A stretch of DNA of 46,698 bases. Source: Muribaculaceae bacterium (lineage in GTDB: Bacteria > Bacillota > Clostridia > Lachnospirales > Lachnospiraceae). A model generated the notes under the pieces. That model was not told the origin of the DNA. It did not search any database and saw nothing but the letters and a program-made list of their open reading frames with translations. A program made the position numbers and the translations under genes. The stretch spans positions 1 through 46,698 of the forward strand of contig JAMPCA010000012.1 of assembly GCA_023666425.1 (NCBI GenBank). Direction: 5' to 3'. Of this stretch, positions 1 through 46,698 are shown in pieces. How positions within the stretch are numbered: the stretch's first letter is position 1; each line of letters opens with the position of its first letter.

Positions 1-1544
1 GCGCCTCGATTGCCGCCACCAGTTCCCTTTCATTTTCGGGATCAACATTTGCCGTGGCCTCGTCCAGAATAATAACCGGTGCATTCTTCATAATGGCGCG
101 GGCAATGGATATTCTCTGCTTTTCCCCGCCGGAAAGGCTGGCGCCACCCTCTCCGATCTTAGTTTCATACCCGTCCGGAAGCTGCATGATAAACTCATGG
201 CAGCAGGCCGCTTTTGCCGCCTCAACCACCTGCTCCATGCCGGCTCCGGGCTGTCCGAAACGGATGTTGTTCGCTATGGTATCCTGGAACAGATAGACAT
301 TCTGAAACACAAAGCTGAAATTCTTCATCAGACTGTCATAGCTGTAATCCCTCACATCCATCCCGCCCAGTCTCACTCTCCCCTCCTGCACATCCCAGAA
401 ACGGGAAATCAGATGGCACAGGGTAGTCTTGCCGCCGCCGCTCGGCCCAACGATAGCCGTGGTGCTTTTCTCGGGGATATGCACGGAAATCCCGTCAATA
501 ATTTTTCGTTTATCATAGGAGAAACTAATGTTTTCCACATCAATGTCAAAATGCTGCGGCGTGATATCCTGCCCGCTGATATCCATGGGCTCCAGATTCA
601 GGATTGCCTGCGCCTGATCCACACTGAGATCAACGGCACGCAGCAGGGAAGAATAGTTTCCCGCACTGTCAAGGCTGGCATAAATCAGAAAAGAACTGAT
701 CAGCATGATCATGCAGGTCAGAAGCTCCATACTCCCGTCAAAATAGAAATGCAGCGACAGTACGCACATGACAATTCCGGTCATCTTCGTGACAAAGTTC
801 TGCAGCGCCATGTAGGGAATAAAACGAAATTCCATCCGCGTATTGACTGACACGCTCTCATCAATGGCACTTTTCAGTTTTTCACTTTTATCCTCTGTCA
901 GATTATAAGACTTCACCTCCGCTATGCCCTGGATGTATTCCAGTACTTTTTCCACCAGCCCTGCGTCCGCGGCGATCTTTTTCGGTGCCATCTCACCGGA
1001 AGCCTTTTGCAATCCGCTGTTTACAAGGAAAAATAAAAGCAGCCCCGCCAGCACTGCCAGCCCGATGCGCCAGTCAAAGAAAAGCAGCATCGCCGCAATC
1101 AGGACGGTCGTCAGGATGCCGGAAGTGGTCATCATAACCACACGGGTCGCAACATTTGCCAGATTCTCCATGGTGTTCGTTGTCACGGAAGTAATATAAC
1201 CAAGGCTGTTTTTGTTAAAGTATCCCATGGGCAGATAGCGGAGATGCTCCGCTATCTCAATCCGCTTCCCGGCGCAGGTATCATAGCCCGCCTCGGTCTG
1301 CAGCATGGTGGAACGGTATTTTACCACCGAACCTCCCGCAATGCTAAGCAGCATAATGCCAAAGCCTGCCAGAATGGTTCCGTTCGTCACGCGCTTTTCT
1401 ATGACCGCTCCCAGCACGACGGCAATCGCCGGAATTTTCAGGGCTTCAAAAAATGCCAGCAGCACGCCGAGCACAATGGACAGATAGAACTTCTTTTTAT
1501 TCTCTCCGCCGCAAAAATCAAAGAATTTCCGCAAAATTTCAAGC
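1..1544 (-). CDS. ABC exporter-type permease/ATPase, subunit 2 (partial, 3' end off window)
   Basis: Half-transporter of the exporter fold (membrane domain followed by nucleotide-binding domain) that probably pairs with the gene at 1539-3353. The reading frame is open to the window edge, so the C-terminus is missing. Visible are several hydrophobic segments in the N-terminal half, a Walker A motif GPSGGGKTT, a signature LSGGEKQRISIARA and a Walker B with VIILDEAT; the Q-loop reads FVFQNVYLFQ. The ATG at 1544 lies inside the last codons of the upstream gene (AATGCTTGA, 6-nt overlap), so the two are translationally coupled. Consecutive half-transporter genes like this usually form a heterodimer (YbtP/YbtQ, IrtA/IrtB or multidrug type). 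The substrate cannot be read from sequence, but the metal-responsive-looking promoter of the operon points to iron or a siderophore. Confident on family, weak on substrate. Confidence 0.9.
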
Positions 1545-3353
1545 ATTTTTTGCCCCTCCCATCTCTGTGAATCTGTTTGTTTCGTCTTTCACTGAAATAT
1601 GTGCCTCCCACATATCTTTGTACAAGCGGTTTTCCGCCAGAAGCTCTCCATGGGTGCCGCTGGCATCCAGTTTTCCGTCTTTGATGACAAAAATCCGGTC
1701 GGAATCCACTATGGTGGAAAGGCGGTGAGCAATGACAATCAGCGTTTTTCCCTTTACGAGCTTTGCCACAGCGGACTGTATCACCGCTTCGTTCTCCGGG
1801 TCAGTGTATGCCGTGGCCTCGTCCAGAATCACGATCGGCGCATCCTTTAACATGGCGCGGGCAATGGCAATCCGCTGGCGTTCCCCGCCGGACAGATGTC
1901 CCCCCGCTCCGCCTGCAGGCGTATCATAGCCTTTTTCCAGTCCCATGATAAATTCATGGCATCCGCTGCGCTTTGCGACTTCTTCCACTTCCGCGTCGGT
2001 AGCGTCTTTTCTTCCCATACGGATATTCTCCCGGATTGTGTCGTCAAATAAGTAATTATCCTGAGAGACATACGCCGCCATCCGGTTATATTCCTGCAGC
2101 GGAATTTCCCGGATATCCACGCCGCCCACAGAAATGCTGCCGCTATCCACATCCCACAAAGATGCGATGAGCTTCGCCAGTGTGGACTTGCCGGAACCGG
2201 AAGGGCCTACAATGGCATTGACCGTGCCCTCCCTGATTTCCAGACTGATGCCATGAAGCACCTCTTTTTCGTGATAGCCGAACCGGATGTTTTCCACCCG
2301 GATATCGTAATGCTCCGGCCGCCTTTCTGCCTTCTGCGGCCTTTGCAGTTCTTTCTGTGTCAGGATGGCAGACACTTCACCGATGATTGATTTCATCTGG
2401 CGCAGATCATCATTGTAGGACATACAGGTGATGAGCGGCGTAATCAGTCCCACGGACACGAGAATGACCAGAATAAAGTCCGCCGGGGAAAGGCTCCCGT
2501 TTTTTACAAACAGTCCGCCGATGGGCAGCACGGAAACCATCGTGCTGGGCATGACCAGCATGGCAACCGTGAAAGGCACATTGCAGGTGCGCATCCAGTC
2601 CACAAAGCAGGAAGAACCTTCCTCTGCGGCCACGATGAAACGCTCATAGGAGCTCTTCGCCTTGCCAAACGCCTTGATGACCTCGATGCCGTTTATATAT
2701 TCCACCGCCACATCATTCAGCGCCTTCGTCTTGACAATGGTATTCTGATAGTATTTCTCATACCCCACCAGCATTCCCATATAGCAGAGCAGACCCAGCG
2801 GCACCGTAACAAGCGCCGCCAGCGCCATGCGCCAGTCGATGGTAAACAGATAAACCAGAAGCACCGCGGGCGCGAGCAGATTGGAAGTAAATTCCGGCAG
2901 AATGTGGGCAAGCGTTGTCTCTATGCTGTCCACCCGCTCCACAATGGTATTTTTCAGGCTTCCGGACGGTGTATCCAGGACTGTCCCCAGCGGCAGGCGG
3001 GCCAGCTTATCCAGAAGGCGCCTGCGGATGTTCCCCAGCACATAAAACGTCGCCTTGTGTGACAGCGAAGTGGAAACTGCATGAAATATCACTTTTCCCG
3101 TCCACAGTGCAGCCATGATGAGGCAATCCGCCATATAGACAGACACCTCCCTGTTTCCCTCTAACAGCCTTACAATCATATGCCCCATAATAATGAACGG
3201 GGCTGTCGCACACAAGACCCCTGCGGCCGCCGCCAGCACACTGACGGCATACAGTATCTTCCGTTCTGCGGCAAATTCAAATACCCAGCCTGCGGCAGAA
3301 CGCGCTTTTTCTTTTTGCAATCCGTCCACGCTCCTTTCCCAAAAATATTCCAT
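1539..3353 (-). CDS. ABC exporter-type permease/ATPase, subunit 1
   Basis: A 604-residue fused transmembrane and ATPase subunit, the usual length for an exporter-fold half-transporter. The membrane domain spans about residues 25-310, with hydrophobic stretches near 38-60, 80-100, 155-200 and 260-305. The ATPase domain spans about 350-590, with Walker A GPSGSGKSTL, Q-loop YVSQDNYLF, signature LSGGERQRIAIARA, Walker B IVILDEAT and the H-loop in IVIAHRLST. All catalytic residues are present, so this half should hydrolyse ATP. Its start lies 1 nt after the stop of the DUF3793 gene and its end overlaps the second half-transporter by 6 nt, giving a three-gene operon. Homologous heterodimers import metallo-siderophores despite an exporter fold, or export drugs. 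The operators upstream favour the metal option, which is inference. Confidence 0.92.
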   Translation of the reverse strand: MEYFWERSVDGLQKEKARSAAGWVFEFAAERKILYAVSVLAAAAGVLCATAPFIIMGHMIVRLLEGNREVSVYMADCLIMAALWTGKVIFHAVSTSLSHKATFYVLGNIRRRLLDKLARLPLGTVLDTPSGSLKNTIVERVDSIETTLAHILPEFTSNLLAPAVLLVYLFTIDWRMALAALVTVPLGLLCYMGMLVGYEKYYQNTIVKTKALNDVAVEYINGIEVIKAFGKAKSSYERFIVAAEEGSSCFVDWMRTCNVPFTVAMLVMPSTMVSVLPIGGLFVKNGSLSPADFILVILVSVGLITPLITCMSYNDDLRQMKSIIGEVSAILTQKELQRPQKAERRPEHYDIRVENIRFGYHEKEVLHGISLEIREGTVNAIVGPSGSGKSTLAKLIASLWDVDSGSISVGGVDIREIPLQEYNRMAAYVSQDNYLFDDTIRENIRMGRKDATDAEVEEVAKRSGCHEFIMGLEKGYDTPAGGAGGHLSGGERQRIAIARAMLKDAPIVILDEATAYTDPENEAVIQSAVAKLVKGKTLIVIAHRLSTIVDSDRIFVIKDGKLDASGTHGELLAENRLYKDMWEAHISVKDETNRFTEMGGAKNA

Positions 3354-3354
3354 G

Positions 3355-3906
3355 TCACCCGGCCACTGTGAGCCGGTCTATAGACCTGTCCCTGGCAAAC
3401 TGCGCCGTATAGACATCCGTGCATTTTTTATATTTCGCAAAAGTTATCCGCGCTTTTTCTTCATTGCCATAAACTTTCCAGCACCCGGCAAGCTTGCACG
3501 CCTTTGCCTTATTCTCAATAAAACCGCACACATCTTCCGGCGGGTAGCCAAGAAACAGCCCGATCTCATGCGGGAATTCCCTGCAGCCTTCCAGTTTCCG
3601 GATGAGCTGGACAATACAGCGTTCCGGCACTTCCGTCTCATACCCTCTCTCCTTCAACAGCCTGCAGACAGCATTGTCTTTCAGGTCGCGCGAGAGACTT
3701 GAGACGCGGTAAACATACACCAGCGCGCGGTTATCCCCGAATTTGAGCGGGAGTACCCGCAGCCCTTTTCCCACTAGCATCCGGTTCCAATGCCGCACAC
3801 TGCCCCTCATTTCCTCCTCGTCCGTAAACGGGCAGGAAAATAAGTTCCCGGTTTTCAGACCCGCCAGCGTCGGCGAACAGTGCCTTATAATGATATCTTC
3901 TGACAT
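3355..3906 (-). CDS. DUF3793 family protein
   Basis: A 183-residue soluble protein with no signal peptide or membrane segment. The C-terminal half carries the pattern I recognise as DUF3793: FPHEIGLFLGYPPEDV near residues 112-127, followed by a Cys-containing segment (CGFIENKAKACKLAGCW) and a basic KARITFAKYKKCT. The function of the family is not known. From memory, its genes often sit beside iron-uptake genes in Clostridia, which fits the operators upstream. It is the first gene of an operon with two ABC half-transporters, separated from the next start by one base. The ATG is preceded by GGGAGGGA at good spacing. The longer reading frame reaching 4081 in another phase overlaps the promoter and is not a gene. 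Confidence 0.85.
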   Translation of the reverse strand: MSEDIIIRHCSPTLAGLKTGNLFSCPFTDEEEMRGSVRHWNRMLVGKGLRVLPLKFGDNRALVYVYRVSSLSRDLKDNAVCRLLKERGYETEVPERCIVQLIRKLEGCREFPHEIGLFLGYPPEDVCGFIENKAKACKLAGCWKVYGNEEKARITFAKYKKCTDVYTAQFARDRSIDRLTVAG

Positions 3907-3968
3907 AAATATATCCCTCCCGCTTTACCATCGCATATGCGTCTTTGGTTAGCCGTAGCTTCTTTGAA

Positions 3969-3982
3969 TTAGGCTCGCCTAA
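3969..3982. promoter_or_regulatory. DtxR-family-like palindrome, leader copy
   Basis: TTAGGCTCGCCTAA is a perfect inverted repeat (6-2-6). TTAGG...CCTAA palindromes of this build are the classical operators of metal-dependent DtxR/IdeR/MntR-type repressors. It lies in the 5' leader of the DUF3793-ABC operon, about 63 nt before the start codon and some 85 nt downstream of the -10 box. Assignment to a regulator is inference from the motif. Confidence 0.6.
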
Positions 3983-3993
3983 CTTTTGGCGCA

Positions 3994-4020
3994 AAGAAAA
4001 ATGCCAGACGGCATTTTCTT
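3994..4020 (-). other. Leader stem-loop, possible attenuator
   Basis: On the minus strand the leader contains GAAAATGCC, a GTCT loop, then GGCATTTTTC (one bulged base), followed by TTT. The stem has a GC core flanked by an A tract on the 5' side and a U-rich 3' arm, the build of a weak intrinsic terminator. It lies between the promoter-proximal operator and the second palindrome, ahead of the DUF3793 start. Whether it terminates transcription is not shown. Confidence 0.4.
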
Positions 4021-4048
4021 CGTTATGTATTTCACGCATCCGCAAACA

Positions 4049-4064
4049 GTTAGTTCTAACTAAC
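4049..4064. promoter_or_regulatory. DtxR-family-like operator over the transcription start
   Basis: GTTAGTTCTAACTAAC is a perfect inverted repeat (7-2-7) that begins 7 nt downstream of the -10 hexamer of the minus-strand promoter. It therefore covers the expected transcription start. The position is that of a repressor site, and the sequence belongs to the TTAG(N)nCTAA class used by iron- or manganese-sensing DtxR-family repressors. Together with the second palindrome at 3969-3982 it suggests metal-dependent repression of the DUF3793-ABC operon. Confidence 0.65.
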
Positions 4065-4071
4065 CATATAT

Positions 4072-4100
4072 AGAATAGCATACACTGCCCGCTTTGTCAA
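4072..4100 (-). promoter_or_regulatory. Sigma-A-type promoter of the DUF3793-ABC operon
   Basis: On the minus strand: -35 TTGACA (4100-4095), 17-bp spacer, -10 TATTCT (4077-4072). The -35 is a consensus match with ideal spacing. The operator at 4049-4064 covers the start site. Confidence 0.75.
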
Positions 4101-4156
4101 CCGGCAAAATATTTTTTGCACGGAAATCAATTTTGAGTTCTCCATTGAAAATGCAC

Positions 4157-4185
4157 TGGACATATGCGTGTAATGATAGTATTCT
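4157..4185 (+). promoter_or_regulatory. Likely promoter of the Nudix-pyrophosphatase gene
   Basis: TGGACA, 17-bp spacer, TATTCT on the plus strand, ending 56 nt before the start codon. The -35 has one mismatch to consensus. It is divergent from the iron-box promoter, leaving only about 57 bp between the two -35 elements. Confidence 0.5.
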
Positions 4186-4241
4186 GTTAGTAATACCAAC
4201 CTGCGGCAGATCACTTATCAATTTCAGGGGAATACATAAAA

Positions 4242-5099
4242 ATGGAAAAATGGGACTTATATACAAAATACAGGGAAAAGACAGGGAAAATGCAGATCCG
4301 GGGAGAAAAGATTCCAAAAGGTTTCTATCATTTGGTGGTGCATGTATGGATACGAAACCGCAAAGGGGAATATCTTATTGCCCAGCGTTCCGGGAGCAGA
4401 CCAACATTTCCGCTTATGTGGGAGTGCGTCGGTGGTTCTGTGTTAATGGGGGAAAACAGTATTGACGGCGCGCTTCGGGAAGTAAAAGAAGAAGTAGGAC
4501 TGGATTTAAATCCCGAAACCGGACAACTCCTTTTTACAAAAATCCGGGGCACTGATGTGAAATATGAATGCAAAGAATTTAATGATATTATGGATGTGTG
4601 GCTTTTTGAATACGATGGAGAAGTGCATTTGGAGGATGCGACAACGGATGAAGTGGCCGACTGCAGGTGGATGACGGTTTCTGAAATCAGGAAGTTGTAT
4701 GAAGATCATAAGCTTGTGCAGACATTGGACTATTTTTTCTGTGCTATGGAAGCCGATGTGCCGGATTACAGCCATATTATTGGAAAAACGGTAAGCGGTA
4801 CGGTTGACCGACCATCCGGCACCTCTCATCCCCGTGACCCGGAAATGATTTATCCGGTCAATTATGGATATGTAAATAATATCCTTGCCGCTGACGGGGA
4901 AGAGCAGGATGTCTATGTATTCGGAACAGATGAGCCGCTGAAAGATTTCCGGGGAAAAGTAGTCGCGGTATGGCATCGTTTTGATGACGTAGAGGATAAA
5001 TGGATTGTGTCTTTGAACGGAGAGGATCTTGCGGAAGAAAAAATATTGGGCGACATTTCATTTCAAGAACAGTTTTTCTATGGGAAACTGTATAAATAA
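4242..5099 (+). CDS. Nudix hydrolase fused to inorganic-pyrophosphatase-like domain
   Basis: A 285-residue soluble two-domain protein. Residues ~20-165 are a Nudix hydrolase with a complete Nudix box: GGSVLMGENSIDGAL followed by REVKEEVGL, matching G-x5-E-x7-REUxEExGU. Its N-terminus (WDLYTKYREKTGKMQIRG) resembles the IPP-isomerase-like/YfcD branch of Nudix enzymes. Residues ~170-285 (IIGKTVSGTVDRPSG, MIYPVNYGYV, QDVYVFG) match a short pyrophosphatase-like module that I recall as a stand-alone protein in Clostridia. Nudix enzymes cleave a nucleoside diphosphate linked to another moiety and some release pyrophosphate, so a fused pyrophosphatase could pull the reaction. The ATG has AGGGGA about 10 nt upstream. 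The gene is monocistronic and converges on the Ham1 gene. Substrate unknown. Confidence 0.85.
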   Translation: MEKWDLYTKYREKTGKMQIRGEKIPKGFYHLVVHVWIRNRKGEYLIAQRSGSRPTFPLMWECVGGSVLMGENSIDGALREVKEEVGLDLNPETGQLLFTKIRGTDVKYECKEFNDIMDVWLFEYDGEVHLEDATTDEVADCRWMTVSEIRKLYEDHKLVQTLDYFFCAMEADVPDYSHIIGKTVSGTVDRPSGTSHPRDPEMIYPVNYGYVNNILAADGEEQDVYVFGTDEPLKDFRGKVVAVWHRFDDVEDKWIVSLNGEDLAEEKILGDISFQEQFFYGKLYK

Positions 5100-5330
5100 T
5101 TTCTTCCTCTTTTTAGGCGATAACCAATATTTTATCCAGTTAGCTGTCAGACCGAACATTCCCAACCCAGGAGACGGCATGACGATTCCCGGCAGGCCAG
5201 GAAACCCTCTTATGTATCGTCCGCCAACTTGAAATTATCCGTCTCCATAATCTTTTTGTATATGATTGGCTGTATGCAGAGGACGGTATGCACAAAAAAG
5301 CCAGCCAGCGCCTCCTGATTTCCGTCCGCA
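5100..5330. other. Intergenic stretch between convergent genes
   Basis: The space between the stops of the Nudix fusion and the Ham1 gene. All open frames here are short and lack a start with a ribosome site. One minus-strand frame (about 5120-5220) reads GFPGLPGIVMPSPGLGMFGL, a suggestive but low-complexity string without start codon. No convincing hairpin with a T run was found. It could be a decayed gene end, but nothing specific can be supported. Confidence 0.3.
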
Positions 5331-5951
5331 TTATTGGAACAGTATAATGTCTTTAAAGAACTGCAATACGCCGTCCTCAACGGCAAACTGCTCCAATTCC
5401 TCCTCCGGCAGGTCATAATAGTATTTATTTGTCCTGATATCTATCGACATACTGTCTAACGGAAAGCCCTTCTTTCTGACTGTGCTGTGGGGGACATCCG
5501 TCAAAATGAATTTCTCACTCTCCATCGACGACTCCATTGTCTCGTAAATGTGTTCTTTATCCATCACAAAGCAGATTGCATTTCTGTAGCATGCGATCAA
5601 ATTTCCGTATCGTTTCACCAGTCCTCCGTAGTATTCCATCATTTCTTCATCTGACAGGCACTTCCCATTCACGTTCCGCACATGTACCCCCGGCTGAACT
5701 TCATCTGGAACATTGTCAAAATATAATCCTGAATCGCAGGAAAACACCGGCATATGAAAAGCCTCATAATATGCCAGTGCCTTTTTCCCCGCATTTTCGA
5801 GCGGCGTATCCCCATCCTCCGCCACCTCTGGAATGCTGCAGCCTTTTTCCCTTAAATCATTTAAACCGATCAGTTCTATATCCAATTGCATAAGCCGCCT
5901 CTTCATTACAGATAATTTGGCCGGATTTCCGGTTCCAAACAACAGCTTCAT
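5331..5951 (-). CDS. Ham1/RdgB-like non-canonical purine NTP pyrophosphatase
   Basis: A 206-residue protein of the Ham1/ITPase fold, which hydrolyses dITP, XTP and similar aberrant nucleotides to the monophosphate and PPi. Visible family marks are the N-terminal LLFGTGNPAKLSVMKRRL, CDSGLYFD near residue 76 (equivalent to the DDSGL catalytic segment) and PGVHVRNVNGK after it. The C-terminal half is divergent and lacks the usual R-F-(x)-S-HR ending, so specificity may differ. I chose the ATG at 5951, with GGGTGG 8 nt upstream, over the GTG four codons earlier. It follows the Cys-rich small protein by 34 nt on the same strand without an obvious terminator, so it may be the last gene of the cobalamin operon. 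Confidence 0.75.
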   Translation of the reverse strand: MKLLFGTGNPAKLSVMKRRLMQLDIELIGLNDLREKGCSIPEVAEDGDTPLENAGKKALAYYEAFHMPVFSCDSGLYFDNVPDEVQPGVHVRNVNGKCLSDEEMMEYYGGLVKRYGNLIACYRNAICFVMDKEHIYETMESSMESEKFILTDVPHSTVRKKGFPLDSMSIDIRTNKYYYDLPEEELEQFAVEDGVLQFFKDIILFQ

Positions 5952-5985
5952 TTTTATATCCACCCTTCAAATTTTTAATTGTCAT

Positions 5986-6240
5986 TTAGACACGTCCCGA
6001 ATCATTCCCCTTCAATCGCAAAACCACCTGATCATAATTCTCCGGCCGGTGGGGAAATGTACAATTCATGCAATTCTTTATCCGTTTCCCCTCTTTTTCT
6101 ATATACGACGGATTCCCCGGACAGTCCTCCCTCACATACAGCGGACAGTAACAAAACAAACAGTTAAAATCCTCCAGACCTTTATGGCAGGGAAAATATT
6201 TGCAGCTTCTGTTTTCAAAAAAACGGTAGGAATTCTCCAT
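5986..6240 (-). CDS. Cysteine-rich small-domain protein
   Basis: An 84-residue protein starting MENSYRFFENRSCKYFPCHKG and containing the spaced cysteines CKYFPCHK, FNCLFCYCPLY, EDCPGNP and NCMNCTFPHRPENYD. This is the Cys_rich_small domain (PF04071 as I recall), a putative metal- or cluster-binding module that frequently accompanies cobalamin genes; its biochemical role is unknown. The first ATG of the open frame lies far inside cbiA in another phase. The ATG at 6240, 7 nt after the cbiA stop, gives exactly the conserved domain. Placed at the end of the B12 operon, it might handle cobalt or an Fe-S cluster, which is inference. Confidence 0.75.
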   Translation of the reverse strand: MENSYRFFENRSCKYFPCHKGLEDFNCLFCYCPLYVREDCPGNPSYIEKEGKRIKNCMNCTFPHRPENYDQVVLRLKGNDSGRV

Positions 6241-6247
6241 GCCCACT

Positions 6248-7645
6248 TTACGCACCGCCTCTCCTATTGTATTCTTTTTTATATTCTGCGGCTTTTCTGA
6301 CCAGTGCATCCGCAAACGCGGGATTGGAGGGATAATACAAATGCGGAAATCCCAGCCACTGCGTCTGATTTTGTACAATGCAGAGATACGCTTTTCCGGT
6401 CGCCGGTTTGACCGCCAGGACATCCGCTCCATTGTAAGTGCTGTCGTAATAATGGAATTCGTGCCCTTTGATCGCCGCTTTGTCCGGCAGAAAATGCGCG
6501 TTTCGTTCCCGCAGCTCTACATATCCGAAGCGCACCAGCTTTCCGGTATAAAAGCAGGTCGCCGGAATGACCCCCACCATATTATAGCAGACCCCCTTTG
6601 GATCTTTCAAGAAAGAATGCAAATACATAAAACCGCCGCACTCCGCCACAATGGGCATTTTATGTTCTGCCGCACGTCTGACCGCCGCACGCATTTTCAC
6701 ATTTGCGTCAAGCTGCCGGGCATACAGCTCGGGATATCCTCCCCCAAGCAGCAGAGCGTGACATTCCTCCGGAAGCTGTTCGTCCCGCAGCGGGGAAAAA
6801 TACTTTATCCCTGCCCCCGCTTCCTCAAGCAGGCGAATATTGTCCGCATAATAAAAGCAAAACGCCTCGTCTCTCGCTACCGCGATTATAGGGCGGCCGT
6901 CCCGTGGAGCCACTCTTTTTGTAAAACTGCTTTCTTCGCTTTCACAGGCAAGCTCTTTTGCCCCCTCCGCAATCTCTTTTATACACTCCATGGAAACGGT
7001 TTTCGAAAATATTTCTGCCGCCGCCTGCAATTTTTCTTTTACATGCGCCACTTCCTCCGGCAGAAAAAGTCCCAGATGCCTGCTGTCAAAATGCAATTCT
7101 TCCCGTTCCGGCAAATATCCAACGACCCGGATCGGCAGCTCTTTTTCTATCCACGGCTTTACTATTTTATAGTATCCCTCCGACATTCGGTTGAGCAGGA
7201 CTCCCCGTATCAGATGCTTCTCATCATAACTCAAAAATCCCGCCAGCAGCGGTATCACGGAACGTCCCATGCCCTTTGCGTCCACCACAAGGACAACCGG
7301 TGTTTTTGTTACCTCTGCAAGGTGGTAGGAGGAGCCTTCCTTCCGGACTCCCCCAAGCCCGTCATAGAGTCCCATAACCCCCTCGAGCACCGCAAAATCC
7401 ATTCCCTTTGCGCTGTTTAAAAAAAGTTCTCCTGTCCCTGCATCACCGGTAAAAAATGTATCCAGATTTTTCGCCGGAATATGGATGACCCTTTCATGGA
7501 ACATCGGATCAATATAATCCGGCCCGCATTTATAGGAGGCCGTCTTCCACCCCTCATTCTTTAGCATCTGTAACAAAGCGCAGGTGACTACCGTTTTGCC
7601 GCTTCCACTTCCGGGTGCGGCAATCATCACTCTTTTTATTTTCAT
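6248..7645 (-). CDS. cbiA: Cobyrinate a,c-diamide synthase
   Basis: CbiA amidates the a- and c-acetamide carboxylates of cobyrinate using ATP and glutamine, in the cytosol. The 465-residue length is typical. The N-terminal dethiobiotin-synthase-like ATP domain has AAPGSGSGKTVVTCAL (P-loop), CGPDYIDPMFH and EGVMGLYDG. The C-terminal class-I glutamine amidotransferase domain has LLLGGGYPELYA, the nucleophile in VAECGGFMYL and GHEFHYY. I start it at the ATG at 7645, 7 nt after the stop of the CbiJET fusion, with GGAAGAGAGG upstream; the earlier ATG at 7681 has no ribosome site. It lies near the end of the riboswitch-controlled operon. Confidence 0.95.
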   Translation of the reverse strand: MKIKRVMIAAPGSGSGKTVVTCALLQMLKNEGWKTASYKCGPDYIDPMFHERVIHIPAKNLDTFFTGDAGTGELFLNSAKGMDFAVLEGVMGLYDGLGGVRKEGSSYHLAEVTKTPVVLVVDAKGMGRSVIPLLAGFLSYDEKHLIRGVLLNRMSEGYYKIVKPWIEKELPIRVVGYLPEREELHFDSRHLGLFLPEEVAHVKEKLQAAAEIFSKTVSMECIKEIAEGAKELACESEESSFTKRVAPRDGRPIIAVARDEAFCFYYADNIRLLEEAGAGIKYFSPLRDEQLPEECHALLLGGGYPELYARQLDANVKMRAAVRRAAEHKMPIVAECGGFMYLHSFLKDPKGVCYNMVGVIPATCFYTGKLVRFGYVELRERNAHFLPDKAAIKGHEFHYYDSTYNGADVLAVKPATGKAYLCIVQNQTQWLGFPHLYYPSNPAFADALVRKAAEYKKEYNRRGGA

Positions 7646-7652
7646 GCAAATA

Positions 7653-9752
7653 TCAGGCCTCTCTTCCCGGGTCAGTGCCATCGAAATTAAATGCGCAGAT
7701 CCAGACCGGATTCCCGGACTGCATCAGATGATGGCCGCCAGCTTTTTTTGCCCTGCTGATCTGCAGCTGCACGACCTCTTCCTCTTTGATCCTCTGTTCT
7801 GACAAAATCTCCCGTATTTCACAGACTGTCTCCAGACTGACGGCATTCAGCACCACCCTCATGCCCGGATTGATCCGGCGAAGCGCCGACAGTATTTCCT
7901 TTAACCTTCCCCCGCTTCCGCCTATAAATGCGTGGGTCGCCGCCGGAAGTCCGGCAAAACCCTCCGGCGCCTCCTCCCCGACCACATTTACATTCTGCAC
8001 GTCAAACTTCTTTTTATTTTTTTCAATCAGTAAAGCCGCTTCCGGATTGCGCTCCAGTGCATAGACGCATACATCGTCCGAGAGCCCCGCAATCTCGACC
8101 GCGACAGAGCCGGTTCCGCCGCCAATGTCGTACACGACCGCCCCCTCCTTTAAGCGCAGCTTGCAGATACTCACCTCACGGATTTCTTCTTTTGTCATGG
8201 GAACTCCGTCCCTGATAAATGCCCCGTCGGCAATCCCGTGCGTCAGGCTTTTGGGCACGGCATACGGATTTCTGACAAAGCAGGTATACAGTCCCTCCTC
8301 CTTTAACTCCATGCACTCTGCGGGCGTATGCCGTTCTATCCGCTGTTCTTCATAAGACAGACCATATCCCGTTATGATTTCACATTTTGACAGTCCGGCG
8401 CCGCCCAGCAGCTCTCCCAGCCGGTTGATATCCCCCACGCCGGAGGTGAGCAGAAAAGTTTTGGGACTGCCCTTAATCCGGCGTGCCAGATTGCACAGCT
8501 CTTTTCCATGTATGCTGCAGACTTCCGCATCCTGCCAGCTCTCCCCTATGCAGGCGGCCAGATAGGCGACGGCGGAAATCCCCGGAAGAATATGCACATC
8601 CGCCCGCAGCCTCTCCTCTGCAATCTCTTTTTTCAGCGCCGCATACAGACTGCTGCATCCGCTGTAAAATCCGCTGTCCCCGGAAAAAAGAACCACGACT
8701 TTTTTATTTTTAATAAATGTATTTTCCTGCTGTATTTCTTCCAGATACGGTATGATCTGCTTTGCCTGGTAAAAGGGGCGCTTCTCCGCTTTCGAATGAA
8801 CGGCTCTGAGCATTCTCTCCGCTCCCAGTATCAGATCGGCTTCGCCGACTGCCCTCTCCACTTCCTTCGTCCGGCTGTCTGCATGTCCCATCCCTATACC
8901 CGCCAGAATGATTTTAATCTTACCTTTTCTCTGCGCCCCCAGGGTTCGTCCGCTGATAGCTTCAAGCTTCTGGCATAGTTTAGAAAACGAATCCCCCTCG
9001 TCCTCCCCGGGTGTTCCGATTACAAAGATCTCTGCCCCGGTTCTTTTTGCCGCCTCTATTTTCTCCTGATAACCGCCAAAGGCGCCGCTTTCCTTCGTGA
9101 CCAGACAAGTGATCCCATACTGGCGGATCGTAGCCTCATTCATCTCTGTGGTAAACGGCCCCTGCATCGCAATGATCTGTTTTCCGCAAATCCCCTGCTC
9201 CATACAAAGGGAGAGGCTTTCCATTCCCGGCAGCACCCGCACATACAGTCTGCGCTTTACTTCTTCTGCGGCACAGTAGGCGGATAAATTCCGGCTTCCG
9301 GTAGTCAGGAGAATGTTCCCTTTTGTCTTCTCCAGCGCCTTGGCGCATGCCTCGTGGGTCTTAAAATAAGTAATGCCCTTCTCCCGCTCCGCACTTACGT
9401 CTCTTTTCAGCCGGAAATAGGGAACTGTGATTCTGTCCTGCTCCATGTTTTCTAATGCCGCCCGTATGTTGTCCGTAATCTCCTTTGCAAACGGATGCGT
9501 GGCGTCTACCACAGCGGCAAACTCTCCCCTGCGCAGAAATTCCCCGATCTGCTCCCTGTCCATCCTTCCCTGATGCACCTTCACAAGCGGATGCCTCTCC
9601 AGAATCTGTTCCCCGTACCCGGTCGCCACACAGACGGTATGCCGGATTTCAGCCGCCGCCAGGTACTCCGATAATTGTCTCCCCTCTGTTGTCCCTGCAA
9701 AAATCAGTATTTCTTTCAATTTGATATCCCCGCTTCGTGATGAGTTTTCCAT
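7653..9752 (-). CDS. cbiJET: Trifunctional CbiJ-CbiE-CbiT fusion (corrin reductase and C5/C15 methyltransferases)
   Basis: A 699-residue protein joining three consecutive steps of corrin ring synthesis. Residues ~12-266 are cobalt-precorrin-6A reductase CbiJ/CobK: IFAGTTEGRQL, VDATHPFAKEIT, LLTTGSRNL and VTKESGAFGG. Residues ~278-500 are the C5-methyltransferase CbiE: ILAGIGMGHAD, ILGAERML, FSGDSGFYSG and LPGISAVAYLAA. Residues ~505-695 are the decarboxylating C15-methyltransferase CbiT: RDGVPMTKEEIRE, the SAM loop YDIGGGTGSVAVE, ERNPEA and AFIGGSGG. CbiE-CbiT fusions (CobL type) are common; a reductase in front of them is less so. ATG at 9752 (GGAAG upstream) overlaps cbiH by 104 nt. A TTG at 9719 with GGGGA upstream starts exactly at the reductase fold and is an alternative. 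Confidence 0.92.
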   Translation of the reverse strand: MENSSRSGDIKLKEILIFAGTTEGRQLSEYLAAAEIRHTVCVATGYGEQILERHPLVKVHQGRMDREQIGEFLRRGEFAAVVDATHPFAKEITDNIRAALENMEQDRITVPYFRLKRDVSAEREKGITYFKTHEACAKALEKTKGNILLTTGSRNLSAYCAAEEVKRRLYVRVLPGMESLSLCMEQGICGKQIIAMQGPFTTEMNEATIRQYGITCLVTKESGAFGGYQEKIEAAKRTGAEIFVIGTPGEDEGDSFSKLCQKLEAISGRTLGAQRKGKIKIILAGIGMGHADSRTKEVERAVGEADLILGAERMLRAVHSKAEKRPFYQAKQIIPYLEEIQQENTFIKNKKVVVLFSGDSGFYSGCSSLYAALKKEIAEERLRADVHILPGISAVAYLAACIGESWQDAEVCSIHGKELCNLARRIKGSPKTFLLTSGVGDINRLGELLGGAGLSKCEIITGYGLSYEEQRIERHTPAECMELKEEGLYTCFVRNPYAVPKSLTHGIADGAFIRDGVPMTKEEIREVSICKLRLKEGAVVYDIGGGTGSVAVEIAGLSDDVCVYALERNPEAALLIEKNKKKFDVQNVNVVGEEAPEGFAGLPAATHAFIGGSGGRLKEILSALRRINPGMRVVLNAVSLETVCEIREILSEQRIKEEEVVQLQISRAKKAGGHHLMQSGNPVWICAFNFDGTDPGREA

Positions 9753-10446
9753 TGATGACTTCCGTTCCGGAGCTTCCGATAAATACCGTGGTAAACATAT
9801 TGACCTCTCTGTCCCGCAGCTCCTTTAAGGTACAGATTTCCGCTTTCGTTTTCTCTCTTCCTATATTTTCGACATAGCCGCAGACGCGCGTCTCCTCTAC
9901 CGCACACAGCAGAAGATCGCACGCGCGCATCAGATAATCTTTCCTTCTGCGGCTGGACGGATTATAAAGTACAATGACAAAATCGCCCTCTGCGGCCGCG
10001 CGCAGCCGTTTTTCAATCCGCTCCCACGGCGTCAGCAAATCGCTCAGGCTTACCGTGCAAAAATCATGGTTCAGCGGAGCCCCCAGAACCGCCGCCCCGC
10101 TGCTCGCCGCCGTGACTCCTGCGATCACATGAAGGGCGGTTCCTGGATATTCCCTCCCGATTTCATACATGAGGGACGCCAGTCCATAGATTCCCGCATC
10201 CCCGCTGCATACCAGAGATACCTTTTTCCCTTTTTGTGCCTCCGCAAAGCAGAGCAGGCATCGCTCCTTCTCTTTGCGCATGGGCGTGGACAACAGCTCT
10301 TTCCCCTGAAAACGACCGCCAAGCAGCTGCAGATAGAATGTATAGCCCACGATCACATCCGACCGGTCTAGCGCATACAACGCCTCCTCCGTCATCATGT
10401 CCTCCCTGCCCGGCCCCATTCCTACGATATAGATTTCATTTTCCAT
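9649..10446 (-). CDS. cbiH: Cobalt-precorrin-3B C17-methyltransferase
   Basis: SAM-dependent tetrapyrrole methylase of the SUMT fold that methylates C17 and drives ring contraction in the anaerobic route. Motifs: IYIVGMGPGREDMMT (N-terminal glycine loop), LVCSGDAGIYGLASL, IAGVTAASSGAAVLGAPLNHDFCTVSLSDLLTPWE, VLYNPSSRRR and TTVFIGSSGTEVINGKLITKRGY. The ATG at 10446 has GGAAGG upstream and overlaps the cbiG end by 11 nt; the more distant ATG (10482) lies inside cbiG. The conserved fold ends around GYQIE, but the frame runs 21 residues further into the start of the CbiJET gene, as if an original stop were lost. Confidence 0.93.
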   Translation of the reverse strand: MENEIYIVGMGPGREDMMTEEALYALDRSDVIVGYTFYLQLLGGRFQGKELLSTPMRKEKERCLLCFAEAQKGKKVSLVCSGDAGIYGLASLMYEIGREYPGTALHVIAGVTAASSGAAVLGAPLNHDFCTVSLSDLLTPWERIEKRLRAAAEGDFVIVLYNPSSRRRKDYLMRACDLLLCAVEETRVCGYVENIGREKTKAEICTLKELRDREVNMFTTVFIGSSGTEVINGKLITKRGYQIERNTDFCRDNRGETIIGVPGGG

Positions 10447-11500
10447 CAAAATATACCTTCCATTCTCTCCTCGCAATCGCAATTGTCATTCCATTTTCCG
10501 CGGTCTTTGAAAGCAGCAGCCGCCCGTTTTCCCCGCAGGCCTTCACCGCCGCCCGCTCGCAGACATTCGCAACCCCCACCTGCGCCCTGACGAAACCGGA
10601 CTCTGTAAAGCTCCCGCATACCCCCTGCAATTCTTCCGCCGTATAGGTCAAAAAAGGAATCCCCTCTTTCCGGCACCATGCAAGGATCCCCGGTTCCCCG
10701 CGCTTTTGCACAATTGAAGCGACCGCAGAAAGCTCTGCGGTGGAGATACCCAGCGCCTTTATTTTTTGCGAAATAAACGCCTCTATTTCCGCTTCGCTTT
10801 TTCCTTTTTTACAGCCAAGCCCTATGACATATTCCCGTGGTTTTAAGCGGATTGAAGCGTCAAATGCATCCGCTCCGGAGCTGACGACGACATCGACAAA
10901 ACCCGCGGGCGGATAGGGCACAAGCGTTATGCCCGCCTCTGTCCCAAGGATTTCATGCCCCGTTTCTATGGACGCCGTAATTTCCTTTCCTGCCAGTACT
11001 TTGGCGGATACTTTTGCGATTCCATCTTTGTTCACTATATAAAAATTATTTCTTTTGGCAAACAAATCGACGGCAAATTTTTTATGAATATCTGTTGCAG
11101 TCGTAATCACTGCCTCCGCCCCCATTTTCTCTGCAATATGTCTCGCAAGCCCGTTCGCGCCTCCCATATGCCCGGACAGGATGGGTATGATGTATTTTCC
11201 CTGTTCGTCTGCGACCAGCACCGGGGCGTCTTTCAGTTTATCCGTAAGAAACGGGGCGACCGCCCTGACCGCGATTCCGCAGGCTCCGATAAACAGAAGC
11301 GCATGTTTCTCCCGCATCTGTGTTTTTGCCCAGTCCGCAGGAGCTGTGTCCACAAATAAAATATCTGACCGCGCGGCTTCATTTCTGCCTGCCCGGCACT
11401 TTGTATACAGGGCAATTTCCAGCTCGTTTCCCAGAAGCTCTGCGATACGTCCGGAGAGCTGTTCCCCATTCTCTGTAAAACTGATAATGCTTAGCTTCAT
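10436..11500 (-). CDS. cbiG: Cobalt-precorrin-5A hydrolase
   Basis: CbiG opens the delta-lactone of cobalt-precorrin-5A and releases the C20 fragment as acetaldehyde, a step unique to the anaerobic pathway. The 354 residues include an N-terminal domain (MKLSIISFTENGEQLSGRI), the conserved central LLFIGACGIAVRAVAP followed by SGHMGGANGLARHIA and TTATD, and the C-terminal CbiG/CobE-type domain YVIGLGCKKGKSEAEIE with AVASIVQKRGE. The start overlaps the cbiF stop by 4 nt (ATGA). Its presence confirms an early-cobalt-insertion pathway. Confidence 0.94.
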   Translation of the reverse strand: MKLSIISFTENGEQLSGRIAELLGNELEIALYTKCRAGRNEAARSDILFVDTAPADWAKTQMREKHALLFIGACGIAVRAVAPFLTDKLKDAPVLVADEQGKYIIPILSGHMGGANGLARHIAEKMGAEAVITTATDIHKKFAVDLFAKRNNFYIVNKDGIAKVSAKVLAGKEITASIETGHEILGTEAGITLVPYPPAGFVDVVVSSGADAFDASIRLKPREYVIGLGCKKGKSEAEIEAFISQKIKALGISTAELSAVASIVQKRGEPGILAWCRKEGIPFLTYTAEELQGVCGSFTESGFVRAQVGVANVCERAAVKACGENGRLLLSKTAENGMTIAIARREWKVYFDGK

Positions 11501-12255
11501 ATCTTCCCTTTCCGGTATTCCGTCGAAAAATCCGGCGCATACAGCCTTGACCTGCTGTAATGCCGGTGGGCAATCGCATCTCCGACCAGTATCAAAGCGG
11601 TTTTCGTAATGCCATGCGCTACGGACACGTCATACAGGGTTTCAATGGTACAGACATATGCCTCCTCCTCCGCCCACGTCGCCTTGTAGACAAGCGCCGC
11701 CGGTGTGCTTTTCTCATATCCGCCCGCGATCAGCCTCCGGCTCAATTCCTGAATCCTTCCGGCGCTCAGATAGACGGCCATGGACGCTCTGTGCGCCGCA
11801 AAACTCTCGATGCTTTCCCTGTCCGGCACCTTCGTGCTGCCCTCCATTCTTGTGATAATCAGGGATTGCGAGATTCCCGGCAATGTATATTCCAGATTCA
11901 GGGACGCCGCCGCGCCAAAGCAGGCGCTCACTCCGGGACAGCTCTCATAGGAGATCCCGCGCGCATCCAGCGCATCCATCTGCTCCCTGACCGCCCCGTA
12001 GATGCTCGGCTCTCCCGTATGCAGGCGGACAGTCGTTTTTCCTCCGTCTTCTGCACGAACCATCAGCTGTACCACTTCCTCTAATGTCAGCTTCGCGCTG
12101 TTGTATATCCCGCATTCTTTTTTTGCATACGCAAGCAATTCCGGATTCACCAGAGAGCCGGTATAAATCACCACATCCGCCTGTTCCAGCAGACGCATTC
12201 CCCGAACCGTTATCAGGTCTGCGGCTCCCGTTCCTGCTCCAACAAAATAAACCAT
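11497..12255 (-). CDS. cbiF: Cobalt-precorrin-4 C11-methyltransferase
   Basis: A 252-residue SUMT-fold SAM methyltransferase. VYFVGAGTGAADLITVRG, DVVIYTGSLVNPELL, VRLHTGEPSIYGAVREQMDAL, CPGVSACFGAAASLNLEYTL and LIITRMEG are diagnostic of CbiF/CobM. The start lies within the 3' end of cbiD (43-nt overlap), with GGGGGCGAAAGA as ribosome site, so translation is probably coupled. The product feeds CbiG encoded directly downstream. Confidence 0.95.
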   Translation of the reverse strand: MVYFVGAGTGAADLITVRGMRLLEQADVVIYTGSLVNPELLAYAKKECGIYNSAKLTLEEVVQLMVRAEDGGKTTVRLHTGEPSIYGAVREQMDALDARGISYESCPGVSACFGAAASLNLEYTLPGISQSLIITRMEGSTKVPDRESIESFAAHRASMAVYLSAGRIQELSRRLIAGGYEKSTPAALVYKATWAEEEAYVCTIETLYDVSVAHGITKTALILVGDAIAHRHYSRSRLYAPDFSTEYRKGKI

Positions 12256-13334
12256 TCTTTCGCCCCCTTACTTTTCGCCAGCTCGCCGTATGCATTGGAA
12301 AATAAAATACAGTCCGCCTGCAGATTTCCACCGGCACGTTTTTCCATATAATAGCAGATGCGCTCTGCAATCTGCTCCATAATCTGCGGTAATTTTCCGC
12401 TCTCCTCCAAAAACAAAACCGCTTCCTCCGTAGTCGCACATTCTACTATTTTTCTTACCAGCAAAGGGTCTGCCTGCGCCTTTATGGCAAACGCCGCCAG
12501 AAGCTCCATCCGGCAATCGGCCTCTTTCGAATGCGTATTCATAATGCCTCCGGCAACCTTAATGAGCTTTCCGATGTGACCGGTCAGAAGCATTTTCCGA
12601 AATCCCAGCTCTGCCGCCATGTCAATCACCGCCCCGATAAAATTGCTGCACTTCACACTTTTTTCCAGATCATATCCATAGGTCTTTTTCATAAATTCCA
12701 GGCCGTAATTGCCCGGTGAAACTGCCACATAGTCAAATCCCAGCGCCCTTCTCTGCCGCAATTCCAGCCGGATGGTATCCAGAATCGCCTGAGAGCTCAT
12801 GGGCTCTACGATACCGCTCGTCCCCAGTATGGAAATGCCTCCCACAATGCCAAGCCTCGGGTTAAAGGTACGCGCAGACAGCTCTTCCCCCTCCGGCACA
12901 GAAATCTCAATCCGCAGACTTCCCTGATAATCCGCCAGTCTGCAGACCTCCAGGACTTCTTTTTTTATCATCTCCCGCGGAATGCGGTTGATGGCCGCGC
13001 TTCCAACCGGCTGGTCGAGTCCCGGCCGGGTCACTCTCCCCACGCCGCTTCCTCCCTCAATGAAGATTTCCTGCTTCCCGCTTTTTCCGGCATAGGAGGC
13101 CTTCGCACAGATTCTTGCCCCCGTAGTAATATCGGGATCGTCGCCGCCATCTTTTTCTACCGCACAGCCCGCCTCATGTTCGCCGCACCTGATATCTAAA
13201 ATCTTTGCCTGGTATACAATCCCCTTTGGCGTCTCAATCGCAATCTCTGTCTTTACAAGCCCGGTCAGCAGCATATACGCCGCGGCCTTTGCCGCCGCGG
13301 CCGCACAGCTTCCGGTGGTAAAACCATACCGCAT
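12213..13334 (-). CDS. cbiD: Cobalt-precorrin-5B C1-methyltransferase
   Basis: CbiD methylates C1, a step of the anaerobic route. The protein starts MRYGFTTGSCAAAAAKAA, the hallmark N-terminus. Further marks are EKDGGDDPDITTGARI, GGSGVGRVTRPGLDQPVGSAAINRIPREMI, SILGTSGIVEPMSSQA, SPGNYG and LTGHIGKLIKVAGGIMNTHS. 373 residues, normal length. I prefer the ATG at 13334 (GGGGAGCGAAG before it) over 13376, which lies inside cbiC. The C-terminal ~14 codons overlap cbiF in another frame. Confidence 0.96.
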   Translation of the reverse strand: MRYGFTTGSCAAAAAKAAAYMLLTGLVKTEIAIETPKGIVYQAKILDIRCGEHEAGCAVEKDGGDDPDITTGARICAKASYAGKSGKQEIFIEGGSGVGRVTRPGLDQPVGSAAINRIPREMIKKEVLEVCRLADYQGSLRIEISVPEGEELSARTFNPRLGIVGGISILGTSGIVEPMSSQAILDTIRLELRQRRALGFDYVAVSPGNYGLEFMKKTYGYDLEKSVKCSNFIGAVIDMAAELGFRKMLLTGHIGKLIKVAGGIMNTHSKEADCRMELLAAFAIKAQADPLLVRKIVECATTEEAVLFLEESGKLPQIMEQIAERICYYMEKRAGGNLQADCILFSNAYGELAKSKGAKEWFILLEQEREPQT

Positions 13335-13348
13335 CTTCGCTCCCCTTT

Positions 13349-13984
13349 TCACAACTGATACAACACGGCATTGCAAATTGCCGCGGCAATGCTGCTCCCG
13401 CCTTTTCTCCCTCTGTTGATGATATAGGGAATGTCCGTTTTTAGGATCAGCTCCTTTGCCGCCTCCACGTTGACAAAGCCCACCGGCACGCCGATAATAA
13501 AGGCCGGCCTCCAGCCTGTATGTACTGTCATTTCATACAGTTTTATCAGGGCGGTTGGCGCATTGCCGACTGCAAAAACAAGCGGTTTTTCCATCGCCGC
13601 CGCTTTTTCCATACTGACCGCCGCCCGCGTCACATTCCTCTGCTTTGCCAGAAGCGCAATATCCGCATCTGCCATAAAACAATGTATGTGTCCGCCAAAT
13701 CCTGCAAGCGCGCGTTTATTGACGCCCGCCAGCGCCATATGGGTATCAGTCACGATATCCGCCCCGCTTTTTAGCAGGGTTTTTAAGATTTCCACGGCTC
13801 CGGCGGAATAGCAGAGCGTCTCGGCATAATCGAAATCAGCGCTGGTATGTATCACCCGCTTTGTAATCAGCTCCTCTTCTTTGGGAAGGCTGATCTTTCT
13901 TTTTACAAGCTCCTCCGCAATGATCTCAAAGCTTCGTTTTTCAATCTCCTCCGGAGAAAGCTTCTCTATGTTCAAATACTCCAT
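13349..13984 (-). CDS. cbiC: Cobalt-precorrin-8 methylmutase
   Basis: CbiC moves the methyl group from C11 to C12, giving cobyrinate. 211 residues with VIHTSADFDYAETL (catalytic His in the HTSADF box), DIVTDTHMALAGVN and FIIGVPVGFVNVEAAKE, all standard. GAGGTAGAAC precedes the ATG. It follows cobD by 8 nt and precedes cbiD by 14 nt in the B12 operon. Confidence 0.96.
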   Translation of the reverse strand: MEYLNIEKLSPEEIEKRSFEIIAEELVKRKISLPKEEELITKRVIHTSADFDYAETLCYSAGAVEILKTLLKSGADIVTDTHMALAGVNKRALAGFGGHIHCFMADADIALLAKQRNVTRAAVSMEKAAAMEKPLVFAVGNAPTALIKLYEMTVHTGWRPAFIIGVPVGFVNVEAAKELILKTDIPYIINRGRKGGSSIAAAICNAVLYQL

Positions 13985-13992
13985 GTTCTACC

Positions 13993-15015
13993 TCACAGGG
14001 CGCCTGTTTCCCTGAGTAAAATTTCATTTTCTTTTCTGCTCTTTACCGCAATGCGGTAATAGCCCTTTTTGAGTCCTCTGAAATTACTGCAATCCCTGAT
14101 CAAAATCCCCTTTTCCAGCAGCTTCCCGTACAGGGGAAGTTCACTGTAAACCAGGATAAAATTTGCCATGGACGGAAATACCAGAAGTCCGTGTTCCCGG
14201 AGACGCGCTTCCATAAACTGCCGTTCTTTTTTTACATACTCCTGCGTTTCCAGAATAAACTTTTCCTGTCCGGCGCACAGACAGCCTGCCTCCTGCGCAA
14301 AGCAGGAAAGATTCCATTCGGGCAGCTGCTGTGCGATCTTTGCGCGGACGGCTTTCTTTTTGCATAGCAGATACCCCAAACGCACGCCCGGAATGGAAAA
14401 GATCTTTGTGTACGCCCGCACGAGGATTAAATGCTCCGAGTTTTTAAGCTCCGAAAGCGCGGAAAACGAAGCCCCGCAAAACTCGAGAAAACACTCGTCC
14501 ATAAGCACATAAATTTCTCTGTCCCTGCAATGCCGCAGCAGCTCTCCCATCCTCTCTCTGTCCAGAAGATTTCCCACCGGATTGTTGGGACTGGCAAGAA
14601 AAAGAAGCCCCACATCTTCCGTCAGGATTTGTTTGATATCCTCTTTCACACAAAAGTGATTTTCCGGCTTCATCTCATAATAGAGAATCTCACTGCCTGC
14701 GGATTTTGCGGCGTACTCATACCCATAAAAGGAGGGCACGGGTATCACGATTTTTTTAGGCCGGATTCCATGGACAACTGCCATAAAAAGCTCTGACGCA
14801 CCATTTCCGAACAGCAGATATTCCTCTGGCACGCCAAGAGACGCGCTGACTGCCTTTTTTAATTTCTCCGCTTCCGGATCCGGGTATTGCCCGCATAGGG
14901 AAACGGCCGCGTGAAGCGCATTTTGCACACATTCCGGCGTACCGAGCGGATTCACACTGACGGAAAAATCCATCTTCACATGATTTCTATACACATCGCC
15001 CCCATGAACGCCCAT
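13993..15015 (-). CDS. cobD: L-threonine-O-3-phosphate decarboxylase
   Basis: PLP-dependent fold-type-I enzyme that makes (R)-1-aminopropan-2-ol phosphate, the linker between corrin and nucleotide loop. 340 residues. Marks: HGGDVYR start, DFSVSVNPLGTP, FGNGASELF, LASPNNPVGN, LMDECFLEF (PLP-binding Asp and Tyr/Phe region) and the Schiff-base lysine in VRAYTKIFSIPGVRLGY. It is close to HisC in sequence; the operon context decides for CobD. AAGGAGGACAG precedes the ATG. Confidence 0.9.
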   Translation of the reverse strand: MGVHGGDVYRNHVKMDFSVSVNPLGTPECVQNALHAAVSLCGQYPDPEAEKLKKAVSASLGVPEEYLLFGNGASELFMAVVHGIRPKKIVIPVPSFYGYEYAAKSAGSEILYYEMKPENHFCVKEDIKQILTEDVGLLFLASPNNPVGNLLDRERMGELLRHCRDREIYVLMDECFLEFCGASFSALSELKNSEHLILVRAYTKIFSIPGVRLGYLLCKKKAVRAKIAQQLPEWNLSCFAQEAGCLCAGQEKFILETQEYVKKERQFMEARLREHGLLVFPSMANFILVYSELPLYGKLLEKGILIRDCSNFRGLKKGYYRIAVKSRKENEILLRETGAL

Positions 15016-15030
15016 CTGTCCTCCTTTTTG

Positions 15031-16038
15031 TCACAACATACGCTCTGCCGCCAGCATCGCCAGCAGACATAACACAGCACACAGCCACGCGCTTATGTAC
15101 ATCAGACGGTTCGCCCGCCTGATATCCTCATACTCTGCCCGCCGCACGGCATCTCCGATATACGGCTTCTCGACCATCTTTCCAAAATAGCTGGCAGGCC
15201 CCGCAAGCCTGATGGAAAGAGCGCCGGCACACACCGCCTCTGTCTGTCCGGAATTCGGACTCGCGTGCTTCCTGCGGTCCCTTTTGTAAATCTTCCAGGC
15301 GCCCGTCCCCGAAAAATCACGGCCTGCCAAAAAAGAGGCGGCAAGCATCAGGCAGGCGCTGATTCTCGACGGAAAAAAATTGAAAACATCATCCAGCCTT
15401 GCCGCCGCCCTGCCAAAATACAAATACTTGTCGTTTTTATATCCAACCATGGAATCCATGGTATTAACTGCTTTGTATAAAAAACCAAACACCGGGCCTC
15501 CCAGCGCCAGATACAGCATCGGCGCGATCACCCCGTCAGAGGTGTTCTCCGCCACCGTTTCTACTGCCGCTTTGACAATCCCCTCTTCGTCCAGCCCTTC
15601 CGTATCCCTTCCCACAATCATGGAAACGGCTTGCCCCGCCTGCAAAAGCTCACCATTTTTCAGACACTCATATACCTTCATGCTCTCCACCTTAAGACAT
15701 TTCGCCGCCAGCATCTGGTACGTCATAAGCGTCTCCACCGCAATTCCCACGACGGGATGAATGCGGTATGCTGTCAATAGCAGAACTGCTGTCACTGCCG
15801 TCACACTGACGCTCACCATGCACACCAGTCCGATTCCCTGCCAAAGCTCTCTTTTATTTTGATCCGCCTTTTTTATATTTTCCCTTCTCCCCGTTCCGCG
15901 GAGCATTTTCCCGGCCGCCGTGGTCAGCTTTCCCATCAGTCTGACCGGGTGGGGAAAACAGTAGGGATCTCCTAACAGTAAATCCAGCAGAAACCCCAGC
16001 AGAAATGCGATTGCGTGACAAGTCATACCGGATCTCAT
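15031..16038 (-). CDS. cbiB: Adenosylcobinamide-phosphate synthase
   Basis: Integral membrane enzyme that attaches aminopropanol phosphate to adenosylcobyric acid. 335 residues with four or five hydrophobic segments (near 5-22, 60-85, 200-215, 310-330). Diagnostic motifs: LLGDPYCFPHPVRLMGKL, AVETVAENTSDGVIAPMLYLALGG, KAVNTMDSMVGYKN and SPNSGQTEAVCAGALSIRLAGPA. It overlaps cobC by 4 nt (ATGA), with AGGTGG upstream. Confidence 0.95.
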   Translation of the reverse strand: MRSGMTCHAIAFLLGFLLDLLLGDPYCFPHPVRLMGKLTTAAGKMLRGTGRRENIKKADQNKRELWQGIGLVCMVSVSVTAVTAVLLLTAYRIHPVVGIAVETLMTYQMLAAKCLKVESMKVYECLKNGELLQAGQAVSMIVGRDTEGLDEEGIVKAAVETVAENTSDGVIAPMLYLALGGPVFGFLYKAVNTMDSMVGYKNDKYLYFGRAAARLDDVFNFFPSRISACLMLAASFLAGRDFSGTGAWKIYKRDRRKHASPNSGQTEAVCAGALSIRLAGPASYFGKMVEKPYIGDAVRRAEYEDIRRANRLMYISAWLCAVLCLLAMLAAERML

Positions 16039-16655
16039 AGTTTCGCCACCACCTCTATCTTGATCTTATCCTCCTGCACGTTCTTTCCGGCATTCACACC
16101 CGTCAGTCTGCAGATATAGCCTCCACCGTTTGACGCCTGATAATCAAAATACGCGCCTCCGGCATATGCACTCAGCAATGCCATAATCGTTCCCCCGTGC
16201 ACGACCATTCCCACCGCGGGCGGCCGGGAATGCCTGCGCCCCGCCGTTTCCCGCAATTCCCCGCACATGCAAAAAAAGCCGTTTTTACACCGCCGGATAA
16301 ACGCCTCCCGGCTCTCGCCCCCGGGAAAAGGCAGCGCGCCTCCGCTGTCAATATATTCCTGATAGAACATATTCGTTTTTAGTTCTTCGTAGTTCCTATA
16401 TTCAAACTGTCCGAAATCCATCTCCTTCCACGCAGGAATCCGGACCGGGCACAGCATGGGATATATAATTTTCGCCGAATCCACGCATCTTTTCATGGGG
16501 CTGGAAAACAGATCTTCCACATCCGGATACCGTTTCTGCCTCTTATAGGCCTCCAGTTTTTCAATGCCTTCCTCCGAAAGGGGCTCGTCCGTTTTTCCCA
16601 GATATCTCCGTTCTTTATTTGCCCGCGTTTCCCCATGCCGGATCAATACCAGCAT
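16035..16655 (-). CDS. cobC: Alpha-ribazole phosphatase (histidine phosphatase family)
   Basis: 206 residues of the phosphoglycerate-mutase-like histidine phosphatase superfamily. The phosphorylated His is in LVLIRHGETRANK at the N-terminus; GKTDEPLSEEG, FSSPMKRCVDSA, EMDFGQFEYRNYEEL and the second catalytic His in GMVVHGGTIMAL are present. In the B12 operon the expected job is removing phosphate from alpha-ribazole-5-phosphate or adenosylcobalamin-5-phosphate. The ATG at 16655 shares one base with the mini-CobU stop (TAATG), implying coupled translation; the longer frame to 16742 only adds residues from inside the upstream gene. Confidence 0.88.
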   Translation of the reverse strand: MLVLIRHGETRANKERRYLGKTDEPLSEEGIEKLEAYKRQKRYPDVEDLFSSPMKRCVDSAKIIYPMLCPVRIPAWKEMDFGQFEYRNYEELKTNMFYQEYIDSGGALPFPGGESREAFIRRCKNGFFCMCGELRETAGRRHSRPPAVGMVVHGGTIMALLSAYAGGAYFDYQASNGGGYICRLTGVNAGKNVQEDKIKIEVVAKL

Positions 16656-16990
16656 TATTTGATCTTCTGTCCAATCCCGCATAGGATGCGCTCCACCTCC
16701 TCCGCCCGCCCTGCAAGCTGTACCAGAATCCGTCCCACACATTCTCTGTACTCCCTCTCAAACGGTTCCACCGGAACGATTCCATTTCCAATCTCATCGC
16801 AGATAATGATACAGTCTTCGTGGCTGTCCACATAGGACATAATCTCCGCCTCCGGGCAGCCCCCGCTCTCCATGCGCCGCCTGACCCACTGGTGAAGACG
16901 GTTGACAATCACCACATTTTCTTGCGAGGCATATTTATTTACCACATACTCCAGTTTTCCCTGCGCCGCTCCGCCGATGACCAATTTCAC
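16655..16990 (-). CDS. Mini-CobU: short adenosylcobinamide kinase-like protein
   Basis: 111 residues, against about 180 for normal CobU. It begins with a degenerate P-loop (KLVIGGAAQGKLEYV; the usual final GKS/T is GKL) and ends with the CobU C-terminal signature (CDEIGNGIVPVEPFEREYRECVG, then CGIGQKIK). The central region that holds the guanylylated histidine and the ECLTTxxxN stretch is missing. The GTG start at 16990 overlaps the cobS stop by 4 nt (GTGA) and has AGAGGGCTGGGAAC upstream; 213 nt of open frame before it lie inside cobS and are a shadow. A full CobU gene lies just upstream, so this is a paralogue with a partial active site. Regulatory, ligand-binding or partner roles are possible; none is proven. 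Confidence 0.75.
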   Translation of the reverse strand: MKLVIGGAAQGKLEYVVNKYASQENVVIVNRLHQWVRRRMESGGCPEAEIMSYVDSHEDCIIICDEIGNGIVPVEPFEREYRECVGRILVQLAGRAEEVERILCGIGQKIK

Positions 16991-17769
16991 GTTCCCAGCC
17001 CTCTTTCCATAAAAATATTGATAAACGCTGCGGCCGCTGTTATACAGACCTCGCAGAGAAGTATGAAATATCCCGACGTGTCGCCGGTGATTCCCCCAAA
17101 TTCCTTCCTGCTCCGATAGAAATAGCAGGCAAGCGCCAGCAACGCCGCCGCCGCACTCACAAGGCCTGCAAAACGTGACCAGAAGCACATCAGGCCAATA
17201 CATGCCATACCCTGCAGGCCAAGCGCGCCCTTCACGATTTTCTTATGAGAACAGCCTGCAACGGCTGAAAGCATCCCGTCCTTCTTTGCCAGCGGAAAGG
17301 AAACGGCACTGAGGCCGCACAGACAGCGCGACAGGAAAAAACCGGCGCACACGATTTTTAACAGCGCTTCCTCTTTGACCTCTGAGAACGCCCCCAAAAA
17401 GACCAGACCATAAACCGCAAGCAGGATCGCCGCAAATGCCCCGATATGGGAATCCTTTAGAATCTCCAGTTTTCTTTCCCTTGAACGGTAGGAATGTATG
17501 GCGTCCATGGTATCCATAAAGCCGTCGGCATGAAAGCCGCCCGTAAGAAAGACAGGAATCGCCACAGCAATCGCCGCCCTGCACAGACCGCCGATCTGAT
17601 ATATGCGGCACAGCCAGCTCCAGAAATAGATACAGCCGCCAATCAGCGCCCCCACCCACGGGAAAAAACAAAACACATATTTCATATCCTCCTCTTTCCA
17701 TGCAAACCGGCGCACCGGAATGACGGAATACATGGATACCGCGATTAAAAATGATTTTATTATTTGCAT
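16987..17769 (-). CDS. cobS: Adenosylcobinamide-GDP ribazoletransferase
   Basis: Polytopic membrane enzyme that joins adenosylcobinamide-GDP and alpha-ribazole(-phosphate) to complete the nucleotide loop. 260 residues with about six hydrophobic segments. The signature TGGFHADGFMDTMDA (metal-binding HxDGxxDTxDA) lies near residue 82; RKLEILKDSHIGAFA and GGITGDTSGY are also conserved. The ATG at 17769 has GGGGGAAAGG upstream, so the longer start at 17796 is rejected. It lies between cobU and the mini-CobU. Confidence 0.94.
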   Translation of the reverse strand: MQIIKSFLIAVSMYSVIPVRRFAWKEEDMKYVFCFFPWVGALIGGCIYFWSWLCRIYQIGGLCRAAIAVAIPVFLTGGFHADGFMDTMDAIHSYRSRERKLEILKDSHIGAFAAILLAVYGLVFLGAFSEVKEEALLKIVCAGFFLSRCLCGLSAVSFPLAKKDGMLSAVAGCSHKKIVKGALGLQGMACIGLMCFWSRFAGLVSAAAALLALACYFYRSRKEFGGITGDTSGYFILLCEVCITAAAAFINIFMERGLGT

Positions 17770-17796
17770 GATTCCTTTCCCCCGTGCCATCTGCAC

Positions 17797-18348
17797 TCAC
17801 GATTCCTTTAGCATCAACGGGATCCCTGCCACCACTTCCACTACATTTTCCGCAAGTGCCGCCAGTCTCTGGTTGATTTTTCCCATCGCCCGTATGTAGG
17901 CCATGGTCGTTTCATCATAGACTACGCCGTCTTCAAACACATTGTCGCTGACCACGACAAGATGCGTTGTCTGCTCCCGCAAAAGCCCGATCTCCCCTGT
18001 GATTCGTTCTGTGACCTGTTGTTCTGTCCTGACCGCTCCCCCGGGAAACATTTCATTTGCGGTAAGGTTCGAGAGACATTCCAGCAAAACCGTCCGCTCC
18101 CCCTCCGCCATCTTTTCCAGCGCGCCGGAAATGGCTGCGGGCTGCTCGATTGTTAAAAAGCCTTTTCCTGCCCGCAGCCGCCTGTGCTTTTCCACTTTTC
18201 GCTTTCCTTCCCCGTCAAAAACCTGCATCGTTGCAAGATAATATTTCTTCATCGCAGAGCCCGCTCCCTCCTGCGCCAGAGCCACCGCCGTTGTCTCCGC
18301 GTAAGAGGATTTCCCGCTTCCGCTTCCTCCAAGCACCAAAACCATCAT
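17797..18348 (-). CDS. cobU: Adenosylcobinamide kinase / guanylyltransferase
   Basis: 183 residues. N-terminal P-loop VLGGSGSGKSSYAE, the basic KHRRLR carrying the histidine expected to be guanylylated, and LLECLSNLTANEMF are the CobU marks. It phosphorylates adenosylcobinamide and transfers GMP to it. The segment normally reading TNEVGxGIVP is altered here to SDNVFEDGVVYDETTMAYI, and the usual GIGxKIK end is replaced by AGIPLMLKES. Those two C-terminal signatures are instead kept in the mini-CobU two genes downstream. The start overlaps the cobT stop by 4 nt. Confidence 0.88.
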   Translation of the reverse strand: MMVLVLGGSGSGKSSYAETTAVALAQEGAGSAMKKYYLATMQVFDGEGKRKVEKHRRLRAGKGFLTIEQPAAISGALEKMAEGERTVLLECLSNLTANEMFPGGAVRTEQQVTERITGEIGLLREQTTHLVVVSDNVFEDGVVYDETTMAYIRAMGKINQRLAALAENVVEVVAGIPLMLKES

Positions 18349-19445
18349 GTCTGTCCATACCTCTCATACTGCTTTAGCCGGATATCGGAAAAGAGAACGC
18401 CCCTGCGGTAGACGGACAACGCCATTTCCAAAAGCGAGAGCATCATCACCGCGCCCGTGCCCTCCCCCAGCGCCATTTCCGCGTTTATCACAGGCTCCAG
18501 GTTTAGCGCGGTTAGCAGCTGCTCCACCGCCGGTTCTTTTCCCTTGTGCGACGGGATCAGATACGCGATTGTCCCCTGCACAATTCTTTCTGCAAGCAAG
18601 GCCGCTGTCAGGCTGATCACACCGTCGAGCACGACCGGGATATGAAACATGCCCCCGCCGATGCAAACGCCCGCAAGCCCCGCAATGTCCAGTCCCCCGA
18701 CGCTCTTTAGTACGGTGAGCGGTCCGGCGTGACAGAGTCCGTATTTTTGAACTGCATCCGCAATCACCTTCTTCTTCTTCTGCAATCGTTCATCGCAAAG
18801 GCCGGCGCCTCTTCCTGTCACCGCATCCACCTCACACCCCAACAGCGCCGCCGCCAGTGCGCTGCTCGTCGTCGTATTCCCGATTCCCATCTCCCCGGTC
18901 GCAAGAATCTGAAATCCGTTCTTTTTACAGTCTTCCACGATTTCTATACCGGTAAAAATTGCCCGGATGGCCTCCTCTTCCGTCATTGCCGGTTCTTTGT
19001 TAAAATTTCGGGTTCCGCGGCGGATTTTTCTGTCGAGGACTCCCGCAATCGGTTCTTTTTGATTGATTCCAATATCCACCGGAATGGTTTTTACCCCGGC
19101 CGCGGCCGCCATGCTTCCCACGGACGATGCGCCCCTGCCCATCTGCTCTGCGACTGCCGCCGTGACTTCCTGCCCGGACTGGCTTACGCCCTCCTCCACG
19201 ATTCCATTGTCCGCGCACATGATGATGAGCGCCTTTTTGGAAAGGTCGATATTGTCCGTGCCGAGGATGGCTCCTGTCTGCGCAATGAGCTTCTCGAATC
19301 TTCCCATCCCGTCCAGGGGCTTTGCTATGGAATCCCAGTTTTTCAGTACCTTTTCATATATTCTGCAATCCGGCGGCTCCAGCACCAGCTCCTTAAGCAT
19401 CTGCTCTGCAGGGCGTCCGGATCTCTGCCTCTTTAAGTATTCCAT
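18345..19445 (-). CDS. cobT: Nicotinate-nucleotide-dimethylbenzimidazole phosphoribosyltransferase
   Basis: CobT activates the lower-ligand base as alpha-ribazole phosphate. 366 residues; conserved marks: [75 protein letters not shown] and the catalytic-glutamate region [16 protein letters not shown]. The ATG at 19445 is preceded by GGAGGAGATCT and overlaps the cbiP 3' end by 53 nt. No lower-ligand synthesis genes are visible, so the base specificity cannot be told from the window. Confidence 0.95.
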
Positions 19446-20892
19446 AGATCTCCTCCATGTTCAGATATTCTGATAAAACATCTGCCAGATGATCATACTG
19501 TTTTTCTTTGAACGCCTGATAATCCATGCAGGATATATCCGCAGATAAAGCTTTCTTCTCCGCCAGTGCCTGCACGAGGGCTGCCGCCACCCTGCCGCGG
19601 TCAAAAATCCCGTGAATATATGTTCCGCATACATTTTTATTTTTCCCGGTCACAAAGACGGCTTTTTCCGAAGGCTCCTGCGGGTTCTCCGCGCTGTCGC
19701 CCATATGGATCTCATAGCCGTCAAACGCAAGCCCGGACAGCACGGAAAAAAATCCTTCCATTTGATTTACTGTTCCATGCACCTGACGGCGCACCTTTTC
19801 ATCTTTCAATTCTGTAGTGACATGCAGCAGACCCATGCCCTTCATGCTTCCGCCGCACTCCACTCCCCCGGGGTCAGAAATCTCCTCACCCAGCATCTGG
19901 TATCCGCCGCAGATCCCGCAGACCGGTATCTGTTCCGCCAGTTTTATTACCGCCGCCTCCAGCCCGTTGCCGCGCATCCAGCCGAGGTCGCTCATGGTAT
20001 TCTTGCTGCCCGGCAGAAAAATGATATCCGGAAAGCCCAGTTCCTCCGCCAGCGCAACATAGCGCACAGACGCTTCCGGTATCTGCTCAAACACATTGAA
20101 ATCCGTAAAATTGGAGATCCGCGGATAGCGGATAACCGCAAGATCAATTGTCCCACGTTCCTTTTTCCGGAAGCGGTCTGTCAGGCTGTCCTCGTCCTCT
20201 AACTGTAGATCCATATAGGGGACGACGCCCGCGACCTTTATGCCGCCCTTTTCCTCCAGTATCCGGATGCCGGGCTCCAGCAGGGAGCGGTCTCCCCGGA
20301 ATTTGTTGATGACCAGTCCCCGGACGCGCGCCCGCTCTTCCTCTGTCAGCAGCATCAGCGTTCCCAAAAGCTGTGCAAATACGCCTCCTCTGTCAATATC
20401 GCCGACCAGCAGTACCGGGGCGTCCACAAGCTCTGCCAGCCCCATATTGACGATATCATTTTCGCGCAGATTGATCTCCGCCGGACTTCCGGCCCCCTCG
20501 ATCACAATGATATCCGCCAGCTCCTCCAGCTTCCGGAAGGCGCTTACGATAGCGGGAAGCAGCCTGCGCTTGTAAGAAAAATACTCCCGCGCACTCATAT
20601 TTCCCAGCACCCGCCCGTTGACAATGACCTGCGAGCCTGTATGGTCTGTCGGTTTTAACAAAACCGGATTCATGCAGACCAGCGGCGCCAGCCCTGCCGC
20701 TTCCGCCTGCATGACCTGCGCCCTTCCCATCTCAAGCCCTTCCTCTGTGACAAAAGAATTGAGTGCCATATTCTGCGACTTAAAGGGCGCCACCCGGTAT
20801 CCGTCCCGCTTCATAAGCCTGCATAAGCCCGCGGTCAAAAGGCTCTTTCCCGCGCCGGACATGGTTCCCTGAATCATAATCGTCTTTGCCAT
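19393..20892 (-). CDS. cbiP: Cobyric acid synthase (glutamine-hydrolysing)
   Basis: CbiP/CobQ amidates the b, d, e and g side chains of adenosylcobyrinate a,c-diamide. 499 residues. N-terminal ATP domain: [45 protein letters not shown] and [12 protein letters not shown]-terminal glutaminase: [12 protein letters not shown], nucleophile in [15 protein letters not shown] and GTYIHGIFD. Of the two tandem ATGs I take the second, six bases after GAGAGG. It starts 10 nt after the ABC ATPase stop, so the transport genes and biosynthesis genes are one operon. Confidence 0.95.
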
Positions 20893-20902
20893 CATTTCCC
20901 TC

Positions 20903-21691
20903 TCAATATGCGCCCAGCTGTTCGATATACGAAAGCATCTTCTCATTTCCCCGAAAGTCTGCTTTATCAATATCAAATAGGCGTTCTATAAAATCCGATT
21001 CGAAAATCTCTTCCGGCGTCCCGTAGCGTTCCACATATTCGCCTTTCAGGCAGAGGATTTTATCGGAAACAATCTTTGCAAAAGCAAGCTCGTGCAGCGA
21101 CATGATGACGGTCAGCCCTCTTTTTTCCCGCAGCTCCTGCAATAATGATAAAAATTCAAGCTTATATTTGACGTCCAGATAAGAGGTCGGCTCATCCAGT
21201 ATCACGACCTCCGGCTCCTGGCAGATGGCTCTCGCCAGCATGACTCTCTGCTTCTGGCCGTCGCTGATCCGGCTGAAATCCTTTTCGCTGATATCTGTTA
21301 TGTGCGTAAGCTCCATCACTTCGCGCACGATTTTCTCATCCTCATCTGTCAGTATGCCAAACCAGCCGGTATAGGGATAACGCCCGGACGCCACCATATC
21401 CCTGCAGCTTTTCAGTTCCGCCTTTACTTTCTCCGTGAACACGACGGACATTTTTTTCGCAAGTGCAGACGGCCGCACCCTGGAGATATCCTCCTCCCCA
21501 ATATACGCTGTTCCCCCAAGCATCCGGAGCTGTCCGGCAATACTTTTTAAAACCGTAGATTTTCCTGCGCCGTTTGCGCCGATCAGGCATAAAATTTCTC
21601 CCTTCGGCAGCGCGATTTCGATATCTTTTATCAGTGGCTGACTGTCATAGCCCACACACATTTTTTTCGTAAAAAAATAGTAATTCTTCAT
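20903..21691 (-). CDS. FecE/BtuD-type ABC transporter ATPase
   Basis: 262-residue ATPase of the iron-siderophore/B12/haem importer family. Walker [15 protein letters not shown] near residue 38, signature-like [16 protein letters not shown] (the usual LSGG is ISDG), Walker [13 protein letters not shown] and H-loop SLHELAFA. The ATG at 21691 overlaps the permease stop by 4 nt and has AAAAGGG upstream; the 94-codon extension of the frame is inside the permease gene. It energises import together with the permease and binding protein encoded upstream, probably of a corrinoid, cobalt complex or haem-like compound. Confidence 0.9.
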
Positions 21692-22698
21692 GCTTTTTTC
21701 CCTTTTATGATCCAGAGCACTACCGGCGCGCCAAAAATAGCCGTCACTGTGCTGATGCTCAGTTCTGTCGGCGCAAGCACGGTCTTTGCAATCAGATCGC
21801 AGAAGAGGCAAAAAGCGCTCCCCCCGGCAAAGCAGGCGGGTATCATCAAAATTGGTTCTGTGGTATGCAGCAGCTTTTTGACCAGATGCGGCACGGCGAT
21901 TCCGACAAAGGATACCGGCCCCGCAAACGCCACGATGCACGCGGACAAGAGGCTGGAAAAAATCACAAGGCACACGCGCAGAAGCTGCAGATTAACCCCC
22001 ACACTGTGCGCGTAGGCGTCTCCCAGCTGGTATGCGCCAAGCGGCTTTGCCATAAGAAAAACCGCAAGAAACACTGCAAAAACCACAAGAGTCATAATCT
22101 TTACGCTCTCCCATGTCATTCCCGAAAAGCTTCCCCGCGACCAGTTGTGGAGATTGACAATGTCTGCGTCGCTGGCAAAGGTAACGACCAGCTCTGTGAC
22201 CGCCGAACAGATGTAGCCGATCATAACTCCGCTGACCACCAGCATGGACATATGATGAACCCGGTGGGACATCAGCAATACAAATCCCATCGACAGCATG
22301 GCTCCGGTAAACGCCGCCACGATCATGGCCGGCGAGGTCACCCGGACGCCTCTTCCCATAAAAAAGACCATCACAAGCGCCACCACCATTTTTGCCCCGG
22401 AGGAAATTCCCAAAACAAACGGCCCCGCAATCGGATTATTAAAAAATGTCTGCAAAAGATAGCCGGCAAGTGAAAGCGCGCCGCCGAGCACCAGCACTGC
22501 CGCCGCCCGGGGAAGCCGGATATCCCGCAGGATCCTTGCGATCGTCTCATCTCCCTCCTGCCCCCCGAATACTGCCGCCAGCTCCGGCAATGCAATCCCG
22601 ACACTTCCAATGCAAATGTTCAAAATAAAAAAGAGAAACACGCAGGCGCCAAGCAGAAGGAACGCCGTCATGTATCTGCGTTTTCTGTTATGCTCCAT
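21688..22698 (-). CDS. FecCD-type ABC transporter permease
   Basis: 336 residues, about nine or ten transmembrane segments, typical of BtuC/FecCD. Conserved LPRAAAVLVLGGALSLAGYLLQTFFNNPIAGPFVLGISSGA, GVMIGYICSAVTELV, WSRGSFSG and the cytoplasmic coupling loop VGIAVPHLVKKLL. GGGGGGATTCC precedes the ATG. It forms a transporter with the adjoining ATPase and the lipoprotein binding protein. Only one permease gene is present, so the channel is probably a homodimer as in BtuC2D2. Confidence 0.92.
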   Translation of the reverse strand: MEHNRKRRYMTAFLLLGACVFLFFILNICIGSVGIALPELAAVFGGQEGDETIARILRDIRLPRAAAVLVLGGALSLAGYLLQTFFNNPIAGPFVLGISSGAKMVVALVMVFFMGRGVRVTSPAMIVAAFTGAMLSMGFVLLMSHRVHHMSMLVVSGVMIGYICSAVTELVVTFASDADIVNLHNWSRGSFSGMTWESVKIMTLVVFAVFLAVFLMAKPLGAYQLGDAYAHSVGVNLQLLRVCLVIFSSLLSACIVAFAGPVSFVGIAVPHLVKKLLHTTEPILMIPACFAGGSAFCLFCDLIAKTVLAPTELSISTVTAIFGAPVVLWIIKGKKA

Positions 22699-22722
22699 GG
22701 AATCCCCCCTTCCGCCAGCCCG

Positions 22723-24609
22723 TCAGTCCAGATGGTAAAGATAGTGCATCGCATCCTTTTTTCCCTGCAGCATTGCATGGATATCCTCAATGATATATCC
22801 GATTGCAAGAGACTGCTGGTACATGTCGTTTGTGGTACACCAGACATTCCCGTTCTGCACTGCCTTAAAATCCGCCAGCAGCGCGCATTTGTCCACCAGC
22901 TCCTCCACACTGGAAACACCGCCGTCGATGGAGCTGTTATATATCAAAAAATCCGCATCCTTTGCGCCGGCATAGAATTCTTCTACCTGCATATTCAGGG
23001 TCGAGCGCCTTGTTTCAGGATCACCCAGATTCGGAAAAATATAGCTGCCTCCCGCAAGCCCGATCATCTTCGGCACATAATCAGAGGACTGGCGCACCTG
23101 CACCATGCCATTGGCTGTAATAAAAAAGAACGCGACCGTCTGATCTGTTTTTTCGGCTGCGCTTACGCTCTCAAGAATGGCCTCCTGATCCGCAAATATT
23201 CTCTCTGCCTCCTCTTCCTTTCCCAGAAGCGCCCCGTAAAATTTCACCCACTCCACCCTGCCAAGCGGATGCTGCTCATAGCTGGAATAGTCGATCATAA
23301 CGGGAATTCCAAAGCTCTCCAGATTTTCCATGACCTCCGGCGCGTGTGAAATCATCATGTTTTCGATGGCAAATGCACAGTCGCCGGAAAGCAAGATCTC
23401 GTAATCCGGCTGGTTGTATTTGCCCGCGTAGAGGATATTTCCCTTATGCATTTCCTCTCTGGCTTCCCCAATAAACCAGCCTTCCTCCTTTTGCCCTGAA
23501 AATGCAATGGTATCCAGTCCACCGAGTTCGCAAAACATGTCCATGGCAGAGGACGCCACCAGATAGATGTCCTTTACGGGACGCTTTAAGACCACAGTTT
23601 CTTTGTCCAAAGCCTGCGGCACTTCTTTCTCCTCCGGCACAAGCAACAGCCGTGTGCCGTCCATGGGAGTGCCCAGAAGAACATAGCCGCCCCCATAATA
23701 ATCGACTGTAAAATTTTGGGCATACTGCAATTCCATGCTTCCCTCATAAACCAGCGAGGGCACTGCCGTACCGGAATGAAATGTGACCGTATACTCGATT
23801 TCATGGGGTCTGCTCATCGCCACGGTATCGCCGATGACCACCACCGGCTCATCAAATGCAGGAACGGGAATCTCAAAGACAGAATCCCCCTCTGCATTGA
23901 CCGGCAGATATTTTTCTCCCCCTACGATCATATAATCATAATTCGGACTGCTCCACTGCACGGTCGCCGTCGCTTTTCCATCTGCCATACAAACAGACAC
24001 GGGGGATAAGATTTCCGCCTTTCCGCTCCCTCCCTCAAAAGTAATGTCCATGAGATATGTACCATTCTCCAGAGAAACCTCTTCATTTTGCTCATCCTGT
24101 TCCAGCGGCTGCGGATTTGAAACACGAACCTTATGGTCATACCATTTGCCTTTTGTTCCGACCAGCGCCAGATCGAATTCTGCATCCAGCACGGGAACGG
24201 GCACATCAAAACCGTAGACCTCCTCTGTCATGCCGTCGCTGTATGTCACGGTATCCTCTGTCGGGACAAGCAGCCCGGCTCCTTCTTTTGCCGCATCCTC
24301 TGCCAGCCCGGGATAAAGATTCAGGATGTTCTTTGAGGCGAGTGTAATATGGATCGTCATTTCCCCGTTTTCTACCGTCAGCGTTCCCTTGTTTTCATAT
24401 GCTTCATTGACGTGAAACATACTGCTGTCCGTTGTAAACTCTGCCGTATAAACACCGTCCGCCAGCTGCACCCCTGCGGCATCCGCGGCCACGGCATTCT
24501 CCGCATCTGCGGCCACGGCATTCTCCGCATCTGCTGTATGCTTGTCCACTCCACAACCGCACAGCAGGAGTATCGAAAGAAATGCAAGGACTGTTATGTA
24601 TTTTTTCAT
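22723..24609 (-). CDS. Lipoprotein substrate-binding protein with two NEAT-like repeats
   Basis: 628 residues, about twice a normal BtuF. Signal peptide with lipobox LLCGC (Cys19), so anchored outside the membrane. A low-complexity Ala/Asp linker (~24-48) follows, then two related beta-rich modules (~49-165 and ~170-285). Each has a DGxY start, an internal DGxxT and an IPVPxFD or VPVPVLD strand near the end, as in iron-transport-associated/NEAT-like domains. Residues ~330-620 form a class-III periplasmic binding fold (KDIYLVASSAMDMFCELGGLDTIAF, VMENLESFGIPVMIDYSS, DADFLIYNSS). NEAT domains bind haem, so a tetrapyrrole ligand (corrinoid, haem or porphyrin) is a reasonable inference. GGAGGCGAAGC precedes the ATG. 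Gene order places it between cbiK and the permease, under the cobalamin riboswitch. Confidence 0.8.
   Translation of the reverse strand: MKKYITVLAFLSILLLCGCGVDKHTADAENAVAADAENAVAADAAGVQLADGVYTAEFTTDSSMFHVNEAYENKGTLTVENGEMTIHITLASKNILNLYPGLAEDAAKEGAGLLVPTEDTVTYSDGMTEEVYGFDVPVPVLDAEFDLALVGTKGKWYDHKVRVSNPQPLEQDEQNEEVSLENGTYLMDITFEGGSGKAEILSPVSVCMADGKATATVQWSSPNYDYMIVGGEKYLPVNAEGDSVFEIPVPAFDEPVVVIGDTVAMSRPHEIEYTVTFHSGTAVPSLVYEGSMELQYAQNFTVDYYGGGYVLLGTPMDGTRLLLVPEEKEVPQALDKETVVLKRPVKDIYLVASSAMDMFCELGGLDTIAFSGQKEEGWFIGEAREEMHKGNILYAGKYNQPDYEILLSGDCAFAIENMMISHAPEVMENLESFGIPVMIDYSSYEQHPLGRVEWVKFYGALLGKEEEAERIFADQEAILESVSAAEKTDQTVAFFFITANGMVQVRQSSDYVPKMIGLAGGSYIFPNLGDPETRRSTLNMQVEEFYAGAKDADFLIYNSSIDGGVSSVEELVDKCALLADFKAVQNGNVWCTTNDMYQQSLAIGYIIEDIHAMLQGKKDAMHYLYHLD
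24481..24528. repeat. Two 24-bp tandem repeats in the lipoprotein linker
   Basis: Two direct copies of a 24-bp unit (24481-24504 and 24505-24528, one C/T difference) plus a partial third. They encode DAENAVAA twice in the flexible linker after the lipobox. Copy number could vary between strains without shifting frame. Confidence 0.85.
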
Positions 24610-24625
24610 GCTTCGCCTCCGCCCG

Positions 24626-25783
24626 TTACTCCTGCATTACATCCGCCGTATGCTGTACATAGAGCTCCTGAATGGCTTCAATGGAACCAAGCCCCGCAAT
24701 CTGTACCTCTACACTCTCGAAACTCCCGGAAGCCTCAAACATACTGAGCCAGGAATCCTCCTCTTCTCCTGCCATGTCGTTGTTGGCGTGATCGCCTGCC
24801 ACCACCATCAGCGGACGGAGAATCACTTTGGTATAACCGGCCTGCTTCACAGCGTCGATGACGGCCTCGCAGGCAGTCTCCTCCGGATCGCCCTCCACCG
24901 TGCCGATAAACACATTCTTATATCCCAGCGCATCCATCTGCGACTGCATCTGGCTGTAGGATACCTTCGCCGTATGGAACGTCCCATGCCCCATAAACAC
25001 AAATGCTGCACCGTCCTCCACCGCCGCATGTAGATCCTCATATCCGGCGTCCTTTACCGCCGTCTCCGTGAGTGCCTTTGCAACAATCTCTTTATCCGCA
25101 TTGATCACCGTGGCGTCCGTGCCAACCTCGCCGAGAAGCGGCTCTGCAACCTTTACAGTCTCAAAGCGGTCTTTGTATGCTTCAACGGCTTCCATCAGCT
25201 CGTCATATTCTGCCCCATGCATCAGATGCGTCGGCTGTACGACTAAATTCTTCACTCCATTTGCCACCGCGCGCTCCAGCGCCTGCTGCGTATTGTCGAT
25301 GAACTCCCCGTCGCGCGCCTGCACATGATTGATAATAATCTGCGCTGTAAAAGCCCTTCGCACCGACCAGCCGGGATTGGCGGCTGCAATGGCATCCTCA
25401 ATGCCCCTGATGTCGTCTGCCCGGCTGCCGTTGAAGGAAGTTCCGAAGCTGACGACCAGTATTTCATTCTCTCCGATATCATCCTGATTGCGCGGATCGT
25501 CCTTCGACGCGTCACCCGTATCCCTGCCAAAATAATCGGGGTCGGCTTCTTCCCCTTCCACCAGCGCTTTCTGCGCATCCGTCAGCGCGTCCCACGCCTC
25601 TTTGGCCTGCGCACACTGCGCATCGGTATCCTCTGTCCACTCCTGCACATAAATGGCGTCAATCAGCGCGGCGACCTGATCCGCCGCTTCCTGATCCGAC
25701 ACTGCCTCCTTCGTACAGCCGGTCAATACACATGCGCCGGTCAGGACGCCCGCCAATAAGGTAACTGCTACTTTCTTTTTCAT
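24626..25783 (-). CDS. cbiK: Lipoprotein-type cobaltochelatase CbiK
   Basis: 385 residues, about 120 more than cytosolic CbiK. A signal peptide ends in lipobox VLTGC (Cys23). Residues ~30-75 are a short helical module ending WDALTDAQKALVEG, then an acidic linker. From ~107 the chelatase fold runs EILVVSFGTSFNGSRADDIRGIEDAI, with candidate metal-binding histidines in QPTHLMHGAEYDE and in FMGHGTFHTAKVSY, and the EPLLGEVG segment between them. CbiK inserts Co2+ into sirohydrochlorin in the cytosol, whereas this version is exported and tethered, as in the periplasmic CbiK of Desulfovibrio. It is the first gene after the riboswitch, with AGGAGAGAAC before the ATG. It may instead bind or load cobalt or haem for the adjoining transporter. 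Confidence 0.85.
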   Translation of the reverse strand: MKKKVAVTLLAGVLTGACVLTGCTKEAVSDQEAADQVAALIDAIYVQEWTEDTDAQCAQAKEAWDALTDAQKALVEGEEADPDYFGRDTGDASKDDPRNQDDIGENEILVVSFGTSFNGSRADDIRGIEDAIAAANPGWSVRRAFTAQIIINHVQARDGEFIDNTQQALERAVANGVKNLVVQPTHLMHGAEYDELMEAVEAYKDRFETVKVAEPLLGEVGTDATVINADKEIVAKALTETAVKDAGYEDLHAAVEDGAAFVFMGHGTFHTAKVSYSQMQSQMDALGYKNVFIGTVEGDPEETACEAVIDAVKQAGYTKVILRPLMVVAGDHANNDMAGEEEDSWLSMFEASGSFESVEVQIAGLGSIEAIQELYVQHTADVMQE

Positions 25784-25822
25784 GTTCTCTCCTCTTTCCT
25801 GTTCCTTACATATTATTTTGTA

Positions 25823-25861
25823 TAAAAAAATCCTTTACCATAACATAACTACGGTAAAGGA
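25823..25861 (-). terminator. Riboswitch-controlled intrinsic terminator
   Basis: On the minus strand TCCTTTACC, a 13-nt loop, then GGTAAAGGA (perfect 9-bp stem), followed by seven T. It sits between the cobalamin aptamer and cbiK, about 40 nt before the start codon, where a transcription-attenuating expression platform would be. Confidence 0.85.
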
Positions 25862-25878
25862 ATGATACGCAAAATAAG

Positions 25879-25927
25879 CCTGCAGAATACACCGACGCCT
25901 GCAATCGTCCATCGTGCTTTCTGCAAG
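25879..25927 (-). other. Intermediate stem-loop of the riboswitch expression platform
   Basis: Between aptamer and terminator the RNA can fold CUUGCAGAA against UUCUGCAGG (one G-U pair), enclosing inner CAC/GUG and GACG/CGUC pairings. Together this gives a long structured arm. It may insulate the terminator or be part of the switching helix; no alternative pairing with the terminator was proven. Confidence 0.4.
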
Positions 25928-25977
25928 TCTCAAACGTACAACCAGTTACTCGTGGTCTGAAACAAATGTTTCCGTAC

Positions 25978-26162
25978 AGCATTCAGGCAGGTCTCCCGGC
26001 TTATAGATCATCGCATCCGCCGTCTTCCCAGTCTCCCAGTGACATATTGGCCTCTGCTCCCTAATTACGGTGACGAGTTCGTACAGGATTTGCACCTGTT
26101 TCCCTTTTCACCAAAACCAGCGCTTATTTTCCTTTCACGCGCTGGTTTGACACCTGTATGCT
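25978..26162 (-). promoter_or_regulatory. Cobalamin riboswitch aptamer
   Basis: The minus strand shows all conserved blocks in order: ACAGGTGTC; a long hairpin AAACCAGCGC / GCGCTGGTTT; AAAAGGGAAACAGGTGCAAA with TCCTGTACGAACTCGTCACC; TCACTGGGAGACTGGGAAG; and the B12 box AAGCCGGGAGACCTGCC. The outer P1 helix pairs AGCATACAGG (26162-26153) with CCTGAATGCT (25987-25978), one mismatch. Adenosylcobalamin or another cobalamin should favour the terminator downstream and shut off the 20-kb operon. Confidence 0.95.
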
Positions 26163-26180
26163 TCTATTCAATTGTACAAA

Positions 26181-26208
26181 AGTATAACATATTTTTTCTT
26201 AATGTCAA
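26181..26208 (-). promoter_or_regulatory. Sigma-A-type promoter of the cobalamin operon
   Basis: Minus strand: -35 TTGACA (26208-26203), 16-bp spacer, -10 TATACT (26186-26181). Transcription would start about 10 nt before the riboswitch P1 helix. This is the only strong promoter seen for the operon. Confidence 0.8.
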
Positions 26209-26226
26209 CAATCGGAAATCCAAAAT

Positions 26227-26329
26227 CATGGAAATCTATTTGACGGAACCGATAGCAGTATCCTTTTTTGCACTCTCCGTTGTCCGCAATTGTAAAATGG
26301 ATTTCCATGTTGCAAAATGGATTTCTGTG
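26227..26329. repeat. Cluster of repeats around AAATGGATTTC upstream of the B12 promoter
   Basis: CATGGAAATCTATTT (26227-26241) is an inverted copy of AAATGGATTTCCATG (26295-26309), 14 of 15 matching. A second direct copy, AAATGGATTTC, begins 20 bp further on (26315). The spacing of about two helical turns on one face, just upstream of the -35, is reminiscent of an activator or repressor array. It could also be leftover repeat DNA. Confidence 0.5.
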
Positions 26330-26338
26330 ATTCAAGAT

Positions 26339-26959
26339 TTATCCGATGATTTCCACCATTCTATTGGAGCAATCCGTATTGCTGCAGCCAGCGCAGATCC
26401 CTCTGCACAAAACATTATCATCCTTCGTCAGCTCTGCGACAAATGCCACACTCTTTTGGGGGCGCATACAAAAAGCGGAATTGCATGTAACCGCCGGAGT
26501 GAGCTCTTTTAGCATCTCCGGCAGCATCTCTAAGGGGAAATCCTCCTCGCTTCCGGGAAAATGATATGCTGCAACATGCCAGTCCGTATTATTTTTGACA
26601 TAGCGGTTATACGCCGCATAGCCCCGCAATAAAACCTCGCCTGCCAGCACTTCAAGCATATAGCTTTGTGACAGCATCTCTCTTTCATTATAGCTTTCCT
26701 GCAAACGGTCTACGCCGTTCCCCAGAGACATCACCACATGCTCACAAACCACGCCGTCGGTTCTCCCCCGATGCTTATTTTCCCCGGGAGATACCCTCCT
26801 CTCCCAAAATGCTTCTTCGCGCATCCGTGGCAGCATTTTTTCCGCCACCTCCTGAAATTCAAGCGCCTGCGCTTCATCGTAATGAAATTTTTGGCGCACC
26901 TCCTTTAAAAAATCCGGTGATAAAAATTCATCGAATATCTCTGGGAAAAACGGCAGCAT
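26339..26959 (-). CDS. Methionine-synthase-activation-domain-like protein with C-terminal Cys cluster
   Basis: 206 soluble residues. The middle and end resemble the reactivation domain of B12-dependent methionine synthase as found in separate Clostridial proteins: VVMSLGNGVDRLQ, SYMLEVLAGEVLLRGY, then YHFPGSEEDFPLEMLPEMLKEL (compare FSPGYGDFPL) and MRPQKSVAFVAEL. After it comes a cysteine motif CRGICAGCSNTDCSNRM (C-x3-C-x2-C-x4-C) that could bind Fe-S or zinc. Such proteins help reduce and remethylate inactivated cob(II)alamin on the partner enzyme. It lies just upstream of the B12 promoter on the same strand and is co-oriented with the TIGR04076 gene (49-nt gap). GGGAGGAAATCAA precedes the ATG. 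Function is inferred from similarity only. Confidence 0.6.
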   Translation of the reverse strand: MLPFFPEIFDEFLSPDFLKEVRQKFHYDEAQALEFQEVAEKMLPRMREEAFWERRVSPGENKHRGRTDGVVCEHVVMSLGNGVDRLQESYNEREMLSQSYMLEVLAGEVLLRGYAAYNRYVKNNTDWHVAAYHFPGSEEDFPLEMLPEMLKELTPAVTCNSAFCMRPQKSVAFVAELTKDDNVLCRGICAGCSNTDCSNRMVEIIG

Positions 26960-27007
26960 TTGATTTCCTCCCTACTATTTTGCCACTTTGAAAAAATCAA
27001 AAAATTT

Positions 27008-27427
27008 CTATTCTTCCACATCCATCCGCTCAATCTTAAAGATCACCGGCCTCGTCCCATCATTGCAGCAGGCAATCATCACACGGTCGTCTTTTGTCCA
27101 TCCGTGCATGATGCTGCCACCCTGAAGAGCCGTGTAAATATACCGGCTGATGGCATCCCATGCCTCGGAGCAGAACGGCACTCCCTCCGTACCGCAATGC
27201 ATTGTTCCCGGAGAAATCAGCATACCTTCATCCGGCTGACCTGACTTCACCAGTGTACCAGCTCCCATGTGCCAGTAATCGTCCCGCTCATCATTGCGAT
27301 AAAAGATAAACTCGTCGCCCACATGATAGCAGGCACACTTACCACTGTTCGGAACTGCACAATACTGCTGCTGCAATTCCGGGTACAGCTTTTTATCCAA
27401 AACAGTAACCTTACATCTGTATTCCAT
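27008..27427 (-). CDS. TIGR04076 family protein
   Basis: 139 residues, no signal peptide. The pattern YRCKVTVLDKKLYPELQ, CACYHVGDEFIFYR, FCSEAWDAISRYIYTALQGGSIMHGW, MIACCNDGTRPVIFKIER is the one I know for TIGR04076, a small conserved family with invariant cysteines and unknown function. GAGGAA lies about 9 nt before the ATG. It directly precedes the methionine-synthase-activation-like gene and may be cotranscribed with it. Confidence 0.75.
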   Translation of the reverse strand: MEYRCKVTVLDKKLYPELQQQYCAVPNSGKCACYHVGDEFIFYRNDERDDYWHMGAGTLVKSGQPDEGMLISPGTMHCGTEGVPFCSEAWDAISRYIYTALQGGSIMHGWTKDDRVMIACCNDGTRPVIFKIERMDVEE

Positions 27428-27595
27428 ATCAAATTCCTCGCTTTCTTCCTAATATCTGCAAGTCCTCTAAAAAATTCCGAAGCAATCCCCTGTATCGCGG
27501 GGCAGGATGTTCCCCTTCACTCCTTCCAAACAGTTCCTGCGAATTCTATAACACTTATTGCATCAAATTGGTTATATTCTTTCCCCTCACATCAT

Positions 27596-27932
27596 TTATG
27601 CTTCTGCGACCTCAAAATCCATACTAAAAATCACTGCTACCAAATAATCAAACTGATTATCGCATAATTACGAATTACGTTTAGCGGTCTGCTGTTCTTT
27701 CCCGGATGCATCCATCTGCTTTTCACCTGATACCTGAGATAGGATTTTTCATCAATCGCATCATAACCTTTTTCACTATTTTTCTGCAATTCTAGTCCCA
27801 TTTTTTACTTACTAGCCATTCCGCATAATCTCCCACAGGACTGTTATATGTGCGCACTATTCCTGCCTCATAAAGAGAATTTAAAATCTCTGCATAACCC
27901 TTTAGCTTTTGTTTTACTTCCAAATCATTCAT
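27596..27932 (-). pseudogene. Decayed DUF6998 gene (two frameshifts, truncated)
   Basis: From the ATG at 27932 (ribosome site GAGGTGGGAG) the frame reads MNDLEVKQKLKGYAEILNSL, GIVRTYNSPVGDYAEWLVSKK and then stops. Continuing in the next frame, MGLELQKNSEKGYDAID, YQVKSRWMHPGKNSRPL and NVIRN follow; a third frame gives DNQFDYLVAVIFSMDFEVAEA and a stop. Together these spell a DUF6998-type protein (GDYAEWLV, YQVKSRW, FDYLVAVIF). The first break is one missing A in a run (6 A at 27801-27806, where 7 would restore the frame). The second is near 27660-27668. The C-terminal third is absent. The break in a homopolymer could be a sequencing error, but two breaks plus truncation favour real decay. Confidence 0.7.
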
Positions 27933-27998
27933 TTGATTTTCTCCCACCTCGTTGTTCGACTTATAGAATCGATTTTCTAAAAAGCTTTACTTCAAAAT

Positions 27999-29357
27999 CT
28001 ACATTCTTTTTTTATTTGTCTCCCTTGTATATCTGCATTTGGGATAGTTACTACATCCTATAAATCTTCCGTATCGACCACTTTTCTCACATAGCTTTCC
28101 TCCACATTCAGGGCAAATAGCTGCATCATACTTAACCAATTCCGGTTTAATTCCTATTTCTGGTGTCGTTACAATAGAAGCTCTCTCCGCTGCTTTTTTC
28201 GATGAACAATTTTTACACCTCCCCAGATTTACATGATTCATGCCACCATATGAAGTAAATTCGCTCTCTTTAGCAACTCTTCCACAATACTCACACTTAA
28301 TCCATCTATTACCTGCTGCATCTTTAATCGGTGTACGCTGCTGGGAAAATTTCTCTGCCATACTTCTTTGGAAATCCTCATCACAGTGTTGCCTGTCTGC
28401 CCGGCACTCAACTTCCTCTTTCCCACTATCTACTCTGACTTCTTCTGCCTCTTGCTCCCTTCTCTGTAATCCAAGCCTTCTATGCATGGCTTCCTGTTGC
28501 ATGTGTTTTTGTTCTTCCGCACAACGCTTTTTTTCCTCTTTTCTCCTTATCTTTTCTTCTTGAATTTCTTGTGCAAAAGAATTCTTGCTTTCCTCCAGCA
28601 ACACGGATAGCAGCTTACCTTCATACACAATCTGTCCATCAGCAGAAATCAAATAATCAGTCAAGTAATCAGAAGCAAATGTAACTTCTTTCCATAAATC
28701 ATCAATATCTTGTGCATAAAATGCCGCATATAGCATTGCTTGATCATATGAAGCCTCCTCTACGGCAAGAAATAAGCAATATCCTTGTTTGTCCTGAACT
28801 TTCATAAGTGCCTCTGGATACTGACCATTGCTACCACCATTCTTTACATCCACAATATAAATTATTTGCATTTCATCACTGTTTGCTCCTAGAATTTCGA
28901 ACTTCTCATCAGAAAGATTAACTCTTTCATAACAGTAACTAACAGCTATTTTCTTAGCTCTTGATAAAAATGAAAACTCATATTTTCTATCTGTGTCGCC
29001 TACTAGATTTACAGGTATCCGCGTCTCAACATCATTAGTCCTCAATTTATCATCTAACCAGCATTTCAGGACAATTTTAGAATCAACGGATATCTTTCCT
29101 TCTGTTACAACGTGACACTCATTTTCATAAGTACCACTTTTCAGCCTAAAATGCTGCTTACGCAAATTTTTATCTCCTGCAACAAGAATAAGATTTGCAC
29201 CACAGCCACAAGGACAGAACAACTCATTGCTTTGACTCTTAGCACGAAGCGCTTCTAATTTCTCTGGAATATTAACTTGTCGTCCATTGATAACAGTATA
29301 AATTGTTTCAATGCCTATGTATTTTCCATCACATAAGCATACCGCTCTTTGTGCCAT
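27999..29357 (-). CDS. CoiA-like protein with three zinc-finger-type motifs
   Basis: 452 residues. The N-terminus has LFCPCGCGANLILVAGD...KQHFRL (zinc-finger-like, as in CoiA-type proteins). It is followed at ~95-190 by a region (SKIVLKCWLDDKL, DVETRIPVNL, YEFSFL) like the CoiA predicted nuclease core. Residues ~270-320 are a charged coiled coil rich in E, K, R and Q. Then comes a C-x2-C...C-x2-C knuckle (KCEYCGRVAKESEF ... GRCKNC), and finally a topoisomerase-I-type C4 zinc ribbon (CPECGGKLCEKSGRYGRFIGCSNYPKC). It probably acts on DNA or RNA, but no tested activity can be named. GGAGGATTT precedes the ATG. AT-rich composition and neighbours (recombinase scar, RhuM) mark it as accessory. Confidence 0.6.
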   Translation of the reverse strand: MAQRAVCLCDGKYIGIETIYTVINGRQVNIPEKLEALRAKSQSNELFCPCGCGANLILVAGDKNLRKQHFRLKSGTYENECHVVTEGKISVDSKIVLKCWLDDKLRTNDVETRIPVNLVGDTDRKYEFSFLSRAKKIAVSYCYERVNLSDEKFEILGANSDEMQIIYIVDVKNGGSNGQYPEALMKVQDKQGYCLFLAVEEASYDQAMLYAAFYAQDIDDLWKEVTFASDYLTDYLISADGQIVYEGKLLSVLLEESKNSFAQEIQEEKIRRKEEKKRCAEEQKHMQQEAMHRRLGLQRREQEAEEVRVDSGKEEVECRADRQHCDEDFQRSMAEKFSQQRTPIKDAAGNRWIKCEYCGRVAKESEFTSYGGMNHVNLGRCKNCSSKKAAERASIVTTPEIGIKPELVKYDAAICPECGGKLCEKSGRYGRFIGCSNYPKCRYTRETNKKRM

Positions 29358-29373
29358 AAATCCTCCAGTCCAC

Positions 29374-29520
29374 TTATTGTATGCAAATGGACATTTTCTC
29401 CAACCGCTTCAAAACTTCTGCCCGAGGAAACAGAAAAGAAACACCATTTTTTCCTGACTTTCCGGCATCCTCATATGTACCGACAATTTCATAATCGTTA
29501 TAGTCGGCGAATGCTTTCAC
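29374..29520 (-). pseudogene. Remnant of a serine recombinase (resolvase N-terminal region)
   Basis: The minus-strand frame immediately after the rhuM stop reads VKAFADYNDYEIVGTYEDAG, KSGKNGVSFLF, then loses similarity and stops at 29374. YEIVGxYEDAGKSGK followed by GVSF is the conserved catalytic-domain stretch of large serine recombinases of Clostridial integrative elements. The segment between GKSGK and GVSF is deleted, and the LSRFGRN part that should follow is out of frame. Only about 45 codons remain. No catalytic serine region is present, so it is non-functional. Confidence 0.6.
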
Positions 29521-30515
29521 TCTTTATCTACTGTCTTTTTTCCTAATATTTTTATAGAATCCAAATAGTCTTGCTCTACATCGCTTAAAGTTCGTTCTTT
29601 ATACTTTTTATATTCTCCAGTTGCTTTTTCCAACGCCTGTTTATGAGTCACTTCCCCATTTCCCGATAATATCTGTTCGCCACTCATAGTCAGAATACGA
29701 TCTAAATGCTCTGCCCAATCCTTCATAGTCATAGCCTGTTCCCGTTCCGCCTGTCGCTCGGCAAAATCTAAATATCCCGATACCAACAGCCCCATTGCAC
29801 GAAGTTCCTTTTCGTTCAGATAATTCTTGGCAATGACAGCTTCCCGCAAAGTCGGCTGATTACCTGCAAATGTAGTAAGTCCCATAAATTCCTTTTCTGC
29901 ATCCGCCCTTGTATAAATAACTTCTGCCGCTGTCTGCCCGTGAACAGCATAATGAATTTTATTCTGTACTTTTTGAAAAAACTGTATGGATATTTCGGCT
30001 TTTGGATTGTAATCAATACTTGTTGCATAGATTTCCAGGATCTGCCTGTAAAATACTTTTTCAGATGCACGAATGTCCCTAATCCGTTCGAGCAACTCCT
30101 TAAAATAACCGCCACCACCCAGATTTTTCAATCGCTCGTCATCCAGGGCAAATCCTTTACGCATATATTCCTTTAAGATTCCTGTTGCCCAAATCCTAAA
30201 CTGTGTGCCACGTTTTGATTTGACACGGTAACCAACAGAAATGATGACATCAAGGTTATAATAATCAACATCATAGACTTTTCCATCTGAAGCAGTGTAG
30301 GCAAATTTTGCCCACACTGCTTCTTTCTGCAATTCGCCTTCCCTGAAAATATTTCTTACATGCTTTCCTATTACACTTCTGTCTCTCTGAAATAATTCCG
30401 CCATTTGGTCAATTGACAGCCAAACCGTATCGCCATCAAAAGTTGTCTCAATTTTTGACACTCCATCTTCTGTTGTGTAGATGATAATATTCGATTTTCT
30501 ATCTTCATCATTCAT
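29517..30515 (-). CDS. rhuM: RhuM family protein
   Basis: 332 residues. The N-terminus SNIIIYTTEDGVSKIETTFDGDTVWLSIDQMAELFQRDRSVIGKHVRNIF and YYNLDVIISVGYRVKSKRGTQFRIWA are diagnostic for RhuM (virulence RhuM family). This is a DNA-binding-like protein first noted in a Salmonella pathogenicity island and widespread in mobile elements, often beside restriction-modification genes. Its molecular function is not established. The ATG overlaps the end of a short upstream frame. The C-terminal part (EYKKYKERTLSDVEQDYLDS) is helical. No partner toxin, methylase or nuclease gene is intact next to it. Confidence 0.9.
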   Translation of the reverse strand: MNDEDRKSNIIIYTTEDGVSKIETTFDGDTVWLSIDQMAELFQRDRSVIGKHVRNIFREGELQKEAVWAKFAYTASDGKVYDVDYYNLDVIISVGYRVKSKRGTQFRIWATGILKEYMRKGFALDDERLKNLGGGGYFKELLERIRDIRASEKVFYRQILEIYATSIDYNPKAEISIQFFQKVQNKIHYAVHGQTAAEVIYTRADAEKEFMGLTTFAGNQPTLREAVIAKNYLNEKELRAMGLLVSGYLDFAERQAEREQAMTMKDWAEHLDRILTMSGEQILSGNGEVTHKQALEKATGEYKKYKERTLSDVEQDYLDSIKILGKKTVDKE

Positions 30516-30640
30516 TTCATTACCTCATCATCTTTGGGTATTTCATTTCTTTGACATTCCTCAAGAACCGCAATCTCCACATCCGGCATATTCAAACTTT
30601 CATAATCTAATTCAATATAACCACACCCCCGCAATAATGC
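30512..30640 (-). pseudogene. 3' fragment of an unidentified gene upstream of rhuM
   Basis: A frame without its own ATG start reads ALLRGCGYIELDYESLNMPD, VEIAVLEECQRNEIPKDDEVMK and stops 4 nt inside the rhuM start (ATGAATG overlap). The overlap implies it was once translated ahead of rhuM. I do not recognise the family. The 5' part is missing, replaced by unrelated sequence with a stop just before it. Confidence 0.4.
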
Positions 30641-30651
30641 CTATTCAATTA

Positions 30652-30985
30652 TCAAATATTTTTTCTTAGTGTTCTTTTCCCCGCCGTATAATCCTCAATC
30701 CATTTACGTTTTGTTTCCCAAAAATCCGGCAAAACAGCCAAAAGTTCAATGTATAATGAGCGGCCGCAAAACATATCGGTGGTTCATACACTAACACAGC
30801 GCCACAAACCGTATCATCTTCTTCAACCACAAACGCATTATTTCCATCAACAAAAAAGACAAATACTCATCAAACCCTATATAATATTTCTTAATCATAC
30901 CTTCTCTATGATCAAATGCCTTTTCGTAAAGCTGGCCAATTTTATTATAATCATCTTTCGTTTCCAATCTTATCGAATATTTCAT
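30652..30985 (-). pseudogene. Broken GNAT-like acetyltransferase with an unidentified 3' fragment
   Basis: The ATG at 30985 overlaps the stop of the preceding acetyltransferase remnant. The frame gives MKYSIRLETKDDYNKIGQLY, typical of a GNAT N-terminus, then slips. The continuing frame shows NAFVVEEDDTVCGAVLVYEPP, the GNAT beta-hairpin, after which similarity ends. Downstream, 30652-30774 holds a separate short frame MFCGRSLYIELLAVLPDFWE, KRKWIEDYTAGKRTLRKNI which I cannot assign. The structure is a GNAT gene cut and joined to another gene end. Confidence 0.5.
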
Positions 30986-31430
30986 AGTTCAGCCTCATTC
31001 TGTAAATTCATAGGTTTCCAATCAATACGAAACTCTAATACATGCCCAATCAAGTCAATCGGAGCAACATCAAACGCATTAGCCAATGCCCTTAACTTAT
31101 CATCAATTAAATTACTGTTTTCTTCTTGAAAGGTTTGAAGTTCTTCTCCATGAATAAACATTTCGCTAATACCATTCGGTCTTGCTCCAAGTTTTTCATC
31201 AGGTTTTGAGAAGCATAATTATCAGACTCTACCCTGCTTCGATATATGCTTCTGCCGGTCAATGCGGTCAGAGCATTTAGCATTGCAACAAGCGCATGAT
31301 AACCATACCCGTGGTGTCTATATCTCCCCAGAAGTTCCATTATCAATTTTCTGCTTTAAGATTTTTGATTCCACAATACCCCACAAACTCTCCGGTTTCT
31401 TTATCGAAAATTTGGATACTTTCATAACAT
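30982..31430 (-). pseudogene. Frameshifted GNAT acetyltransferase fused to the rlmD 3' end
   Basis: Reading three frames in turn gives YESIQIFDKETGEFVGYCGI, KNLKAEN, then IMELLGRYRHHGYGYHALVA, MLNALTALTGRSIYRSRVES, DNYASQNLMKNL, then GARPNGISEMFIHGEELQTF and on to NLQNEAEL and a stop. This is a ribosomal-protein-acetyltransferase-like GNAT (acetyl-CoA loop HHGYGYHAL, RVESDNYASQ.LM..LGA). The 5' third is missing: the rlmD frame runs straight into it. The second frameshift falls in a run of five A where six would restore LGARP. Confidence 0.7.
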
Positions 31431-32877
31431 CAAGTTTGGACAATAAACAAACCGTCTCCACATGCACCGTATGCCCAAACTGGTCAAACGCCCGCACCCG
31501 CTCCAGCTCATAGCCCCCATCTGTCAGCACCCGGAGATCTCGCGCCAGTGTGGCGGGATCGCAGCTCACATAGACAATCCGCGCCGGGCGCATGGCGAGC
31601 ATAGTCGCAAGACACGCCGTGTCACAGCCCTTCCGGGGAGGATCCACCACGATAACATCGGGATTTGCCATATCCGCCTCATTCCGCTGCTCCCCGGAAG
31701 CCGGGACGCGCCTGCCATGAGCCGCATAAAATTCCGGCAGCACCTCCTCCGCCTTTCCCACAAAAAACTCCGCATTCGTGATTCCATTCAGCTTCGCATT
31801 GCTTTTCGCATCCGCGATGGCCTGCGGCACCACCTCCACGCCGTACACCTGCTTCGCCCTCCGCGACAGAAACAGCGAGATTGTGCCGATTCCGCAATAC
31901 AGATCCCACACGCACTCCTTCCCGGTCAGGCCTGCGTATTCCAGCGCCGTACTGTAAAGCTTTTCCGTCTGCAAAGGATTCACCTGATAAAAAGACTGTG
32001 GGGAAATATGATAGGCGACCGCCTGCTCCGTAATTGAAAAATCCGCCGCATCGCGCAGATACAGCCTGTCCGTTATGTAGGGCATACCCCAGATACATTT
32101 CGTCCGGGAGCCGAGGATCACATTGGTGCGCTCCCTGTTCACATTGAAAGAAATTGAAGTCATTCCGGGAATCTCCCGGAGACGTCTGACCAGCACCTCT
32201 TTCGCCGGAAGCTCTCCGCCGTTGATCACGAGGCAGACCATGCACTCCCCGGTAGAAAAACCATGACGAATCAGCACATGGCGCACCAGACCGCTTTCGT
32301 CCCCCTCATCGTAGGGGGAAATATCCTGCTCCTCCATCCACTGACGGACAATCTGAAGAATTCTCTGATTCTCCTGCGAACCCAGCAGACAATCCTCCAC
32401 CGGAATAATGCTGTGCGTCCTCGCGGCATAAAAGCCCATGACAATATTGCCCTCCCGGTCGCGTCCGACCGGATACTGTGCCTTATTCCGGTAACGGTAG
32501 GGCTCGTCCATTCCCACCACCGGCTCCATGACCGCATCGATTCCGGCTTCCGAAAAACCGCCGAGCCGGATCAGGTCATCCCGCACCTTCTGCTCCTTAT
32601 AGGCAAGCTGCTTTTCATAGGCCATCGCCTGCAGCTGGCAGCCCCCGCATCTCCTGTGCTGTGGACAGCGCGGCTCCACGCGGTCAGGGGAAGGCACAAG
32701 AAGTTCTTCCAGACGGGCATAGCCATAATGCTTTTTCAGCTTGACAATCCGCGCCCGGAGCACATCGCCAATCAGAGCGTCCTTTACAAAAAAGGTCATC
32801 CCCTCACAGCGTCCGATTCCCTCTCCGTTTACGCCCATATCCGAGATCGTTAATTCAATAATATCATTCTTTTTCAT
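31318..32877 (-). CDS. rlmD: 23S rRNA (uracil-C5)-methyltransferase, RlmD/RumA type, with chimeric C-terminus
   Basis: 519 residues. N-terminal TRAM domain (~1-60: IELTISDMGVNGEGIGR). Fe-S cluster cysteines CPQHRRCGGC near 72-81, with the fourth in VEDCLLG. SAM motif WDLYCGIGTISLFLS near 345. DPPRKGCD and the nucleophile in IVYVSCDPATLARD follow. The enzyme methylates uracil C5 in 23S rRNA (U1939/U747 class). The family sequence ends at HTVHVETVCLLSKL; the last ~35 codons are an out-of-frame reading of a GNAT acetyltransferase remnant, so the native C-terminus was replaced by recombination. The catalytic core is intact. The start directly follows the yhaM stop. Confidence 0.9.
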   Translation of the reverse strand: MKKNDIIELTISDMGVNGEGIGRCEGMTFFVKDALIGDVLRARIVKLKKHYGYARLEELLVPSPDRVEPRCPQHRRCGGCQLQAMAYEKQLAYKEQKVRDDLIRLGGFSEAGIDAVMEPVVGMDEPYRYRNKAQYPVGRDREGNIVMGFYAARTHSIIPVEDCLLGSQENQRILQIVRQWMEEQDISPYDEGDESGLVRHVLIRHGFSTGECMVCLVINGGELPAKEVLVRRLREIPGMTSISFNVNRERTNVILGSRTKCIWGMPYITDRLYLRDAADFSITEQAVAYHISPQSFYQVNPLQTEKLYSTALEYAGLTGKECVWDLYCGIGTISLFLSRRAKQVYGVEVVPQAIADAKSNAKLNGITNAEFFVGKAEEVLPEFYAAHGRRVPASGEQRNEADMANPDVIVVDPPRKGCDTACLATMLAMRPARIVYVSCDPATLARDLRVLTDGGYELERVRAFDQFGHTVHVETVCLLSKLDVMKVSKFSIKKPESLWGIVESKILKQKIDNGTSGEI

Positions 32878-33822
32878 TTAATTGCTCGTCCTGCGAATAT
32901 TGCTCTCCAGCAGGCGGTTATAGCCCTGCCATTCCAAATCGTTTTCCTTCACAGAGCTGATCAGCTCCTTAAAGGTTTCCATCTTCGCGTCCAGATTATC
33001 CGCAAAGCTTAAGGCCAGAGCCTCAATCAGCGCAGGCTTTTTCGGAGAACCAAATTCGAGTTCGCCGTGATGCGCCAGAATACAGTGCTTGAGCTCGTTC
33101 GCCAGCGTCTGCGGAAATCCTTCAATCTCCCGCATGGCCTCGCCGATCCATTCCGTACCTATCACGATGTGGCCGATGAGCTGTCCGGCATCGGTATAAT
33201 CATTCTCCGGGAAAGTGGAGAGCTCCTTGAGTTTCCCGATGTCGTGGAACATGGCCGCAGTCAGCAGCAGATCCCTCTTTAGCAGGGGATAATTGCCGGC
33301 AAAAAAATCACAGTTTCTCGTGACGCTCACCGTATGCTCTAAAAGTCCGCCCACAAAGCCATGATGCACGCTTTTGGCCGCGGAGTGGGTCTTGAACGAG
33401 CGCGCAAAACTTTCATTGTCAAAAAACATGTGCAAAAGACGGTTCAGGTATATATTTTCTACAGAGTCCACAAAGCCCATCAGCTCTGCGTACATCTCCT
33501 CCACATCCTTCTCCGTGGCAGGAAGATAATTCTTCGGCTCATATTCCCCCTCACCCGCCACACGGGCGCGCTTGATGGACATTTGCAGGCTCCCCTGATA
33601 GTTGATCACGTCCCCGGTGACCGCCACATAGTCCATTGCCTCAAACTCGTCGATTCCCGCAGACCCCGGATCCCAGACCTTCGCGTCAATGGTTCCCGTC
33701 TTATCCTGCAGGATCACATTGTCATAGGGCTTTCCCGCCTTTGTCATCGCCGCCTGCTTATACTTACACAAATAAATTTCCTGAATTCTCTCTCCCTCGC
33801 GGAGAGTCTCGATATATCGCAT
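32878..33822 (-). CDS. yhaM: 3'-5' exoribonuclease YhaM-like (OB fold + HD domain)
   Basis: 314 residues. Residues ~1-100 are an OB-fold nucleic-acid-binding domain (KAGKPYDNVILQDKTGTIDAKVWD). Residues ~150-290 are an HD metallohydrolase with the metal ligands in HHGFVGGLLEHT, MFHDIGKLKE, LIGHIVIG and LAHHGE. This is the build of Bacillus YhaM, a 3'-5' exoribonuclease. The ATG at 33822 (GGAAAG upstream) gives MRYIETLREGERI; the frame could also begin at a TTG four codons earlier. It lies between the HtrA-like gene (22-nt gap) and rlmD (no gap), one likely operon. Confidence 0.88.
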   Translation of the reverse strand: MRYIETLREGERIQEIYLCKYKQAAMTKAGKPYDNVILQDKTGTIDAKVWDPGSAGIDEFEAMDYVAVTGDVINYQGSLQMSIKRARVAGEGEYEPKNYLPATEKDVEEMYAELMGFVDSVENIYLNRLLHMFFDNESFARSFKTHSAAKSVHHGFVGGLLEHTVSVTRNCDFFAGNYPLLKRDLLLTAAMFHDIGKLKELSTFPENDYTDAGQLIGHIVIGTEWIGEAMREIEGFPQTLANELKHCILAHHGELEFGSPKKPALIEALALSFADNLDAKMETFKELISSVKENDLEWQGYNRLLESNIRRTSN

Positions 33823-33844
33823 TCTACTTTCCAATCCTTTTCTG

Positions 33845-35101
33845 TTATTTTAGCACGCCCGGCTCCACCTTACTTGTAATCCTCGTGTAGCCGTCGCTGC
33901 CCTGACGCATGATCACCACCGGATAACTCTCTCCCGGCGTACATTCCAGCAATTCCTCAAAAAATGCCCGGTCTGAGATCAGTTCCCTGCCGTTTAATTC
34001 CACAAGCACATCCCCGCTCTGCAGTCCCGCATTCATGGCCGGAGAATCCATCGCGACCGCCTTCACATACACGCCCTTCGGCAGCCCGTATGCTTCCGCG
34101 ATCTTATCTGTCACCGTGGACACACTCAGCCCCAGATAGGGAACCCCGCGCCCCGAATACAAAAGCTCAATCACCGGCTTAATCTCCGACACCGCAAGCG
34201 CGGTCAGCGTGCTCGCGGAGGACGCGCTGTAGTCCTGCATCACGACCCCCACCAGTTCTCCCTCCGTGTTGATCAAAATCCCTCCACCATTTTTACTGGC
34301 CACAATATCCGTGGTAAACACCGAATAATTGCTGTCCATGGTGGAAATCTCATTGTTCGTCGCCGTGATATTGCCGGTCAGAATCGAGTAATTTGTCCCC
34401 AGCGGGCTTCCGAGAGCCAGAACCATCGTCCCCTTATGTACCATGTTGGAATTCCCCACAGGGATTACCGCGATCGCATTTTTCGTCCTGTCCTCCAGCG
34501 AATCCTTGCTCACCGACAAAATAGCGATGCCCGTATTGCCATCGTAATTGATCAGTTCCGCTGTCGCCACCGCCTCGTCGATAAACGTCACACTGATCCT
34601 GGAAGCATCCGTGATAACCTTGCGCTCAGTCAGTATCAGATACGCACCCGGCGTCTCCTCAATGATCGTCCCGGAACCCAGTCCCTCCCTCTCGTAGGAA
34701 TTGTTGAACCAGTCCGTGTCCGAGATTACGCTGGTAATCGTGACGATCGACTTATTGGCCTGATTGCCGATGATATAGAGCTCATTTTGGAGTCTCTGGT
34801 AATCCTCCAGCGTGATCTCGCTGGGTACCTCCACCACGGTGGGCGCCTGCTCCGTCTCCGCAGGCTGCTCCGTCTCCGCAGGCTCTGTCTCCTTTTCCGT
34901 CTCCTCCGTCTCCACAGATTCTGTCTCCCGCTCCTTTAGGACGGGGCGCATCACAAGCATGGTCAGACAGAGGGCAAGGGCAAACACAATCCCGCACAGG
35001 GCCGACTCCACAAGCTTCACCACAAGCCTCTTCTTATTCTTCGGTTTATTTTTGATCTGTTCGCGAACAAATTCGTTCTTTGGTAATTGCGTCTTTTCCA
35101 T
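33845..35101 (-). CDS. HtrA-like membrane-anchored pseudoprotease with PDZ domain
   Basis: 418 residues: cytosolic N-terminus, one transmembrane segment (~32-53), an extracellular E/T/P-rich linker with ETEQPAETEQ repeats (~58-90), a trypsin-like S1C domain (~105-310) and a PDZ domain (~318-410, VPYLGLSVSTV ... GLQSGDVLVELNGREL). The fold marks are clear (LGSGTIIEE, GNSNMVHKGTMVLALGSPLG, ILTGNITA). However, the catalytic positions are changed: LTNNHVV is LTERKVI (His to Lys161), xTDIAxL is NTGIAIL (Asp to Gly191) and GNSGGxL is KNGGGIL (Ser to Gly272). It should bind peptides or misfolded proteins without cleaving. No ribosome site precedes the ATG; see the promoter entry. Confidence 0.88.
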   Translation of the reverse strand: MEKTQLPKNEFVREQIKNKPKNKKRLVVKLVESALCGIVFALALCLTMLVMRPVLKERETESVETEETEKETEPAETEQPAETEQAPTVVEVPSEITLEDYQRLQNELYIIGNQANKSIVTITSVISDTDWFNNSYEREGLGSGTIIEETPGAYLILTERKVITDASRISVTFIDEAVATAELINYDGNTGIAILSVSKDSLEDRTKNAIAVIPVGNSNMVHKGTMVLALGSPLGTNYSILTGNITATNNEISTMDSNYSVFTTDIVASKNGGGILINTEGELVGVVMQDYSASSASTLTALAVSEIKPVIELLYSGRGVPYLGLSVSTVTDKIAEAYGLPKGVYVKAVAMDSPAMNAGLQSGDVLVELNGRELISDRAFFEELLECTPGESYPVVIMRQGSDGYTRITSKVEPGVLK

Positions 35102-35108
35102 AAATCTT

Positions 35109-35137
35109 ATTATATTCGCATTTCAGGTTCGTTGCAA
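35109..35137 (-). promoter_or_regulatory. Promoter giving a leaderless mRNA for the HtrA-like gene
   Basis: Minus strand: -35 TTGCAA (35137-35132), 17-bp spacer, -10 TATAAT (35114-35109), then seven bases and the ATG. The expected start point is the A of ATG or within a base or two. No Shine-Dalgarno sequence exists upstream, consistent with a leaderless transcript. Confidence 0.65.
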
Positions 35138-35229
35138 CCACTTTTCCATCCACACATTTCTATATTTTTCTTTTCCTCCCCCGCAAAATGTTCTATAATG
35201 AAGTATATAAATGCATTTTGAGGTGTGCA

Positions 35230-37605
35230 ATGAATAAAAAAGTTTTTCATACACTGGAATATTATAAAATATTAGACCGTCTCGCAGATTATGCCGCCTG
35301 CGAGGACACAAGGACGCGCTGCAGGGAACTCGCGCCCCTGACGGACGCGGCGGAGATTGCCCGTCTGCAGGAAACCACGGCGGACGCCTTAAGCCGTCTG
35401 TACAAAAGCAGTGATATCAGCTTTGCGGGCGTCCACAATCCCCACGCCTCCTTAAAGCGGCTGGAGATCGGCGGCTCCTTAAATACCGTGGAATTTCTGC
35501 AGATTTCGTCTTTGCTTGAGGTGGCAAAACGGGCGAAAGCTTACGACAAAACCGACCGGAGCGACGAGAAAACGGACAGCCTTTCCGCCCTCTTTTCCCA
35601 GCTTGCGCCGCTGTCCTCCCTGCACGGGGAAATCCGCCGCTGCATTCTGGGGGAAGATGAGATTGCAGACGATGCGAGTCCCGCTCTCTTTAAGCTGCGC
35701 CGCTCCATCCGCGGCATGAATGACAAAATTCACGCCCAGCTCACCAGCATGATGAACAATACCACTACCAGAGGCTATCTGCAGGATGCGGTGGTCACTG
35801 TGCGGGACGGGCGCTACTGTCTCCCGGTGCGCGCCGACGCCAAAAGTAATGTCCCCGGCATGGTTCACGACCAGTCCGGCAGCGGCTCTACACTTTTCAT
35901 CGAGCCCATGGCGGTGGTGAATCTGAACAACGAGCTCAAGGAGCTTCTGCTAAAGGAGCAGGAGGAAATCGAGGCCATTCTCGCGGAGCTCTCCGGGCGT
36001 GTGGCGGAAAACGCCGCAGGGCTGACGACCGACTACGAGGTACTTGCGGAGCTGGATTTCATTTTCGCAAAGGCCGCCCTCGCCCGCTCCTATAACGGCA
36101 TGGCTCCTGACTTTAACAAAGAGGGACGCATCCATATCCGGAAGGGACGGCATCCTCTGCTGGATCCCAAAAAAGTGGTGCCCATCGACGTACAGCTCGG
36201 CGGCGGCTTCCGGCAGCTCATTGTCACCGGCCCCAACACCGGCGGCAAGACGGTTTCCCTGAAAACGGTGGGACTCCTGACTCTGATGGGACAGGCCGGC
36301 CTGCACATTCCCGCCGGAGACCGCTCAGAGCTTGCGATTTTTCACGAGGTATTCGCGGATATTGGCGACGAGCAGAGTATTGAACAGAGCCTCAGCACCT
36401 TCTCCTCCCACATGACGAACATTGTGCGGATTCTGGAAAAAGCCGACGAAAAAAGCCTCTGCCTCTTTGACGAGCTCTGCGCGGGGACAGACCCCACCGA
36501 GGGAGCGGCTCTCGCTATCTCGATTCTGCACAAGCTCCACCAGTACGGCGCCACCACCATGGCCACGACCCACTACAGCGAGCTCAAGGTCTACGCCCTC
36601 TCCACCGAGGGAGTGGAGAACGCCTGCTGCGAGTTTAATGTGGAGACTTTAAGTCCCACCTACCGCCTTTTGACTGGCATTCCCGGAAAAAGCAACGCCT
36701 TCGCCATCAGCGCAAAGCTGGGACTGGCGGAGAACATCATCGAGGACGCCAGAAACCGCCTGAGCGAAAAGGACGTGGATTTTGAAGAGCTCCTCACAAG
36801 CCTGGAGCAGAGCCGACGCACCATCGAGCAGGAGCAGCTGGAGATTAACCAGTACAAGGCGGAAGCCGAATCCCTGAAAGCCCGGCTTCTCGACAAGCAG
36901 AAGCGTCTGGACGAAAGCCGGGAGAATATCTTAAGAAGCGCAAACGAGGAAGCCCACCGCATCTTAAAAGAAGCGAAGGACGTTGCGGACGAGACGATCC
37001 GCAATTTCAACAAATACGGAAGTGCGAACGCGCCGATGAGCGAGATGGAGAAGGAGCGGACAAAAATCCGCGACAAGATGGCCGAGAAGGAAAAAAAGCT
37101 TGCCCTCAAATCCTCTAAGCCGGAAAACCACAAGGTTCCGAAAAAGCTGCGCATCGGCGACTCTGTAAAGGTGCTTTCCATGAACCTGAAGGGCACGGTG
37201 CACACCCTTCCCAACGCCAAAGGCGACCTCTATGTGCAGATGGGAATTCTGCGGTCGCTCGTCAATATAAACGATCTGGTCTTAATTGATGAGGATACGC
37301 CAACGGCCAGAAAATACGGCGGCAACGGCTCCGGCAAAATTAAAATGGGCAAGTCGGCCACCATCTCCACCGAGCTCAACCTGATCGGCAAGACCGTAGA
37401 TGAAGCGGTCGCACTACTCGACAAATATCTGGACGACGCATATCTTGCCCACATTCCTTCCGTGCGCATCGTGCACGGCAAGGGAACCGGAGCTTTAAGA
37501 AACGCCGTCCACGCCCACTTAAAACGGCAGAAATATGTGAAATCCTACCGCCTCGGCGAGGCCGGGGAGGGGGATGCAGGCGTGACCATCGCAAGCTTTG
37601 AATAA
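35230..37605 (+). CDS. mutS2: MutS2 family ATPase / endonuclease
   Basis: 791 residues, the normal length. MutS core and clamp (~1-320), ATPase with Walker A VTGPNTGGKTVSLKT near 330 and Walker B LCLFDELCAGTDPTEGAALA, a long coiled-coil arm (~510-630), a KOW-like segment (KLRIGDSVKVLSMNLKGTV) and a C-terminal Smr domain (~716-791, LIGKTVDEAVALLDKYL, HGKGTGALR). MutS2 limits homologous recombination and, in Bacillus, splits collided ribosomes. GAGGTGTGCA precedes the ATG at 35230; the 14 extra codons of the open frame have no ribosome site. A TATAAT at 35194-35199 is a likely -10 with a poor -35. It is followed after 12 nt by the response regulator. Confidence 0.95.
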   Translation: MNKKVFHTLEYYKILDRLADYAACEDTRTRCRELAPLTDAAEIARLQETTADALSRLYKSSDISFAGVHNPHASLKRLEIGGSLNTVEFLQISSLLEVAKRAKAYDKTDRSDEKTDSLSALFSQLAPLSSLHGEIRRCILGEDEIADDASPALFKLRRSIRGMNDKIHAQLTSMMNNTTTRGYLQDAVVTVRDGRYCLPVRADAKSNVPGMVHDQSGSGSTLFIEPMAVVNLNNELKELLLKEQEEIEAILAELSGRVAENAAGLTTDYEVLAELDFIFAKAALARSYNGMAPDFNKEGRIHIRKGRHPLLDPKKVVPIDVQLGGGFRQLIVTGPNTGGKTVSLKTVGLLTLMGQAGLHIPAGDRSELAIFHEVFADIGDEQSIEQSLSTFSSHMTNIVRILEKADEKSLCLFDELCAGTDPTEGAALAISILHKLHQYGATTMATTHYSELKVYALSTEGVENACCEFNVETLSPTYRLLTGIPGKSNAFAISAKLGLAENIIEDARNRLSEKDVDFEELLTSLEQSRRTIEQEQLEINQYKAEAESLKARLLDKQKRLDESRENILRSANEEAHRILKEAKDVADETIRNFNKYGSANAPMSEMEKERTKIRDKMAEKEKKLALKSSKPENHKVPKKLRIGDSVKVLSMNLKGTVHTLPNAKGDLYVQMGILRSLVNINDLVLIDEDTPTARKYGGNGSGKIKMGKSATISTELNLIGKTVDEAVALLDKYLDDAYLAHIPSVRIVHGKGTGALRNAVHAHLKRQKYVKSYRLGEAGEGDAGVTIASFE

Positions 37606-37617
37606 GGAGGAAAGCAC

Positions 37618-38316
37618 ATGGCATCCAAGCAGAAAATTTTAATCGTAGACGACGACAACAATATTGCGGAGCTGATCTCCCTCTACCTGACCAAGGAGTG
37701 CTACGACGCCAGAATTGTAAACGACGGGGAGCACGCCCTCACCGCTTTCCAGCAGTACAGCCCCAACCTCATCCTTCTGGATCTGATGCTCCCGGGAATC
37801 GACGGCTACCAGGTGTGCCGGGAGATCCGCACCAAAAGCAATGTACCCATCATTATGCTCTCCGCAAAGGGCGAGATTTTCGACAAAGTGCTGGGACTGG
37901 AGCTGGGCGCGGACGACTACATTATGAAGCCCTTTGACTCCAAAGAGCTGGTCGCCAGGGTCAAGGCTGTGCTCCGCCGCTACCAGCCGGCAAAGAACGA
38001 GGCGGCCGCAGCGCTTAAATGCGTGGAATACCCGGATCTGACTGTGAATCTTTCCAACTACTCCGTCATGTACAACGGCCATTCCATCGACATGCCGCCA
38101 AAAGAGCTGGAGCTTTTATACTTTTTAGCCTCCTCCCCCAACCAGGTCTTTACAAGGGAACAGCTCTTAGACCACATCTGGGGCTATGAGTACATCGGGG
38201 ACACCCGCACCGTGGACGTGCACGTCAAGCGTCTCCGGGAAAAAATCAAAGACCACGAGACATGGTCGATCGCCACCGTCTGGGGCATCGGCTACAAGTT
38301 TGAGGTGACAGAATGA
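37618..38316 (+). CDS. OmpR-family response regulator
   Basis: 232 residues. Receiver domain with the acidic pocket IVDDD at 9-13, the phosphoacceptor Asp55 in LILLDLMLPG, the switch residue in IIMLSAKGE and the Lys of YIMKPFDSKELVARV. The C-terminal winged helix (~130-230: SIDMPPKELELLYFLAS, TREQLLDHIWGYEY, TVDVHVKRLREKI) is OmpR/PhoB type. AAGGAGGAAAGCAC precedes the ATG. It overlaps the sensor kinase by 4 nt (ATGA), a cognate pair. Targets unknown. Confidence 0.95.
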   Translation: MASKQKILIVDDDNNIAELISLYLTKECYDARIVNDGEHALTAFQQYSPNLILLDLMLPGIDGYQVCREIRTKSNVPIIMLSAKGEIFDKVLGLELGADDYIMKPFDSKELVARVKAVLRRYQPAKNEAAAALKCVEYPDLTVNLSNYSVMYNGHSIDMPPKELELLYFLASSPNQVFTREQLLDHIWGYEYIGDTRTVDVHVKRLREKIKDHETWSIATVWGIGYKFEVTE

Positions 38317-39752
38317 AGCGCAGGCTCTACCTCAAATTTTTACTCAGCTATGTGATCTTTGGCGTCCTGGTCTTCATCGTGCTTTTTACCTTTACCCAGC
38401 ACTCGGTGGTGAGCTGGGTCGAAAAGCGGGAGGCGCGCAATCTCTACCGGGAATCCGCGCTGATTGCCTCGGAGTATGCAACAGAATTTACCAATTCCAC
38501 CCTGTCCCTCGAGGATTTTCAGGCGCAGATGGAGACGCTCTCCGCCTACCTCTCCGCCGATATCTGGGTGATGGACGCGCAGGGGCGGATACTGTTCGAC
38601 TCCTCCGACGCCTCTGTCGGCGAAAATGCGGCCGGAGCCGAGTACAAGACCATCGACGATTTTGACATCACAGACTTTGGAAGCCGCTACTATGTGATTG
38701 GCGATTTCTACAATGTTTTTTCCGAAAATACCCTGACGGTATTTTCCCCGGTCACCTCCAACTACCGGGTGCTGCACTATGTCCTCATACATAAGCCGGT
38801 TTCCGCTGTCACAGCTGCGGTCAACAGTCTCGTCAACATCTCCACCCTGACGGTGGGGCTGGTTTTTTTGTGCGCCTTTGTCATACTGCTGCTTTTCACC
38901 TTCTCCGTATATCTGCCGCTCCGCAAAATCGTCACCGTGGCACAGTTCTATGCGAAAGGGGATTTTTCCAAAAAAATAGAGCTGCATTCCAATGACGAAA
39001 TCAGCTACCTTGCAAACACTATGAATTTTATGGCAAACGAGTTGAGTACCTTAGAGGACGACCAGCGCAAATTTATCTCCAATGTCTCCCACGATTTCCG
39101 CTCGCCCCTGACCTCTGTCAAGGGCTATGTGGAGGCCATGCTGGACGGTACCATTCCGGTGGAAATGCAGGGAAAATACCTAAACATCATCCTCTTTGAG
39201 ACAAACCGCCTGAACAAGCTGACCCAGAGCCTGATCGACCTCAACAAATTCGGCCGCCAGGGAATTATGCTGGACATCGCAGACTTTGACATCAACCAGA
39301 TGATCAAGACCACGATCCTGACCTTTGAGGGCGCCTGCGGGAAAAAGGGGCTGTCCTTCGATCTCGTGCTGACCGGCAAAGAGCTGTTCGTCACCGGGGA
39401 CATCGCGAAAATCCAGCAGGTGCTCTACAACCTGATTGACAACGCTACCAAATTCTCCCACAACAACTCTGCCATCAAGATCGAGACAAGCATGAAGAAC
39501 GAAAAGGTGCTGATCTCTGTCCGGGATTCCGGCATCGGCATCCCGGCGGACAGCATCAAAAAAATATGGGACCGTTTTTACAAAACAGACCTCTCCCGCG
39601 GCAAGGATAAAAAGGGCTCGGGGCTTGGGCTCTCCATCGTAAAAGAGATTGTACAGGCGCATAACGAACACATCAATGTCATCAGCACCGAGGGCGTCGG
39701 CACGGAATTCCTCTTTACACTTCCGCTGTCCCAGAAAGAGGTGCAGGACTAA
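38313..39752 (+). CDS. Membrane sensor histidine kinase
   Basis: 479 residues. TM1 ~8-28, an extracellular sensor of about 145 residues (~30-172), TM2 ~175-200, HAMP ~200-255, DHp with His260 in FISNVSHDFRSPLTSVKGY, and HATPase with N-box LYNLIDNATKFS, G1 DSGIGIPADS and G2 GSGLGLSIVKEI. It phosphorylates the response regulator encoded just upstream. The sensor region contains DIWVMDAQGRILFDSS, a PAS/Cache-like strand pattern. Its stop overlaps the convergent membrane-protein gene by 4 nt. The stimulus cannot be read from sequence. Confidence 0.94.
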   Translation: MKRRLYLKFLLSYVIFGVLVFIVLFTFTQHSVVSWVEKREARNLYRESALIASEYATEFTNSTLSLEDFQAQMETLSAYLSADIWVMDAQGRILFDSSDASVGENAAGAEYKTIDDFDITDFGSRYYVIGDFYNVFSENTLTVFSPVTSNYRVLHYVLIHKPVSAVTAAVNSLVNISTLTVGLVFLCAFVILLLFTFSVYLPLRKIVTVAQFYAKGDFSKKIELHSNDEISYLANTMNFMANELSTLEDDQRKFISNVSHDFRSPLTSVKGYVEAMLDGTIPVEMQGKYLNIILFETNRLNKLTQSLIDLNKFGRQGIMLDIADFDINQMIKTTILTFEGACGKKGLSFDLVLTGKELFVTGDIAKIQQVLYNLIDNATKFSHNNSAIKIETSMKNEKVLISVRDSGIGIPADSIKKIWDRFYKTDLSRGKDKKGSGLGLSIVKEIVQAHNEHINVISTEGVGTEFLFTLPLSQKEVQD

Positions 39753-40771
39753 TCCAGCTCCAGCTTCCCGCCCCGCTTATCGTAAACCACATATTTGGGC
39801 GTAAAGTCAAAGCTCTCCGTATCCAGCTCCAGCTTCTTTTCACCGTCAGAAACGGCGGCCTCCTCTGACAGGGTGCAGGAAAACAGTGTATACATAAAAC
39901 GGTAGCCCTCCGTGGTCTTTGCCCGCAAAAACACGCGAAGCTCTCCCCCGCTCTCAGGCTCAAATTCCAGCGCAAGGTCTGCCGTTCCGCTGATACCGGG
40001 AATGGGGTAAAATCCGGTCGCCCCTGCATGGGCTTCCGTCCCCTCCGGCTCCGCGCCCATAGCAGACGCACCTTCTGCCATATCCGTCTCCTGCTCCTTC
40101 GTCCACGATTCCATGAGATCCTGACGGAGCAGCTGCTTACCTCCGTATTCCGCCACCAGCTCAGCGGAGCTGAACTCATACAGCCCCACCCCGTCCAGTG
40201 CATACTCCACCGTGTCCGCAAGGCTGAACGTACCGTCTCTGTACTTCGGCTCCACGGTCATACTGCCCGACAGCACCTGGTCCAGCTTGTGCTGAATCCC
40301 GGAATAATTCCGGTACACCTCGGTATTTTTCTTTTTTCCGTCCGCAAACAAAAAGGTGAGATTGCCTCCAAAATCCTCCGACAGCGGAAGTACCGCGCTG
40401 CCGGTGTACTCATAACCATCCTTTTCCAGCGGACACTCCTTCGTGCCAAAAAAGACGCTCAGCTTTGTGCTGTCCGTATACTCCCGTGGAATCACAGAAA
40501 CCGCCACCTCGCAGGTCTTTGCGGTAAAATTCATCTCGACGATCTCAATGGAGTAATCCTCCACCAGCCCCGTCTCCGCCTCCAGCGTCTGCGCAATATT
40601 TGTTTCCAGACCGTCCACATCTGTGATGATAATATTCGCACTGTCCTGCAGATAGGCAATCTGATTTGTCAGCTCTGTCAGCCTCTGGTACATCAGGCCG
40701 ACAAACGCAAAAAGCCCTGCAAACACAGCAATCAGAAGAATCCTGCTCCAATTTATTTTCCGCTTTTTCAT
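39749..40771 (-). CDS. Membrane-anchored extracytoplasmic protein of unknown function
   Basis: 340 residues, family not recognised. A basic N-terminus and one membrane segment (~10-27, ILLIAVFAGLFAFVGLMY) are followed by a short coiled-coil-like stretch (~28-66, RLTELTNQIAYLQD). After that comes a long extracytoplasmic part rich in beta pattern and acidic residues, with a Glu/Ala/Gly-rich insertion near 228-252. No lipobox. It follows aspS by 25 nt on the same strand (GGAACGGGGCT before the ATG), so it is probably cotranscribed. Its 3' end overlaps that of the convergent sensor kinase, suggesting possible antisense interaction at the termini. Confidence 0.75.
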   Translation of the reverse strand: MKKRKINWSRILLIAVFAGLFAFVGLMYQRLTELTNQIAYLQDSANIIITDVDGLETNIAQTLEAETGLVEDYSIEIVEMNFTAKTCEVAVSVIPREYTDSTKLSVFFGTKECPLEKDGYEYTGSAVLPLSEDFGGNLTFLFADGKKKNTEVYRNYSGIQHKLDQVLSGSMTVEPKYRDGTFSLADTVEYALDGVGLYEFSSAELVAEYGGKQLLRQDLMESWTKEQETDMAEGASAMGAEPEGTEAHAGATGFYPIPGISGTADLALEFEPESGGELRVFLRAKTTEGYRFMYTLFSCTLSEEAAVSDGEKKLELDTESFDFTPKYVVYDKRGGKLELD

Positions 40772-40796
40772 AGCCCCGTTCCATCAACCATTCCGA

Positions 40797-42560
40797 TTAT
40801 TCCGTCTCCGGCAGCTCAATGCGGATGTGCACATCGGAAAGCTGCCTTGGCTCCACCTCCGCCGGCGCGCCCATCATTACGTCCATCGCATTCTTGTTCA
40901 TCGGGAAAGGAATAATCTCCCGGATGCTCTCCTCCCCGCAGATCAGCATGATCATGCGGTCCACGCCGGGGGCAATGCCCGCATGGGGCGGCGCACCGTA
41001 GCAAAAAGCATTGTACATGGCCGGGAATTTCGCCCGCACTGTCTCCTCGCCGAGACCCACCAGCTGAAACGCCTGAATCATCAGATCCGGGTCGTGGTTT
41101 CTGACCGCGCCGGAGGACAGCTCCACGCCGTTGCAGACCAGATCATACTGATAAGCCAAAATAGACAGCGGCTCCTGATTTTTGAGCGCCTCCATTCCTC
41201 CCTGGGGCATGGAGAACGGATTGTGGCAGAATTCCAGCTCCCCGGACTCCTCCCCGATCTCGTACATTGGGAAATCCACGATCCAGCAGAACTCGTAAGC
41301 ATCCTTGTTCATGTGCTTTTCGCTGGCCGCCCCCAGAAGCTTCCGCAGCACTCCGGCTGTCTTCTGGGCGGTCAGAAGTTTTCCCGCCGTGAGTCCGACA
41401 AAGTCCCCGGGCTTTAAGCCAAGAGCCTCCACGACCGCCTCCTTGCGCTCCTTCAAAAACTTAGCAATGCCGCCAGCCAGCTCCCCGTTTTCGTCCATCT
41501 TAAACCAGTACGCCTTGTTTGCGGTCTGCACCTCCACCTCAGCACAGATTCCGTCAATCACCTTCCGCGTCGCGCGAAAGTCATCCACGACGATCGCCTT
41601 CACGCACTGCCCCTCAAAAGGAGCAAAACCACAGTCCGCCATCACGCCGGTAGCGTCCTGCAGCTTCAGGCTAATGCGCAGATCCGGCTTGTCCGTGCCG
41701 TAGGTATCCATCGCCTCCAGATAGGGAATCCGCACAAAGGGCGCTCTCGATGCACTGCTAAATACGCCATACTTCTCAAACACCGGGGGCAACACCTCCT
41801 CAATCACCGCAAAGACGTCCTCCTGCGATGCAAACGCCATCTCCATATCCAGCTGGTAAAACTCCCCCGGAGAGCGGTCGGCGCGTGCGTCCTCGTCCCG
41901 GAAGCAGGGCGCAATCTGAAAATAGCGGTCGATGCCGGATGCCATTAAAATCTGCTTAAACTGCTGCGGCGCCTGCGGCAGCGCATAGAATTTCCCGGGG
42001 TGGTTTCTCGCCGGAACCAGATAATCCCTAGCTCCCTCCGGGGAAGAGCAGGTCAGAATCGGCGTGGTAATTTCCACAAAATCCAGCGCGTTCATCTTCT
42101 GCCTCAGCTCCGCCACGATCCGGCTGCGCAACAGAATCCTGTCCCTGACAATCGGATTTCTCAGGTCGAGATAACGGTATTTCAGCCTCGTATTCTCGTC
42201 TGCCTCCATGGACTGATTGATCTCAAATGGAAGCGCATTGTAGATGCATTTTCCCAGAATCTCCATCTTCTCCGGGACGACCTCAATCTCCCCGGTAGGC
42301 AGCCCCATATTTTTGCTGGAACGTTCCCTGACGCTCCCGGTAACGCTTATCGTGCTCTCCTTATTCACACCGTCGATCACCGCCATCATTTCCTCTGTCT
42401 CCACTACCACCTGCGTGGTGCCGTAGAAATCGCGGAGAATCAGAAAGCCCAGATTCTTACTCACCCTTCGAATATTCTCATACCAGCCGACAAGCGTGAC
42501 CTGCTCACCCACATGGGTAAGACGCAGCTCGCCGCAATTGTGTGTGCGTGACTGTACCAT
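40797..42560 (-). CDS. aspS: Aspartate-tRNA ligase
   Basis: 587 residues, the length of bacterial-type AspRS. OB-fold anticodon-binding domain (~1-105), class-II core with motif 2 in FRDEDARADRSPGEFYQLDMEM, a GAD-type insertion (~285-400) and motif 3 in GIAPGVDRMIMLICG. In the common bacterial form motif 2 reads RADRQPEFTQID; here it is RADRSPGEFYQLD, one residue longer. AAGGAGCAGATACT precedes the ATG. Whether it is Asp-specific or also charges tRNA-Asn is not visible here. Confidence 0.95.
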   Translation of the reverse strand: MVQSRTHNCGELRLTHVGEQVTLVGWYENIRRVSKNLGFLILRDFYGTTQVVVETEEMMAVIDGVNKESTISVTGSVRERSSKNMGLPTGEIEVVPEKMEILGKCIYNALPFEINQSMEADENTRLKYRYLDLRNPIVRDRILLRSRIVAELRQKMNALDFVEITTPILTCSSPEGARDYLVPARNHPGKFYALPQAPQQFKQILMASGIDRYFQIAPCFRDEDARADRSPGEFYQLDMEMAFASQEDVFAVIEEVLPPVFEKYGVFSSASRAPFVRIPYLEAMDTYGTDKPDLRISLKLQDATGVMADCGFAPFEGQCVKAIVVDDFRATRKVIDGICAEVEVQTANKAYWFKMDENGELAGGIAKFLKERKEAVVEALGLKPGDFVGLTAGKLLTAQKTAGVLRKLLGAASEKHMNKDAYEFCWIVDFPMYEIGEESGELEFCHNPFSMPQGGMEALKNQEPLSILAYQYDLVCNGVELSSGAVRNHDPDLMIQAFQLVGLGEETVRAKFPAMYNAFCYGAPPHAGIAPGVDRMIMLICGEESIREIIPFPMNKNAMDVMMGAPAEVEPRQLSDVHIRIELPETE

Positions 42561-42601
42561 AGTATCTGCTCCTTTTTCTTATAATCATTGTGTATCCTTA
42601 G

Positions 42602-42630
42602 ATAATATCCCACCGGCCGCAAAAAATCAA
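42602..42630 (-). promoter_or_regulatory. Promoter of aspS
   Basis: Minus strand: -35 TTGATT (42630-42625), 17-bp spacer, -10 TATTAT (42607-42602), 41 nt before the aspS ATG. The -35 overlaps the stop of the upstream DUF4349 gene. No T-box leader fits in so short a space. Confidence 0.6.
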
Positions 42631-43688
42631 GACTGACCTCCCGGCGTGCCGCCGTCCGGGCGCACATTTCCATTCGGCTGCGCGTTTGCATTCGGCTGTG
42701 TGTTTGCATTCGGCTGTACATTTCCATTCGGCTGCGCACGGGGATAAGCCGGCGGCGGCGTCATCCTTTTCTTTTTCTTACTGGAACGCTTCACAAGCAG
42801 AAGAACAATAAGAATAATCAAAAGTACAAGCAGAATATACGGCAGCATCCGTATCAGCATAAACAGCAGATACTCCAGAAATGTGCCAAAATCCTGCACG
42901 GTTTCCTTCACCGTATTGCCAAGTCTCTGGACAAAGGTGTCCGTCTTCACCGGCTGTTCACTGTACCGCTTTACCTCCCGGAACGTGACATTGACTGTCG
43001 AATAGGCTACATCCGTCTCAATCTGCTTCATTCTGGTCTTAAGCCTGGCGATGTCAATCTGGATATCCATCAGCTCACTCTCAATCTGGAGGGCATACTC
43101 ATCGCTGGAAGCATCCGCCAGCAGGCCGATATACCTCTCCTCCTTCGCCTCATAAATCTCCAGCGTCGTCTGAATGTCCGTATACTCCTGACTTACATTT
43201 TCTGCGTTCGCCGTCTTGCTCCGCAGATCCCCAATCTCCGCCACACTGTCACAGAATGCATCGTAGCGGTCACTGGGGATGCGTACCGCCGCAGAATAGC
43301 TGTGCCAAATCTCGCGCGCCTCGTCGTAATACTGGGAATAGCTGGAATCATCCTCATAATTCTCCGACTCTACAAAACCCTCAAATTCCTCCAGCTTCCC
43401 TTTAAAATCCGCGACGGCGCCCTCAAAATCCAGCACGTCGAGCTGCATGTCACAGGTATAGATCAGCATCTCCTGACTGATTTTTACATCTGTCGGCTGC
43501 ATTCCCGTGCCACTTGTCCCCTCCAGCAGATCCGTATTCTCATAATCCGAATAGGAATCTGAATAGGCTTCATCCGTGTATCCCCCCGCGCTGTTGTCTT
43601 TACTGTAGCTGCTGCTACTGCTTCCGCTCCCGCCGCATCCGGTCAGACACAATACAAGCGCCAGCATACATAAGTATCTCTTTTTCAT
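42627..43688 (-). CDS. DUF4349 lipoprotein
   Basis: 353 residues. Signal peptide with lipobox CLTGC, then a Ser/Tyr/Asp-rich linker and the DUF4349 domain (~75-285): DVKISQEMLIYTCDMQLDVLDFEGA, SAAVRIPSDRYDAF, SQEYTDIQTTLEIYEAKEERYIGLLADA and a coiled-coil IDIARLKTRMKQIE, followed by YSTVNVTF. A C-terminal membrane segment (~288-310) and a basic KKKKR precede a Gln/Pro/Asn repeat tail. So it is anchored at both ends, with the domain outside. The function of DUF4349 is unknown. The ATG at 43688 has GGGAGGGG upstream; the earlier start at 43706 lacks one. Confidence 0.88.
   Translation of the reverse strand: MKKRYLCMLALVLCLTGCGGSGSSSSSYSKDNSAGGYTDEAYSDSYSDYENTDLLEGTSGTGMQPTDVKISQEMLIYTCDMQLDVLDFEGAVADFKGKLEEFEGFVESENYEDDSSYSQYYDEAREIWHSYSAAVRIPSDRYDAFCDSVAEIGDLRSKTANAENVSQEYTDIQTTLEIYEAKEERYIGLLADASSDEYALQIESELMDIQIDIARLKTRMKQIETDVAYSTVNVTFREVKRYSEQPVKTDTFVQRLGNTVKETVQDFGTFLEYLLFMLIRMLPYILLVLLIILIVLLLVKRSSKKKKRMTPPPAYPRAQPNGNVQPNANTQPNANAQPNGNVRPDGGTPGGQS
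42663..42734. repeat. Four 18-bp tandem repeats in the DUF4349 tail
   Basis: Four contiguous 18-bp units (42663, 42681, 42699, 42717), each ending ATTCGGCTG on the plus strand, encode QPNGNV, QPNANT, QPNANA and QPNGNV in the cytoplasmic tail. Outer units match each other better than the inner ones. Confidence 0.9.
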
Positions 43689-43763
43689 ATAACCCCTCCC
43701 GTTCATCCGTATATCACCGCACAGCAGATCCTGCTTTTGCGTAAAATGTTATAACTGTCTTGT

Positions 43764-43792
43764 ATTATACCATTACCGCCTTCTTTTGTACA
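43764..43792 (-). promoter_or_regulatory. Promoter of the DUF4349 gene
   Basis: Minus strand: TGTACA, 17-bp spacer, TATAAT, with an extended -10 (TGG before TATAAT). It lies 75 nt before the start codon. Confidence 0.65.
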
Positions 43793-43833
43793 GAACTGAC
43801 ATTTCCATTAAAGTTCGCCCATGCCGGGCGATC

Positions 43834-43866
43834 GAAAAAGGCAGGACTCACATTGTGAATCCTGCC
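43834..43866 (-). terminator. Intrinsic terminator after the chemoreceptor gene
   Basis: Minus strand: GGCAGGATTCACA and TGTGAGTCCTGCC form a long stem with one T/G wobble and almost no loop, followed by TTTTTC. It lies 10 nt after the chemoreceptor stop. Confidence 0.88.
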
Positions 43867-43876
43867 ATACAGATGA

Positions 43877-45175
43877 TTATCCGTTTAAAATTCTGCCCGT
43901 GTCAAACTTCTTGATATATCCTGTAAGTTCCTCGGATACGCCCGTCACTTCTTTCGTCATTCTTGTACAATTACCTACCATTTCAAGAACACCGGATACA
44001 TTGCCGGATGTAAGGTTTGCCTGCTCTGCATTTTCTTCTGCAAAAGAAGTCATCTTCTCTGCGGTGCTCTCAATTAAAACCTTATCCCTGTCAAGGTCTG
44101 TTACCTCAGAATCAATTCTTTTAATCGCTTCCCCGGTTTTAATGATTTCTGAATTCAGGAATTTGAAGATATTGCCTGTCTCCTCCACCTTTTCATTCTG
44201 CTTCCTGAATGATTCTGAAACACGTTCAGTTATCTCAACACTGATATCAGAATTGGAAATCAGTTCATTAACGATATTGTTAATCTGTTCTGTCGATTCT
44301 TTTGACTGGTCGGCCAGCATCCTTATTTCTTCCGCCACAACGGCAAAACCTTTTCCATGTTCACCCGCCCTTGCCGCCTCTATACTTGCATTTAATGCGA
44401 GCAGATTTGTCTGGTTGGAAATATCCGCTATAATATCCGTAGCTGTGCGTATCTGCTGCGCAGACTGATTCGTAAGGTCTGTCTGTTTCTTAACGTCTTC
44501 AATGGCTACACCGCTTACCTTGCTGATATCAATAAGCTCATCCATAATCTGCATCGCATCTTTCTGGTAGCTCTCTACTACTTCTGTGCTTTTTGTCAGT
44601 TCCTTTATATTGGAATTGATATTTTCAATCGCCATGCTTATGGAGTCAATCTTATCCTTCATATCATGTATGTTATCCACCTGTGACACTGTATTGTCTG
44701 TAATCGTGCCTACATTCCCGGACGCCTCCTGCATGGAAGCATCCATCTCATTAAATGTACGCTCAAATCCATCCGATACTTTTTCAAGGTTATCTATAGC
44801 ATCCCTTATGCCCCTGATCACATCTGCAAAGCCTGCAACCGTCGTATTTGCAGTACGCACCATCTCGCCTATACCATCCGTGCGCTCTGATAATTTATGT
44901 ATTTTTTCCTGCATTTTGTTATCACGGACTTCCGGTGAAGCATTGCCTGTAAAGACGGATATAAGCGGATTAAAAAGAGACCATATCGCCGCAATGACTG
45001 CGGTCAGGATCGCGGCAATCACCATGGCTGACGCAATGACCGCCACCAAGACATTGATTATATTTTTATATAATAATATCAAAATAACTAATTGCACAAT
45101 CAGCAATGGCGCAAAAAGAATTAAAGCACTGCAGATGATTTTATTCCTAATACCTTTTTTTCTTATTATATCCAT
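43877..45175 (-). CDS. Methyl-accepting chemotaxis protein without extracellular sensor domain
   Basis: 432 residues. Two hydrophobic segments (~13-35 and ~40-66) with only a few residues between them. Then comes a cytoplasmic helical bundle with the conserved hairpin tip [38 protein letters not shown], where CheA and CheW dock. No periplasmic ligand domain and no clear HAMP (the segment at ~70-110 may act as linker). The ATG at 45175 has GGAGGGGGAGCG upstream. Such receptors usually sense intracellular or membrane-linked cues. No other chemotaxis genes are in the window. Confidence 0.9.
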
Positions 45176-45274
45176 AAACGCTCCCCCTCCGACTTCATAC
45201 ACACCCCGTCAACTAAACCCATGCCCTTCTGCCACAGCGTCTATTGTCTAATTTCAAACGGGTCAATTTCGTTA

Positions 45275-45302
45275 ATTTTAACACTTTGAGAGTTTTTGTC
45301 AA
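45275..45302 (-). promoter_or_regulatory. Likely promoter of the chemoreceptor gene
   Basis: Minus strand: TTGACA (45302-45297), 16-bp spacer, TAAAAT (45280-45275), about 100 nt before the start codon. It looks like a sigma-A promoter rather than the flagellar sigma type. Confidence 0.5.
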
Positions 45303-45363
45303 CTGATTTTACACAAATTTAACAAAATAAGACAGCTTCGCCGCCCCGGTATCCAGAGTTCCA

Positions 45364-46119
45364 TTATTTCAGCAGGGAATATATTTCATCCGTAACAGGC
45401 TCCAGCCATTCATTGGAACCGTTCTCACCGGGAACCTCTACCGCCAGATGAGAAAACCAGCTATCCTTTGCCGCCCCATGCCAGTGCTTTACGCCAGCCG
45501 GAATATTGACCACATCTCCCGGATGAAGCTCCTGCGCTTCCTTTCCTTCTTCCTGATAATATCCACGCCCTGCGACACAGACCAGAATCTGTCCGCCTCC
45601 CTTGTCGGCATGGTGGATATGCCAGTTGTTGCGGCAGCCCGGCTCAAAGGTCACATTAAAAATCCCGGCCTGCGATGTAGAGAGCGGGGCAAGGTAGCTT
45701 TGCCCGGTAAAATACTGCGCAAAGCCGTCATTCGGCGCACCAACCGGGAATACCATCTGTGCCGCATGGGCAGCTTTGGCACCCGCCCCCGCCGTTTCCT
45801 CTTTCCACACATCTTTTGCCAGCCTGAACGCCGCCCAGCCCTTTGGCCATCCCACATAGAACGCGGCATGGGTGATGATTGCCGCGGCCTCCGCTCTCGT
45901 AACACCGTGTGCTTTGGCATTCTCCAGATGATGAACCAGCGAAGAATCCGTAATACCGGATGACATGAGCGCCACCATCGTTATAATACAGCGGGTTTTC
46001 AGATCAATATCCTGATTATTCCAGTTTTCCCCAAACAATACATCATCATTGTAATGCGCAAACTCCGGTGCAAAATCACCAAGCTGCATCTTTCCTGCTG
46101 TCTGTACAATTTTTTCCAT
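45364..46119 (-). CDS. Carboxymuconolactone-decarboxylase-like domain fused to cupin
   Basis: 251 residues. Residues ~20-105 are a CMD/AhpD-like helical domain (RCIITMVALMSSG, HHLENAKAHGVTRAEAAAIITHAAFYVGWPKGWAAF) without the CxxC redox pair of AhpD. Residues ~145-245 are a cupin with metal ligands in NNWHIHHADKGGGQ and PAGVKHWHG. Two-domain proteins of this type are common beside oxidoreductases, but their reaction is unproven. It follows the aldo/keto reductase gene by 18 nt and is probably cotranscribed with it. Confidence 0.88.
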   Translation of the reverse strand: MEKIVQTAGKMQLGDFAPEFAHYNDDVLFGENWNNQDIDLKTRCIITMVALMSSGITDSSLVHHLENAKAHGVTRAEAAAIITHAAFYVGWPKGWAAFRLAKDVWKEETAGAGAKAAHAAQMVFPVGAPNDGFAQYFTGQSYLAPLSTSQAGIFNVTFEPGCRNNWHIHHADKGGGQILVCVAGRGYYQEEGKEAQELHPGDVVNIPAGVKHWHGAAKDSWFSHLAVEVPGENGSNEWLEPVTDEIYSLLK

Positions 46120-46137
46120 TTTCTTATCCTCCTTAAT

Positions 46138-46698
46138 CTATACTACATTTCCGGCCTTTTGTCTGCCGTTCTGCGCCATAACACCTGCAAGGGCGTGGGG
46201 AACATACAGCTCCTCCAGATAACGGATCTCATCCTCCGTCAGTTCCAGATCCACCGCTTTTACCGCGCCATCCACATGAGAAAACTTCGTTGCTCCCACC
46301 ACGGGAGCCGTCACCTTCGCAAGAAGCCATGCAAGAGAAACCTCCGTCATGGAAACGTCTCTCTTTTCCGCAATTTCTTCTACGCGCTCAATAATCTTTC
46401 CGTCAGCCTCCGCCGTTGCGTCATATTTGAACTTCGCATAGGAATCCTCTTCCAGCCGTTTGGAAGTTTCTCCGGGATGGCGGGAGAGCCGGCCGCTTGC
46501 CAGCGCACTGTACGGCGTCATGGCAATATTTTCCGCATAACAAAACGGCGCCATTTCCCGCTCTTCCTCACGGGCAATCAGATTATAATGCCCCTGCATG
46601 GATACAAACTCCGCGAACCCCTGTGATCCTGCATAATCATTCGCTTTGGCAAGCTGCCATGCAAAACAGTTGGATATTCCAATATAACGGGCTTTTCC
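46138..46698 (-). CDS. Aldo/keto reductase (partial, 5' end off window)
   Basis: The frame is open to the right edge and gives the C-terminal ~186 residues. GKARYIGISNCFAWQLAKA, MAPFCYAENIAMTPYSALASGRLS (the NADPH-contacting strand), EVSLAWLLAKVTAPVVGATK and LELTEDEIRYLEELY are standard for the family. The catalytic Tyr/Lys/His lie upstream, outside the window. These enzymes reduce aldehydes and ketones with NAD(P)H; the substrate is unknown. Confidence 0.92.
   Translation of the reverse strand, partial: GKARYIGISNCFAWQLAKANDYAGSQGFAEFVSMQGHYNLIAREEEREMAPFCYAENIAMTPYSALASGRLSRHPGETSKRLEEDSYAKFKYDATAEADGKIIERVEEIAEKRDVSMTEVSLAWLLAKVTAPVVGATKFSHVDGAVKAVDLELTEDEIRYLEELYVPHALAGVMAQNGRQKAGNVV

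Follow-up and report, generated by a model that had tools for sequence, protein, structure and literature searches.

How does a gut bacterium obtain a ring to build on when its own first steps towards the B12 ring are gone? Cobamide precursor salvage has been predicted from genomes and verified for ALA in three species (PMC6461909), and the accessible part of that study names no entry route for a whole ring. The locus described here, carried by many gut bacteria that have lost those first steps, offers a testable candidate answer. It lies in the window, meaning the whole stretch of 46,698 nucleotides that was analysed, and comprises the following features, in order of transcription.

26181..26208, minus strand: sigma-70-like promoter ahead of the riboswitch, TTGACA-16-TATACT (11/12 matches; consensus match only)
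25969..26172, minus strand: cobalamin riboswitch aptamer RF00174 (101.8 bits, E 1.9e-24)
25831..25861, minus strand: intrinsic-terminator-like hairpin, 14 pairs and a T run, between riboswitch and cbiK (consensus match only)
24626..25783, minus strand: CbiK, an exported lipoprotein and class II chelatase of 385 aa (PF06180; Cys23 lipobox)
22723..24609, minus strand: 628-aa lipoprotein with NEAT1, NEAT2 and a class III substrate-binding domain
24112..24465, minus strand: NEAT1, residues 49-166, ending in an invariant W-Y-D-H-x-V
23770..24072, minus strand: NEAT2, residues 180-280, its last hairpin carrying a conserved M..P-H-E-x-x-Y
22726..23763, minus strand: binding-protein domain, residues 283-628
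21688..22698, minus strand: FecCD/BtuC-type permease, 336 aa (profile search)
20903..21691, minus strand: ABC ATPase, 262 aa counted from the likely ATG
19393..20892, minus strand: CbiP, cobyric acid synthase (likely start)
18345..19445, minus strand: CobT
17797..18348, minus strand: CobU
16987..17796, minus strand: CobS
16035..16742, minus strand: histidine phosphatase, CobC-like
15031..16038, minus strand: CbiB
13993..15015, minus strand: CobD-like aminotransferase
13349..13984, minus strand: CbiC
12213..13376, minus strand: CbiD
11497..12255, minus strand: CbiF (TIGR01465, 310.7 bits)
10436..11500, minus strand: CbiG
9649..10482, minus strand: CbiH (TIGR01466, 287.3 bits), the first ring enzyme past the missing CbiL
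7653..9752, minus strand: CbiJ-CbiE-CbiT fusion
6248..7681, minus strand: CbiA-type amidating synthase

The riboswitch is thus followed by the lipoprotein CbiK, the NEAT-NEAT-binding-protein lipoprotein, the FecCD permease and the ATPase, the four-gene head that the original prediction had described, and then by 14 more B12 genes. Peripla_BP_2, FecCD and ABC_tran domains within one operon identify a class III (FecCD-type) ABC importer. The first protein matches PF06180 at 236 bits (cut-off 26.2) and, judged by sequence, belongs to the chelatase family while falling outside the sirohydrochlorin cobaltochelatase equivalog NF047852 (185 bits against a cut-off of 400). Its motifs MGHG, VEGDPE and GDHANND align with MGHG, VESYPE and GDHAIND of Salmonella CbiK (1qgo), and the catalytic residues are predicted to be retained. 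We take Glu175 to be the third catalytic residue of CbiK. The other two are given as His145 and His207 (PMC7689651).

In the second protein, Pfam NEAT (PF05031, cut-off 32.8) reaches 20.1 bits over the whole length and 24.8 bits in a fragment, and it is matched by 20/40 members of the lipoprotein family at E 0.01 (best 7.3e-8). Fold comparison places the repeats in the NEAT beta-sandwich fold, with two-domain matches and haem-binding NEATs nearest; together with the Pfam matches in family members, this upholds the earlier proposal that the two repeats are NEAT-related. Isd-type NEAT haem uptake is a system of Gram-positive bacteria, in which the usual haem-binding motif is YxxxY. Here that motif appears to have become YDHxV in NEAT1 and HxxxY in NEAT2, a correspondence drawn from conservation rather than from a structure-based register; YDHxV is invariant in NEAT1, and the NEAT2 His and Tyr are conserved in 36/40 and 38/40 members. 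A further difference from Isd-type systems is that the NEAT domains ride on a chelatase or binding protein, in a B12 operon. For the binding domain, siderophore, molybdate and haem binders tie, and neither fold comparison resolves the ligand; BtuF is not among the 50 matches listed for this domain, which excludes nothing. Searched by sequence against solved structures, the 628-aa protein gave two matches, the NEAT protein 3sik among them (E 0.42 and 0.67), and the A1 profile returned a single match, a binding protein (E 7e-5).

We consider it probable that the operon encodes a cobalamin-repressed system which salvages a ready-made tetrapyrrole ring of the sirohydrochlorin type, receives cobalt into it outside the cell, and imports it for corrin assembly. 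In such a system, the NEAT domains would catch the external ring at the cell surface, the exported CbiK would put cobalt into the captured ring there, the NEAT/binding-protein lipoprotein would pass it to the FecCD permease and ATPase, and the remaining corrin enzymes would complete the cobamide inside the cell. What the analysis observed are the components, their operon, the folds, the conservation of order and fusions, and the distribution of the module alongside absent pathway steps; the ligand, the metal, the direction of chelation, the sequence of hand-over and the repression by cobalamin are inferred.

Profile searches of the window's genome found neither HemB nor CbiL, the best CbiL-profile match (E 5.9e-8) not being listed over the cut-off. 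PF06180 matches one gene only; CbiX was considered as an alternative internal chelatase and rejected, the sole PF01903 match in this genome falling inside the exported CbiK. Five tetrapyrrole methylases are present; four have assignments (CbiF, CbiH, CbiE, CobA), and by elimination the fifth is presumed to be RsmI. HemC, CobA-HemD and SirC are kept (HemC and HemD were looked for in loci around CobA), which counts against a pure ring scavenger, since such an organism would need them only if for siroheme. A CbiM/N-Q-O type transporter is also present and was likewise counted against salvage.

The module is widespread and riboswitch-associated, occurring in Lachnospiraceae, Blautia, Butyrivibrio and Faecalibacterium. 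The loci compared are the best 80 of at least 520, picked by peptide patterns typical of the binding domain and NEAT2, and therefore give no measure of how common CbiK is in the absence of the module. Within this set, CbiK lies immediately 5' of NEAT in 76/80, so that its linkage to the binding protein, which the original prediction had named as a check, is conserved and not sporadic; PBP precedes FecCD in 73/80, FecCD precedes the ABC gene in 69/80, and the ATPase has a corrin gene after it in 45/80. A cobalamin-class riboswitch lies just 5' of cbiK in all 14 of the loci scanned from these 80. The surface parts also occur fused, as CbiK-NEAT-NEAT-PBP and CbiK-NEAT-NEAT proteins. The three CbiK motif patterns are present in 74/78, 72/78 and 77/78 ORFs of the same best 80 loci, and the lipobox pattern is matched by 60/78 CbiK, 59/76 NEAT and 36/70 PBP ORFs. 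Many ORFs missed by this pattern, above all in Blautia, have signal-peptide-like N-termini by eye; the CbiK of one locus (L065) has none.

The distribution of the module was followed across the family in 200 genomes, each from a different genus; 120 of them have CbiD. A CbiK was called unlinked if no NEAT/PBP match was listed within 2 kb on the same contig and strand; counts of linkage are lower bounds. Unlinked CbiK is probably cytoplasmic; N-termini were inspected in ten loci (L003-L012), among them one linked, signal-bearing copy (L008), and in three genomes (G058, G121, G186) the unlinked copies have long frames resembling exported ones. The 120 genomes fall into four classes.

Module, no unlinked CbiK (54 genomes): HemB present in 7, CobA in 17, CbiL in 28; missing in 47, 37 and 26
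Module and unlinked CbiK (23 genomes): HemB present in 17, CobA in 22, CbiL in 21
Unlinked CbiK only (40 genomes): HemB present in 28, CobA in 38, CbiL in 40; missing in 12, 2 and 0
Neither (3 genomes): HemB present in 1, CobA in 0, CbiL in 2

Presence of the module is associated with absence of early ring-pathway steps and of unlinked CbiK, and 28 of the 29 CbiL-minus genomes carry the module. A weak HemB match (G149, 24.1 bits) was dropped from the 64 genomes with HemB matches, and three genomes (G062, G009, G011) were counted as CbiL-positive with bits below the cut-off. Absence calls hinge on the assemblies, many of which are drafts in many contigs; the same trend is seen in the 83 genomes with completeness of 95% or more and contamination of 5% or less. 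The pattern also survives pairing on a CbiD tree (a FastTree protein tree standing in for species relations): among 22 independent pairs differing in unlinked CbiK, HemB agrees in 13, with 1 against and 8 tied; CobA in 12, with 1 against and 9 tied; CbiL in 9, with 0 against and 13 tied; and the module in 13, with 0 against and 9 tied. Exceptions occur, in that 4 of the 7 module-only genomes with HemB keep HemB, CobA and CbiL all, 5/54 module-only genomes have no CbiK found at all, and 14/67 HemB-minus genomes with CbiD have no NEAT/PBP match. Two complete genomes, those of Faecalibacterium I4-1-79 and Lachnospiraceae GAM79, have four tetrapyrrole methylases each, which NCBIfam models assign to CbiF, CbiH, CbiE and RsmI in the former and to CbiF, CbiH and RsmI in the latter; the fourth of GAM79 is taken for CbiE because it adjoins CbiH. 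The original prediction, in place of plain B12 uptake, had allowed for surface capture of either cobalt or a tetrapyrrole to feed corrin assembly, and it is largely supported; the co-loss of the early pathway and of unlinked CbiK strengthens its tetrapyrrole half and weakens its cobalt-only half.

Among the alternatives, haem iron uptake survives best and is unlikely: NEAT would bind haem, the CbiK-like lipoprotein would remove its iron, and the transporter would import iron or ring. The nearest folds are haem-binding NEATs, and among solved structures the window CbiK scores almost equally against FetB (9b86, 133.2 bits) and Salmonella CbiK (127.3 bits), with FetB slightly in front. Haem iron uptake would not predict the cobalamin-class riboswitch at 14/14 loci, the corrin gene after the ATPase, the fusion of importer ATPase to CbiD described below, or the co-loss of HemB, CobA, CbiL and unlinked CbiK. 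We take FetB and IhtB to be one protein. The Iht (Fet) system of Porphyromonas gingivalis, for whose IhtB iron removal from haem has been proposed, has a similar parts list, with the lipoprotein CbiK homologue IhtB/FetB, binding protein IhtC, permease IhtD and ATPase IhtE (PMC10913741); FetB has also been discussed as a Mn-porphyrin maker (PMC13402209). Like the window module, Iht combines a CbiK-family lipoprotein, exported from the cell, and an ABC importer that has a binding protein; P. gingivalis is likewise said to be without the steps to precorrin-2 (PMC6461909). Iht differs in having a TonB receptor, a partner not to be expected in a Gram-positive bacterium, and in being discussed as a haem/iron system, and the accessible part of its description names no NEAT domain (PMC10913741); the window module, for its part, has a cobalamin riboswitch and an operon continuing into corrin genes.

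It is improbable that the system acquires cobalt itself, with exported CbiK and binding protein trapping the metal and FecCD serving as a cobalt importer in place of CbiMNQO. Short-frame CbiM is found in 0/54 module-only genomes versus 31/63 with unlinked CbiK (the 330-aa cut was set once the data had been seen; a hand-picked list gave 33/63), and CbiM of any type in 10/54 versus 37/63. The short-frame contrast was counted in favour of ring salvage as well. Delta-proteobacteria with cbiK have also been reported without any then known cobalt transporter, although cbtX was put forward there as another candidate (PMC545781). However, imported cobalt would meet no chelatase inside, because at least 43/67 HemB-minus genomes with CbiD have only linked CbiK, and neither the NEAT domains nor the absent ring steps would be accounted for.

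Ordinary cobamide or cobinamide uptake by BtuFCD, with CbiK as an accessory, is highly improbable. BtuC is the best-scoring NCBIfam model for the permease, at 203.7 bits against an equivalog cut-off of 334, the ATPase is well short of the corrinoid ATPase equivalog (157.4 bits against 537), and B12 transporters under a cobalamin riboswitch are known (PMC545781). Importers of finished corrinoids would nevertheless have no need of CbiH, CbiF and the other ring enzymes kept in the window's operon and in the two complete genomes, and such uptake accounts neither for CbiK motifs intact in 72 to 77 of 78 ORFs nor for CbiK fused to NEAT and PBP. It is extremely improbable that the absences only reflect gaps in the assemblies or enzymes too divergent to be recognised, with exported CbiK accessory to a normal internal pathway. 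Draft assemblies and kept CbiL copies scoring near the cut-off would allow it, yet the pattern persists in the 83 best genomes and the tree-independent pairs, and CobA and CbiL are absent from two complete genomes as well.

Desulfovibrio CbiK is periplasmic. There, cbiK-cbiL plus btuCDF lie under one B12 element, so that a B12 riboswitch precedes both a chelatase and an importer of the B12 type, as in the window module; unlike the module, cbiL stands beside cbiK, the de novo pathway is reported to be nearly complete, and no NEAT domain is named in the accessible part of the source (PMC545781). Tetrapyrrole precursor salvagers, mostly Firmicutes, like the module genomes have corrin ring genes and lack at least one early step (PMC6461909), precorrin-2 salvagers being one class among them (PMC8123684). 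The accessible part of that description names no importer or surface chelatase (PMC6461909), and in module genomes the loss can pass CobA to CbiL. In titles and abstract starts, with most subscription journals outside coverage, no paper was found that names CbiK together with NEAT domains. The P1 gene list of published genome rules begins at CbiK (PMC6593275); lists starting there are blind to missing earlier steps and to exported versus internal CbiK, and so could class some scavengers as producers.

Since CbiL is missing from many module genomes, the window's included, the ring entering them would be expected to carry the 20-methyl group already, as factor III or cobalt-factor III, which as the CbiH substrate would be the entry point. 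A bolder version, tentative and on balance doubtful, is that the B12 pathway takes its first metal step outside the cell: CbiL-minus strains would share factor III, which surface CbiK would turn into cobalt-factor III for import straight to CbiH. On this bolder version, Iht/FetB of P. gingivalis would be re-explained as corrin-precursor salvage, not haem iron uptake. Factor III (20-methyl-sirohydrochlorin) is a known pathway intermediate and, to our knowledge, not known as a traded metabolite; if true, gut B12 ecology would gain a new intermediate exchanged between species. In Faecalibacterium, the importer ATPase is fused to CbiD, and such a protein would channel imported cobalt-factor III. 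The ATPase-CbiD fusion occurs in 3/80 loci (best 80 of at least 520), and the best 120 of 3569 homologues, those listed, carry both domains.

The lipoprotein CbiK, the NEAT/binding-protein (PBP) lipoprotein, the FecCD permease and the ATPase form a real, conserved module. Among 80 loci from GTDB genomes, the best 80 of at least 520 and picked by peptide patterns from NEAT2 and the PBP domain, NEAT directly follows CbiK in 76, FecCD directly follows PBP in 73, the ATPase directly follows FecCD in 69, and a corrin gene comes next after the ATPase in 45. Each of the 14 loci scanned, out of these 80, carries one B12-class riboswitch (13 RF00174, one RF01482), with CbiK as the next module gene and its open frame starting at most 242 bases past the aptamer. 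The domains are also joined in single chains, as NEAT-NEAT-PBP in the window protein and relatives, CbiK-NEAT-NEAT in the related proteins P0135, P0163 and P0212, and CbiK-NEAT-NEAT-PBP in P0050, P0052 and P0109. In 3/80 loci (L105:12863-14773, L109 and L098; two from Faecalibacterium, one from Oscillospiraceae), ATPase and CbiD form a single open frame, and both domains occur in the best 120 of 3569 relatives of this protein. The importer ATPase is here covalently joined to the corrin-ring methyltransferase CbiD, which ties import to ring building.

In the window, cbiK is preceded by the following features:

(-) strand, promoter-like site
25969-26172, (-) strand, cobalamin riboswitch (101.8 bits)
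(-) strand, terminator-like hairpin

Gaps between cbiK, the 628-aa lipoprotein gene, the FecCD permease, the ATPase and cbiP are 16, 24, -4 and 10 bases, and both surface proteins carry lipoboxes (Cys23 in CbiK, Cys19 in the 628-aa protein). Downstream on the minus strand follow cobT, cobU, cobS, a cobC-like phosphatase, cbiB, a cobD-like gene, cbiC, cbiD, cbiF, cbiG, cbiH, a cbiJ-E-T fusion and cbiA. A second CobU-like frame (window:16655-17203, (-)), which matches the C-terminal portion of CobU over residues 83-181, overlaps both cobS and the cobC-like gene at their ends and is possibly a remnant. Directly upstream of the riboswitch lie a member of the TIGR04076 family (window:27008-27427, (-)) and a protein without a match in Pfam or NCBIfam profile searches (window:26339-26959, (-)), and a DUF3793 protein (window:3355-3906, (-)) lies past the cluster end.

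In the window's genome (28 contigs, completeness 98.1%), the operon copy is the only CbiK, and it is predicted to lie outside the membrane; a profile search of the 28 contigs found no CbiX, and searches of its contigs found neither HemB nor CbiL. Five tetrapyrrole methylases are present: CbiF, CbiH, CbiE and CobA are assigned, and the fifth is taken for RsmI. HemC, a CobA-HemD fusion and SirC are also present, perhaps retained for siroheme. With this gene set, the ring pathway is present from CbiH on and interrupted directly before it. A precursor made internally could not be metallated by this CbiK nor C20-methylated, unless SirC metallates; its relatives CysG and Met8 have chelatase activity. 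A ring that comes in with its metal and methyl group in place could serve as substrate. Beside the sirC-hemC-cobA/hemD cluster, and divergent from it, are a DUF4430 protein and a Pfam-less frame that by eye resembles an ECF S component (contig G000:C11, L023:6149-7100, (-)), which might import a corrinoid or a tetrapyrrole precursor from an early step.

The survey covered 200 genomes of the family, each from a different genus; the queries were CbiK, the 628-aa protein, HemB, CbiD, CbiX, CobA, CbiM and CbiL. CbiD is present in 120. A CbiK was called unlinked, and read as cytoplasmic, where no NEAT/PBP match lay within 2 kb on the same contig and strand; linkage, counted among the matches listed, may be underestimated. 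The best genomes are the 83 CbiD genomes at least 95% complete and at most 5% contaminated.

Pathway genes by CbiK type in CbiD genomes (numbers of genomes)
Module, no unlinked CbiK: n=54; HemB 7, CobA 17, CbiL 28. Best genomes: n=36; HemB 5, CobA 12, CbiL 18
Module and unlinked CbiK: n=23; HemB 17, CobA 22, CbiL 21. Best genomes: n=15; HemB 12, CobA 15, CbiL 15
Unlinked CbiK only: n=40; HemB 28, CobA 38, CbiL 40. Best genomes: n=32; HemB 22, CobA 30, CbiL 32
Neither: n=3; HemB 1, CobA 0, CbiL 2

All three genes are missing in 20/54 module-only genomes. Kinship was controlled with path-independent pairs on a tree built from the CbiD proteins of all 120 genomes, with 17 to 27 changes per trait. 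Among 22 pairs differing in unlinked CbiK, the partner without it also lacks HemB in 13 (reverse 1, tied 8; sign test p 0.002), CobA in 12 (reverse 1) and CbiL in nine (reverse 0), and it alone has the module in 13, the other partner alone in none. Where pairs differ in CbiL, the module is in the CbiL-minus partner in 17/17, and in that partner alone in 5/17. Unlinked CbiK is confined to the HemB-plus partner in 16 of 26 pairs differing in HemB, and to the HemB-minus partner in one.

The simplest explanation is salvage of a ring that receives its cobalt outside the cell. According to PMC7242693, the anaerobic pathway runs from sirohydrochlorin through CbiK to cobalt-factor II and through CbiL to cobalt-factor III, the substrate of CbiH. 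For strains keeping CbiL, sirohydrochlorin or its cobalt form would suffice; those without it would require factor III or cobalt-factor III. The exported CbiK may load cobalt, swap another metal for cobalt, or strip metal. Against salvage, 7/54 module-only genomes retain HemB and 4/54 retain HemB, CobA and CbiL together, the module is missing in 14/67 HemB-minus CbiD genomes, and the survey search found no CbiK in 5/54 module-only genomes. External cobalt insertion predicts loss of cobalt importers. Short-frame CbiM (below a 330-aa cut set after the data were seen) occurs in 0/54 module-only genomes versus 31/63 with unlinked CbiK, and CbiM of any type in 10/54 versus 37/63; the post-hoc cut weighs against this, as does the long CbiM/N-type system of the window's genome, a predicted metal transporter. 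The module's function is inferred, with good comparative support.

Named genomes were typed by the number and type of their tetrapyrrole methylases. Neither CobA nor CbiL is among those of the complete genomes of Faecalibacterium I4-1-79 and Lachnospiraceae GAM79, of F. prausnitzii ATCC 27768 (typed from methylase number and position only) or of Butyrivibrio FCS014 (number and position plus one 24-bit fragment). With one gene scanned in each and the others typed from position, Pseudoflavonifractor MSJ-37 has CbiL and seemingly lacks CobA, and Parablautia muri has HemC-CobA and seemingly lacks CbiL. CobA and CbiL occur together in Blautia Marseille-P3087 and Sellimonas caecigallum.

Precursor salvage (PMC6461909) and the idea of exported CbiK-like chelatases, IhtB and FetB (PMC10913741, PMC13402209), are already in the literature. 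Their combination, with NEAT domains, B12 control and CbiL loss, was not found in the partial texts reached by a literature search whose coverage excluded most subscription journals. The module is a new variety of exported-chelatase ABC importer, and it offers a direct handle on the workings of ring-scavenging cobamide makers.

Judged from its sequences, the exported CbiK is a separate lineage: in a tree of 87 cores, the 76 exported rows, including the window's, fall on one side of a branch with 100/99 support, with the bootstrap not settled and deep placements unsure owing to five long rows. One of these, L008, is a linked, signal-bearing copy although labelled unlinked there. Linked copies fall into two length classes. 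One near-complete genome holds two exported-length CbiK frames in tandem (G102:C1:1337230-1339991) and an unlinked copy. In the 628-aa protein, NEAT1 (window:24112-24465) finishes with an invariant W-Y-D-H-x-V, NEAT2 (window:23770-24072) with M..P-H-E-x-x-Y; because of these motifs, the metal ligands may be Tyr/His instead of the usual Tyr pair.
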